The position numbers and the translations under genes were made by a program. This document shows, in pieces, positions 1-64,000 of a stretch of DNA of 64,000 nt. The notes beneath the pieces are model-generated. The model saw only the letters and a program-made list of their open reading frames with translations. It searched no databases and was not told the DNA's origin. Within the stretch, counting starts at the first letter, position 1. Every line of letters starts with the position of its first letter. The DNA lies in the NCBI RefSeq assembly GCF_964355755.1, contig NC_092672.1, positions 32,670,501 to 32,734,500 of the forward strand, read 5' to 3'. This DNA is from Antedon mediterranea. Lineage: Eukaryota > Echinodermata > Crinoidea > Comatulida > Antedonidae.

Positions 1-280
1 AAAGTTGCACAGTTGAATTGTCCTTTTTATCGTTGTTTACCATTAATTTTCAACACATTGTCAGGACTACATTGTTTGGTTCTTATTTGTTCATTTCAAG
101 TACATAGGCCTTTGGACTTAAATACTAAAAACATAACTAAGACTATAACCTAAGATAACTACATATTTCGTCTTTCATAAGCAAAATTGTCTTAAACTAT
201 AAGAAAAGTTTGTGTTTGAAAACATAACTAACAGATAAACTAAAGATAAACATAAATAAATGTTAGTATAAACTTGTTTC

Positions 281-844
281 TTAAACCTTCTTTAGAGTGT
301 GTCCAACATACACTCCTACCTTTAGGCCCAAATCAAAATTGTTCATATCTTGAATAGCCTTCGATGCAGTATCATGGTCTTCGAAGCTTACAAAACCGAA
401 GCCTCTGCTTTTTGAATTTTCATCATGCATCACTTTAGCACTGACGATTTTTCCATATTTATTAAACACTTTCAGTTGATCATCTGTAATATCAATGTTC
501 AAGTGCTTGATATAAATGTTTCTGTAACTCTTTATCTTATCAGCCATGTTGGCATCTCTGGCTTTACTAGGAATCCAATGACCCACATACACTTTTTTGC
601 CATTGAGCAACATGCCGTTGACTTTACTTACAGCCTTTGAGGCATCATCTTCTTTCTCAAATTGAATAAACCCATAGCCTTTTGACTCATTGTTATCATC
701 ACATTGAATCTTACAAGAAAAAATGTTACCAAATTCTGAAAATGTATCATACAGAGCTTTGCTATCAATTGACTTGTCCAGGTTTTTTAATGAAGACGTT
801 TCCCGTGCCAGTACGACGTAAAGTTGGATTACGTTGAGAACCAC
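281..844 (-). pseudogene. Frameshifted PABP-type RRM2-RRM3 tail of gene A
   Basis: This is the downstream continuation of the gene at 829-6798 in another frame. It encodes a poly(A)-binding-protein-type RRM2 (LDKSID, RNP1-like KGYGFIQF) and RRM3 (RNP1-like RGFGFVSF), then stops soon after RRM3, so RRM4 and the MLLE domain of PABPC are absent. The junction with the upstream RRM1 carries two single-base insertions relative to the intact junction inside the same gene near 4850-4880. One is an extra T in the TGGTCTCAACG segment (about 837-842) and the other an extra A in the run at 783-788. As assembled this tail cannot be translated with gene A. Its first 15 or so residues are out-of-frame noise, so the listed methionine is probably not a real start. 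A sequencing or assembly error at these two sites would restore one longer protein. Confidence 0.75.
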
Positions 845-3800
845 ATAATATGGATTGGGCGCCCTTTCATAGCATCAAAGTTCATTGTGTTTAGGGCTCT
901 TTCTGCATCTGCGGCTTTTTGAAAATTTACATACGCGTAGCCAAGGGAACGTCTGGTGAAGGCATCACGACAAACGCGTATGGATAAAATGGGTCCAGCT
1001 GTTGAGAATTTTTCAAAAAGCATAGCTTCTGTAACTTCAGGATTCAAATCTTCAACATATAAAGAGGCAATACAGTAGTTGGACACTTCTTGCGCATTTA
1101 TCATTTTGTTTTGTGGTTTTATTTCTGGTTTTGGCTTTTGAATATCTGACATAGTGGAATACAGTGAGGAACTTGTTGGTGATGCCAGTACTAAAGTAGT
1201 CGACAAAGTTACAGGATGCGTTGGTTTGATTTGTGGTTTTATTTCTGGTTTTTGCTTTGGAATATCTGACATAGTGGAATACAGTGAGGAACTTGTTGGT
1301 GATGCCAGTACTCTGTCCATGTTATAACTTGTTCTATTAGTAGTCGACAAAGTTACAGGATGCGTTGGTTTGATTTGTTGTTTTATTTCAGGTTTTGGCT
1401 TTTGAATATCTGATCTAGTGGAATACAGCGAGGAACTTGTTGGTGATGCCAGTATTCTGTCCATGTTATAACTTGTTCTATTAGTAGTCGACAAAGTTAC
1501 AGGATGCGTTGGTTTGATTTGTGGTTTTATTTCTGGTTTTTGCTTTTGAATATCTGACATAGTGGAATACAGTGAGGAACTTGTTGGTGATACCAGTACT
1601 CTGTCCATGTTAAAACTTGTTCTATTAGTAGTCGACAAAGGTACAGGATGCGTTGGTTTGATTTGTGGTTTTATTTCTGGTTTTTGCTTTGGAATATCTG
1701 ACATAGTGGAATACAGTGAGGAACTTGTTGGTGATGCCAGTACTCTGTCCATGTTATAACTTGTTCTATTAGTAGTCGACAAAGTTACAGGATGCGTTAG
1801 TTTGATTTGTGGTTTTATTTCTGGTTTTGGCTTTTGAATATCTGACATAGTGGAATATAGTGAGGAACTTGTTGGTGATGCCAGTACTCTGTCCATGTTA
1901 TAACTTGTTCTATTAGTAGTCGACAAAGTTACAGGATGCGTTGGTTTGATTTGTGGTTTAATTTCTGGTTTTGGCTTTTGAATATCTGATCTAGTGGAAG
2001 ACAGTGAGGAACTTGTTGGTGGTGCCAGTACTCTGTCCATGTTATAACTTGTTCTATTAGTAGTCGACAAAGTTACAGGATGCGTTGGTTTGATTTGTGG
2101 TTTTATTTCTGGTTTTTGCTTTGGAATATCTGACATAGTGGAATACAGTGAGGAACTTGTTGGTGGTGCCAGTACTCTGTCCATGTTATAAATTGTTCTA
2201 TTAGTAGTCGACAAAGTTACAGGATGCGTTGGTTTGATTTGTTGTTTTATTTCTGGTTTTGGCTTTTGGATATCTGATCTAGTGGAATACAGTGAGGAAC
2301 TTGTTGGTGATGCCAGTATTCTGTCCGTGTTATAACTTGTTCTATTAGTAGTCGAAACAGTTACAGGATGCGTTGGTTTGATTTGTGGTTTTATTTCTGG
2401 TTTTTGCTTTGGAATATCTGACATATTGGAATACAGTGAGGAACTTGTTGGTGATGCCAGTACTCTGTCCATGTTATAACTTGTTCTATTAGTAGTCGAC
2501 AAAGTTACAGGATGCGTTGGTTTGCTTTGTGGTTTTATTTCTAGTTTTTGCTTTCGAATATCTGACATAGTGGAATACAGTGAGGAACTTGTTGGTGATG
2601 CCAGTACTCTGTCCATGTTATAACTTGTTCTATTAGTAGTCGACAAAGTTACAGGATGCGTTGTTTTGATTTGTGGTTTTATTTGTGTTTTTTGTTTTGG
2701 AATATTTGACATAGTGGAATACAGTGAGGAACTTGTTGGTGATGCCAGTACTCTGTCCATGTTATAACTTGTTCTATTAGTAGTCGACAAAGTTACAGGA
2801 TGCGTTGGTTTGATTTGTGGTTTTATTTCTGGTTTTTGCTTTGGAATATCTGACATAGTGGAATACAGTGAGGAACTTGTTGGTGATGCCAGTACTCTGT
2901 CCATGTTATAACTTGTTCTATTAGTAGTCGACAAAGTTACAGGATGCGTTGGTTTGATTTGTGGTTTTATTTCTGGTTTTTGCTTTGGAATATCTGACAT
3001 AGTGGAATACAGTGAGGAACTTGTTGGTGATGCCAGTACTCTGTCCATGTTATAACTTGTTCTATTAGTAGTCGACAAAGTTACAGAATGCGTTAGTTTG
3101 ATTTGTGGTTTTATTTCTGGTTTTGGCTTTTGAATATCTGACATAGTGGAATACAGTGAGGAACTTGTTGGTGATGCCAGTACTCTGTCCATGTTATAAC
3201 CTGTTCTATTAGTAGTCGACAAAGTTACAGGATGCGTTGGTTTGATTTGTGGTTTTATTTCTGGTTTTGGCTTTTGAATATCTGACATAGTGGAATGCAG
3301 TGAGGAACTTGTTGGTGGTGCCAGTACTCTGTCCATGTTATAACTTGTTCTATTAGTAGTCGACAAAGTTACAGGATGCATTGGTTTGATTTGTGGTTTT
3401 ATTTCTGGTTTTTGCTTTGGAATATCTGACATAGTGGAATACAGTGAGGAACTTGTTGGTGATGCCAGTACTCTGTCCATGTTATAACTTGTTCTATTAG
3501 TAGTCGACAAAGTTAAAGGATGCGTTCGTTTGATTTTTTGTTTTATTTCTGGTTTTGGCTTTTGAATATCTGATCTAGTGGAATACAGTGAGGAACTTGT
3601 TGGTGATGCCAGTATTCTGTCCATGTTATAACTTGTTCTATTAGTAGTCGACAAAGTTACAGGATGCGTTGGTTTGATTTGTGGTTTTATTTCTGGTTTT
3701 TGCTTTGGAATATCTGACATAGTGGAATACAGTGAGGAACTTGTTGGTGATGCCAGTACTCTGTCCATGTTATAACTTGTTCTATTAGTAGTCGACAAAG

Positions 3801-6798
3801 TTACAGGATGCGTTGGTTTGCCTTGTGGTTTTATTTCTAGTTTTTGCTTTGGAGTATCTGACATAGTGGAATACAGTGAGGAACTCGTTGGTGATGCCAG
3901 TACTCTGTCCATGTTATAACTTGTTCTAGTAGTCGACAAAGTTACTGGATGCGTTGTTTTGATTTGTGGTTTTATTTGTGTTTTTTGCTTTGGAATATTT
4001 GACATAGTGGAATACAGTGAGGAACTTGTTGGTGATGCCAGTACTCTGTCCATGTTATAACTTGTTCTATTAGTAGTCGACAAAGTTACAGGATGCGTTG
4101 GTTTGATTTGTGGTTTTATTTCTGGTTTTTGCTTTGGAATATCTGACATAGTGGAATACAGTGAGAAACTTGTTGGTGATGCCAGTACTCTGTCCATGTT
4201 ATAACTTGTTCTATTAGTAGCCGACAAAGTTACAGGATGTGTTGGTTTGCTTTGTGGTTTTATTTCTGGTTTTTGTGCTTTAACAACTGACCCAACGGAG
4301 GACATTGAGAAACGTGTTGGTGATGTCATATAGCCTTTGCTATTAGTACTCGACGTGGTTACAAGATGCGTTGTTTTGTTTTGTATTTTTATTTTTGGTT
4401 TTTGTGTTTTCAAAACTGACCCAACGGAGGACATCGAGGAACTTGTTGATGATGTTGTATAACTTTTGCTATTAGTATTCGACGTGGTTACAGGATAATA
4501 AGTTGTTTTACCTTCTGTTTTTTCTGATTTTTGCTTTTCAATACCTGATTGAATAGAATACGCCGAGGACGTTGTGGAACTCTTTATCTTATCAGCTATG
4601 ATGGCATCTCTGGCTTTACGAGGAATCAAATGACCTACATACACTTGTTTGCCACTGAGCAACATGCCGTTGACTATACGTATAGCCTTTGAGGCATCAT
4701 CGTCTTTCTCAAATCGGATAAACCCATAGCTTTTTGATTCATTGTTTTCATCACATAGAATCTTACAAGACAAAATGTTGCCAAATGCTGAAAATGTATC
4801 ATACAGAGCTTTGTTATCAATTGACTTGTCCAAGTTCATAATGAAGACGTATTCCATGCCAGTACGTTGAGACCACGTAATACGGATTGGGCGCCTTTCG
4901 ATAGTATCAAATTTCATTGTGTTTAGGGCTCTTTCTGCATCTGCGACTTTTTGAAAATTGACATGTGCGTAGCCAAGCGAACGTCTGGTGATGGCATCAC
5001 GACAAACGCGTACGGATAAAATTGGTCCAGCTGTTGAGAATTTTTCAAAAAGCATAGCTTCTGTAACTTCAGGATTCAAATCTCCAACATATAAAGAGGC
5101 AATAGAGTAGTTGGACACTGCTTGCGCATCTATCATTTTGTTTTGTGGTTTTACCGTTTCAGGTTTTTGCTTTTGAATATCTGATCTAGTGGAATACATT
5201 GAGGAACTTGTTGGTGATGCCAATACTCTGTCCAGATTATAACCTTTGATGTTAGCAGTCGACGTGGTTACAGGATGGGAAGCTGTTTTTCGTTTTTCTG
5301 CTTCAATACGTGGCCCAACAGAATACTTTGTAGAGCTCAACGGTGATGCCAGTACTCTCTCCATGTCATACTCTTTGATATTAACAGTCGACGTGGTTAC
5401 AGGATGGGAAGCGGCTTTTCTTTGTGTTTTTAGTATTGTTGGTTTTTTTTCAATGGAATACACAGAGGAACTTGTTGGTGATGCCAGTGTTCTTTTCCAA
5501 TTAGCAGTCAACATGGCTAGAGGACGGTCTTTTTGTCCACCTGGCTGCTGTAGGCCTACTGTGTTCAACTTATATGTTCTGGAATTTTCTTTTGATTCAA
5601 GTGAAACCCTATCATAACGATCATTGCTTTCAGAAGGGATCACATAACTACTGAATGGTTGCCTTGCAGAAATATTATATTGCTGACTTTTGTGGATGGG
5701 AATTCTCCAATCTCTAGGAGGCTGCGATAGTGTAGGTGATGTGAGCACATTTGTCTTCTGAGGAATGTAGTTCTGGGTTTGGTTAGGTAGTATCGCTTGT
5801 TTTGCACCCAGAAAATTGCCTGAATAATATAAAGCAGAATACTGATTTGTATAGCTGAAATTTCTCCCATCACTGCATGGTGAAACAGGAGGTATCTGAT
5901 GAGTCTTTCGCCATAACATACATTTTACTCGTAGATTACGCTGTGAACTAAATTTAAAATATTTGGATAACTCTTCTGTATGCCATGACTGTTCTGTGTT
6001 GGGCAACCGGTATGAATTTTCTTCACCTCGATCAATGCTGTAAACGTTAACAAATTGTGCCTGTCGAGCAACAGAACTAAAAAATTCCGTATTACCTCCT
6101 TTTGAATTTTCTAAATAGAAAATAAAGGCACCTGGTTTAGCTTGGTTTAGAAGTCTTAGGAGTGTCTGTTGTGAATTCGGTAGTGCCTTTATAGCAGATA
6201 TAAACTTACTACATGTAATCAGATCTGCACTAGCTATGGCTTTTACATGTTCATTGGAAATATATCCTGTAATACCGACTTCAAAGTGAAGATAGCCAAC
6301 TGATATGCTAGATTTTCCACCTAGACTTGATAATAAACAATTAAATGCAATTTTCCAATTGGGATGTCGATCAAAAACAGTTGCACAAATCATAACTTCT
6401 GTATAACCGTTACTATTGAGAAACATCTTAACACCAAACAAGTCTGTTCCAGGTCCTCCACCCAAAGCGCAGACATTAAGACAGCTACGAAGTGAAGTAG
6501 GCCCCAATAGTGTGTCCAAGTATCCCTTGTGATAGAATTGTTGTAGGCTGTTGGTAATACCATGACATAACACGGGGAAATAGAGGAAAACGTAACATGC
6601 TTGGTAAGCAGGATCGTCAAAATCAACATCTCCACGACCATATTTGAGAGACGATCCTGTGTATGAGTTATAAAGTTGTACAATGCAACTAGCCAGTTGA
6701 TCACGACTTTTGTTGGTATACCTTAAAATATCGCGTACTCCATCGTTCGTGAGAAGCAGAACAGGTTTGCCTAGAGGCCAAGTCTGGTAATTATCCAT
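829..6798 (-). CDS. Gene A: methyltransferase-like head fused to PABP-type RRMs and a long 48-aa repeat array
   Basis: Single-exon ORF of 1989 aa. Residues ~1-300 are a class I SAM-methyltransferase-like fold: motif [11 protein letters not shown], an acidic strand-2 end (DRHPNWK) and [13 protein letters not shown] near motif IV. I do not recognise a substrate. Residues ~566-646 are a PABPC-like RRM1 ([13 protein letters not shown]1 LGYAHVNF) and ~650-733 an RRM2 (KSYGFIRF). Residues ~850-1886 are tandem 48-aa repeats rich in Ser, Thr, Pro and Lys (core [18 protein letters not shown]). A second RRM1 (~1900-1985) ends at a frameshift stop. The absence of introns across RRM1-RRM2 suggests the PABP part came from a retrocopied mRNA (inference). 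The start matches gene C ([13 protein letters not shown]). The family has at least four members here; C is closest. SAM binding and RNA binding are predictions from motifs only. Confidence 0.8.
1140..4260 (-). repeat. 144-bp coding minisatellite inside gene A (about 21 units)
   Basis: Tandem repeats with a 144-bp period (48 codons) stay in frame through the array. Each unit encodes a block such as [18 protein letters not shown] followed by a Lys/Pro-rich part such as [14 protein letters not shown]. Units differ by scattered substitutions and at least one in-frame loss (near 3920, where Asn is missing from the NRT motif). More diverged relatives of the unit extend upstream to about 5490. Long-period, in-frame arrays like this vary readily in copy number by unequal exchange. 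Confidence 0.92.
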
Positions 6799-7340
6799 TC
6801 TTTAAGTGGTAGGCCTATTATGTAATAAGCTTGGTACTGGTTCATGAAAGATGTGTAATAATATGATGAATAACTAACGTTTAGAAAAACATATTATTTT
6901 TCAATATTCGGAATTTCCAAATTTTATTTAATAATATCAAATCTGGAATTTCCAAACATTCGTCATATTGATTTTGGTATTGATTTTTGGAAGTCTTAGC
7001 AACAAGTTAGCCATTCATGTGATCATTAAAAATGATTCACTAAAAAACTAAACAATTATTCACTAAAATGATCCATATGACGCGATCGATACTAGCAGAC
7101 AAATCGGCAGTAAACATTTAGAATTTAAAGGCTGCTTAAAAAAAACATTACAAGTAAAAAGAATTGTAAATGACAAAATGGGTTAGTTCTTAGAATTATA
7201 TTATATTGATCATGTGACTGTCCTTTTCAAAAGGTAGGTATGATTCTGATTGGTTGATCTCCATAAAACGAAACAATAAATACACACAATGTATGATTAT
7301 ATAGCTACAGACCAAAGAGTATAGAAGCTTCGATTTCAAT
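6799..7340. other. 5' flank of gene A, paralogous to the flank of gene C
   Basis: No gene seen. The stretch contains words shared with 24782-25230 upstream of gene C, for example GCGATCGATAC followed by AATCGGCAGTAAACATT, and GGTCATGTGACTGTCC versus the near-identical word near 25080. This shows that the duplicated unit includes the promoter region. It ends at the transposon starting at 7341. Confidence 0.6.
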
Positions 7341-8970
7341 GGTCGTGTTTATACAACACCCTAAATTTGAACACGGCTTAAATTTTTAGCGTGTTGTTCG
7401 GACCGAGGTCAACCCACCTTAACGTTTGCTGTTATACTAGAAATCACGATACCGTGTTGTACCGGAAGTTTCATCAACACGCAGTGCATGCTAGTATAAA
7501 AGGTCAAATCGTTGATCGCTTGAATTGAATTGTTGGCTGGGTTGTTGTCAACAAATCATCGTCGCCTCCTCGCTGTCCGATGTATTCGCGCGGTTTTTAC
7601 CATTTTCATTATTGTATTCGTTCACGTTTGCATTGTTGTTTATTTTGTTGTCGGTTCATTTAAATTAATAAAAGTTATTTTAAGGGTTTCATTGTTTCAT
7701 CTATACACTATGGAAGAAGATGCCATTTTTGCGATGTTATTTTTTATTCTGTTTGGAGTGGGAAACGATAGTCTATAGAGGCCTACTACCACTACGAGTT
7801 GGCCCTACCAGGCTAGGCGTAAGACGTGGTAGGATATGGAACGCCGTTTACGCAACATTTCGATGATATGAATTTTATGACGCGATATGTGAATGAAATG
7901 CATCGATATGAATTGAATGGCGTGATATATGAATGAAATGTTTTGAATTGAATGCTTTGAATTGAATGTTTTGAATGAAATGTTTTGAATGAAATGTTTT
8001 GAATTGAATGTTTTGAATAAAATGTTTTGAATGAAATGTTTTGAATGAAATGTTTTGAATGAAATGTTTTGAATGAAATGTTTTGAATGAAATGTTTGAA
8101 TTGAATTGAAAAGTCAAACTATTGGCGGCGTATGTCATTCCCGCTCGCGATTTTTTTTCAACCTCTTAATAGGCCTAAGCATGGGTACCCTCATCTCCTT
8201 TCAACGCTGTCATCAATATGAATCCTTTACAGAGACTCCCTAACAGACCTGAAACATTGGAATACATATTTCCGAACCCAGGTCTGTTAGGATTCTCTGT
8301 AAAGGCAGCGTGGAAGAAAGGAGATGAGGGTACCCAGGCTTAGGCCTAAGAGGTTGAGAAAATAATCGCGAGCGAGAATGACATACGCCACCAATAGTTT
8401 GACTTTTCAATTCAATTCAAACATTTCATTCAAAACATTTCATTCAAAACATTTCATTTAAAACATTTCATTCAAAACATTTCATTCAAAACATTTCATT
8501 CAAAACATTTCATTCAAAACATTTCATTCAAAACATTTCATTCAAAATATTCAATTCAAAGCATTCAATTCAAAACATTTCATTCATATATCGCACCATT
8601 TAATTCATATCGATGCATTTCATTCACATATCGCTTCATAAAATTCATATCATCGAAATGTTGCGTAAACGGCGTTCCATAGTAGGAGGATGATTGCTGG
8701 CAGCGAAGCAGCAATAAATGGGCCCAATCTTGTTAGACGTCGCATGACATGATTGATATTACGACCTGTTTTAACGAGAGGTCAAAATATACCCTGAGGA
8801 CACTTCCAACACGGTAACGGCGACCGGGAATCCACCAAATTTTAGGATTCAGCCAAGTAGCCTTTTTTGCAATTAAAATCTCATTACACGGAATCTCTTT
8901 GTTTTTATACAACACACTTCTCGTAGGCGTGTAGAATATGCGTGTAATAGCGTGTTGTATAAACGCGCCC
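7341..8970. mobile_element. Non-autonomous DNA transposon with 20-bp TIRs and AAT duplication (PIF/Harbinger-like)
   Basis: The left end reads GGTCGTGTTTATACAACACC and the right end, reverse-complemented, GGGCGCGTTTATACAACACG. The element is flanked on both sides by AAT (7338-7340 and 8971-8973), a 3-bp target duplication. Three-base duplications and GGGCG-type ends are usual in PIF/Harbinger elements, but I see no transposase. A short plus ORF at 7530-7778 is hydrophobic and unconvincing. The corresponding place in the paralogous unit near 25220 lacks the insertion, so it landed after the gene A/B to C/D duplication. A foldback element at 7836-8680 is nested inside. Confidence 0.6.
7836..8680. 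mobile_element. Foldback element with inverted 14-bp tandem-repeat arms, copy 1
   Basis: A near-perfect long palindrome. The outer ends read TATGGAACGCCGTTTACGCA and its inverse. Each arm then holds an array of a 14-bp unit (ATGTTTTGAATGAA on the left, its complement on the right), a second inverted block containing GGGTACCCTCATCTCCTTT, and a short centre. No coding capacity. A second copy lies at 29487-30510. Tandem repeats within inverted arms are the classic structure of foldback transposons. Confidence 0.8.
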
Positions 8971-8978
8971 AATGACAA

Positions 8979-10068
8979 ATCGATTGATGTCGTCTGTCGT
9001 CATCCGGACTAAGGCTATCAAATAGCATTGCCTGGACCAGAGAAGGTTATCAAATAGCCTTGCCTGGACCAGGGACGACTATTAAATAGCCTTGCCTGGA
9101 CCAGGGAATTGTGAAATGTGTAATTACACTCTTCCCTGTCTGGACCTATAGAAACCATCAAAACTGTGCAGAGGTGGGGAGCGAGGAAACACCTCGCTAT
9201 ATCCGCCGTGCACACAGTGAATACATGACGTAGTATGGAATGGCTAGACAAGATATTGATTTGAACTCAAATAGGCCTACTTATAAATCAGCATAGAATA
9301 AATAAAAGGCCGACTATTCAAGGCTACGCTTCACTTGAAGCCGAGGGGTGTACCCTTTCAACGTTTAGAATAAACATCGCCCAGTTCTAAAGCAATCTTT
9401 TGAACCATATACAGTGTGTGGTTAGGCCTATTATAGTTTTCTTTTATGATTTGAATACTGCAATTGAAAACTTTTAGGGGAATTCTTCTACAAAATCTAT
9501 TAACACGATGAGTTTTCTTCTTCATCACTGTCAATGGAGTCGCACTATAATCATCTCAATCAAAGAGAGGGTTCCGTGTTCGAATCTCGGTTGGATGGCT
9601 TTATCTCATTTTCACAGATTTCCTCGTCTTTACCTTTTCACTAATTAATTTTCAGTATATTTGTGTATGTTTGTAATGCCTGTACATTTTTACTTATAAT
9701 GTATAGGCCTAATCTACCGATTCTTATCTGAATCATGCATATTTAAATATTTACTTAACATAATATTATTAAATATATTTGTTCTTTCACTTATACTGTA
9801 CATTTAATATTAAAACACTCAAAGTTCAAAACCTATATGATTTTTCATACACTAGTAAATTACATAGAAAAGTAAAATTGTACAATTTCGTGATACATTT
9901 ATATATATAATATAATAATTAACTTGGTACAAATACAAATTTTAACTAAAGAGGAGCACAGCTGACATTTCGGGGTGCCTCCCATCCCATTTTCGTGTAC
10001 AGTCATTTTTAATATCTGCTACGCAATTTCTTTGATGAATGATGCCGCATTATTTAAAATAAATCAAG
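8979..10068. other. Intergenic DNA between genes B and A, paralogous to 25230-26760
   Basis: No gene seen. It includes short direct repeats of a word like CCTTGCCTGGACCAG (9020-9110). It also has a block (about 9240-9900) that recurs once near 25380-26050 and again near 26075-26560. A tRNA B-box-like sequence (GTTCGAATCTCGG, near 9578) lies in this repeated block, but no A box is visible, so it is at most a tRNA-derived SINE relic. The 3' flank of gene B, just below 10069, is conserved with that of gene D. Confidence 0.55.
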
Positions 10069-11667
10069 TTACAGCAAAATACATGGGCATGTGGTGGAAC
10101 GGTGTTGAGATTCTGTTCTTTGACTTCTTTGTGATTCTGCTCTTTGGTGACTTCGATCTTCTTGACTCTGATCTGAATCTGAATCTAGATAACATGTCAC
10201 ATAATGGTTAGGTAATTGTCTTTGCTCTTGCAGTTGTTGTATTTGAGCTTGCAGTTGTTGTTGGCTTTGAGCTTGCAGTTGTTGTTGTCTTTGCGCTTGC
10301 AGTTGTTGTTGTCTTTGCGCTTGCAGTTGTTGTTGTCTTTGTTTTTGCAGTTGTTGTTGTCTTTGAGCTTGCATTTGTTGTTGTCTTTGAGCTTGCAGCT
10401 GTTGTTGTCTTTGAGCTTGCAATTGTTGTTGTCTTTGAGCTTGCAGTTGTTGTTGTCTTTGAGCTTGCAATTGTTGTTGTCTTTGAGCTTGCAGTTGTTG
10501 TTGTCTTTGAGCTTGTAGTTTTTGTTGTCTTTGCGATTGCAGTTTTTCTCTCTGTGCTTGTAACTGTTGTTGTCTTTGCGCTTTCAATCTGGTTTCTCTT
10601 TGCGCTTCATAGTTTGTTGAAGCAATCGGTACACTATCATAGAATCGACCACTGTTTTCTGTTATTGTAACAACATGATGGTCAGATGTTTGCCTTCTAG
10701 ATTTTGATATCGATGACTCATGTCCATGTCCTGTATAGTTTAAATTTCTCGCATCACTGCGTGATGAATAGTTTGCAGTAGGCATCTGTCCAATCTTTCG
10801 CCATAACATACATTTTATTCGTAGATTACGCTGTGAACTGAAGTCAAACAATTGGGACAACTCTTTTATCTGCCAAGATTGTTCTGCCATGGGCAGCTGA
10901 TACGGATTATCCTCACCTCGATCAATAGTAGCAACCTCAACAAAGTTTGCCTGCCTAGCAACAGAACTAAAAAACTCTGTATTACCACCTTTTGAATTTT
11001 CCAAATAGAATAAGTAGGCACCTGATTTAGCATGGCTTAGTAAATCTTTAAGTGTATGTCGTGCATTTCGTAGTACTCGTATAGCTGATATAAACTTGCT
11101 ACATGTGATCAGATCTGCTTTGGCTATGGCTTTAAGATGTTCAGATGCAACACGTCTACTAATGGCTTCAAAATGAAGATAATCAGCTGATAACTGTGGT
11201 TGCTGATCTAGGCTTGCTAGTAAGCATTCAAAAGCAACATCCCAGCTGGAATGTCTATCAAGAACAGTCGCAGTAATCCGAATATCTTCATAACCTCTAC
11301 TGTTGAGAAACATCCTGACACCAAACAAGTCTGTACCGGGTCCTCCGCCCAAAGCGCAGATATTAAGACAGCCGCGGATTGAAACTCTTTCTAATAGCAT
11401 GTTTAAATGCATGTCAACGTAGAATTGCTGTAGACTGTCGAAGATACCATAGCATAAGGCGGGAAAATAGAGAAACACATAACAGGCTTGGTACGCAGGA
11501 TCGTCAAAATCTACATCTCCGTCACCTTGATAAAGCGATGAGGGTTTATAACAGTCGACAAGTTCCTGCATGCATTCGGTCAGTTCGTCATGCCTGTCGG
11601 TGTACAGTAATATTCTATGGACCCCTTGCTTCATGAGAAGCAGAACAGGTTGTCCAAATCTTTCCAT
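10069..11667 (-). CDS. Gene B: methyltransferase-like protein with Gln-rich repeats and C-terminal CaaX box (CILL)
   Basis: Single-exon ORF of 532 aa. Residues ~1-300 are the same methyltransferase-like head as gene A ([42 protein letters not shown]). Residues ~360-485 are an octapeptide array of the type QRQQQLQA, probably a coiled or extended rod. The charged tail ends in CPCILL. By CaaX rules a terminal leucine favours geranylgeranylation, and the cysteine two residues upstream of the CaaX cysteine could be palmitoylated; both are predictions. Gene D (27664-28878) shares the head, the terminal hexapeptide and the first bases of the 3' flank (CTGTAACTTGATTTATTTTA in sense orientation), so the CaaX ending is not accidental. 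The likely location is the cytosolic face of a membrane. Substrate unknown. Confidence 0.85.
   Translation of the reverse strand: MERFGQPVLLLMKQGVHRILLYTDRHDELTECMQELVDCYKPSSLYQGDGDVDFDDPAYQACYVFLYFPALCYGIFDSLQQFYVDMHLNMLLERVSIRGCLNICALGGGPGTDLFGVRMFLNSRGYEDIRITATVLDRHSSWDVAFECLLASLDQQPQLSADYLHFEAISRRVASEHLKAIAKADLITCSKFISAIRVLRNARHTLKDLLSHAKSGAYLFYLENSKGGNTEFFSSVARQANFVEVATIDRGEDNPYQLPMAEQSWQIKELSQLFDFSSQRNLRIKCMLWRKIGQMPTANYSSRSDARNLNYTGHGHESSISKSRRQTSDHHVVTITENSGRFYDSVPIASTNYEAQRETRLKAQRQQQLQAQREKLQSQRQQKLQAQRQQQLQAQRQQQLQAQRQQQLQAQRQQQLQAQRQQQLQAQRQQQMQAQRQQQLQKQRQQQLQAQRQQQLQAQRQQQLQAQSQQQLQAQIQQLQEQRQLPNHYVTCYLDSDSDQSQEDRSHQRAESQRSQRTESQHRSTTCPCILL
10216..10600 (-). repeat. 24-bp coding repeat of gene B (Gln-rich octapeptide)
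   Basis: About 13-15 in-frame units of 24 bp encode QRQQQLQA variants (for example QRQQQLQK and QSQQQLQA). Gene D has only one or two such units, so the array expanded after the B/D split and explains most of the length difference (532 versus 404 aa). The plus-strand ORF here (LSLQLLL repeats) is only the antisense reading. Confidence 0.9.
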
Positions 11668-12840
11668 CTGATGTGCTCCGGGTGAAAGTGTTAATATGAG
11701 TAAAATGAAATAACAGTAAATATAGTAGTAGATCTGGTAAGTCCAAATAACCCTGCAGCCTACACGAGACCTTTCGACCGAAGTAACTTTAGTAGCTGTA
11801 GGTCTATCTATAAAAATCTAAGATAATTTCGAACAGATTGCGGGAACTGAGAACAAATTTCCTCAAGTAGAAGGCCTAGCGTCTATACAATTTCGATCAT
11901 TAACTATGTTTTGCTACAGGACGCGAGAACTTGGAATTTCCATAATTCACACATATGGTGACCGTTTTAACTACAAACAACACTAAACTATAGATTTTCT
12001 ACGATTTGCTGCCAGATGAAGCATAACGTATTCAATGACTATCGTATGTTATTATTATTAGACAAAGGTAGTAATCCATAGAGCACGAGAGGCACATTTG
12101 TGTGCGTCACGTCGTGGCTGTAGTGGTGATGGTATGGTGGTTGATTGAAATTTAGTTTAATTGATTACTAATTGATGACAATAATTAATTGTAGCATACA
12201 TCACCTTTTGTTGATGTTGATAGACGATGGTCGTGATTGGTGTTGTAATGTTTTGCGTCGCACAACTTTGACTTGACTATGAGCATATTGTATATGATCT
12301 TTGACTTAACTTTGGACATTTATTTCAAGACAATACACAGCATCGAATGAAATGTAACATCACAATAATGATAAATAATTAATATTCTCATCTTTAAGTT
12401 GTCATTGTTTCAATCAATCTGTTGCTCTTTTTTTTCATTTTAGGAAGAATGCGTTGATACCTTCAAGAATGAAGTTTGATTGATAAAATACTAAGTTATA
12501 AACATTTTAAACTGTTACCGAAACCCAAACTGGGTGGTCGACTGTGATAACTCTTACCTATACAGTATGACTGCTACTTCAACGTGTGGTTAAATCTAAA
12601 TATCAATATTAAATATGAAGTATACATATACATGGGAATGAGAACAATGTCCAAATGAGTATCTATTATGTAAAAACATTCAAAACGTTCAAGTTAATTA
12701 ACTGTATTCATTGCTCAACATTCTGGTGATTGGAATATATTGTTGGTACCGCTGTAATACTGTAGTTTGGTCTCCGTTCCTACCAAACAGAACCATGTGG
12801 TGTGGTTACCTTACTAAATTCAGATATACCTAACATATTG
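11668..12840. other. 5' flank of gene B
   Basis: No coding region seen. The segment near 11990-12040 (ACGATTTGCTGCCAGATGAA, then GCATAACGTATTCAATGACTAT) recurs near 29370-29425 upstream of gene D, showing that the upstream regions of B and D are paralogous. A pyrimidine-rich acceptor-like sequence near 12427-12444 has no convincing exon after it. Confidence 0.5.
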
Positions 12841-13295
12841 GAATATATTGGTATCACTGCAGGACTGCAACAATTATCACAATCTTAGACACAAATATGC
12901 AATGAATGTACCTTTCTCAAGACTAACTTGCGGCGAACACTTTATTCATATAAATAGACCTAAACTTTGGAATTATTTCTGTAATCAAATTCCAAGCATG
13001 GTGCATAAGCATGGCAAAAGTTTAAAAAGGTCCATTAAAGAATATCTTTTATTAAATTATACCTCAGATAGTAATCTAATTAATTAAGATACTATATTCT
13101 TTTTTATATATATATATAATGTACCGCTTAATTAAGACTAGCCTAAGTATTATTATTATTTGTATAATGTAAAGAGGGACTACATCGGGCCTTTTGTAGT
13201 CTTTCGACTATATATATATTATATGCCAACCATTGTTAATGTTATGATATAATATTTTTGGTCAATAAATGTTTCTTGAATTGAATTGAATTGAC
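12841..13295 (+). mobile_element. 5'-truncated non-LTR retrotransposon (LINE) 3' end
   Basis: The ORF at 12848-13087 resembles the C-terminal end of LINE ORF2 proteins (motifs HNLRHKY, INRPKLWNYFCNQIP and KRSIKEYLL, then a stop). It is followed by an AT-rich 3' UTR and a short tail of repeated TTGAA/GAATT units at 13276-13295, as in CR1/L2-type elements. The 5' part is missing, as in most LINE copies. This is not an independent gene. Confidence 0.65.
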
Positions 13296-14239
13296 TATGA
13301 TGGGTGTCAATACTATAGTCCGGTGGCAGGAAGTGGGATATCACCACCCGAAAGGGGACAAATTGCCATCCAACTTTTCTAGACCAGAATTTTCCGTAGA
13401 TTACGAATATGGAAGGTAATCGATCAGGATAGGAAGCGTTTTCGAGATATAAGGGGTCAAATTTCAAAATTGATCAATATAAAAACATGCTATATCTCTG
13501 GAAATTCTGGACCTAGTGAGATAATTTTGGTGTCAAATTGTTCACAATGTATATGTTTATATTAGCTCTAACAGAACTTTCTTTGTAAAATTGACCGGAA
13601 ACCCCATTTTTAGCAATTTTGACCTTTGACTTCTTTTTGCTATATCTAAGTAACGGCAGGTCGGAGAGAATTAAAAATAGGAGCAAATTGTTCCCAAGAT
13701 ATGCATTTATATTCAGTGTAACAGATGATATTGCTTGAAAATGACCGGAAGTGTGGTTATTAACCTTTGACATAATTGAATAAGGTTATAAAAACATAAA
13801 TTAATAAATATTTGTCGTAAGGAGTCAATTTTGGTATCAAATTGTTCACAATATATATGTTTATACTTGCCATAATGCAATATTTTTTTTCAAAAACTGA
13901 CTGAGACACTATTTTTCTGTAATTTTAACCTTTGACCTGTTTTTCTCATCTAAATAACGACATGGCATAGAGATTTCTAACGGCAAATTGTTTATAATAG
14001 ATATTTTTATTCAATCTAATAGATTATACTGCTTGAAAAATACAAGTATGATTATTGCTTTGAAATCCTGTACATAAGAGCCTATCGGGCGGATTTAATG
14101 CGAGGTGTGGAAGGGGAATACTACTAATATACAGTACAATGTCTTTCAGAAACATTTAAGCAATTTCAATCAGGTATACATGTATCTCCAATAAACGGAA
14201 TTTACGGTTCATAGAGAAGTTACCCATGGTTCATTTTTG

Positions 14240-14960
14240 GCAAATCCATATGGGTTCCTTTTAAAAGGATTGAGGGTGCACAGACAGGCTTTTCCTATGG
14301 CTTAATATTGGAACCTACAGTTTTAGTTACCCGATATATTTCTAACACAGTAACTTATGTAGCGAAATGCATTGATCCGATACAGGGGCCAAATGTAGAA
14401 CTGAACATACAGTAGAGAAGGGTCTAAATAGATGACCTGCTGTTGTTTCATTTTAGGCAAAATCCAAATGGGTTCCTTAAGGATCGAGAGTGCATAGGCA
14501 GCTTTATTCCATGTGCCTGTCTATATAAACCCACATTGTCACTCCTTATCCATTATGGGGCTTAATGTCCATCCATGGAGAACGACCGGCCCTTGGGTTA
14601 ATTTGGGCAAATCCATAAAATGTTCCTTATGGATGATCGAGGGTGCACAGGGATATTTATTATATCTCTATGAACCCACATTTTCACCCCACATACAGTA
14701 TTTCCAATATAGGGTCTTTTGTATACCCACATAGAGAACCCCGAAAGGTCCATGAAGGACCGGCCCTTGGGTTCATTTGGGCAAATCCATAAATGTTATT
14801 TAAAGATTGAGGGTGAACATTTTAGTTTTATTCCATAGTTCATCTATGAACTATTCACCCCATATTAATTTCTAATACAGGGCCTTATGTAGCACACCAC
14901 ATAGAGATCCGAAAAGGGTCCTTAGAGGGTTCATTCGGGCAAATCCATATGGGTTATTTT
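14240..14960. repeat. Direct repeats of ~160-200 bp inside foldback element 1
   Basis: Five imperfect units are marked by GGGCAAATCCATA followed by a word like GATTGAGGGTGCACAG, near 14250, 14457, 14605, 14780 and 14938. Spacing is irregular because of indels. No coding potential is apparent. Confidence 0.7.
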
Positions 14961-15235
14961 AGAATCTTTTATGTACAGGAAACTCTTTCCTGTATGGGCC
15001 AAACTATCTGTGGCTATATAAAAATTGTGGTCTGTCTGTGTAATGATTTGTGGATTGAGTTTGGCCACCTGGATCTGCCTATGCCCTATCCTGTACGAAT
15101 TGGTATTCTCTGGTTCTGATGAATAGTAGTTTGTTTGTTTGTTTGTTTTATCTTTATACTGGGTGACCTCTTCAGTCAAAGACTGATCTCCCAGAGGGCC
15201 CAGTTGGTGATCAGTGGCTGTGATGTACTAGTACA

Positions 15236-16345
15236 CCGGGGTGCGATTTTTTTTTTCGTACATAAGTTGGGGACCCCATCGTGAAACGTCACAAAATAAA
15301 CATGAATAATTCATCAGTTAAATTTTCTTGTTCCGTGTGCACCCAAGCGTATAGCAACAAGAAGTGATTACACAAGTGCGGTACGATTCTAGGCCTATCT
15401 CCGCTGATTTCATAATAGAATAGCGGAGTTTTGTGTGTCTCTAAACCCCTGTATATTCTAGTAGTAGCTGTGTGGGTGTGTGTGACTTGTGTCTTTGGGC
15501 TATGTCCAATTACTACTTAGTTTAATGTTTTGCCTAGCTGTCGATTAGCCTCGACACATTTTGCATAGTGGACGTGTGTGTGAAGAAGAGTGCGCGAAGG
15601 CAATCACGTGAATTGACCTAGAATCCTATACTAGTCCTATTATTGTAGAAAGAATCGTATCGCAGTTGTTGTTCCGTGTGCACCCAAGCGTTCTTGGACA
15701 TAGCCCAAAGAAAGCTTAGACCCACAAGAATAAAGAATGTGTATAATTTGTGTACTGTATTTTTTAAATTCTGCTATCAATTATCAAACAATATGCAATG
15801 TACTCAAAGGAACTTTAAAAATGCGCGTATATGAACACATGAGATGGGAAGATTTGACCCACGAGAATAAAAAAATGTATTTTTGTGTAATGTTTATTGT
15901 TTAATTTTGCTGACTTATTACTCGGATTGTGTCATACCAAAGATAGTGTAACTATCTTTGGTCATACCTAACACACACACACACACGTCACACACATCCA
16001 CACAGCTACTACTAGAATAGACATGGGTTTAGAGACTAATAATTAGGCCTAATAGTATCAATAGAAACTATAATTTTAACAGGTAATTCTTTAGTAATAA
16101 ATTATATTAAAAAACACCATAAACTAAAGGCCGATTATTTCGACAATCCACACAAAACGCCGCTATTCTTCAACAGCGGAGATAGGCCTAGAATCGTACC
16201 GCACTTGTGTAATCACTTCTTGTTGCTATACGCTTGGGTGCACACGGAACAAGAAAATTTAACTGATGAATTATTCATGTTTATTTTGTGACGTTTCATG
16301 AGGGGGTCCCCAACTTATGTACGAAAAAAAAAATCGCCACCGGGG
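15236..16345. mobile_element. Nested foldback/MITE-like element with ~200-270-bp arms
   Basis: The left arm (15236-15500) contains CGTACATAAGTTGGGGACC, then GTTCCGTGTGCACCCAAGCG and CTAGGCCTATCTCCGCTG. The right arm (about 15975-16345) is its inverse. The outer ends pair CCGGGGTGCGA with its complement imperfectly. It sits inside giant foldback element 1. No ORF of note. Confidence 0.7.
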
Positions 16346-16369
16346 TAACCCCCTACTCGTCTCGAAAGA

Positions 16370-16556
16370 TGTACTAGGTTCTTTAAAGTGCACACGAGCA
16401 AGTTGTGTACACTGGACCTACGGTTTATAGTCCTTATCCAAGAAGACTCGTTCTACCACCAGAACCATGGAGTGAGTGAGCCTCGAACCCCTGCCGATGT
16501 TATGGCTACGTGATTACGGTTCCACTGTCTTAACCGCTCGGCCACTCACTCATATA
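16370..16556 (-). mobile_element. tRNA-derived SINE
   Basis: Read on the minus strand, it starts with a tRNA-like head: A-box-like TGGCCGAGCGGTTAAG and B-box-like GGGTTCGAGGCTC, as in Leu/Ser-type tRNAs. A non-tRNA body follows, with TTCTGGTGGTAGAACGAG and GTAGGTCCAGTGTACAC. A diverged copy lies in an intron at about 33345-33545, which shows that it is a dispersed repeat and not a tRNA gene. Confidence 0.7.
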
Positions 16557-17779
16557 ATATATAATAATTTATTTTCCAAAAAACGAATATTGTAGCCCTA
16601 ATAAATGCAACAACTGTATAGTGGCAAATCATTGAAGGTCAGCGTTACATTTTAACATCATAACATTTTAACCGTCATAATATTAATAATATTAATAATT
16701 TTATTATTTATTTTACAGTATTATATGAATACATTTAAAATATTGCGCACTAGAAAAAATATAAAAATACCATAACTTTTGACCTTTGACCTATGTCAAC
16801 TTGTGTAATGATAAATGTGCTCTTTTGATTGTGTATGAATGATAGATGTCTTAACAGAATGATAAAACATAACATTTTGTCTTAAATGTTAGTTTTTATT
16901 TGGGTTTATATGCAAATTGTGTGATTGGTCAATATTGACATTTGACCTTTAATTGAAAAGTATTTGTTTTATAAGGCGACTGAATAGATACCTATAACCA
17001 TACAAATGCATTAAAAGACCAAATTGAACTTCAATAAATTGGTTATAATACATATGTATATAATACATTGTTATAATTGGTCAATTTTTAACTTTGACCC
17101 TTATCTCTTCCTATTCGCTTCCTATCCTGATCAAAGTCTGATTCGATTAAATATTATAATTATATTAATCAAAATTATAATGAAATAACATAACTTTACT
17201 AATCAAATAATTTTATTACTTGTAAAACCATCAATATCATAGTTTGGACAACTTTGCATTTATTTGTTAACTAATACGTGTATTAAAATGTTGACCTTTG
17301 ACCTTATGTCCACTGATGAAATTGACCTTATGTCAACTGATGAAATGATGTATTCGCTCTTTTACATTGCGTATGATTGATTAACAGGATGAGAAAACAT
17401 CCAATTTTTATTAAATATAAGTTTTTATTTGGTTTTATAGGTACGTTCTATGATTGGTCAATATTGACATTTGACCCTTAATTACAAAGGATTTTTGTTT
17501 TCATAAGGTGATTGAATAGACACTTATAATCATAAAAATGTAATAAAAGACCAAATTGTGCTTCAATAAATTTGTTATAATACATATAGCCTACATAATA
17601 CATTGTTGTAATTGGTCATTTTTGAACTTTGACCCCTTATATCTCGAAAACGCTTCCTATCCTGATCGATTACCTTCCATATTCGTAATCTACGGAAAAT
17701 TCTGGTCTAGAAAAGTTGGATGGCAATTTGTCCCCTTTCGGGTGGTGATTCCCCCCTCCTGCCACCGGACTACTATGAC

Positions 17780-18115
17780 CTAAATAGAATACAGAGAGGA
17801 ACCTGTTGTTAATGTCATGTAGCAGAATGGTAAGTTGTTTTAAAATTGTGGTTTCATCATTTTTTGTATTTTTGCTCCAATACCTGACCTAGTGTAGTGG
17901 ACTTGAGGAACTTGTTGGTGATGGCAGTACCTTTGCTATTAGACGACCTGATGATGCTTTGTTTTGTTTTGCTTTGCTTAGTCGTTTTAGTATTTCTGGT
18001 CTTTGTGCACATGGCGTATGTCGAATACTTTAAAGATGTCGCATACATTGAGTGATGCTACTCAAGTACTCTGTTCGACGTTGTTACTGGATGGAAAGTT
18101 GTGTAGTAACTTTTT
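17780..18115 (-). pseudogene. Decayed copies of the gene-A-type repeat, downstream of gene C
   Basis: Words such as GAATACAGAGAGGAACCTGT and GAGGAACTTGTTGGTGATG match the 144-bp unit of gene A with frame breaks. The block at ~17965-18110 recurs at ~22660-22795, next to the 3' end of gene C. The simplest reading is that gene C once had a repeat tail like gene A, now separated and broken by transposon insertions. Confidence 0.55.
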
Positions 18116-18887
18116 TTTTTGTCTTATGTAGGATCGACCCACTTTTATTTCTTCATCAATAAAATGTTCGTTTACAATGAGTACATTGAGCACATGAGTA
18201 ATGTAATGATACAATTAGACTAGGCTATGAATGAGGTAGGTGCCACCCGGAGAGGTAGAAATTCTCATATGACTTTTCTAGACCAGTTTTTTCTGGGGAA
18301 TCCAAATATATTGGGTAAACGGGCTGTAACCTGAGAACTTTCGCGTGAGGGCGCTTTTTTCAAAATGGCTGCCAGTTACCGTAGACTATGATATCTTGGC
18401 AACCACTGGTCATAGAGAGTTGATTTTGGTGTCAAATTGTTCGGAATGTACATGTTCCTATTTGATGTAATAGAACATTTTGTCAGAAAATGGCCGGAAA
18501 TACCTCTATTGACCTTTGACCCAATATCTAACAGATATCATATCTTCATAACTACTCGACACAGAAAGTTGTAATTGGTGTCAAACTCTCCAGAATATAG
18601 ATGTTTATATTCAAACTAATAGAACATTATCTGTAAAAATGACCGGAAATAACGTTACTGACCTTTGACCCAAAATGCAAGACATTTCTCCCATCTGATC
18701 TCGTTAATCTTGTCAATTAATTCATTTTGTGCCAATTGGAGGTTGACATTCTCATATTATTTTCTGGACCAGTTTTTCATGTGCAATCCGAATATATGAG
18801 ATAAATAAGCCATAACAAGGCCAAGAATTTAATTCTCTTTTACTACATACATGCTTCCCTTTAGTGTTTCAGACTGTATGTCGTGTA

Positions 18888-20290
18888 TTAATCTTCAAGA
18901 TCGCTCACATCACTGCAATCTGAAAAGTCTTCATATTCATTATGTGTAAACAGTTCCTGGACATCAGTGGGCATCACTGTCTCAATCCATTTAGGCTCCA
19001 TTTGTTCGTTCCATCCATTGTGTGTACTGTTGTTGACAAAATCATTGACGTCTGCTGATTGCCATTCTTTAGTAATGAAGTTTGCTCTAAGTATATGAAA
19101 CTCAAGGGTCTGCTGACATAGTGGCAGTAATGATATATCTGTAATCTTGTTGTGTCACGTCTGGAAAACTTTCTGTTGAAGGTATCATATCTTGCTTGAT
19201 TTACACTTTCCCCCTTCACTCCATACAATAGTGAAACATACTCTTCAAGTTCCTCATACAACTCTTTTGATGGAACATCTGACACTCCAAGGTTGCAGAA
19301 TGCGTCAACAAATTTTGCTTTTGATTCCAGAAGCTTCCAGCAGGTACGTTTTCCTTTCCGAAAGAAAGCGGAGTTATAATCGTTACCTGTGAAAGCATGG
19401 AATCCAATAAGGGATGATTTCTGCGCTTTTGTTAAATCAATGTCACTCAATTTCAGTACCTTTCGGTATTTCCCAGTGTTTGTATCAATAATTACCCTCT
19501 GCCCATCATCTATGAAATGAGATAGTGCAATGACTGGAATATCAATGTCTCCAGAATGGGAACGAATTATTGCTACGCCTTGATTGTTATTTGTTAAAGC
19601 ATGCTTTGCATGCAGGATGACTTTCGTGTAGGCTTCTTCTTCCGGCTACTATTAAGCTCCGGAACCAATACAACATCTCAGTTAGTAACGTAGATGCATT
19701 CTTTGTACGATGAAAAGTAGGTAACATCAATCCTCATATCTGTTGGAATGCTTTCTTTCTTTGATACTAGTACACAGCGAATAAGCTCAATCAATCTGGT
19801 CTTGTTCTCGCCGTTGGCAAGGAAATTGTTGAAATCACGGCCAACTTTAATATTGTTGAGCTTACAATTACTTTTGGTGCAATACCGCGTATGTTTCTCT
19901 CAACAGACTTAATGCTTTTTGGCAGGTATGCATCGGTAACAATATCAACACGCTTGTATCCTTTAGGGATGCTGTTGAAAACCTTTGCTACAAGATCCTC
20001 GTACGTATCAGGGTAAGATGTAAATGTTCTGATTAGTGCCATCAAGTCAACAACATAGGCAATGACAGTAGCCTTTGCTGGCAGTGCCCGACCAGGATCT
20101 ATAACATCTGTTGAACTTTCGATGAGAATTTCCATTAGGACACTTTTCTGAGTTGTTCGTCTTGTCCCATCTGCATTAGCAAGGCTTAGCGGGACAGGGG
20201 TAAGTGGATACTCAAAGGCTTTCTTAAAGTCAATTATTCTACCATGCTTTGTTGAGGTGGCAAGAAGCTTTCCTAAAACATCCCGATTAG
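18888..20290 (-). pseudogene. FEN1/PIN-like domain protein of foldback element 2, degraded full-length copy
   Basis: Reading the minus strand from about 20290 down to the TAA at 18888-18890 gives pieces of one protein in shifting frames. The N-terminal piece (20135-19791) has a PIN/FEN1-like signature: an acidic residue in VVDLMALIRTF, and VDIVTDAYLPKSIKSVER. The middle piece matches EEA(Y/D)TKVILHAKHA. The C-terminal piece (19450-18974) has SLIGFHAFTGNDYNSAFF. These motifs are typical of a multicopy protein family common in marine invertebrate genomes. The family link is from memory of motifs, so moderately uncertain. Several frameshifts make this copy non-functional. Confidence 0.55.
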
Positions 20291-20394
20291 CTTATATTAC
20301 TTTTACTTTCCCATTTGCCTGGATTTCTAGTTTCTTCCCACTATTCGAAAATAAAGTGAGATGATGTTATGGATCCTGGTCGAGCACTGCGAGA

Positions 20395-21399
20395 AACAGA
20401 CGCGGTATTGCACCAAAAGTAATTGTAAGCTCAAAAATATCAAAGTTGCCCCGTGATTTCAACAATTTCCTTGCCAACGGCGAGAACAAGACCAGATTGA
20501 TTGAGCTTATTCGCTGTGTACTAGTGTCAAAGAAAGAAAGCATTCTAACAGATATGAGGAGTGATGTTATTTACTTTTCATCGTACAAAGAATGCATCTA
20601 CGTAATACTAAACTGAGATGTTGTATTGGTTCCGGAGCTTAATAGTAGCCAAGAAGAAGCCGACACGAAAGTCATCCTGCATGCAAAGCATGCTTTAACA
20701 AATAACAATCAAGGCGTAGCAATAATTCGTTCCCATTCTGGAGACATTGACATTCCAGTCATTTCACTATCTCATTTCATAGATGATGGGCAGAGGGTAA
20801 TTATTGATACAAACACTGGGAAATACCGAAATGTACTGAAATTGAGTGACATTGATTTAAAAAAAGCGCAGAAATCATCCCTTATTGGATTCCATGCTTT
20901 CACAGGTAACGAGTATAACTCCGCTTTCGTTCGGAAAGGAAAACGTACCTGCTGGAAGCTTCTGGAATCAAAAGCAACATTTGTTGACACATTCTGCAAC
21001 CTTGGAGTGTCAGATGTTCCATCAAAAGAGTTGTATGAGGAACTTGAAGAGTATGTTTCACCATTGTATGGAGTGAAGGGGAAAAGTGTAAATCAAGCAA
21101 GATATGATATCTTCAACAGAAAGTTTTCCAGACACAACAAGATTACAGATATATCATTACTGCCACTATGTCAGCAGACCTTTGAGTTTCATATACTTAG
21201 AGCAAACTTCATTACTAAAGAATGGCAATCAGCAGACGTCAATGATTTTGTCAACAACAGTACACACAATGGATGGAACGAACAAATGGAGCCTAAATGG
21301 ATTGAGACAGTGATTCTCACTGATGTCCAGGAACTGTTTACACATAATGAATATGAAGACTTTTCAGATTGCAGTGATGTGAGCGATCTTGAAGATTAA
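20395..21399 (+). pseudogene. Inverted partial copy of the PIN/FEN1-like protein in the right arm
   Basis: The right arm repeats the C-terminal two-thirds of the same protein in opposite orientation. An uninterrupted 257-aa ORF (20626-21399) contains SSQEEADTKVILHAKHAL, RSHSGDIDIPVISLSHFID, GFHAFTGNEYNSAF and an acidic C terminus (DCSDVSDLED). Upstream, from 20395, the sequence reads on in the same family with an in-frame stop near 20612. The N-terminal PIN half is missing. It is unlikely to be a host gene. Confidence 0.6.
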
Positions 21400-22071
21400 T
21401 ACACGACATACAGACTGAAACACTAAAGGGAAGCATGTATGTAGTAAAAGAATTAAATTCTTGGCCTTGTTATGGCTTATTTATCTCATATATTCGGATT
21501 GCACATGAAAAACTGGTCCAGAAAATAATATGAGAATGTCAACCTCTAATTGGCACAAAATGAATTAATTGACAGGATTAACGTGATCAGATAGGAGAAA
21601 TGTCTTGCATTTTGGGTCAAAGGTCAGTAACGTTATTTCCGGTCATTTTTACAGATAATGTTCTATTAGTTTGAATATAAACATCTATATTTTGGAGAGT
21701 TTGACACCAATTACAACTTTCTGTGTCGAGTAGTTACGGAGATATGATATCTGTTAGATATTGGGTCAAAGGTCAATAGAGGTATTTCCGGCCATTTTCT
21801 GACAAAATGTTCTATTACATCAAATAGGAACATGTACATTCCAAACAATTTGACACCAAAATCAACTCTCTATGACCAGTGGTTGCCAAGATATCATAGT
21901 CTACTGTAACTGGCAGCCATTTTGAAAAAAGCGCCCTCACGCAAAAGTTCTCAGGTTACAGCCCGTTTACCCAATATATTTGGATTCCCCAGAAAAAAAC
22001 TGGTCTAGAAAAGTTATATGAGAATTTCTACCTCTCCGGGTGGCACCTACCTCATTCATAGCCTAGTCTAA

Positions 22072-22277
22072 ATACAATATAATTGACATTAACTAACTTT
22101 CAGTACAACTGATATCTCACTCCTACCATTGCATTTTATATATAATAGTATAAGGAAAGAAAAAAAAATTCCTCTATGTTATACACTCTTTACACGTTTT
22201 TCAATCCTTAACAATGTACGTATAATTTACCACAGAATTCTTAATTTTATAACTCTTTTTATCTCTTTCAGGCAATG

Positions 22278-22313
<36 letters not shown>

Positions 22314-22819
22314 ATATTTTACTTTACCTAAATATCAATTTTATAAACGTTAATTTTATACCTTGCTAAATTGTTACGGTCCATATCTGACCACATTTTT
22401 TTTTGCCTTTTCTTTATTTATTAAAAACTCACAATTGATTATATCTTCTAACTCCGCAGTGAACATTAACCATGGACATTTTTTAACAAGTCCTAGTCCT
22501 GTGTTTGACTTTATTTTTATAAACACAGAAAGTTAAAATGGAAAATATTTCATTAATTTTGATATCATATTTTCCAAGTAAAATTTTCTCCCATGTAACT
22601 TCCTGAGTAAATGCAAAACATGTTTTCAACATAGCGCAACATTTTACCCAGCAATGCTTTGCTTAGTCGTTTTAGTATTTCTGGTCTTTGTGCACATGGC
22701 GTATGTCGAATACTTTGATGATGTCGCATACATTGAGTGATGCTACTCAAGTACTCTGTTCGACGTGGTTACTGGATGGAAAGTTGTGTAGTAACTTTAT
22801 ACAAATGATAACATATTGG
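22072..22819. other. AT-rich interval with a 33-base poly(A) run and a duplicated gene-C 3' fragment
   Basis: No gene. A run of 33 A at 22278-22310 could be a retroposon tail or an assembly-sensitive homopolymer. The stretch 22660-22795 repeats 17965-18110 nearly exactly (TTGCTTAGTCGTTTTAGTA, then CACATGGCGTATGTCGAATA), so the foldback element lies between two copies of the same fragment. Confidence 0.6.
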
Positions 22820-24781
22820 TTAATCATTTAGTTTAATTTTAGGTTGCTTCTGAGCGCGAACAATATAACATTTTGTATCAATATTTTTCATATCTTGAAT
22901 AGCCTTCGATGCAGCGTCATGGTTTTCAAAGCTTACAAAACCGAAGCCTCTGCTTTTTGAATTTTCATCACGCATCACTTTCGCACTGACGATTTTTCCA
23001 TATTTACTAAACTTTTCAACCAGTTGATCATCTGTAATATCAAGGTTCAAGTTCTTGACATAAACGTTTATGTAACTCTTCATTTTATCAACCTTCTCGG
23101 CAGCTCTGGCTTTACGACGAATCATATGACTTAGATATACTTGTTTTCCATTGTGCAACATGCCGTTGACTTTACTTATAGCCTTTGAGGCAGCATCTTC
23201 ACTCTTAAATTGGATAAACCCATAGCCTTTAGACTCATTGTTTTCATCACATAGAATCTTACAAGACAAAATTTTACCAAACACTGAAAATGCGTCATAC
23301 AGAGCTTTGTTATCAATTGCCTTGTCCAGATTTGCAATAAAGACGTCTCTCATCATGCCAGGTAAACTTGAATTACGTTTGGACCCCATGATATCTTTGC
23401 TATTACCAGTTGACGTGGTTACATGATGCGTTGTTTTGCGAGGAATCCAACCGAGATATACTTCTTTTCCATTGTGCAACATGCCATTGACTTTACGTAT
23501 AGCCTTTGAGGCAGCCTCTTCTTTCTCAAATTGGATAAACCCATAGCTATTAGACTCATTGTTTTCATCACACTGAATCTTACAAGATAACATGTTACCA
23601 AACTCTGAAAATATATCATTCAGAGCTTTGTTATCAATTGCCTTGTCTAAGTTGTCAAAGTAGATATATCCTGTGTGGATAGAATTTCTCCAATCTCTAG
23701 GAGGATGTGATAGTGTAGGTGATGTGACCACATTTGTCTTCTGAGGAATGTTCTGGGTTTGGTTAGGTGGTATTATTTGTTTTGCACCCAGCAAATTGCG
23801 TGAATAATATAAAGCAGGATATATCGGACTTGTATAGCTGAAATGTCTCCCTTCACTGGATGGTGAAACAGCAGGTATTTGACCAGTCTTTCGCCATAAC
23901 ATACATTTTACTCGTAGATTACGCTGTGATCGAAAGTTAAAATGTTGGGACATGTCATTTATATACCAGGATTTTTCTGTTTTGGGTAACCGGTATGAAT
24001 GTTCTTCATCTCGATCAATGCTGTAAACCTCAATAAATTGTGCCTGTCGAGCAACAGAACTAAAAAAATCCGTATTACCTCCTTTTGAATTTTCCAAATA
24101 CAAAATAAAGGCACCTGGTTTAGCTTGGTTTAGAAGTCTTCGTAGTGTCTGTTGTGAATTCGGTAGTGCCTTTATAGCCGATATAAACTTACTACATGTA
24201 ATCAGATCTGCACTAGCTATGGCTTTTACATGATCATGTGAAATATATCCTCTAATACCGACTTCAAAATGAAGATAGTCAACTGATACGCTTGATTTTC
24301 CACTTAGACTTGATAATAAACAATTAAATGCAATTTTCCAATTGAGATGTCGATCCAAAACCGTCGCACGAATCATTACTTCTGTATAACCGTTACTGTT
24401 GAGAAACATCTTAACACCAAACAAGTCCGTTCCCGGGCCTCCACCCAAAGCGCAGACATTTAGACAGCCACGACGTGAAATAATGTCCAATAGAGTGTTT
24501 AAATGACCGTGATCAAAACATTGTTGTAGACTGTCGGAAATACCATAACATAATACGGGAAAATATAGAAACACATAACAGGCTTGGTACGCAGGATCGT
24601 CAAAATCTACATCTCCGCCACCATCTTTCAGCGATGAGCCTTTATAAGCGTTACACAGTTGTTCAATGCAATTAGCCAGTTTATCACGACCTTTGTTGGA
24701 ATACTTTAAAATTTCATGTACTCCATACTTTATAAGAATCAGAACAGGTTTGCCTAGAGGCCAAGTCTGGTAATTATCCAT
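22820..24781 (-). CDS. Gene C: methyltransferase-like head fused to three PABP-type RRMs
   Basis: Single-exon ORF of 653 aa, closest to gene A (shared start [13 protein letters not shown]). Residues ~1-300 are the methyltransferase-like head with [19 protein letters not shown]. Residues ~370-447 and ~477-560 are two successive RRM2-type domains (LDKAIDNKAL; RNP1-like SYGFIQF and KGYGFIQF). Residues ~567-650 are RRM3 (RNP2 VYVKNL, RNP1 RGFGFVSF). RRM1, RRM4 and MLLE of PABPC are missing, so it could not bind MLLE partners as PABPC does. The last ~10 residues (KQPKIKLND) replace the usual RRM3 end. The ORF is fully open, unlike the split tail of gene A. The 48-aa repeat array of gene A is absent, with relics only downstream. 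RNA binding is likely from the RNP motifs; enzymatic activity is unproven. Confidence 0.85.
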   Translation of the reverse strand: MDNYQTWPLGKPVLILIKYGVHEILKYSNKGRDKLANCIEQLCNAYKGSSLKDGGGDVDFDDPAYQACYVFLYFPVLCYGISDSLQQCFDHGHLNTLLDIISRRGCLNVCALGGGPGTDLFGVKMFLNSNGYTEVMIRATVLDRHLNWKIAFNCLLSSLSGKSSVSVDYLHFEVGIRGYISHDHVKAIASADLITCSKFISAIKALPNSQQTLRRLLNQAKPGAFILYLENSKGGNTDFFSSVARQAQFIEVYSIDRDEEHSYRLPKTEKSWYINDMSQHFNFRSQRNLRVKCMLWRKTGQIPAVSPSSEGRHFSYTSPIYPALYYSRNLLGAKQIIPPNQTQNIPQKTNVVTSPTLSHPPRDWRNSIHTGYIYFDNLDKAIDNKALNDIFSEFGNMLSCKIQCDENNESNSYGFIQFEKEEAASKAIRKVNGMLHNGKEVYLGWIPRKTTHHVTTSTGNSKDIMGSKRNSSLPGMMRDVFIANLDKAIDNKALYDAFSVFGKILSCKILCDENNESKGYGFIQFKSEDAASKAISKVNGMLHNGKQVYLSHMIRRKARAAEKVDKMKSYINVYVKNLNLDITDDQLVEKFSKYGKIVSAKVMRDENSKSRGFGFVSFENHDAASKAIQDMKNIDTKCYIVRAQKQPKIKLND

Positions 24782-27663
24782 TTTTCAGTGCTAGGCCTAT
24801 GGGTTGCGTATGCAGTAGTAGTATAAGATGTATAATATGATGATAACTAAAATGTTTAGAAATTTCCAAACTTTAGTCATTACTATTTTTAGAAGTCATG
24901 ACAAGTTAGCCATGCATGCGATCATAACAATGTTCAATTCATTACAATATACCTACTTATATAACGCGATCGATACCGACAGAAAAATCGGCAGTAAACA
25001 TTCAGAATTTAAGCTTAATCATTATAACAAGTTAAAAAGAATTGTAATTGACAATATGTGTTAGTTCTTAGAATATATTGGTCATGTGACTGTCCTTTTC
25101 AAAATGTAGGTACAGTATGTATTTAATCATGGATTCTTTAATCCATGATTTAATAAAGTGATTATGATTGGTTGATCTCTATTATAAGGAAAACAATACA
25201 CACACAGTGTATGATAGCTACAGACTACCTGGGCCATGGAAGGCTATCAAATAGCCTTGCCTGGACCAGTGTGAAATGTGTAATTTAACTCTTCCCTGCT
25301 TGACCATAGAAATCAAAACTGTGTAGAGGTGGGGGAGCGAGGAATACATGACGTAGTATGGACTGGCTAGACAAGATATTGATTTGAATTCAAATAGGAC
25401 TACTTATAAATCAGCATAGAATACATAAAAGGCCGACTATTCAAGGCTACCCTTCACTTGAAGCCGGCCGAGGGGGTGTACCTTTTCATCGTGTAGAATA
25501 AACATCGCCCTTCTAAAGTGATCTTTTGAACCATACAGTGTGTGGTTAGGCCTATTATAGTTTTCTTTTCAATTCAATTCAATTTCTTTATTGCTGCAAA
25601 TTCCATCAAGGGCTAATACCGCTTAACTACATCATACAAACATAATACATATTTACATATAAAATTGTGGTTATAATTACTATAGTTATTATTGTCATTA
25701 CTATTATTTTATGATTTGAATACTGTAATTGAAAACTTTTAGGGGAATTCTTCTAAAAATCTATTAACACGATGAAAATGTAGTTTTCTGCTTGTCAATG
25801 GAGTCAGGATTATGATCATCAAAATCAAATAGAAGGTTCCGGGTTTGAATCTCGGTTGGGCGGCTTTATCTCATTTTCACAGATTTCCTCTCGTCTTTAC
25901 CTTTTCACTAATTAATTTTCAGTATATCACCGGGCGGTTTGTAATGCCTGTACATTTACTTATAATCCTAGGCCTAATCTACCGATTCTTATCTGAATCG
26001 TGCATATCTAAATATTTACTTAATATATTATTATTAAGTATATTTGTTCTTTCACTGTAATACTGTACGCTTAATATTAAATCAGCATAGAATACATAAA
26101 AGGCCGACTATTCAAAGCTACCCTTCTCGTGAAGCCGAGGGGGTGTTATACCTTTTCATCGTTTAGAATAAACATTGCCCAGTTCTAAAGTGATCTTTTG
26201 AATCATATACAGTGTGTGATTAGGCTTATTATAGTTTTATTTCTTTATCGCTGTCAATGGAGTCGCACTATGATCATCACAATCAAATAGAAGGTTCCGG
26301 GTTTGAATCTCGGTTGGGCGGCTTTATCTCATTTTCACAGATTTCCTATCTTTACCTTTTCACTAATTTATTTTCAGTATAGGCCTATCACCGGGCGGTT
26401 TGTAATTCCTGTACATTTACTTTTAATGTATAGGCCTAATCTACCGATTCTTATCTGAATCATGCAATCTAAATATTTACTTAATATATTATTATTAAGT
26501 ATATTACGTTCTTTCACTATAATACTGTACGCTTAATATTAAAACACTCAAAGTTCAAAATCTCAGTTTTAGTTTTTTTCCACACTAGTAAATTACACAA
26601 AAAAGGTAAAATGGTACAATTTCGTAATAAATTTATATATGAAAATTATATATATATAATTATATAATAATTAAATTGGTAAATATAATTTTAACTGAAG
26701 GGGAGCACAATCGACATTTAGGGCTGCCTCCCAACCCCTTTTTGTAGAGTAATTTATAATATCGGCTACACAAATTCTTTGATGAATGATGCATGTAATC
26801 CAAATAATCTAACGTTGTTTATCTGAATTAAGCTTATTCAAATATTTACTTAATATCCTTAGATTTTTCTTTCAATTAGGCCTAATATTTAAAAAAAAGA
26901 ATAAAACCGCTGGCACATATTTTAGGTTTTTTAGTTTATTGTTTCACATGGATGTTTATAAATTACATAAAATAATATACAAATAATGAATGTTTATGAG
27001 TGCAATGGTACAAATAATGGCACGAGGTGAATGATGAAAGGTTATATCAACGAGGCAAAGCCGAGTTGATATAACCTTTCATCATTCACCAAGTGCCATT
27101 ATTTGTACCATTACACGAATACAAAACATTCATTATTTGTTTTATATAACATCTAGACGTTTTTTTTTCGTACACAAAAATGTTTCAAAAAGTACTATTT
27201 AACGATCGTTGAATAGTGCGTACTATTGCACGCCATGTGACCCACATTCGTCCAATCAAATGACAGGAATTTATATAGGTGTTATATAATAAGTAATAAT
27301 TTCATAATACATGTATATATAACATACCATTACAAATTAAATACATCTTCTGTATGCATTAAATAGTTTCATTAAAACAAAATTTATCAGACAATATAAA
27401 ATCAACATAGTTTTCAATATATATAGCTTGATTGATCAAATATTCTACTTCTTCGTCCAAATATGAGCAAACTTCATTGTTAAAGGCTACTGCTCCACTG
27501 GCTCTAGCTTATGCATACGGTGTGCTGCATAGTTACATAATAAAATTCACAATCATATTTTTTAAACATTTCAAACTGGCACTATTATTAGTACAAATTT
27601 GCATTGCTGAGAGTCGATCCGGAGGACGTTACAGTACCACTGCATTCATTAAAATAAATCAAG
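24782..27663. other. Intergenic DNA between genes D and C, with local duplication
   Basis: No gene found. The part up to 25230 matches the 5' flank of gene A. About 25380-26050 and 26075-26560 are a tandem duplication of the block also seen once at 9240-9900 (CATAAAAGGCCGACTATTCA; GGTTCCGGGTTTGAATCTCG). The first copy carries an extra insertion at 25567-25707, absent near 9446. It begins with CAATTCAATTCAATTTCTTT and looks like the inverted 3' tail of a LINE. The 3' flank of gene D includes the conserved word AAAATAAATCAAGTTACAGC. Confidence 0.6.
26980..27139. repeat. 160-bp palindrome (hairpin MITE-like)
   Basis: The sequence folds almost end to end. An inner stem of GGTGAATGATGAAAGGTTAT and its inverse flanks a ~13-base loop. 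An outer stem of CAAATAATGAATGTTT plus GGTACAAATAATGGCA pairs with its complement, with a few bulges. No coding potential. Confidence 0.8.
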
Positions 27664-28878
27664 TTACAGCAAAATACATGGGCATGTTGTTGCGGAACGC
27701 GACTGTTGAACTTCTGTTCTTCGCCGCTGTCGTGATTCTGCTTCTTGGCGACCTCGCTCTTCTGGACGTTGGTTTCTTTGAGTTTCTGGATAACCTGTAA
27801 TATACTCGTTAGATAATTGTCTATGTGCTTGCAGTTGTTGTTGTCTTAACGCTTCTAATCTGGCTTTTCTTTGAGCTTGATAGTTTGCTGAAGGAATTGT
27901 AATGGCATGATGGTCAGATGTTTGCCTTGCTGAATCATGTCCAAATCTTGTATAGCTTCTCCCATCACTGCATGGTGAAACAGCGGGTATCTGACCAGTC
28001 TTTCGCCATAACATACATTTTACTCGTAGGTTACGCTGTGAACTGAAATTAAACAATTGGGACAACTCTTTTATCTGCCAAGATTGTTCTGCCCTGGGCA
28101 GCTGATACGGATTCTCCTCACCTCGATCAATGGTAGCAACCTCAACAAAGTTTGCCTGCCTAGCAACAGAACTAAAAAACTCTGTGTTTCCACCTTTTGA
28201 ATTTTCCAAATAGAATATGTAGGCACCTGGTTTAGCATGGCTTAGTAATTCTTTGAGTGCATGTCGTGAATTTGGTAGTGCCTTTATAGCAGATATAAAC
28301 TTACTACATGTGATCAGATCTGCCTTAGCTATGGCTTTAAGATTTTCAGATGCAACATGTCTACTACTGGCTTCAAAATGAAGATAACCAGCTGATAATT
28401 GTGGTTGCTGATCTAGGCTTGCTAATAAGCATTCAAAAGCAACATCCCAGCTGGAATGTCTATCAAGAACAGTCGCAGTAATTTGAATATCTTTACAACC
28501 TCTACTGTTGAGAAACATCCTGACACCAAACAAGTCTGTTCCGGGTCCTCCACCCAAAGCGCAGACATTAAGACAGCGACGAAGGGAAACTCTTTCTAAT
28601 AGCATGTTTAAATGCATGTCAAAGTAGAATTGTTGTAGACTGTCGAAGATACCATAGCATAAGGCGGGAAAATAGAGAAACACATAACAGGCTTGGTACG
28701 CAGGATCGTCAAAATCTACATCTCCGTCACCTTGATAAAGCGATGAGGGTTTATAACAGTTGACAAGTTCCTGCATGCATTCGGCCATGGCCAGTTCGTC
28801 ATGCCTGTCGGTGTACAGAAATATTCTATGGACCCCTTGCTTCATGAGAAGCAGAACAGGTTGTCCAAATCCTTCCAT
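27664..28878 (-). CDS. Gene D: methyltransferase-like protein with C-terminal CaaX box (CILL)
   Basis: Single-exon ORF of 404 aa, paralogue of gene B. Residues ~1-300 are the methyltransferase-like head ([52 protein letters not shown]). A short linker has one Gln-rich unit, then a strongly basic stretch (ESRQRRRTEVQQSRS), and the protein ends in CPCILL. Basic residues, an extra cysteine and a CaaX box together form a typical dual membrane-anchor signal; prenylation is predicted, not shown. Head, tail and 3' flank are conserved with gene B while the middle differs, so both ends appear to be under constraint. Its upstream region is also similar to that of gene B. Confidence 0.85.
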   Translation of the reverse strand: MEGFGQPVLLLMKQGVHRIFLYTDRHDELAMAECMQELVNCYKPSSLYQGDGDVDFDDPAYQACYVFLYFPALCYGIFDSLQQFYFDMHLNMLLERVSLRRCLNVCALGGGPGTDLFGVRMFLNSRGCKDIQITATVLDRHSSWDVAFECLLASLDQQPQLSAGYLHFEASSRHVASENLKAIAKADLITCSKFISAIKALPNSRHALKELLSHAKPGAYIFYLENSKGGNTEFFSSVARQANFVEVATIDRGEENPYQLPRAEQSWQIKELSQLFNFSSQRNLRVKCMLWRKTGQIPAVSPCSDGRSYTRFGHDSARQTSDHHAITIPSANYQAQRKARLEALRQQQLQAHRQLSNEYITGYPETQRNQRPEERGRQEAESRQRRRTEVQQSRSATTCPCILL

Positions 28879-29486
28879 CTGATGTGCCGCTCTCTGGTGA
28901 AAATGTTAATATAATTATTCTGTTCAAGCTCTAGAAATAACAGTCAAATACCGTTTGATATATCCCGTATAGATCAGGTGATCTGAGTTTAAACATATTC
29001 AGCCTATCGCGAGAACGTAAAATTTCCACTGACGTAATATTTAGCTATTGCTACCTGTTAAGTCTAGATATAAAACCTCAGAGTCAGACCAGATTGTGGA
29101 ATTTTCACATCAAGTAGCTGCAGGGCTTACAGGCCTATCGTATATGAGAATAGTAGGCCTAGTCCGAACAACATGAACAATTTTTTGCTGCACGATGTGA
29201 GAAATTGGAATTTCCACTGAAGTAATTATCTTAAGAGTGAAATATTTTGTTATAGTAGCTATAAAATACATTTATTTACAGAACTCGAAACTGGAATTTC
29301 CATTTTAGTCACATGATATATATGGAGAATGATTCATAGTGACCGTAACTACAACAACACTCTTGAGCTATATAGATTTCTACGATTTGCTGCCAGATGA
29401 AGCATAACGTATTCAATGACTATGTTTATTATCATAATGTAGATAAATTAAATATACAGAGTGTGTGTGCGTCACATTCACATAGT
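28879..29486. other. 5' flank of gene D
   Basis: No gene seen. The part near 29370-29425 (GATTTGCTGCCAGATGAAGC, CGTATTCAATGACTAT) matches the 5' flank of gene B, then the sequence runs into a foldback element. Confidence 0.5.
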
Positions 29487-30510
29487 TATGGAACGCCGTT
29501 TACGCAACATTTCAATGATATGAATTTTATGACGCGATATGTGAATGAAATGCATCGATATGAATTGAATGGCGCGATATATGAATGAAATGTTTTGAAT
29601 TGAATGCTTTGAATTGAATGTTTTGAATGAAAGGTTTTGAATGAAATGTTTTATTTTGAATAAATTGTTTTGAATGCAATGTTTTTAATGAAATGTTTTG
29701 AATGAAATGTTTTGAATGAAATGTTTTGAATTAAATATTTTAAATGAAATGTTTTGAATGAAATGTTTGAATTGAATTGAAAAGTCAAACTATTGGTGGC
29801 GTGGATGTCATTCCCGCTCGCGATTTTTTTCTCAACCTCTTAGGCCTAAGCGTGGGTACCCTCATCTCCTTTCCACGCTGCCTAATTACAGAGAATCCTA
29901 ACAGACCTGGGTTCGGAAATATGTATTCCAATGTTTCAGGTCTGTTAGGATTCTCTGTAAAGGATCCATATTGATGACAGCGTGGAAAGGAGATGAGGGT
30001 ACCCAGCTTAGGAGGCCTAAGAGGTTAAAACAAAATAGCGAGCGGGAATGACATACGCCGCCAATAGTTTGACTTTTCAATTCAATTCAAACATTTCATT
30101 CAAAACATTTCGTTCAAAACATTTCATTCAAAACATTTTATTCAAAACATTCAAATCAAAACATTTCATTCAAAACATTTCATTCAAAACATTTCATTCA
30201 AAACATTCAATTCAAAGCATTCAATTCAAAACATTTCATTCATATATCGCGCCATTCAATTCATATCGATGCATTTCATTCACATATCGCGTCTAGTCTG
30301 GGTTCCAGACGGAGTTTTGTCTTAATATTAGTTAAAAGATAAATATTTTGGCACATATGGCGTTTCATACGTATACTACTTGATTTTGGATATTTTCAGA
30401 CAAAAATCGCGGTCGAAATAAAAACAAATAAATTTGAAAAAAAGATAATACAGACTTGGAGCAAGTCTAATATCGCGTCATAAAATTCATATCATCAAAA
30501 TGTTGCGTAA
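29487..30510. mobile_element. Foldback element with inverted 14-bp repeat arms, copy 2, with nested insertion
   Basis: Same family as 7836-8680. It starts TATGGAACGCCGTTTACGCA, has 14-bp repeat arrays in inverted arms and a central block with GGGTACCCTCATCTCCTTT. The right arm is interrupted at 30292-30469 and its outer end is lost after ATGTTGCGTAA. Arm arrays have different lengths from copy 1. Confidence 0.78.
30292..30469. mobile_element. 178-bp MITE with 8-bp ATATCGCG duplication (hAT-like)
   Basis: An insertion in the right arm of the foldback copy, flanked by a perfect 8-bp repeat, ATATCGCG (30284-30291 and 30470-30477). Comparison with the foldback copy at 7836-8680 gives the empty site. 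Imperfect inverted ends TAGTCTGGGTTCCAGAC and TAGACTTGCTCCAAGTCTG. An 8-bp duplication is typical of hAT elements. Too short to code. Confidence 0.7.
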
Positions 30511-31326
30511 GGTGATTGATTTTGGAAATTCCCTTGTTACGTCACACACTCTTTTCCAGGTCGTCGTTGTTGTTGCAGGCGCAAACAACCAATTAGATTA
30601 GACCTGATGTGAGCGAGGCTGTGTTAGTTGGCCCAGCCAGATGTAGATAGTAGGCCTACGCGATCACATTGACTGGCCTTGGTTGCTTCTTAGTTTTTAG
30701 TTAATGTGAAAAAAAGGTAGGTTGAATATAATTTGGTTATTTAGAGTACAAAACTAACGGACTCTTTCTCTCTCCGTCCGTACGTACTACACAAAAGGCC
30801 TAGGCCTATAATTATTATAATAAAATGATGGCCTTGGCCCTTGTAAATGCTATTTTTTTTTATCATATGCTAGGCTAGGTCATGTTCATTAATGTTGCAC
30901 ATTCGTTTTACACGACCTAGGCTATCAGAGACACAAGGAATCGGAACAGTTACCTTCCCATGATTAATAGATCACTGTGTGACTATTTGTTTTTGTAGGA
31001 ATGCCACAATAGAAAGAACAGTGGATTGGGTAATAACTCAAGAGCTACCAACACTCCCTCCCATCCCCTGGATCTCCCCTCCCCTGGATTTCCCCTCCAC
31101 TCAGCTATATATGCGCCATTTCACTTAATATGAATGTCGCTAACGCGTAATCAGTTAGAGAATAAATGGCAAAATCAGCACTGTGGTCATGTTACAAGAG
31201 TAGTCAAAACAATATAGATATCTGATAAAAATCCTAGAAAGTAGGAAAAAGTTTGCCATTTTTCCCCTGACTGTAATAAAATAGGCATGGACAACTAGCG
31301 CAAACCTAAACTGGAGCCGGAGCTGG
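30511..31326. other. Unique DNA upstream of the PARP array; probable promoter and 5' UTR exon of copy 1
   Basis: This region is present only before copy 1. A GC-richer stretch at ~30540-30700 ends in a possible splice donor near 30718 (AAAAAAG/GTAGGT). The first coding exon of copy 1 begins after an acceptor (CTCTATAG) two bases before the ATG, so a non-coding 5' exon must lie upstream, plausibly here. This is inference only; no core promoter motif is convincing. Confidence 0.35.
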
Positions 31327-31405
31327 ATATTGCAATTTGAGCTTATTAAAATAAATTGGTCTGAGTATATTATGATTTTATAATTTTCTTTGTTACTCTA
31401 TAGCA

Positions 31406-34400
31406 ATGGAAGACAACAGAAAAAGACAACGTTATCGTGGCAGTCGTGGGCGGGGTGGTAAAAAAAATAAACAAAAATGTTTAACAAGCAAATCGAACGT
31501 AATAGAGAAAGCTTTGAAGACAGTCTGCGAAAATGGTGGTAGTATTTCTTTTGAAGATCTTGAAGCGAAAGTTGGAAAGATTTCACCTGATCTAGAAAGT
31601 TTTGAATACATGATATCACATCTTGATCATGAGTATTACCATTTTACCTTGGTAGACCATGAAGATGGTAGTACTGATGTTCAAGTGTTCACTCAAGTTA
31701 AGATCTGCCCGTCCTACCAAAAGAATGGCGAATGCAGGAAAGGTGATACTTGCTCAGATTTACACCTGTGTGGTTACTTTGCTACAGGTACGGTTTATAA
31801 TTGGCAGCCATTGTATTGCTAATTTTGTTTTTCAATTTTTTATGTTATAAAAGTATAAAATTCATTTTTGTATCTTAATGCAACTTGTCTATATTTAGTG
31901 GGCCTCCTATCAAAAACTGTTTGTATTGGAGTTTCTTGAAGGTCCCTTTCATCTAAATTAAATTAATTACTCTTAATTTGTACTTTTTTATTTCTTTCAT
32001 TAAAGGTTCTTTCTGCAAGTTTAAGATAAACTGTAGACAAACTCATCATTATCGATCAGATCACAACAAGCAGGTGTTAAGGAATTTCAAAATTGCCTTC
32101 TTGTCCCAGGGACTGGCAAGTGTGCTATTTCGATGGTCCTGGCCACAGTTTACTGTTCCCGATTTCTGTGGGAAATACCGCAGCAAGACCGGTTGTGGCA
32201 AGCATAATTGCAGATTTCTACACATTTGCAAGTAAGAAACAATCTGTAAAACCACCCCGCAATTTGATTTGGGGTATGTTATGCACCATGTGCCCGCTGC
32301 GTAGTTTGCACTGTTACATACCAAAATTTACTATATTCTTTACAAAATGGAAGAACCATCAACATTTTAGTGAGAATGCTATGGATTTTACCAAAAAAAA
32401 AAGATAATTAATTCAGCAATACCTGTATATGCATTGCTTTTACAAAATGTATACATTTATACGGCTTTACCACGTTGAAACACTGTCTTTAAACTCCCTT
32501 TGTGTTCATTATGTGCATTTCAGAAATCATGTTATGGAAACTTGCAAATTTGGCGCACGGTGTAAGTTTGCCCATGATATTTACCACGATAGATTTAATA
32601 CTCAATTACTAAAGCAGTTTGGGATTAGACTTGGCAGCAGTTCTGATGATATAATCCGCCTTATTAAGGAGCGCCATGAAGGATTCTATCGTCCTGATGT
32701 TGAGGTGCTTCAGGGTGAATGTGAAAAAACTGAGAGTGAATACAGTTTTGGGGAACGCAGCTGTGAGGAAGAAAGCCAATACAGCCAAGAAGACGGCAGC
32801 GATGACGATAGAGAAAGCATTGTATCTAGTTCTACTAATGAATTATATCAGGGAGCAGGTATGTTAAGTATACTATCATTTTACCAACAAAACAGCTAAT
32901 TGGAGAGAAAAAGTGCAGATGATCAAATAATCATACAAAGATATCTCCCAAGTTTCCGATAATTACAAATGATTCCCAACATTTTGAGAGATTTCTTGTC
33001 ATTTCCCACCAAATTCTCCTAATTGTTTTGGTACAAAAAAGACATCCTGAAATGCATAAATTTATCATTTAGGCTCTACTAATATAAAAATGCATTGCCA
33101 TCACAATGCATGTCATCATAATAATGCCAAGCTTGAAGTGCCTGCTTACTGTAGATGCTGATGCTAGATATTTTTAAAATAGCGCCATCTATTGGTGGTT
33201 GTATTTTGCTTTTAAAATATATCGTCCTCTATGGTAATATAATATATCCCGTTTTAAAATTTTTCTTTCTTTTAAACAAAATGATATACACACCGGCAGC
33301 AAAATTTAAATATTGTTTTATTTTAATTTTTTTAATTTTATGTATTTAAGCACATGTGGCCAACTGGGTGCACCGTGTACACTGGACCTACGTTTTTTTT
33401 ATAGTCCTATTCATGAAGACTTGTTCCACCACCAGAACTCGGAGCAGTTTGGCCGTGAACACATGTCGATATTGTTGGCTCTTTAGGTACAGTAAACAGC
33501 GCCCCTACCTTAACTGCTCAGCCATTTGACTCACTTATACCAATAGATATTATTATTATTAAAATTTAATTTTATTTCTAATTAGCTTCCAACGCTAGAC
33601 AAAGGTACAGACATCGCCATCGTGGTCGCCGCCGTAATTATAATCGAAGAAAGAAAGAAGAAAGTCTCACAAGTAAATCTTCTGTCGCTGAGAGATCACT
33701 GCAAGTAGTCTGTCAAAATGGTGGTAGTATTTCAGCGCAAGATCTTAAAGAGAAAGTTGGAAAGATTTCACCCGATCTAGGAAGTTTGGAAAACATCATA
33801 TCAGACCTTGATCATGAGAATTACCATTTTAAGTTCATAGACTATGAAGATGGTAATGTTGATGTTGAAGTGTACACTCAAGTTAATATCTGTCAAACAT
33901 ATCAAAAGAATGAATGCACCGATGACTGCACTGATTTACACCTGTGTGGCTACTTTGCTACAGGTATGGTAGTCTGTATTAACCCACCTAAACATGTTCC
34001 TCACCCCAAAACATGTTTTACATTAATGCAAAATCAGAAGTGCTTCTATGCAGAAGAGGTAAAGCCCAATCTAGTTCCCTCCAGACTTTAATATAGTTTG
34101 TTTTACTGGAGGAAGACCACGAAACCCCTGTTCCTCTCACATGCAATTCTAAAGTTTGTGTAACTTTTGAAACTTGACACAGAAAGTATATTACTCTAAC
34201 CATTTGGTATTTTTCAATATATACAGTACATAAAGTATGTAATATTCAAGATCACTCTCAGTGCAGAGAGGTATAACAATATTTTTAGTCGCGTGGAAGC
34301 GACTCTATAGTTCACTATGTCGGTCGGTCTGTCGGTCTGTCTGTCGGTCCGGTATCACTATACGTTTTATCGCTTTCTGACCTTATCTTGATATCAGTTT

Positions 34401-37400
34401 AATCTAGCTAAGTCAATTTTTCACAGTATATTCCTTATGGCCAGGAATCGATGTGGTTATGTTTTCACGGTGTGCAATAAAAAATTACGCGGTCTACGCA
34501 CGATTTAACAAAATCACGTTTGTAATCATATCTTCACAACCATGAATCACAATTAAATAAAATTTGGTACTCATAAATTTCAGGGCATAAATCATCATAT
34601 GGCAATACAATTACGTGCGTAGCGCATGTAACGCATGCGTACGCGCGCTTAAAATTTTCAAAATTTATTTTCGATGAAATAAGAGTACGTTTCAGGCAAT
34701 TTTAAGCGTTTACAAAATTGCCATGAGTACGCAGATTTTTGCGCGCGCACTGCACGTTAAATGTTATTGCGCACTCTTTTTGCCCGATTTCTGTTTTCTT
34801 GACTTACTTTTCAACTCGAAATTACGTTATACGAGCACGTCAAAAGTGACAGGCTACGCACGTGTAAATTAAAAAAATATGTAAAAACTGTTTTTAAACA
34901 TTTCAACATTTTTAAACATGTTCAGTAATTTTGGTCAGTTGGTAGGTTGGTCGGTCGGTCGGTAAACACTAAGCAGGCGACTGCAGCCATCTATATGGCC
35001 TTGTTATTTTATACCTTCCTGCACAATATACCAGATTTTGATCCCAGTATCATGGGAATATTCGGTAGTGTATAGCACCACATGTGTATCACATGTGATG
35101 CCTGTATCATGTTAGGGAAGGTATTGACTTAAGTTATGGTTAGTGTCATTGTTTGTCATTTCTTTTTTTTTAAATTGTTTGTAATTTTATTCTTCTCATT
35201 AAAAGGCTCTTGCTGCTGGTTTGGACGGCAAAGCTGTAGAAAAAGTCATGATTTTCGATCGGATTACAACAACCAAGTTTTAAAAAACTTTGGCATTGCC
35301 TTTCTAATACATGACGAGTTGAAAACTTTGCTTCGATGGAAATGTCCACAGTTTACAGTTCCAGAATTCTGTGGACAATACAGAAGAAACATGGGCTGTG
35401 GCAAAGAACGCTGCAGGTTTCTACATATATGCAGGTAAGAGTATTTCACAGTAAAATCCAGCACTGACCAATAGTTAAGTGATGATAACTAAACAAATAA
35501 TATCATTTGAATGTGGTGAAGTATACTGGAGTTTTTAAGCTTTTTATTACTGAATTGTAGAAGCACGGCCTATTATGTTAGTAATATCTATGTATGACTT
35601 GATGATGGTAAACTGTATATCTAAGGAGTTATTCCAACATTTCCCACAATTTGTAATGTTAATATGGTTGTATTTATATAGTAGATATTAGCTCTTTTAG
35701 CAGATTTTCCAAAAGTGATTGAAATAAAAGACAGATTGAATGACAATGACAACACTTGGTTTCCTTTCTCATGATAATTAGAATCATGTAAGTTACAAAA
35801 TAATAATTCTGCTTTTCAGAAATTTTGTGATGGAAACTTGCAGCTATGGAAAAAGATGCAAGTTTGCCCATGACATCTATCAAATAGAGTCTAATAAGGA
35901 ATTACTGTATAGGTTTCAAATTAGTCTTGCCTATAGCTCGGATGATGTCATCCGCTTGATCAAAGAGCGCCATCAGGAAATCTATCGACCTGATCTTGAG
36001 GTCTTGCAGAGTGATGGAGAAGATAATCAATGTAGTCAGGAAGAGTGCATTGATGAAGAAGAAAGTCCAGAAATCAGTCCACCTATCTCTCCTATATTAA
36101 TTACTCATAGGGATTTCGTTTCTCAAGAGTACTCAAGAAGAGATACTTTTACTCATAAACCAGAACAAATGGTTAGACAAACAAGCTCAAAACACAATTT
36201 TGCTCCATTTAAATCAAACGTCCAAGATTTGCTTAAGAGTTCTGCAGTAGTGACATCAGCTAAACCATCAACACAATATGTTCCAAATAATGAGATACAA
36301 CAGAAGTCACATCAAGTTCAACCTCTACCTAGTACCAAAGGAGAAAGGATTACACAACATGCACCATACCAGAAACAGGACAATTTCCAAGATATACCAA
36401 AGATGTCTTCGGTAATGACTGCAGTTAAACCATTGCAATATAACATTGCAACTAATCTGTTAGAAGAAAAGTCAGATATCCAGTCTGCATTCGTTTCTAC
36501 AAGTCAAGTTCAACCACTATCTAGTAGTAGAAGCAACGAAGAAAGAAACACATACACATACACATACAATCTAAGTCCAAAAAGTCCTTCATCAAACCTT
36601 AATTTCCAAGAAATGCCAACAAATTTGTCAGTTATGGCTGCAGCTAAACCATCAATATCACATATTGCAACTAATGTTTTAGAAATGAAGGTAGATTCTG
36701 CAAAGCAAGTTCAGTCACTACCTAGTAAAAAAAAAGAAATGGGTATTGCCAGATTCACAAAAAGTCCAATACAAGTGAAAATGAGAGAAATTTGCAAGGA
36801 CAACCTGAAAGGAAACTGCAGTAGTGGCAGTATGTGTCAGAGAATGCATTGTGATCTTCCTTATCAATGGCAAATGTCCATTAATGATAGGTGGGTTGAC
36901 TTTGATGATAGATCAAATCTGAAAGTGGAAGAAGGATTTTCTGGAGAAATCACTGATTGTCCTCAGTTTCCTGTAAATACTACCATGTAAGTTTTGGACT
37001 CTTTATTGCTTAAGCCCTGTCTACACTTTATCAAACTACTGTAGTTGACAAAAAAAGTGTGATGTACCCAAATATGGTTTTGATATGCCCAAATATTTTA
37101 GTGATATGACATCATCATGTCTCTGTGTAGACAGAGTTTTGGAAGTTTAAGTTAAGATTGTACTTTATGATAGTGTTGATGAAATTGAAGCACAAAATAA
37201 GCAGCTGGTATTGCAAAGAAAATTGTAGTTCAAGTTTTGTTTTTATATCTGCAAAATACATTCCATAACCAATTTATTGCTTGCTGACTACAATCACTAA
37301 GTTCATCCTGTTTATTCTACTTTAGTTATAAGAATTATATGCAGTTGTATTTTTTGTATTAAAAAATCTGAATTTTGAAATGAATTAATGGCTATTACTC

Positions 37401-39730
37401 TTCTTCTTTTTAAAAAAGGGATGTGTGTTTTGATAGCATGCTTGCATCCGATGGGTTAGACCTCATTTCAGTTGAGCGACTGGAAGTCAAAGGTGATGAA
37501 GATGTTTCTGATGCCTATCTGGTATCTCCGTGGTCTTGGTATTGGCAGGATGAATGTGGAAAGTGGATTGAATACAGCGAACAGGTAGGCTTGTTTAAAT
37601 ATTTTATCTTCTCAACACTCCTCAACCAACAAAAAGAGAGCAGTAAGCAAGTAACTACAGTAAATAGTGCAGGGAAGAATAGTGCAGGAGCAGAGAAATA
37701 TTGCTATTCATGCTCCAGCATACAGTACAGTATTTTGTATTATTAGAACATGATTAAAACAAGATTAATTTCCATTTTTAATTAGAATACCAAGCAGAGT
37801 GCACGATCAGACAAAGAAAGTTCAGATTTTGAAAGTTTGTTTAAAGCTTATAAAAATGAAAATGGAAGTTCCAGCGTTAAATTCAAGGCTGGCAATCAAA
37901 ACTACACTTTGGACTTCTCTGCCATGAGCCAAACCAATGATAGATACCATACCAAAAGACCTGTTTGTCGAAGACCAGTCAGACAGATAAAACCAAAGGA
38001 TGTTGAGAAGTACAGAAAAGAAAAACCTTGGTAAAAAATAATAATTGTTAAATTATTCTTATTCGTATTTCTGAATTCAGAATTAATTATTTCTCCTAGA
38101 TCATACGAAGGTATTTACTACCACATACTACTATGTTCCATTCTATAGCGGGTACTCTCCCTCATCACACACCAACCACCCCAGTAGTTTAAAATATTCC
38201 CAGTACAAATTCTGGTTATGTTGATCTAGTACTCTCAACCCCTAACCTTGTGTATGGAAGTTTGCAATAACAAACAAGTACTCAACCTGTAGCCCTAGTT
38301 TACTTTTACCAGGGAAGTTCATTTCACTCTTTCCTGCTGTTACCTTTTTTGTTATATTATATACTTAGGTTACACACTCATACTTTCCCAAGGACTTGGG
38401 ATACAACCATCAAAACAAAAACACATTGTCTTGTAAGAGTGACTAAGGAAGCAAATAACGAAGAATACAAAGAAATATCCAAACTATTTAAAAGAACTCT
38501 TCCAGATGGAGCAATAACTCGACTTGAACGAGTCCAGAATGAGATCTGCTGGGAAGCATTTGCACGGTAAATTTTAAAATGATATGATAAATTGTTTACA
38601 CTGTTTGACAGTAGTGATGTTATGGTATGAAAGATACATACTAATTTATAATAGCAATGCTATAGTTAATGCACTTACTACTTTTCTTAATTTTTATTAA
38701 AAAGTTTTGGGCCATATTATAAGAGCTTATGACATGAAGGTTATGGAATTTTTAAATAAAGCCTAAAGAAGGCCTTTAGCCTCGAACCAGACCATTGGTT
38801 CCCCACTGCAGCCAAATGTTGATAGCTTCATTTGCCTGTCTACTTTAAATATTGTGTCTATTGACCCTGAACTCTTTTTTCATTGATTTTTTAACAATTT
38901 ATTTTTGTCTCACAAGGCAAAGGGAAACCATGATGAAGAAAAACTCTCGTAGAAAAATTGAAGAGCTCCAACTGTTTCATGGAACAATGCAGGATAAAGT
39001 TGATGATATCTGTCGTGATAATTTTGACTTTCGCTTGAGTGGTACACGAGTTGGTCATGTTTATGGACAAGGAGCTTACTTCGCAAAGTCAGCAAAGTAT
39101 TCCAATGATTACGCTGAAAAAGACAGTGCTGGTAGGAAGAGGATGTTTGTTGCAAGAATTCTTGTTGGTAGCTACACAGTTGGCACAAAAGAGATGCGCC
39201 GGCCACCGTTTAAAGACCCGGCAGATAAGTCAAAGGGGATGTATGACTCTTGTGTTGATGATGTAGCTAATCCAAGTATTTTTGTGGTGTTTGATAACCA
39301 TCAGGTTTATCCAGAATATCTGATTACATATACCATTTCATCGCCTAATACAACATTATCTAGAGCATCAAACATTCAACCATCTATTGCGACCTCCTAC
39401 CCATCATCAAGAACTGCAGCAAGTGCCAGCCATTCAGGGTACAGTAACCCATATTCATCAAGCAGGTATAGCCCACCTACTGTCCGATCTTCAAGTTCAA
39501 ACCAACCATCTTACACTAACAACCCATACTCAGCAAGCAGGTATAGCCCACCTACTGTCCGATCTTCAAGTTCAAACCAACCATCTTACACTAACAACCC
39601 ATACTCAGCAAGCAGGTATAGCCCACCTACCATTCGATCTTCAAGTTCAATCCAACCATCTTACAGTAGTCAAAGTAGTTTGCCAAGGAGGGACAGCAAA
39701 GCAGATAATAATAAATGTATTTGTATGTAA
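31406..39730 (+). CDS. PARP12-like: PARP12/ZAP-like CCCH-WWE-PARP protein with duplicated N-terminal module and CaaX box, copy 1 (10 exons)
   Basis: Exons by GT/AG and phase: 31406-31787, 32006-32231, 32524-32858, 33586-33963, 35206-35434, 35820-36986, 37419-37584, 37786-38030, 38369-38566, 38917-39730. They join to 4140 nt, 1379 aa, with no internal stop. Exons 1-3 encode a basic start, a winged-helix-like segment (GGSISFEDLEAKVGKISPDL) and four CCCH fingers, the layout of the ZAP/PARP12 RNA-binding domain. Exons 4-6 encode a second full module with the same intron phases. Then come a fifth finger (CKDNLKGNCSSGSMC), WWE 1 (PYQWQMSINDRWVDF), WWE 2 (SPWSWYWQ) and a PARP domain with H1130, Y1163 and I1230. 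That H-Y-I triad is typical of mono-ADP-ribosyltransferases such as PARP12. The tail has three 25-residue Ser/Tyr/Pro repeats and ends in CICM, a CaaX box. The likely role is RNA sensing and mono-ADP-ribosylation at membranes. Confidence 0.9.
33250..33560 (-). mobile_element. tRNA-SINE copy in intron 3 of PARP copy 1
   Basis: Same family as 16370-16556 (GTGTACACTGGACCTACG; GACTTGTTCCACCACCAGAA; degraded tRNA head near 33500-33545). Introns at the same place in copies 2 and 3 (47125-47565 and 61210-61650) are shorter and lack it, so it is specific to copy 1. Confidence 0.6.
34265..35020. mobile_element. Unclassified interspersed element in intron 4 of PARP copy 1
   Basis: A copy-1-specific insertion beginning near AGTCGCGTGGAAGCGACTCT, followed by GTCGG-type short repeats. 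It ends near a second GGTCGG repeat block and GCAGGCGACTGCAGCCATC. It is CpG-richer than its surroundings. Copies 2 and 3 lack it at the matching position (near 48410 and 62500). No ORF. Confidence 0.45.
37010..37138. mobile_element. Short MITE in intron 6 of PARP copy 1
   Basis: Ends TTAAGCCCTGTCTACAC and GTGTAGACAGAG are inverted, with an interior containing GTGATATGACATCATCATG. It belongs to the same family as 41442-41606 and the repeat-bearing element at 43767-44395. The equivalent in unit 2 is 50346-50474. Confidence 0.65.
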
Positions 39731-42700
39731 TGAAAGTTGCTGCTAGCAGTTTCTCGTTTTATGATTGGGCACCATCTACAGTAAATAAGTGAAATTATGA
39801 TAACCTCTGTACGACCTGATTGTAAAATCCTAAGATAGCCCAAAGGCTACAGGGGAATTAAAAGGTTTAGGAGGAGATATAGTAACAAATATGGGGTTAG
39901 TGCTATTATAATATAGATATAATATAATATATAATTTAGATGTCTTCCAAAAACGTTTGGTTTGTATTCCTTTGTTGTGTATTTCTTTGTTTATTGTGGT
40001 TAATAGATTCAAAGTTGTGTAACTAAAATCTCCATTATTGTCATCAACCCATCCACCACCAATCCTGATTTCTTCCCTGCATCCATAGCAACGGCAGGTG
40101 CAGACAAGGGTTAGTACCATCGCCATCACAGCTATTTTTATAAATTGTCAAAACAAAAGCATTTTTTATAGTGTCAGTTAAATACACTAACTAAATCAGG
40201 TTTTTTTTATTCATCTCTTTCAAGGGAGTATAAATACAAACTTAAAATTAACAATCGATTAATATTGTTTAAGTGTATGATTGTAAACTTTAATATTATT
40301 TGTGTGCTTTACTATAAAGAATATATATATATATATTATATCAATTTACTTTACAGTAGTTAAGTTAATTCAACATTTGGTAATTTCTATCAATAGTACA
40401 ATAAACAAAATCGTAATATTACCATTAATAGATAATCTTACAAGAAGAAATAACTTGTCACTCAAGACCCATAAACGAAAAATATTCACTTCAATATAAA
40501 TATAATAAGGTCATAACAATAAAAATTTAAAGGTCTAATTTGAATACAATGATGACAGGTGATTTTAAGTGTGTTACGAAATGTTTAAAGAGAAGAAGAG
40601 TTATTTTATTGATTCCATATTAAAATAAATGGAAATAAATTATTCTTATTCTTTATTGCCAATCAACAACAAATAAAACAAACAACTACAAAGTAAGAGG
40701 CAGGAAACACAAACAAGACAAGAGCCTGTGAATCCTCTTACCAAATATAAAAAAAAAACATTCATAAAAATACAAAAACAAGCAGAAAAGTAAAAACACT
40801 TTACTCATAGAAGAAATTCAAATCTGTCTCCTTACAAACAAACGGAATAGTTTACTGAAACTTATGACGGTACTTCTCTGATATGGATAAATTCATCATG
40901 GGAGATTGGTAATTCATAAAATAAGAGACTCGAAAAAGTAATATGTATTTCTAATATCACGCTTATTAATCAACTTATCTGATTTATCAATATGAGAAAA
41001 TAGTCAGCAGCACAAGAAGAAAAAGATGAATTAATACAGAACGTAAGGTGATTAATAATGAGTAGAGAAACCAACTTAATGACGTATGATGTAATTCTAT
41101 CATGCCACTACCTATTTGGATCAAGACCATTTATAATTATCATCATTTCATGAAGATATGATTTAGGATTAATTGAAGTCTGGCATAGAATTTTAAAGTG
41201 AAGTGCCAATTTTTGAAAAAAAAAAATTAAATTAATGAAATGATTATAAATATCTTCTTCAGATGTATGGATAGTTTTGGCTTGACTTACATTGTATTAA
41301 TCGATTCTGCCTACAAAATATATAAGTACGTTTAAAAGATCAATTTAATTTGATTTTGCTTAATTTTATTTTGCATCTCAAATAAGATTATTAGCCACTG
41401 TTTAGTATCCACATCATTATTTCGAAATTTGGCTTCAGATGTAAAGCTCTGTCTACACTATCAAATTTTATGTGACAAAAAATGTGATAGGCCTATATAG
41501 GGACATGATGATGTCATATCACTACCATATTTGTGCATATCATTACCATATATGGGCACATCACACTTTTTGTCACATAAAGTTTGAGAGTGTAGACAGA
41601 GCTTAATTTATTTCTTTCAGAATGAAACAAATTAAATTTCAAACTACAGCATATAATACTGTATAAATACAAGTTTCAACAAACAGTACATACATTATTT
41701 TATTATTTATTTATTTATGATCTGTAGAAATGTGGTAGTACAGTAGTGTTGTATGATTATACGAATGTATTAAACAATTGTTATTCTATAATAAATTAAC
41801 ATGAATATTACATTTGGATTGTTCTTTATGACAATTTGATTCTTTTTGTGGTGTAAAAGCTTTTTGAAAGTAACAAAGATATACTGTATGATCGGTGAAC
41901 AACATGAGTCACAATAAAAACCAAACGCAATGATACAGCTGTACCCACTAAACAAATAACATTCATTCAATGAAAATTGAAGATTCGACAATTGATCTTA
42001 TTTTGTCATGTCGGGTTTTGAATATATTTTTGGTTAGTGTAGATCAAACAAATAAATAGTGAAATTCCTCTTCAGTATCATTTCTATTCCACAGTGTTTG
42101 GACTTTAAACTCAATTACACGCGACTTAAATTAGACCTTTGGAACTACCAGACAAACCGTTCGGATCCAAAAATGTGGGCCTACACATTAACCCAACAAA
42201 ATCTACCCAGAAAGGTCATATTTTATGCATCTTTTTCAACATTGGTCGACTTGATCCTTTATTACTTATTTTACTTATCTTGTGGTTAATCGGCGATGGT
42301 AAATTCTACTGAGGTAGGTTTTGGAAACAGCTTTCTCAAATTGTCCAGGGAAGCCGCACGCGGCCATTACAAATGGTAATGTAAATATATAGACCCGAAA
42401 TCACTGAATAATACAAAGATAAATATTTTCCTATCCTAATATACCGATAATATAAATAATATGTAATTACCTGCCTGCCTGTCGGTCATTTCTTCTCCGT
42501 CGAGTAATAAAAATGTCATTGCCCGGTACGACCAATGCCATCTAGTAGGGTTTTACCATATATAAAATCTTATCATCTACCTTAATGTTAAATTTAATTT
42601 ATATTAACTATTTTCTACCAAAACCTGAACTATTGTTTTTTTGTCATAGAACCTTCAACAACAGGCTCAATCCAGCGCTCGGTATACGTGACGCAAACTT

Positions 42701-42941
42701 GTATATTTATGTATTCAAATCACTATTTGGCAGTTTGTTTCCTTACAAATTGCATAAAACAAACAATTAAATAACCAAAAAACATTAAACATGATTTTAG
42801 CATGTAATTTTAACATTTTACATTCTACATTATAAACCATACCTGGCGTAGATTTGTATGCTAATAACTATCTGTATACATTCCAATTTTCAGAAATTTC
42901 AGAAGAAAATTATGAAATAAGTACTAAGTATTATTTTACAC
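39731..42941. other. Interval between PARP copy 1 and DED-like gene A
   Basis: 3' UTR and intergenic DNA, almost identical to 53063-56629. It contains an (AT)n stretch near 40320, a possible LINE 3' tail in minus orientation near 40640-40760 and a MITE at 41442-41606. A minus ORF at 39830-40129 has a hydrophobic start, but no support for being a gene. No other coding region is convincing. Confidence 0.5.
41442..41606. mobile_element. MITE with TTAAGCTCTGTCTACAC-type inverted ends
   Basis: The left end AAGCTCTGTCTACACTATCA pairs with the right end GAGTGTAGACAGAGCTT. The interior has GATGATGTCATATCACTACC and TTTTTGTCACATAAAGTTTG. In unit 2 the same element (54805-54970) is followed by a partial tandem second copy to 55170. 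Confidence 0.75.
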
Positions 42942-45365
42942 ATGGCTGCATCAGGTACGATAGTTCTCCAATTTAAGATCTCAAATTTCACAAATCCTGA
43001 ATTTCAGCATACATCCATTCAAAGAAATAACATATTAGTGAACTTATTAAAATATTTCAACAAATATTTATTTTGCCATTGTAAAATGTTCTTTTCTATT
43101 TAGTACTTCTATTTTAAAATTATTTATAAAAATATATTATTTGTCTTAATTATATCAAACCGTTTATAACATTTAATCTGTTTTCGCTATATAGAAAGAC
43201 TTGACTCATCTTTTAAACAAGGTTTAATAACTTTTTCAACTTGGTATGACGAACGTTCGTACATAACAAAACTAAAAGTGTTGTACCAAGGTAAAATTGC
43301 AGAAACGGATTTATACAATGCCTCAACGACGATGGACTTGCTGAATCATTTATCTGATTCTGGGGATCACAGTTCAACAGATTACACTATTCTTTGTGAT
43401 ACAATAAAGGCCACTAAACAGTTTGGTATTATTGAAGAACTTCGAGTTCACATTCCATCTTTCCCGAATGTAAGAGAAGAAATCATTATTTCCAAGTTCA
43501 GTCATCATCAACAAAACATTATGAATTTAGGAAATGAACTAATACAGGAAGAAGTGAAAAAAATTGACATTATGTTCAATAAACCTCCAAAGAATCATAA
43601 AGATGGATGGAATCTCCTTTTGGATTTACAGCACAAACAAATTATTTGTGAAGAAGAGAAAAAAATGGATACATTTATTAAGACCTTAGATAATCTTGGA
43701 TTACCTCGCGCTGTAGCAACTCTTACTCAAGGTACAATGTGATGAGTTTATTGGAACATGCTTACATTAAGCTCTGTCTACACTATCAAACTTATATCAA
43801 AAAAATGTGATGTGCCCATACAGTATAAATATGATGATGTCATATCACTACCATATTTAAGCATATCACTACCATATTTTGGCATATCACTACCATATTT
43901 TGGCATATCACTACCATATTTAGGCATATCACTACCATATTTAGGCATATCACTACCATATTTAGGCATATCACTACCATATTTAGGCATATCACTGCCA
44001 TATTTAGGCATATCACTACCATATTTTGGCATATCACTACCATATTTAGGCATATCACTACCATATTTAGGCATATCACTACCATATTTAGGCATATCAC
44101 TACCATATTTAGGCATATCACTACCATATTTAGGCATATCACTACCATATTTAGGCATATCACTACCATATTTAGGCATATCACTACCATATTTAGGCAT
44201 ATCACTACCATATTTAGGCATATCACTACCATATTTAGGCATATCACTACCATAGTTAAGCATATCCCTACCATATTTAGGCATATCACTACCATATTTA
44301 GGCATATCACTACCATATTTAGGCATATCACTACCATATTTAGGCGTATCACACTTTTTTTGTCAAACTAGTTTGATAGTGTAAACAGAGCTTAAGAGAA
44401 AGTTATTTGAAAGCAATTTTTTTGCTTTCTACATAGTTTTAAAAATATTACTTAAATAATTTAAAACTTTCTATATATAATTTCAAACAATTGTAAATCA
44501 TGTATGAAATTGGTTCTTATTAATCAGAAATCATCAAAATATTTTAAATATCATTACAGATGTTCCAATATCCGTTACTATGAAACGTAAGTCTGACCAT
44601 GAAGACAATCAAGCTCTAAAGAGAACCTGTCTTCCCGCTGTATCTACACAAAGAAATCTTAATGGAAAACTAGAATGTTTTCAAAGCATTATTGATGAAA
44701 TTCTGCGATCTTTACATACTCTATCTAAAATTAGGCCATCATCACTAAAAGATATTGATGACAATCTACATCTTTACCACCTAATCTTTCTGATAATACA
44801 CCATCTGTACTCGCAACTATCCTTCAAAATCTGAAGTCTTTACAAAAAAACTATTAATGATAATCTACAAACATTACAATGTACTCTTAATATTGAAAAT
44901 AGGCCTGTGGAAAGACGTATTTATAAAAAACTGCAATCATTAAAAACCTTTCTTAAAAAAAGGAAACAATGTTTGTCAAATTTCACACCAACATTTTGTA
45001 AATACATAGGGGAACTAAACACTATGACACAAGATGATGAGCAGAGATTATTTAGGACAGTACAACTCCTGATTTCTTTCTGCCAAAGATATGGATGTGA
45101 ATTAAGCAAGCTGGAACGCAAATGTATAGTTTTTACTTTTTCTGTACTGGACCCCATTGCTCTGGCTAATCTGTGGAATATGTGTCAAACGGGAGAGCTT
45201 CTTATAAAAGTGTCAAAGGAGCATCAGAAGACATTTCAAGTGGAATGGACAACAGAAATTGACAAAAACAAATATAAGGAAGCACTTTGTATGCTTGAAC
45301 GAGAAGGAAGAGAAAACTGTTCAATGCTTCAATCGAATGAACAATTTTTTACAGGCATGTTATAA
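42942..45365 (+). CDS. DED and TRADD-N-like adaptor gene, copy A (frameshifted)
   Basis: Exons by splice signals and phase: 42942-42954 (MAAS), 43195-43731 and 44560-45365. Exon 2 starts with a death-effector-like domain (residues ~5-80): RLDSSFKQGLITFSTWYDE, KLKVLYQGKI, TTMDLLNHLSDSG, then a terminal helix KQFGIIEELR, in the order of FADD/caspase-8 DEDs. A second helical stretch ends LDNLGLPRAVATL. Exon 3 has a basic linker, Leu-rich helices and a block (GCELSKLERKCIVFTFSVLD, LWNMCQTGELL, YKEALCMLE) resembling TRADD-type N-terminal domains. As assembled it is broken by a missing A near 44770 and an A7 run at 44844-44850; the reading then continues open to 45365. The likely role is cytosolic death or inflammatory signalling. 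Domain names are by motif resemblance. Confidence 0.65.
43767..44395. repeat. MITE carrying a 21-bp minisatellite (about 24 units) in intron 2 of DED-like copy A
   Basis: Inverted ends TTAAGCTCTGTCTACACTAT and its complement (44371-44395) enclose an array of a 21-bp unit starting CATATCACTACCATA, from ~43838 to 44346. The simple MITE at 41442-41606 has only two to three such units, so the array grew inside the transposon. All frames without stops across the array are an artefact of 21 being divisible by three. It lies wholly within an intron. Confidence 0.85.
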
Positions 45366-45638
45366 TAAGGATTATTTTTAACCAAGTGATTTTTCAATGA
45401 ACACATGTGTAGGCTATAAAGGTTCAGTCGAATATCGCATTAACCTAACAGCAATAACATTTACAAATAGTATAGATTCCAAATATATTAGAAAATCATC
45501 TTGATGTTGAGTGGTACACAGACTTAACAAGAATTATGCTTTATACACATTTTTTTGGGATATTGCAATTTGAGCAATTATAAAATAAATTGGTCCGAGT
45601 ATATTATGATTTTATTTTTTCTTTGTTACTCTATAGCA

Positions 45639-48600
45639 ATGACAGACAACAGAAAAAGACAACGTTATCGTGGTGGCCGTGGGCGGAGTGGTCAAACAAA
45701 TAAACAAAATTGTTTAACAAGCAAATCGCATGTGATAGAGAAAGCTTTGAAGACAGTCTGTGAAAATGGTGGTAGTATTTCTTTTGAAGATCTTGAAGTA
45801 AAAGTTGGAAAGATTTCACCTGATCTAGAAAGTTTTGAATACATGATATCACATCTTGATCATGAGTATTACCATTTTACCTTGATAGACCATGAAGATG
45901 GTAATACTGATGTTCAAGTGTTTACTCAAGTTAAGATCTGCCCGTCCTACCAAAAAAAATGGTGAATGCAGGAAAAGTGATACTTGCACAGATTTACACC
46001 TGTGTGGTTACTTTGCTACAGGTACGGTTTATAATTGGCAGTCTATTGTTTTGTTATTATTTTTTTTAATTTGTTATTTAAAAATAAGTATGATAACAGT
46101 TTTAAAAAATGTGTTAACAAAGCAAAAATGTGGACATTCAACGAAACTTCCCCAGTAATTGTGTATTCAAAACTATTAACTAATTAAAGGCCTATTAATA
46201 TGATCTGTAATCAAAACTTTGAAGTTTGAGACTTTAAAAAATGCAAAACAACATGTCTAAACTGAACATTTCTGGTATTCTGTGGCAATGGGCCAGAACC
46301 ACGTTCTTGGTAAGGAAAGAGCAACTAAATAAGTTATTTTATTAAAGGTTCTTTCTGCTGGTTTGGAAGAACTTGTAGCAAAACTCATCATTACCGATCA
46401 GATCACAACAAGCAGGTGTTAAGAAACTTTAAAATTGCCTTCTTGCCCCAAGAACAGGCAAGTGTGCTATTTCGATGGGCCTGGCCACATTTTACTGTTC
46501 CAGATTTCTGTGGAAAATACCGCAGTAATACAGGTTGTGGCAAGCATAATTGCAGATTTCTACATCTTTGCAAGTAAGAATAACTGATTTTTATAAATTC
46601 TTTAAAAGCTGAAATAAAGAAACTTTAAACCATCCAGCGATTGCTTGGATTGTGCTTCTTGTCTGTCTGTGGGGCCAACTACATAGTGTTAGAACCTTAA
46701 CACTAGGTTCTTTTACCGAAACAGATATTGACCAATTTACAACAATTAAGTTGTACAGCAACTTTTCTCATGCCCTCTTTGCATTTCAGAAATCATGTTA
46801 TGGAAACTTGCAAATTTGGAGCACGATGTAAGTTTGACCATGAAATTTACCATGATGGATCTAACACCCAATTATTGAAGCATTTTGGAATTAGACTGGG
46901 TAACAGTTCTGATGATATAATCCGCCTGATTAAAGAGCGCCATGAAGGATTCTATTGTCCTGATGTTGAGGTGCTTCAGGGTGAATATGCAAAAACTGAG
47001 AGCGAATATAGTTTTGGGGAACGCAGCGGTGAGGAAGAAAGCCAATACAGTCCAGAAGAGGGCAGCGATGACGATAGAGAAAGCATTGTATCTAGTTCTA
47101 CTTATGAGTTATATCAGAGAGCAGGTAAGTTAAGTATACTCTAAATTTACAAACAAAACAGCTAATTTGAGAGAAAAAAATGATTAATGAAGTGCAGATA
47201 ATCAAATAATCATACAAAGATATCTCCCTTGTTAATTACAAATGATTCCCAAAATTTCGAGAGATTTCTTGTCATTTCCCACCAAATTCTCCTGATTGTT
47301 TTAGTACAAAAAGAACATCCTGAAATTCATAAATTTATCATTTAGGCTCTACAAATAAAAAAAATGCGTTGCCATCACAATGTACGTCATCATATGTCAT
47401 GCTTGGAGTGCCTGGCTTACTGTAGATGCTGATGCTAGAAATTTAAAATAGCACCATCTATTGGTAGTTGTATTTTTCTTTAAAATATTGCGTCCTCTAT
47501 GGTAATATAAAAATCCTGTTTTTTGAATAGATAAATCATTAAATTTTAATTTTATTTCTAATTAGCTTCCAACACTAGACAAAGGCACAGACATCGCCAT
47601 CGCGGTCGTCGACGTGATTATAATCGAAGAAAAAAAGAAGAAAGTCTGACAAGTAAATCTTCTGTGGCTGAGAGATCACTGCAAGTAGTCTGTCAAAATG
47701 GTGGTAGTATTTCAGCGCAAGACCTTAAAGAGAAAGTTGGAAAGGTTTCACCCGATCTAGGAAGTTTGGAAAACATCATATCAGACCTCGATCATGAGAA
47801 TTACCATTTTAAGTTCATAGACTATGAAGATGATAATGTTGATGTTACAGTGTACACCCAAGTTAATATCTGTCAAACATATCAAAAGAATGAATGCACA
47901 GATGACTGCACAGATTTACACCTGTGTGGTTACTTTGCTACAGGTACGGTAGTCTGCTTTAAGTTGCTGTTGTTGCTAACGTTTTCCGTCTTCCGACATT
48001 ACGCTTTCCACAATTTGTTTCCATTTTTTTCTGTTTATGGCAGGATGGTTTGTTATTGTGTTAGTGTCTACTAGTCCTTGTAAGTCTTTCTTTATTTGAT
48101 TCATCCAGTTATTTCTTGGTCTTCCTATGGGTAGTTTTACTTTCGATCCTGTTAGTTTCCTTCATTGTTTGTTTGATTGGTAGTCTGCTTTAACCCACCT
48201 ATTAAATGCAGTATCAGAAGTACCCTCTATGTAGAGGGGTAAAACCCCATCTATAGCTTCAATAGAATTTTTCTGGAGAAAGACTCCAAAACCCTTGTTC
48301 TTCTCATCTGCAATCTGAAGTTTGTGTATCTTTGGAAACTTTACACAGAAAGTATTACTGAAATATTTTAATCCTTTGCTATTTCAATATAATACAGTAA
48401 TACTCAAGGAGAGACCACTCAATTTTCAGAGCAATTTTTTTCCCAGTATCATATGAATATTCGGTAATACAGTATCTCATATGTATCATATGCCTGTATC
48501 ATGTAAGGTTAGGTTAATGGTTAGGTTATATGGTCTATAATATAAGGCAATACATGTGAAACATGATAATTATGAATGATAATTAATAATTATTTATTAT

Positions 48601-51600
48601 TTAACTTTGTTGTAAATTGTTTGTTATTTTTGTAAATGTATTGTTATTATAAGGTTCTTACTGCTGGTTTGGACGGCAAAGCTGTAGAAAAAGTCATGAT
48701 TTTCGATCGGATTACAACAACCAGGTTTTAAAAAACTTTGGCATTGCCTTTCTGAGACATAATCAGTTGAAAACTCTACTTCGATGGAAGTGTCCACAGT
48801 TTACAGTACCAGAATTATGTGGACAATACAGAAGAAACATGGGCTGTGGCAAGGAACACTGTAGGTTTCTACATATATGCAGGTAAGAATATTTCACATG
48901 TATAATAGTTGCAACCTCTGTAAAGTAAAAATTATTTATTTTATGATAAAATTAGTAAAATAATAAAAAGTGGTTCAGGTTCCTGGGCCGGATTGCCTCC
49001 AGCATTATCACACACACACAAATGAGGTAAATGAGGTAATAAAGTAATTATAACAAAACAAATATTTCATTTGCATTGAACCTTCAAGCATCATGGTCAA
49101 TCTTCAAGTGCTAGTTATGAGAATAAGAATCATAAAACTGCATAATAAAAAATTCTGTTTCCAGAAGTGTTGTGATGGAAACTTGCAGCTATGGAAAAAG
49201 ATGCAAGTTTGCCCATGACATCTATCAAATAGAGTCCAATGTGGAATTACTGAATAAGTTTCAAATTAGCTATAGCTCGGATGATACCATCCGCTTGATC
49301 AAAGAGCGCCATCAGGGAATCTATCGACCTGATGTTGAGGTCTTGCAGAGTGACGGAGAAGATAATCAATGTAGTCAGGAAGAGTGCATCGATGAAGAAA
49401 GTCCAGAAATCAGTCCACCTATCTCTCCTATATTAATTACTCATAGGGATTTCGTTTCTCAAGAATACTCAAGAAGAGATACTTTTACTCATAAATCGGA
49501 ACAAATGGTTAGACAAACAAGTTCAAAACATAATTTTGCTCCATTTAAATCAAACGTCCAAGATATGCCTAAGAGTTCTTCGGTAATGATTGCAGCTAAG
49601 CAATCAACACAATATGTTGCAAATAATGAGATACAACAGAAGTCATACCAAGTTCAACCACTACCTAGTACCAAAGGAGAAAGGATTACACAACATGCAC
49701 CATACCAGAAACAGGACAATTTCCAAGATATACCAAAGATGTCTTCGGTAATGACTGCAGTTAAACCATTGCAATATGACATTGAAACTAATCTGTTAGA
49801 AGAAAAGTCAGATATCCAGTCTGCATTCGTTTCTACAAGTCAAGTTCAACCACTATCTAGTTGTAGAAGCAACGAAGAAAGGAACACATACACATACACA
49901 TACAATCTAAGTCCAAAAAGTCCTTCATCAAACCTTAATTTCCAAGAAATTCCAACAAATTTGTCAGTTATGGCTGCAGCTAAACCATCAATATCACATA
50001 TTGCAACTAATGTTTTAGAAATGAAGGTAGATTCTGCAAAGCAAGTTCAGTCACTACCTAGTAAAAAAAAAGAAATGGGTATTGCCAGATTCACAAAAAG
50101 TCCAATACAAGTGAAAATGAGAGAAATTTGCAAGGACTACCTGAAAGGAAACTGCAGTAGTGGCAGTATGTGTCAGAGAATGCATTGTGATCTTCCTTAT
50201 CAATGGCAAATGTCCATTAATGGTAGGTGGGTTGATTTTGATGATAGATCAAATCTGAAAGTGGAAGAAGGATTTTGTGGAGAAATCACTGATTGTCCTC
50301 AGTTTCCTGTAAATACTACCATGTAAGTTTTGGACTCTTTATTGCTTAAGCCCTGTCTACATTTTATCAAACTACTGTAGTTGACAATAAAAGTGTGATG
50401 TACCCAACTATGGTTGTGATATGCCCAAATATTTTAGTGATATGACATCATCATGTCTCTGTGTAGACAGAGTTTTGGAAGTTTAAGTAAAGATTGTACT
50501 TTATGATAGTGTTGATGAAATTGAAGCACAAAATAAGCAGCTGGTATTGCAAAGAAAATTGTAGTTCAAGTTTTGTTTTTATATCTGCAAAATACATTCC
50601 ATAACCAATTTATTGCTTGCTGACTACAATCACTAAGTTCATCCTGTTTATTCTACTTTAGTTATAAGAATTATATGCAGTTGTATTTTTTGTATTAAAA
50701 AATCTGAATTTTGAAATGAATTAATGGCTATTACTCTTCTTCTTTTTAAAAAAGGGATGTGTGTTTTGATAGCATGCTTGCATCTGATGGGTTAGACCTC
50801 TTTTCAGTTGAGCGACTGGAAGTCAAAGGTGATGAAGATGTTTCTGATGCCTATCTGGTATCTCCGTGGTCTTGGTATTGGCAGGATGAATGTGGAAAGT
50901 GGATTGAATACAGCGAACAGGTAGGCTTGTTTAAATATTTTATCTTCTCAACACTCCTCAACCAACAAAAAGAGAGCAGTAAGCAAGTAACTACAGTAAA
51001 TAGTGCAGGGAAGAATAGTGCAGGAGCAGAGAAATATTGCTATTCATGCTCCAGCATACAGTACAGTATTTTGTATTATTAGAACATGATTAAAACAAGA
51101 TTAATTTCCATTTTTAATTAGAATACCAAGCAGAGTGCACGATCAGACAAAGAAAGTTCAGATTTTGAAAGTTTGTTTAAAGCTTATAAAAATGAAAATG
51201 GAAGTTCCAGCGTTAAATTCAAGGCTGGCAATCAAAACTACACTTTGGACTTCTCTGCCATGAGCCAAACCAATGATAGATACCATACCAGAAGACCTGT
51301 TTGTCGAAGACCAGTCAGACAGATAAAACCAAAGGATGTTGAGAAGTACAGAAAAGAAAAACCTTGGTAAAAAATAATAATTGTTAAATTATTCTTATTC
51401 GTATTTCTGAAGTCAGAATTAATTATTTCTCCTAGATCATACGAAGGTATTTACTACCACATACTACTATGTTCCATTCTATAGCGGGTACTCTCCCTCA
51501 TCACACACCACCCCAGTAGTTTAAAATATTCCCAGTACAAATTCTGGTTATGTTAATCTAGTACTCTCAACCCCTAACCTTGTGTATGGAAGTTTGCAAT

Positions 51601-53062
51601 AACAAACAAGTACTCAACCTGTAGCCCTAGTTTACTTTTACCAGGGAAGTTCATTTCACTCTTTCCTGCTGTTACCTTTTTTGTTATATTATATACTTAG
51701 GTTACACACTCATACTTTCCCAAGGACTTGGGATACAACCATCAAAACAAAAACACATCGTCTTGTAAGAGTGACTAAGGAAGCAAATAACGAAGAATAC
51801 AAAGAAATATCCAAACTATTTAAAAGAACTCTTCCAGATGGAGCAATAACTCGACTTGAACGAGTCCAGAATGAGATCTGCTGGGAAGCCTTTGCACGGT
51901 AAATTTTAAAATTATATGATAAATTGTTTACACTGTTTGACAGTAGTGATGTTATGGTATGAAAGATACATACTAATTTATAATAGCAATGCTATAGTTA
52001 ATGCACTTACTACTTTTCTTAATTTTTATTAAAAAGTTTTGGGCCATATTATAAGAGCTTATGACATGAAGGTTATGGAATTTTTAAATAAAGCCTAAAG
52101 AAGGCCTTTAGCCTCGAACCAGACCATTGGTTCCCCACTGCAGCCAAATGTTGATAGCTTCATTTGCCTGACTACTTTAAATATTGTGTCTATTGACCCT
52201 GAACTCTTTTTTCATTGATTTTTTAACAATTTATTTTTGTCTCACAAGGCAAAGGGAAACCATGATGAAGAAAAACTCTCGTAGAAAAATTGAAGAGCTC
52301 CAACTGTTTCATGGAACAATGCAGGATAAAGTTGATGATATCTGTCGTGATAATTTTGACTTTCGCTTGAGTGGTACACGAGTTGGTCATGTTTATGGAC
52401 AAGGAGCTTACTTCGCAAAGTCAGCAAAGTATTCCAATGATTACGCTGAAAAAGACAGTGCTGGTAGGAAGAGGATGTTTGTTGCAAGAATTCTTGTTGG
52501 TAGCTACACAGTTGGCACAAAAGAGATGCGCCGGCCACCGTTTAAAGACCCGGCAGATAAGTCAAAGGGGATGTATGACTCTTGTGTTGATGATGCAGCT
52601 AATCCAAGTATTTTTGTGGTGTTTGATAACCATCAGGTTTATCCAGAATATCTGATTACATATACCATTTCATCGCCTAATACAACATTATCTAGAGCAT
52701 CAAACATTCAACCATCTATTGCGACCTCCTACCCATCATCAAGAACTGCAGCAAGTGCCAGCCATTCAGGGTACAGTAACCCATATTCATCAAGCAGGTA
52801 TAGCCCACCTACTGTCCGATCTTCAAGTTCAAACCAACCATCTTACACTAACAACCCATACTCAGCAAGCAGGTATAGCCCACCTACTGTCCGATCTTCA
52901 AGTTCAAACCAACCATCTTACACTAACAACCCATACTCAGCAAGCAGGTATAGCCCACCTACCATTCGATCTTCAAGTTCAAACCAACCATCTTACAGTA
53001 GTCCAAGTAGTTTGCCAAGGAGGGACAGCAAAGCAGATAATAATAAATGTATTTGTATGTAA
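45639..53062 (+). CDS. PARP12-like: PARP12/ZAP-like protein, copy 2 (exon 1 frameshift)
   Basis: Exons: 45639-46021, 46348-46573, 46790-47124, 47566-47943, 48654-48882, 49165-50322, 50755-50920, 51122-51366, 51701-51898, 52249-53062. Domain order is as in copy 1, including the doubled CCCH module, fifth finger, two WWE segments, the H-Y-I PARP domain and the CICM end. A run of eight A at 45952-45959, where copy 1 has AAAAGAA, shifts the frame in the first CCCH finger and gives a stop at codon ~108. The rest is open: all later exons keep frame and splice sites, so decay is recent or the extra A is an assembly error. Module 1 finger 2 reads CWFGRTC, as in module 2, while copy 1 has CKFKINC. There is no copy of the copy-1 upstream region, so a promoter is not obvious. 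Confidence 0.78.
47963..48179 (-). mobile_element. 5'-truncated LINE insertion in intron 4 of PARP copy 2, with 14-bp target duplication
   Basis: A 217-bp insertion flanked by direct repeats GTAGTCTGCTTTAA (47949-47962 and 48180-48193). Copy 1 has a single, uninterrupted version of this site. The minus strand encodes the C-terminal end of a LINE ORF2 (GRPRNNWMNQIKKDL, NRKKWKQIVE) and ends with a short CAACAG-type tail. The same insertion is at 62048-62264 in copy 3. Confidence 0.85.
50346..50474. mobile_element. Short MITE in intron 6 of PARP copy 2
   Basis: The unit-2 counterpart of the MITE at 37010-37138, with the same inverted ends and a few substitutions. It was present before the duplication. 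Confidence 0.65.
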
Positions 53063-54804
53063 TGAAAGTTGCTGCTAGCAGTTTCTCGTTTTATGATTGG
53101 GCACCATCTACAGTAAATAAGTGAAATTATGATAACCTCTGTACGACCTGATTGTAAAATCCTAAGATAGCCCAAAGGCTACAGGGGAATTAAAAGGTTT
53201 AGGAGGAGATATAGTAACAAATATGGGGTTAGTGCTATTATAATATAGATATAATATAATATATAATTTAGATGTCTTCCAAAAACGTTTGGTTTGTATT
53301 CCTTTGTTGTGTATTTCTTTGTTTATTGTGGTTAATAGATTCAAAGTTGTGTAACTAAAATCTCCATTATTGTCATCAACCCATCCACCACCAATCCTGA
53401 TTTCTTCCCTGCATCCATAGCAACGGCAGGTGCAGACAAGGGTTAGTACCATCGCCATCACAGCTATTGTTATAAATTGTCAAAACAAAAGCATTTTTTA
53501 TAGTGTCAGTTAAATACACTAACTAAATCAGGTTTTTTTTATTCATCTCTTTCAAGGGAGTATAAATACAAACTTAAAATTAACAATCGATTAATATTGT
53601 TTAAGTGTATGATTGTAAACTTTAATATTATTTGTGTGCTTTACTATAAAGAATATATATATATATATTATATCAATTTACTTTACAGTAGTTAAGTTAA
53701 TTCAACATTTGGTCATTTCTATCAATAGTACAATAAACAAAATCGTAATATTACCATTAATAGATAATCTTACAAGAAGAAATAACTTGTCACTCAAGAC
53801 CCATAAACGAAAAATATTCACTTCAATATAAATATAATAAGGTCATAACAATAAAAATTTAAAGGTCTAATTTGAATACAATGATGACAGGTGATTTTAA
53901 GTGTGTTACGAAATGTTTAAAGAGAAGAAGAGTTATTTTATTGATTCCATATTAAAATAAATGGAAATAAATTATTCTTATTCTTTATTGCCAATCAACA
54001 ACAAATAAAACAAACAACTACAAAGTAAGAGGCAGGAAACACAAACAAGACAAGAGCCTGTGAATCCTCTTACCAAATATAAAAAAAAAACATTCATAAA
54101 AATACAAAAACAAGCAGAAAAGTAAAAACACTTTACTCATAGAAGAAATTCAAATCTGTCTCCTTACAAACAAACGGAATAGTTTACTGAAACTTATGAC
54201 GGTACTTCTCTGATATGGATAAATTCATCATGGGAGATTGGTAATTCATAAAATAAGAGACTCGAAAAAGTAATATGTATTTCTAATATCACGCTTATTA
54301 ATCAACTTATCTGATTTATCAATATGAGAAAATAGTCAGCAGCACAAGAAGAAAAAGGTGAATTAATACAGAACGTAAGGTGATTAATAATGAGTAGAGA
54401 AACCAACTTAATGACGTATGATGTAATTCTATTATGCCACTACCTATTTGGATCAAGACCATTTATAATTATCATCACTTCATGTTTTAAAAAAATGAAA
54501 GGAGAAGGGAATCAGGAAGATATGATTTAGGATTAATTGAAGTCTGGCATAGAATTTTAAAGTGAAGTGCCAATTTTTGAAAAAAAAATATTAAATTAAT
54601 GAAATGATTATAAATATCTTCTTCAGATGTATGGATAGTTTTGGCTTGACTTACATTGTATTAATCGATTCTGCCTACAAAATATATAAGTACGTTTAAA
54701 AGATCAATTTAATTTGCTTTTGCTTAATTTTATTTTGCATCTCAAATAAGATTATTAGCCACTGTTTAGTATCCACATCATTATTTCGAAATTTGGCTTC
54801 AGAT

Positions 54805-55170
54805 GTAAAGCTCTGTCTACACTATCAAATTTTATGTGACAAAAAATGTGATAGGCCTATATAGGGACATGATGATGTCATATCACTTCCATATTTGTGC
54901 ATATCATTACCATATATGGGCACATCACACTTTTTGTCACATAAAGTTTGAGAGTGTAGACAGAGCTTAATTTATTTTCTTTCAGAATGAAACAAATTAA
55001 ATTTTAAACTACAGCATATAATACTGTATATTATGTGACAAAAAATGTGATAGGCCTATATAGGGACATGATGATGTTATATCACTTCCATATTTGTGCA
55101 TATCATTACCATATATGGGCACATCACACTTTTTGTCACATAAAGTTTGAGAGTGTAGACAGAGCTTAAT
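54805..55170. mobile_element. MITE plus partial tandem second copy, unit 2
   Basis: 54805-54970 matches 41442-41606. The sequence from TTATGTGACAAAAAATGTGA onwards is then repeated at 55031-55170, including the flanking TTTATTTTCTTTCAGAATG. This is a local tandem duplication absent from unit 1. Confidence 0.7.
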
Positions 55171-55788
55171 TTATTTTCTTTCAGAATGTTTCAACAAACA
55201 GTACATACATTATTTTATTATTTATTTATGATCTGTAGAAATGTGGTAGTACAGTAGTGTTGTATGATTATACGAATGTATTAAACAATTTTTATTCTAT
55301 AATAAATTAACATGAATATTACATTTGGATTGTTCTTTATGACAATTTGATTCTTTTTGTGGTGTAAAAGCTTTTTGAAAGTAACAAAGATATACTGTAT
55401 GATCGGTGAACAACATGAGTCACAATAAAAACCAAACGCAATGATACAGCTGTACCCACTAAACAAATAACATTCATTCAATGAAAATTGAAGATTCGAC
55501 AATTGATCTTATTTTGTCATGTCGGGTTTTGAATATATTGTTGGTTAGTGTAGATCAAACAAATAAATAGTGAAATTCCTCTTCAGTATCATTTCTATTC
55601 CACAGTGTTTGGACTTTAAACTCAATTACACGCGACTTAAATTAGACCTTTGGAACTACCAGACAAACCGTTCGGATCCAAAAATGTGGGCCTACACATT
55701 AACCCAACAAAATCTACCCAGAAAGGTCATATTTTATGCATCTTTTTCAACATTGGTCGACTTGATCCTTTGTTACTTATTTTACTTA

Positions 55789-55974
55789 TTTATTTATTTA
55801 TTTATTTATTTCGTTTTCTTTCAGTAGGGTAGCCCTCTCAGTAATAAAATAACTGCTCTTCCGAGGGGCCCTACGGCACATTTAAACAAACAACTTAAAC
55901 TAAACTTAAACTAAAACTTAAACTAAAACTAAACTTCAATGCATGTTCTCATTATTATTATAACTTTTATACCA
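55789..55974 (-). mobile_element. LINE 3'-tail insertion specific to unit 2
   Basis: Unit 1 reads straight from TTATTTTACTTA to TCTTGTGGTTAATCGG at 42262-42290, while unit 2 has ~186 extra bases. On the minus strand these read GTAGGGCCCCTCGGAAGAGC, then ACTGAGAGGGCTACCCTACTG and an AAATA repeat tail, typical of a truncated non-LTR element. It inserted after the unit 1/unit 2 split. Confidence 0.65.
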
Positions 55975-56629
55975 TCTTGTGGTTAATCGGCGATGGTAAA
56001 TTCTACTGAGGTAGGTTTTGGAAACAGCTTTCTCAAATTGTCCAGGGAAGCCGCACGCGGCCATTACAAATGGTAATGTAAATATATAGACCCGAAATCA
56101 CTGAATAATACAAAGATAAATATTTTCCTATCCTAATATACCGATAATATAAATAATATGTAATTACCTGCCTGCCTGTCGGTCATTTCTTCTCCGTCGA
56201 GTAATAAAAATGTCATTGCCCGGTACGACCAATGCCATCTAGTAGGGTTTTACCATATATAAAATCTTATCATCTACCTTAATGTTAAATTTAATTTATA
56301 TTAACTATTTTCTACCAAAACCTGAACTATTGTTTTTTTGTCATAGAACCTTCAACAACAGGCTCAATCCAGCGCTCGGTATACGTGACGCAAACTTGTA
56401 TATTTATGTATTCAAATCACTATTTGGCAGTTTGTTTCCTTACAAATTGCATAAAACAAACAATTAAATAACCAAAACACATTAAACATGATTTTAGCAT
56501 GTAATTTTAACATTTTACATTCTACATTATAAACCCTACCTGGCGTAGATTTGTATGCTAATAACTATCTGTATACATTCCAATTTTCAGAAGAAAATTA
56601 TGAAATAAGTACTAAGTATTATTTTACAC

Positions 56630-59450
56630 ATGGCTGCATCAGGTACGATAGTTCTCCAATTTAAGATCTCAAATTTCACAAATCCTGAATTTCAGCATAC
56701 ATCCATTCAAAGAAATAACATATTAGTGAACTTATTAAAATATTTAAACAAATATTTATTTTGCCATTGTAAAATGTTCTTTTCTATTTAGTACTTCTAT
56801 TTTAAAATTATTTATAAAAATATATTATTTGTCTTAATTATATCAAACCGTTTATAACATTTAATCTGTTTTCGCTATATAGAAAGACTTGACTCATCTT
56901 TTAAACAAGGTTTAATAACTTTTTCAACTTGGTATGACGAACGTTCGTACATAACAAAACTAAAAGTGTTGTACCAAGGTAAAATTGCAGAAACGGATTT
57001 ATACAATGCCTCAACGACGATGGACTTGCTGAATCATTTATCTGATTCTGGGGATCACAGTTCAACAGATTACACTATTCTTTGTGATACAATAAAGGCC
57101 ACTAAACAGTTTGGTATTATTGAAGAACTTCGAGTTCACATTCCATCTTTCCCGAATGTAAGAGAAGAAATCATTATTTCCAAGTTCAGTCATTATCAAC
57201 AAAACATTATGAATTTAGGAAATGAACTAATACAGGAAGAAGTGAAAAAAATTGACATTATGTTCAATAAACCTCCAAAGAATCATAAAGATGGATGGAA
57301 TCTCCTTTTGGATTTACAGCACAAACAAATTATTTGTGAAGAAGAGAAAAAAATGGATACATTTATTAAGACCTTAGATAATCTTGGATTATCTCGCGCT
57401 GTAGCAGCTCTTACTCAAGGTACAATGTGATGAGTTTATTGGAACATGCTTACATTAAGCTCTGTCTACACTATCAAACTTATATCAAAAAATGTGATGT
57501 GCCCATACAGTATAAATATGATGACGTCATATCACTACCATATTTAAGCATATCACTACCATATTTTGGCATATCACTACCATATTTTGGCATATCACTA
57601 CCATATTTTGGCATATCACTACCATATTTTGGCATATCACTACCATATTTTGGCATATCACTACCAAAATTTGGCATATCACTACCATATTTTGGCATAT
57701 CACTACCATATTTTGGCATATCACTACCATATTTTGGCATATCACTACCATATTTAGGCATATCACTACCATATTTAGGCATATCACTACCATATTTTGG
57801 CATATCACTACCATATTTAGGCATATCACTACCATATTTTGGCATATCACTACCATATTTTGGCATATCACTACCATATTTTGGCATATCACTACCATAT
57901 TTAGGCATATCACTACCATATTTAGGCATATAACTACCATATTTTGGCATATCACTACCATATTTAGGCATATCACTACCATATTTAGGCATATTACTAC
58001 CATATTTAGGCATATCACTACCATATTTAGGCATATCACTACCATATTTAGGCATATCACTGCCATATTTAGGCATATCACTACCATATTTTGGCATATC
58101 ACTACCATATTTAGGCATATCACTACCATATTTAGGCATATCACTACCATATTTAGGCATATCACTACCATATTTAGGCATATCACTACCATATTTAGGC
58201 ATATCACTACCATATTTAGGCATATCACTACCATATTTAGGCATATCACTACCATATTTAGGCATATCACTACCATATTTAGGCATATCACTACCATATT
58301 TAGGCATATCACTACCATATTTAGGCATATCACTACCATAGTTAAGCATATCCCTACCATATTTAGGCATATCACTACCATATTTAGGCATATCACTACC
58401 ATATTTAGGCATATCACTACCATATTTAGGCATATCACACTTTTTTTGTCAAACTAGTTTGATAGTGTAAACAGAGCTTAAGAGAAAGTTATTTGAAAGC
58501 AATTTTTTTGCTTTCTACATAGTTTTAAAAATATTACTTAAATAATTTAAAACTTTCTATATATAATCAAACAATTGTAAATCATGTATGAAATTGGTTC
58601 TTATTAATCAGAAATCATCAAAATATTTTAAATATCATTACAGATGTTCCAATATCCGTTACTATGAAACGTAAGTCTGACCATGAAGACAATCAAGCTC
58701 TAAAGAGAACCTGTCTTCCCGCTGTATCTACACAAAGAAATCTTAATGGAAAACTAGAATGTTTTCAAAGCATTATTGATGAAATTCTGCGATCTTTACA
58801 TACTCTATCTAAAATTAGGCCATCATCACTAAAAGATATTGATGACAATCTACAATCTTTACCACCTAATCTTTCTGATAATACACCATCTGTACTCGCA
58901 ACTATCCTTCAAAATCTGAAGTCTTTACAAAAAAACTATTAATGATAATCTACAAACATTACAATGTACTCTTAATATTGAAAATAGGCCTGTGGAAAGA
59001 CGTATTTATAAAAAACTGCAATCATTAAAAACCTTTCTTAAAAAAAGGAAACAATGTTTGTCAAATTTCACACCAACATTTTGTAAATACATAGGGGAAC
59101 TAAACACTATGACACAAGATGATGAGCAGAGATTATTTAGGACAGTACAACTCCTGATTTCTTTCTGCCAAAGATATGGATGTGAATTAAGCAAGCTGGA
59201 ACGCAAATGTATAGTTTTTACTTTTTCTGTACTGGACCCCATTGCTCTGGTTAATCTGTGGAATATGTGTCAAACGGGAGAGCTTCTTATAAAAGTGTCA
59301 AAGGAGCATCAGAAGACATTTCAAGTGGAATGGACAACAGAAATTGACAAAAACAAATATAAGGAAGCACTTTGTATGCTTGAACGAGAAGGAAGAGAAA
59401 ACTGTTCAATGCTTCAATCGAATGAACAATTTTTTACAGGCATGTTATAA
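56630..59450 (+). CDS. DED and TRADD-N-like adaptor gene, copy B (frameshifted in exon 3)
   Basis: Exons 56630-56642, 56883-57419 and 58644-59450, with the same splice sites and phases as copy A. Exon 2 is almost identical (SRAVAALTQ instead of PRAVATLTQ at its end). Exon 3 keeps frame past the site broken in copy A (LQSLPPNLSDNTPSVLATIL). It then stops just after the A7 run at 58929-58935, which is also present in copy A. With one A fewer the helical region would continue into the TRADD-N-like block ending at 59450. A further out-of-frame extension (FLQACYNKDYFEPSDFSMN, to 59589) follows a T6 run and may be the true C terminus. Either a shared inactivating mutation or a homopolymer error explains this. 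Confidence 0.65.
57455..58481. repeat. MITE carrying a 21-bp minisatellite (about 43 units) in intron 2 of DED-like copy B
   Basis: Same inverted ends as 43767-44395, but the array (~57527-58438) is longer by ~19 units, nearly all of the 398-bp size difference. Two unit subtypes are interspersed (CATATTTAGG and CATATTTTGG endings), the second clustered at the left. The unit has kept expanding since the segmental duplication. Confidence 0.87.
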
Positions 59451-59723
59451 TAAGGATTATTTTGAACCAAGTGATTTTTCAATGAACACATGTGTAGGCT
59501 ATAAAGGTTCAGTCGAATATCGCATTAACCTAACAGCAATAACATTTACAAATAGTATAGATTCCAAATATATTAGAAAATCATCTTGATGTTGAGTGGT
59601 ACACAGACTTAACAAGAATTATGCTTTATACACATTTTTTTGGGATATTGCAATTTGAGCAATTATAAAATAAATTGGTCCGAGTATATTATGATTTTAT
59701 TTTTTCTTTGTTACTCTATAGCA

Positions 59724-62700
59724 ATGACAGACAACAGAAAAAGACAACGTTATCGTGGTGGCCGTGGGCGGAGTGGTCAAACAAATAAACAAAATTGTTT
59801 AACAAGCAAATCGCATGTGATAGAGAAAGCTTTGAAGACAGTCTGTGAAAATGGTGGTAGTATTTCTTTTGAAGATCTTGAAGTAAAAGTTGGAAAGATT
59901 TCACCTGATCTAGAAAGTTTTGAATACATGATATCACATCTTGATCATGAGTATTACCATTTTACCTTGATAGACCATGAAGATGGTAGTACTGATGTTC
60001 AAGTGTTTACTCAAGTTAAGATCTGCCCATCCTACCAAAAAAAATGGTGAATGCAGGAAAAGTGATACTTGCACAGATTTACACCTGTGTGGTTACTTTG
60101 CTACAGGTACGGTTTATAATTGGCAGTCTATTGTTTTGTTATTATTTTTTTTAATTTGTTATTTAAAAATAAGTATGATAACAGTTTTTAAAAATGTGTT
60201 AACAAAGCAAAAATGTGGACATTCAAAGAAACTTCCCCAGTAATTGTGTATTCAAAACTATTAACTAATTAAAGGCCTATTAATATGATCTGTAATCAAA
60301 ACTTTGAAGTTTGAGACTTTAAAAAATGCAAAACAACATGTCTAAACTGAACATTTCTGGTATTCTGTGGCAATGGGCCAGAACCACGTTCTTGGTAAGG
60401 AAAGAGCAACTAAATAAGTTATTTTATTAAAGGTTCTTTCTGCTGGTTTGGAAGAACTTGTAGCAAAACTCATCATTACCGATCAGATCACAACAAGCAG
60501 GTGTTAAGAAACTTTAAAATTGCCTTCTTGCCCCAAGAACAGGCAAGTGTGCTATTTCGATGGGCCTGGCCACATTTTACTGTTCCAGATTTCTGTGGAA
60601 AATACCGCAGTAATACAGGTTGTGGCAAGCATAATTGCAGATTTCTACATCTTTGCAAGTAAGAATAACTGATTTTTATAAATTCTTTAAAAGCTGAAAT
60701 AAAGAAACTTTAAACCACCCAGCGATTGCTTGGATTGTGCTTCTTGTCTGTCTGTGGGGCCAGCTACATAGTGTTAGAACCTTAACACTACGTTCTTTTA
60801 CCGAAACAGATATTGACCAATTTACAACAATTAAGTTGTACAGCAACTTTTCTCATGCCCTCTTTGCATTTCAGAAATCATGTTATGGAAACTTGCAAAT
60901 TTGGAGCACGATGTAAGTTTGACCATGAAATTTACCATGATGGATCTAACACCCAATTATTGAAGCATTTTGGAATTAGACTGGGTAACAGTTCTGATGA
61001 TATAATCCGCCTGATTAAAGAGCGCCATGAAGGATTCTATTGTCCTGATGTTAAGGTGCTTCAGGGTGAATATGCAAAAACTGAGAGCGAATATAGTTTT
61101 GGGGAACGCAGCGGTGAGGAAGAAAGCCAATACAGTCCAGAAGAGGGCAGCGATGACGATAGAGAAAGCATTGTATCTAGTTCTACTTATGAGTTATATC
61201 AGAGAGCAGGTAAGTTAAGTATACTCTAAATTTACAAACAAAACAGCTAATTTGAGAGAAAAAAATGATTAATGAAGTGCAGATAATCAAATAATCATAC
61301 AAAGATATCTCCCTTGTTAATTACAAATGATTCCCAAAATTTCGAGAGATTTCTTGTCATTTCCCACCAAATTCTCCTGATTGTTTTAGTACAAAAAGAA
61401 CATCCTGAAATTCATAAATTTATCATTTAGGCTCTACAAATAAAAAAAATGCGTTGCCATCACAATGTACGTCATCATATGTCATGCTTGGAGTGCCTGG
61501 CTTACTGTAGATGCTGATGCTAGAAATTTAAAATAGCACCATCTATTGGTAGTTGTATTTTTCTTTAAAATATTGCGTCCTCTATGGTAATATAAAAATC
61601 CTGTTTTTTGAATAGATAAATCATTAAATTTTAATTTTATTTCTAATTAGCTTCCAACACTAGACAAAGGCACAGACATCGCCATCGCGGTCGTCGACGT
61701 GATTATAATCGAAGAAAAAAAGAAGAAAGTCTGACAAGTAAATCTTCTGTGGCTGAGAGATCACTGCAAGTAGTCTGTCAAAATGGTGGTAGTATTTCAG
61801 CGCAAGACCTTAAAGAGAAAGTTGGAAAGGTTTCACCCGATCTAGGAAGTTTGGAAAACATCATATCAGACCTCGATCATGAGAATTACCATTTTAAGTT
61901 CATAGACTATGAAGATGATAATGTTGATGTTACAGTGTACACCCAAGTTAATATCTGTCAAACATATCAAAAGAATGAATGCACAGATGACTGCACAGAT
62001 TTACACCTGTGTGGTTACTTTGCTACAGGTACGGTAGTCTGCTTTAAGTTGCTGTTGTTGCTAACGTTTTCCGTCTTCCGACATTACGCTTTCCACAATT
62101 TGTTTCCATTTTTTTCTGTTTATGGCAGGATGGTTTGTTATTGTGTTAGTGTCTACTAGTCCTTGTAAGTCTTTCTTTATTTGATTCATCCAGTTATTTC
62201 TTGGTCTTCCTATGGGTCGTTTTACTTTCGATCCTGTTAGTTTCCTTCATTGTTTGTTTGATTGGTAGTCTGCTTTAACCCACCTATTAAATGCAGTATC
62301 AGAAGTACCCTCTATGTAGAGGGGTAAAACCCCATCTATAGCTTCAATAGAATTTTTCTGGAGAAAGACTCCAAAACCCTTGTTCTTCTCATCTGCAATC
62401 TGAAGTTTGTGTATCTTTGGAAACTTTACACAGAAAGTATTACTGAAATATTTTAATCCTTTGCTATTTCAATATAATACAGTAATACTCAAGGAGAGAC
62501 CACTCAATTTTCAGAGCAATTTTTTTCCCAGTATCATATGAATATTCGGTAATACAGTGTCTCATATGTATCATATGCCTGTATCATGTAAGGTTAGGTT
62601 AATGGTTAGGTTATATGGTCTATAATATAAGGCAATACATGTGAAACATGATAATTATGAATGATAATTAATAATTATTTATTATTTAACTTTGTTGTAA

Positions 62701-64000
62701 ATTGTTTGTTATTTTTGTAAATGTATTGTTATTATAAGGTTCTTACTGCTGGTTTGGACGGCAAAGCTGTAGAAAAAGTCATGATTTTCGATCGGATTAC
62801 AACAACCAGGTTTTAAAAAACTTTGGCATTGCCTTTCTGAGACATAATCAGTTGAAAACTCTACTTCGATGGAAGTGTCCACAGTTTACAGTACCAGAAT
62901 TATGTGGACAATACAGAAGAAACATGGGCTGTGGCAAGGAACACTGTAGGTTTCTACATATATGCAGGTAAGAATATTTCACATGTATAATAGTTGCAAC
63001 CTCTGTAAAGTAAAAATTATTTATTTTATGATAAAATTAGTAAAATAATAAAAAGTGGTTCAGGTTCCTGGGCCGGATTGCCTCCAGTTGCCTCTAAATT
63101 TGGTAAAGATCCGTCTTTTAGTTTTTGACATTATCACACACACACAAATGAGGTAAATGAGGTAATAAAGTAATTATAACAAAACAAATATTTCATTTGC
63201 ATTGAACTTTCAAGCATCATGGTCAATCTTCAAGTGCTAGTTATGAGAATAAGAATCATAAAACTGCATAATAACAAATTCTGTTTCCAGAAGTGTTGTG
63301 ATGGAAACTTGCAGCTATGGAAAAAGATGCAAGTTTGCCCATGACATCTATCAAATAGAGTCTAATGTGGAATTACTGAATAAGTTTCAAATTAGCTATA
63401 GCTCGGATGATACCATCCGCTTGATCAAAGAGAGCGCCATCAGGGAATCTATCGACCTGATGTTGAGGTCTTGCAGAGTGACGGAGAAGATAATCAATGT
63501 AGTCAGGAAGAGTGCATCGATGAAGAAAGTCCAGAAATCAGTCCACCTATCTCTCCTATATTAATTACTCATAGGGATTTCGTTTCTCAAGAATACTCAA
63601 GAAGAGATACTTTTATTCATAAATCGGAACAAATGGTTAGACAAACAAGTTCAAAACATAATTTTGCTCCATTTAAATCAAACGTCCAAGATATGCCTAA
63701 GAGTTCTTCGGTAATGATTGCAGCTAAGCAATCAACACAATATGTTGCAAATAATGAGATACAACAGAAGTCATACCAAGTTCAACCACTACCTAGTACC
63801 AAAGGAGAAAGAATTACACAACATGCACCATACCAAAAACAGGACAATTTCCAAGATATACCAAAGATGTCTTCGGTAATGACTGCAGTTAAACCATTGC
63901 AATATGACATTGAAACTAATCTGTTAGAAGAAAATTCAGATATCCAGTCTGCATTCGTTTCTACAAGTCAAGTTCAACCACTATCTAGTAGTAGAAGCAA
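59724..64000 (+). pseudogene. PARP12-like: PARP12/ZAP-like gene, copy 3 (partial, two frameshifts)
   Basis: Exons visible: 59724-60106, 60433-60658, 60875-61209, 61651-62028, 62739-62967 and 63291 onward. It has the same A8 frameshift in the first CCCH finger as copy 2 (60037-60044). A second, private two-base insertion lies in exon 6 at ~63428-63434 (GAGAGCGCC where copies 1 and 2 have GAGCGCC), leading to a stop at 63562-63564. Splice sites are intact. The WWE and PARP parts lie beyond the window. Called a pseudogene on the assembled sequence, but both lesions are of a kind long-read assemblies can introduce. Confidence 0.7.
62048..62264 (-). mobile_element. LINE insertion in intron 4 of PARP copy 3 (same event as in copy 2)
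   Basis: Identical position, orientation and flanking GTAGTCTGCTTTAA repeats as in copy 2 (one substitution seen in the insert), so it was inherited through the unit 2/unit 3 duplication. Confidence 0.85.

Follow-up and report, generated by a model that had tools for sequence, protein, structure and literature searches.

Copy 1, a ZAP/PARP12-like gene at 31406..39730 on the forward strand of the window (the whole 64,000-nucleotide stretch of Antedon mediterranea DNA analysed), raises the question of whether one protein carries two complete RNA-binding modules and, if so, what they would do together.

Structure of the gene and its two modules

When its ten exons were joined at GT-AG introns, the spliced frame of copy 1 encoded 1379 aa followed by a stop codon, with no internal stops, in agreement with the sequence-only reading. 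Exon 1 (31406..31787), whose acceptor lies 2 nt before the ATG, encodes a basic tract, a winged-helix segment and CCCH finger 1; fingers 2–3 follow in exon 2 (32006..32231) and finger 4 with an acidic linker in exon 3 (32524..32858), which ends at a phase 1 donor. The second module has its basic tract, winged-helix segment and finger 1 in exon 4 (33586..33963), fingers 2–3 in exon 5 (35206..35434) and finger 4 in exon 6 (35820..36986), which also holds a long linker, finger 5 and the start of the first WWE. The same layout, with four complete CCCH fingers, had been claimed for exons 1–3 and 4–6 and was found in each, as were the identical intron phases (1, 2, 1 after exons 1, 2 and 3; 1, 2 after exons 4 and 5). 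Counted from the acceptor before the ATG, the exon 1–3 cassette begins and ends in phase 1, and owing to this symmetry a tandem copy of it keeps the frame. The remaining exons, all on the forward strand, encode the WWE region (exon 7, 37419..37584), the second WWE (exon 8, 37786..38030), the N-terminal part of the PARP domain (exon 9, 38369..38566) and the PARP catalytic domain, low-complexity repeats and a C-terminal CaaX-like CICM (exon 10, 38917..39730).

The two modules share 62% protein identity, and 266 nt of exon 1 align with exon 4 at 81.6% DNA identity. The basic tracts contain 11 Lys or Arg in 25 residues and 12 in 27, respectively. The RNA-binding domain structure of ZAP (ZC3HAV1, PARP13) was matched by module 1 with an E of 5.6e-12 and by module 2 with an E of 2.8e-17, and each module aligned to the N-terminal domain structures 6l1w, 3u9g and 6uei over ~180–200 residues. 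The alignment to the ZAP chain of 6l1w begins at residue 37 for module 1 and residue 40 for module 2, and therefore covers the winged-helix part in both. The Pfam CCCH tandem model scored 39.1 and 55 bits, both above its cut-off of 27; the Pfam winged-helix model remained under its cut-off of 27 in both modules (20.2 and 15.2 bits). AlphaFold runs on single exons with six-row alignments returned poor models, with mean pLDDT values of 43.4 for exon 4 and 41.1 for exon 1. Across six aligned modules, the zinc ligands were complete in 23 of 24 fingers.

Downstream of the modules, the finger 5 and WWE region matched the ZAP structure 7kzh (E 1.3e-24, query residues 17–204), the central domain (7kzh, 7sz2) being aligned by finger 5 together with the WWE pair. 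Pfam WWE scored 65.5 bits, above its cut-off, while WWE_4 scored 17.8 bits, under its cut-off of 24.5. The PARP domain was nearest to PARP12 2pqf (E 5.3e-51), compared to an E of 1.8e-25 for ZAP 4x52, and its HGT, YGQGAYF and YPEYLITY aligned opposite HGT, YGKGSYF and YPEYVIQY of 2pqf. The catalytic residues, which we take to be H-Y-I (His, Tyr, Ile), are of the PARP12 type, and the domain is predicted to be an active mono-ADP-ribosyltransferase. Both copy 1 and the related copy 2 end in CICM, where the third position is Cys rather than an aliphatic residue; the same letters are present in copy 3, but after an in-frame stop.

Proposed RNA binding and relation to ZAP and PARP12

The preferred reading, given a probability of roughly 60%, is that an entire ZAP-like domain, with its winged helix and four CCCH fingers behind an Arg-rich tract, has been duplicated within a PARP12-type mono-ADP-ribosyltransferase, such that the heads in one protein would each grip RNA with joint avidity. 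Both modules would be translated as one protein and each would hold single-stranded RNA, which together may confer avidity for RNAs with several sites. Such multivalent binding in cis could engage two RNA sites or two RNAs, as the sequence-only reading had proposed. The WWE pair would serve in ADP-ribose binding, proteins of the captured RNA complex would be targets of the PARP domain and the CaaX-like motif may allow membrane attachment, a CaaX farnesylation motif also being present at the C-terminus of ZAP-L.

In vertebrates, PMC9519448 describes one CpG bound per ZAP and ~15 CpGs required for strong inhibition. This requirement is explained in a recent model by clustering of ZAP molecules, multivalency being thought to come from self-association and TRIM25 (PMC11685948). 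Here, multivalency would instead be built into one chain, with heads added within a single protein rather than separate molecules being clustered, and a natural chain with two or three ZAP-type heads would offer a direct test of the clustering idea.

The CpG contacts of ZAP are given as K89, Y98, K107 and Y108 in PMC8102003. When the alignment of six modules was read by eye, K89 was replaced by Gly and Y108 by Lys or Gln in all six; position 107 was Lys or Arg in five, with Met in module 3 of gene A, the sister gene upstream of copy 1. Position 98 was Trp or Phe in all six when C96 is equated with the second zinc Cys of finger 2, or in four under an ungapped reading. K89 and Y108, two of the four contacts, are absent from every module, and a ZAP-like CpG specificity is therefore not to be assumed. 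Because of family resemblance only, the role of the protein is likely to be recognition of viral RNA, and the recognised motif need not be CpG.

An unlikely alternative is that the second head is a protein-binding platform that does not bind RNA, with RNA binding and cofactor recruitment divided between the heads. The RNA-binding domain of human ZAP also recruits KHNYN and TRIM25: according to PMC11685948, KHNYN co-precipitates with ZAP constructs holding this domain, and a construct that lacks it pulls down neither protein. The two modules of copy 1 are ~38% different and fall into separate groups in the exon trees, as a division of labour might leave them; however, both keep the basic tract and all zinc ligands, which argues against this division.

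Human PARP12 (catalytic domain 2pqf, 8xpx, 6v3w) has in common with copy 1 the N-terminal CCCH array, finger 5, the WWE pair and the catalytic PARP domain. It carries one RNA-binding module, compared to two in copy 1 and three in gene A, and a single module is the plan of the known PARP12/ZAP members described in PMC8102003. This plan is the layout of those members and not a rule of descent, and the gene is thus termed a variant; we regard it as a real one within the PARP12/ZAP family. Relative to ZAP, the PARP domain is nearest to PARP12 with the catalytic residues kept, two of the four CpG contacts are lost and two modules stand in cis. PMC12204182 places the origin of ZAP in the ancestor of lungfishes and tetrapods, and by this dating the copy 1 gene is not a ZAP orthologue. 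In mammals, the four-finger domain has been copied as a unit but stands alone in a separate gene, ZC3HAV1L (ZAP-like; PMC8102003), whereas here it was added within one reading frame. No report of a doubled module was found among the titles and opening lines of abstracts listed for open-access papers, or in passages of PMC8102003, PMC9519448, PMC4245714, PMC11685948, PMC9888277 and PMC12204182.

Copies in the cluster and the three-headed sister gene

Two further copies lie downstream on the forward strand. Copy 2 (45639..53062) has ten exons and two modules, as in copy 1; copy 3 (59724..64000) has the same layout and runs beyond the window end. As assembled, copies 2 and 3 have in common an A-run in exon 1 that produces a frameshift and a stop after 108 codons, and in copy 3 exon 6 additionally contains an insertion of 2 nt and the PARP domain is cut by an in-frame stop close to its end, leaving copy 1 as the only intact one of the three. 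Since copies 2 and 3 are frameshifted in the first module, the doubled head may not be kept in every copy. The two are 99.7% identical over 3364 bp, and their common frameshift may be one mutation that was copied or an assembly error in the A-run. A −1 slip on the A-run was considered as a means of healing and rejected, as that shift leaves the frame unrestored.

These lesions raise the alternative of a tandem array in decay, in which one intact gene stands among pseudogenes and the second module is a neutral by-product of duplication. Beyond the frameshifts and the copy 3 stop, a 730-bp insert that bears inverted repeats at its ends, together with an 8-bp target duplication, splits the PARP exon in gene A, and in module 2 of this gene finger 2 has lost one Cys. 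Against this, comparison of copy 1 with copy 2 revealed strong purifying selection on both module 1 (pS 0.206, pN 0.057, p 1.9e-8) and module 2 (pS 0.154, pN 0.036, p 6.7e-7); the three-module frame of gene A is open over 1162 codons, and the frameshift common to copies 2 and 3 possibly counts as a single copied mutation or an assembly artefact. Decay of the array is accordingly judged improbable.

Gene A is new in this analysis, as a sister gene predicted to encode three heads with an apparently recombinant middle one. Within exon 2 of its middle module, the sequence switches from resembling head 3 to resembling head 1, the pattern that unequal crossing-over would leave. In the first module of gene A, exon 1 is nearest in DNA identity to module 2 of the copies but groups with their module 1 in the tree, and by these comparisons the exon histories of the modules appear mixed. 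After the ninth exon of gene A, splicing would stay in frame only by use of a donor ~4 nt downstream of the homologous junction. The cluster illustrates a route to multi-head proteins by phase-symmetric exons and recombination between modules, with a switch point within one exon. We tentatively suggest that the number of heads per protein is evolving and possibly variable in the population, with symmetric cassettes and unequal crossing-over yielding two, three or more heads in frame and thereby tuning cis avidity for multi-site viral RNA.

One transcript or two, and relatives elsewhere in the genome

In all three copies, exon 4 contains no in-frame Met, and the frame upstream of it reads '*LA', placing an in-frame stop three codons 5' of its first full codon. 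The second head is thus without a start of its own there. Exons 1–3 could still encode a short protein ending in intron 3, with exons 4–10 in another transcript that has its own 5' start exon, since translation continuing past the donor of exon 3 in copy 1 terminates 13 codons on, AATAAA/ATTAAA motifs occur within intron 3 of copies 1–3 and, in gene A, 24 nt into the two corresponding introns, and an ATG is kept in the first exons of gene A modules 2 and 3; but with module 2 not startable in exon 4, intron phases compatible with exon 3–exon 4 splicing and exon 3 ending at a donor in the homologous place in copies 1–3 as well as in modules 1 and 2 of gene A, such a split is very unlikely. A short one-module isoform alongside the fused form is possible.

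The earlier claim of two complete ZAP/PARP12-type modules in one frame is therefore supported by the sequence, the symmetric intron phases, the start-less exon 4 and purifying selection, to which the open frame, the homology to the ZAP N-terminal domain and the three-module sister gene can be added at the sequence level.

The familiar one-module plan, to which the gene had been compared, also occurs in this genome, in two PARP12-like genes on another contig. Neither has a basic tract, and translation of each as far as its first stop finishes with the PARP domain. One match to bindin, an echinoderm sperm protein, supports an echinoderm source for the genome; COX1 gave no match in the assembly. 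The genome was searched with the Pfam PARP12 finger model exon by exon, introns splitting most fingers; at E values up to 1, ten matches were obtained, none above the cut-off, and seven of them were located in the cluster. At a second locus, fingers 3–4 were found to be repeated.

Two modules in one predicted chain

The ten exons of copy 1 (31406-39730), the first of three PARP12/ZAP-like genes in the window, were joined by splicing of the window sequence through GT-AG introns. The product was 1379 codons with no internal stop, which bears out the open frame claimed in the sequence-only reading. The claim that one layout is encoded twice also held, exons 1-3 corresponding to exons 4-6 with intron phases of 1, 2, 1 and 1, 2, respectively. 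Each module comprises a basic tract, a winged-helix segment and four CCCH fingers.

The ZAP N-terminal domain (structure 6l1w) matched residues 37-237 of module 1 at E 5.6e-12 and residues 40-223 of module 2 at E 2.8e-17. The top matches of a six-module profile were the same three ZAP sequences found by the single-module searches. In both modules, the Pfam CCCH tandem scored above its cut-off and the Pfam winged helix under it. The tail matched the finger 5-WWE-WWE structure of ZAP (7kzh) at E 1.3e-24, and the catalytic domain matched PARP12 (2pqf) at E 5.3e-51, compared to 1.8e-25 for ZAP (4x52). Structure prediction for exons 1 and 4 gave no usable model; the architecture and family relationships are shown at the sequence level.

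Translation of both modules as a single chain is well supported by the gene sequences. In all three copies, exon 4 was devoid of an in-frame Met and the frame just upstream of it read stop-Leu-Ala, which leaves exon 4 without a start codon for module 2. Were module 2 carried by an mRNA of its own, an unseen exon with the start would be required. A short isoform terminating within intron 3 may be made as well. The acceptor of exon 1 lies 2 nt upstream of the ATG, making the three-exon cassette phase-symmetric, which explains the open frame after duplication. Differences between copies 1 and 2 (45639-53062) were counted using only the first 105 codons of exon 1, ahead of the copy 2 frameshift, and only the finger 4 part of exon 6. 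Across 290 codons of module 1, 35 differences were synonymous and 40 non-synonymous (pS 0.206, pN 0.057, Fisher p 1.9e-8); the 263 codons of module 2 had 24 and 23, respectively (pS 0.154, pN 0.036, p 6.7e-7).

The gene cluster and its damaged members

The genome (354 Mb, 18 contigs), in which the window occupies C3:32670501-32734500, has one bindin match above the family cut-off (E 2.3e-28); as bindin is an echinoderm protein, this indicates an echinoderm. The genome was searched with module 2 and the best 25 candidates were scored. At least 28 matches were found at E ≤0.001, all 28 within C3:32.659-32.734 Mb. First exons of modules accounted for nine of the 28: three in gene A, a sister gene upstream of the window (C3:32659080-32668318), and two apiece in copies 1-3. 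The three modules and finger 5 of gene A were joined in one stop-free frame of 1162 codons.

When compared in 40-base windows, the middle module of gene A was a mosaic of its modules 1 and 3. All windows between the start of the middle module and position 10,099 of the two joined stretches (L001+L002) were nearer to module 3, the last before the switch matching at 38/40 versus 24/40 for module 1. From 10,100, module 1 was nearer in every window where module 3 aligns, the first matching at 40/40 versus 26/40 for module 3; past the switch, one intron window matched module 1 at only 24/40. The blastn pieces placed the switch at 10,075-10,117, inside the second exon of the module. Such an order would result if the modules of a two-module gene recombined by unequal crossing-over; gene conversion is an alternative.

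In the trees of exons 1 and 2, gene A module 1 grouped with module 1 of the copies (support 0.986 and 1.000, respectively). Gene A module 3 grouped with module 2 of the copies in the trees of exons 2 and 3 (0.978 and 0.998). Other results speak against a simple module history: the top DNA identity of gene A module 1 exon 1 was to module 2 of the copies (89%), the placement of the latter in the exon 1 tree was unsupported (0.078), and exon 3 was 98% identical between gene A modules 1 and 2. Between copies 1 and 2, dS was higher in exons 1-5 (0.12-0.34) than in exon 6 (0.069) and exons 7-10 (0-0.03), indicating that heads and tails differ in age.

Copy 1 was the only one of the four genes shown to be intact over its whole length in the assembly. 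Copies 2 and 3 (the latter from 59724 past the window end) share a one-base excess in an A-run of exon 1, which breaks the frame and leads to a stop after 108 codons. As they are 99.7% identical across the first 3364 bp, a single A-run event may have been copied. Copy 3 also carries a 2-nt insertion in exon 6 and an in-frame stop close to the PARP end. In gene A, Arg replaces the first Cys of finger 2 in module 2, and a transposon-like insert of 730 bp, with inverted-repeat ends and an 8-bp target duplication (CGCTTGAG), interrupts the PARP exon.

Related loci and proposed RNA recognition

A typical invertebrate genome has one ZAP/PARP12-related gene, according to PMC8102003. Here, a tandem pair of one-module PARP12-like genes was found at C1:38743380-38753493, each with one module, finger 5, WWE-like exons and a PARP exon. 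Both were without a basic tract and, read to the first stop, without a CaaX-like end; in the second gene, introns 1 and 2 were in phases 1 and 2, respectively. A third locus (C3:9177314-9184313, minus strand), read by eye, had a winged-helix exon, fingers 1-4, two more finger 3-4 pairs (three in total), finger 5 and WWE-like exons; the HGT motif was absent from its PARP part by the same reading. Together with the module gain in the cluster, these repeats indicate that the CCCH array grew differently at at least two loci. More PARP-type tails of the family were seen at C3:32741334-32742974 (L003 6834-8474) and within C3:32368001-32375000 (L006); in the stretches fetched, a tblastn search with copy 1 as the query gave no match to an RNA-binding module.

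Vertebrate ZAP is described as binding one CpG per molecule, with ~15 CpGs needed for strong HIV-1 inhibition (PMC9519448), and multivalent recognition is proposed via ZAP-ZAP interaction and TRIM25 multimerisation (PMC11685948). Multivalency of this kind would be built into the multi-module protein itself, which would presumably bind RNA with avidity, be enzymatically active and have an antiviral role. Of the four ZAP contacts named in PMC8102003, K89 and Y108 were missing from all six modules in the alignments. The basic residue at ZAP position 107 was kept in five of the six, and position 98 was aromatic in six or four, depending on the finger 2 alignment chosen. CpG-based discrimination by the modules is possible but unsupported. 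The CpG observed/expected ratio was 0.62 for the window and 0.48 for the copy 1 CDS, a moderate depletion in both, and ranged from 0.53 to 1.2 across the eight fetched loci. Copy 1 ends in CICM, a CaaX-like motif; since the ZAP CAAX box is dated to tetrapods in PMC12204182, this end would be of independent origin.

Other features of the window

Four paralogous long ORFs lie on the minus strand (829-6801, 10069-11817, 22820-24784 and 27664-28905), with a common N-terminal domain that by eye is methyltransferase-like. A CILL terminus (CaaX type) is present in two of the four. The ORF at 829-6801 contains a 48-aa repeat in ~22 copies and the third has three RRM stretches. The second gave no Pfam match at E 0.01, and the fourth none in the PDB at E 1 or NCBIfam at E 0.1. 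A large palindrome (18287-21998), with arms 97-99% complementary in four pieces, carries matching ORFs on both strands, its sole Pfam match falling under the cut-off. Arrays of a 21-bp tandem repeat lie between the gene copies, at 43694-44497 and from 57402.
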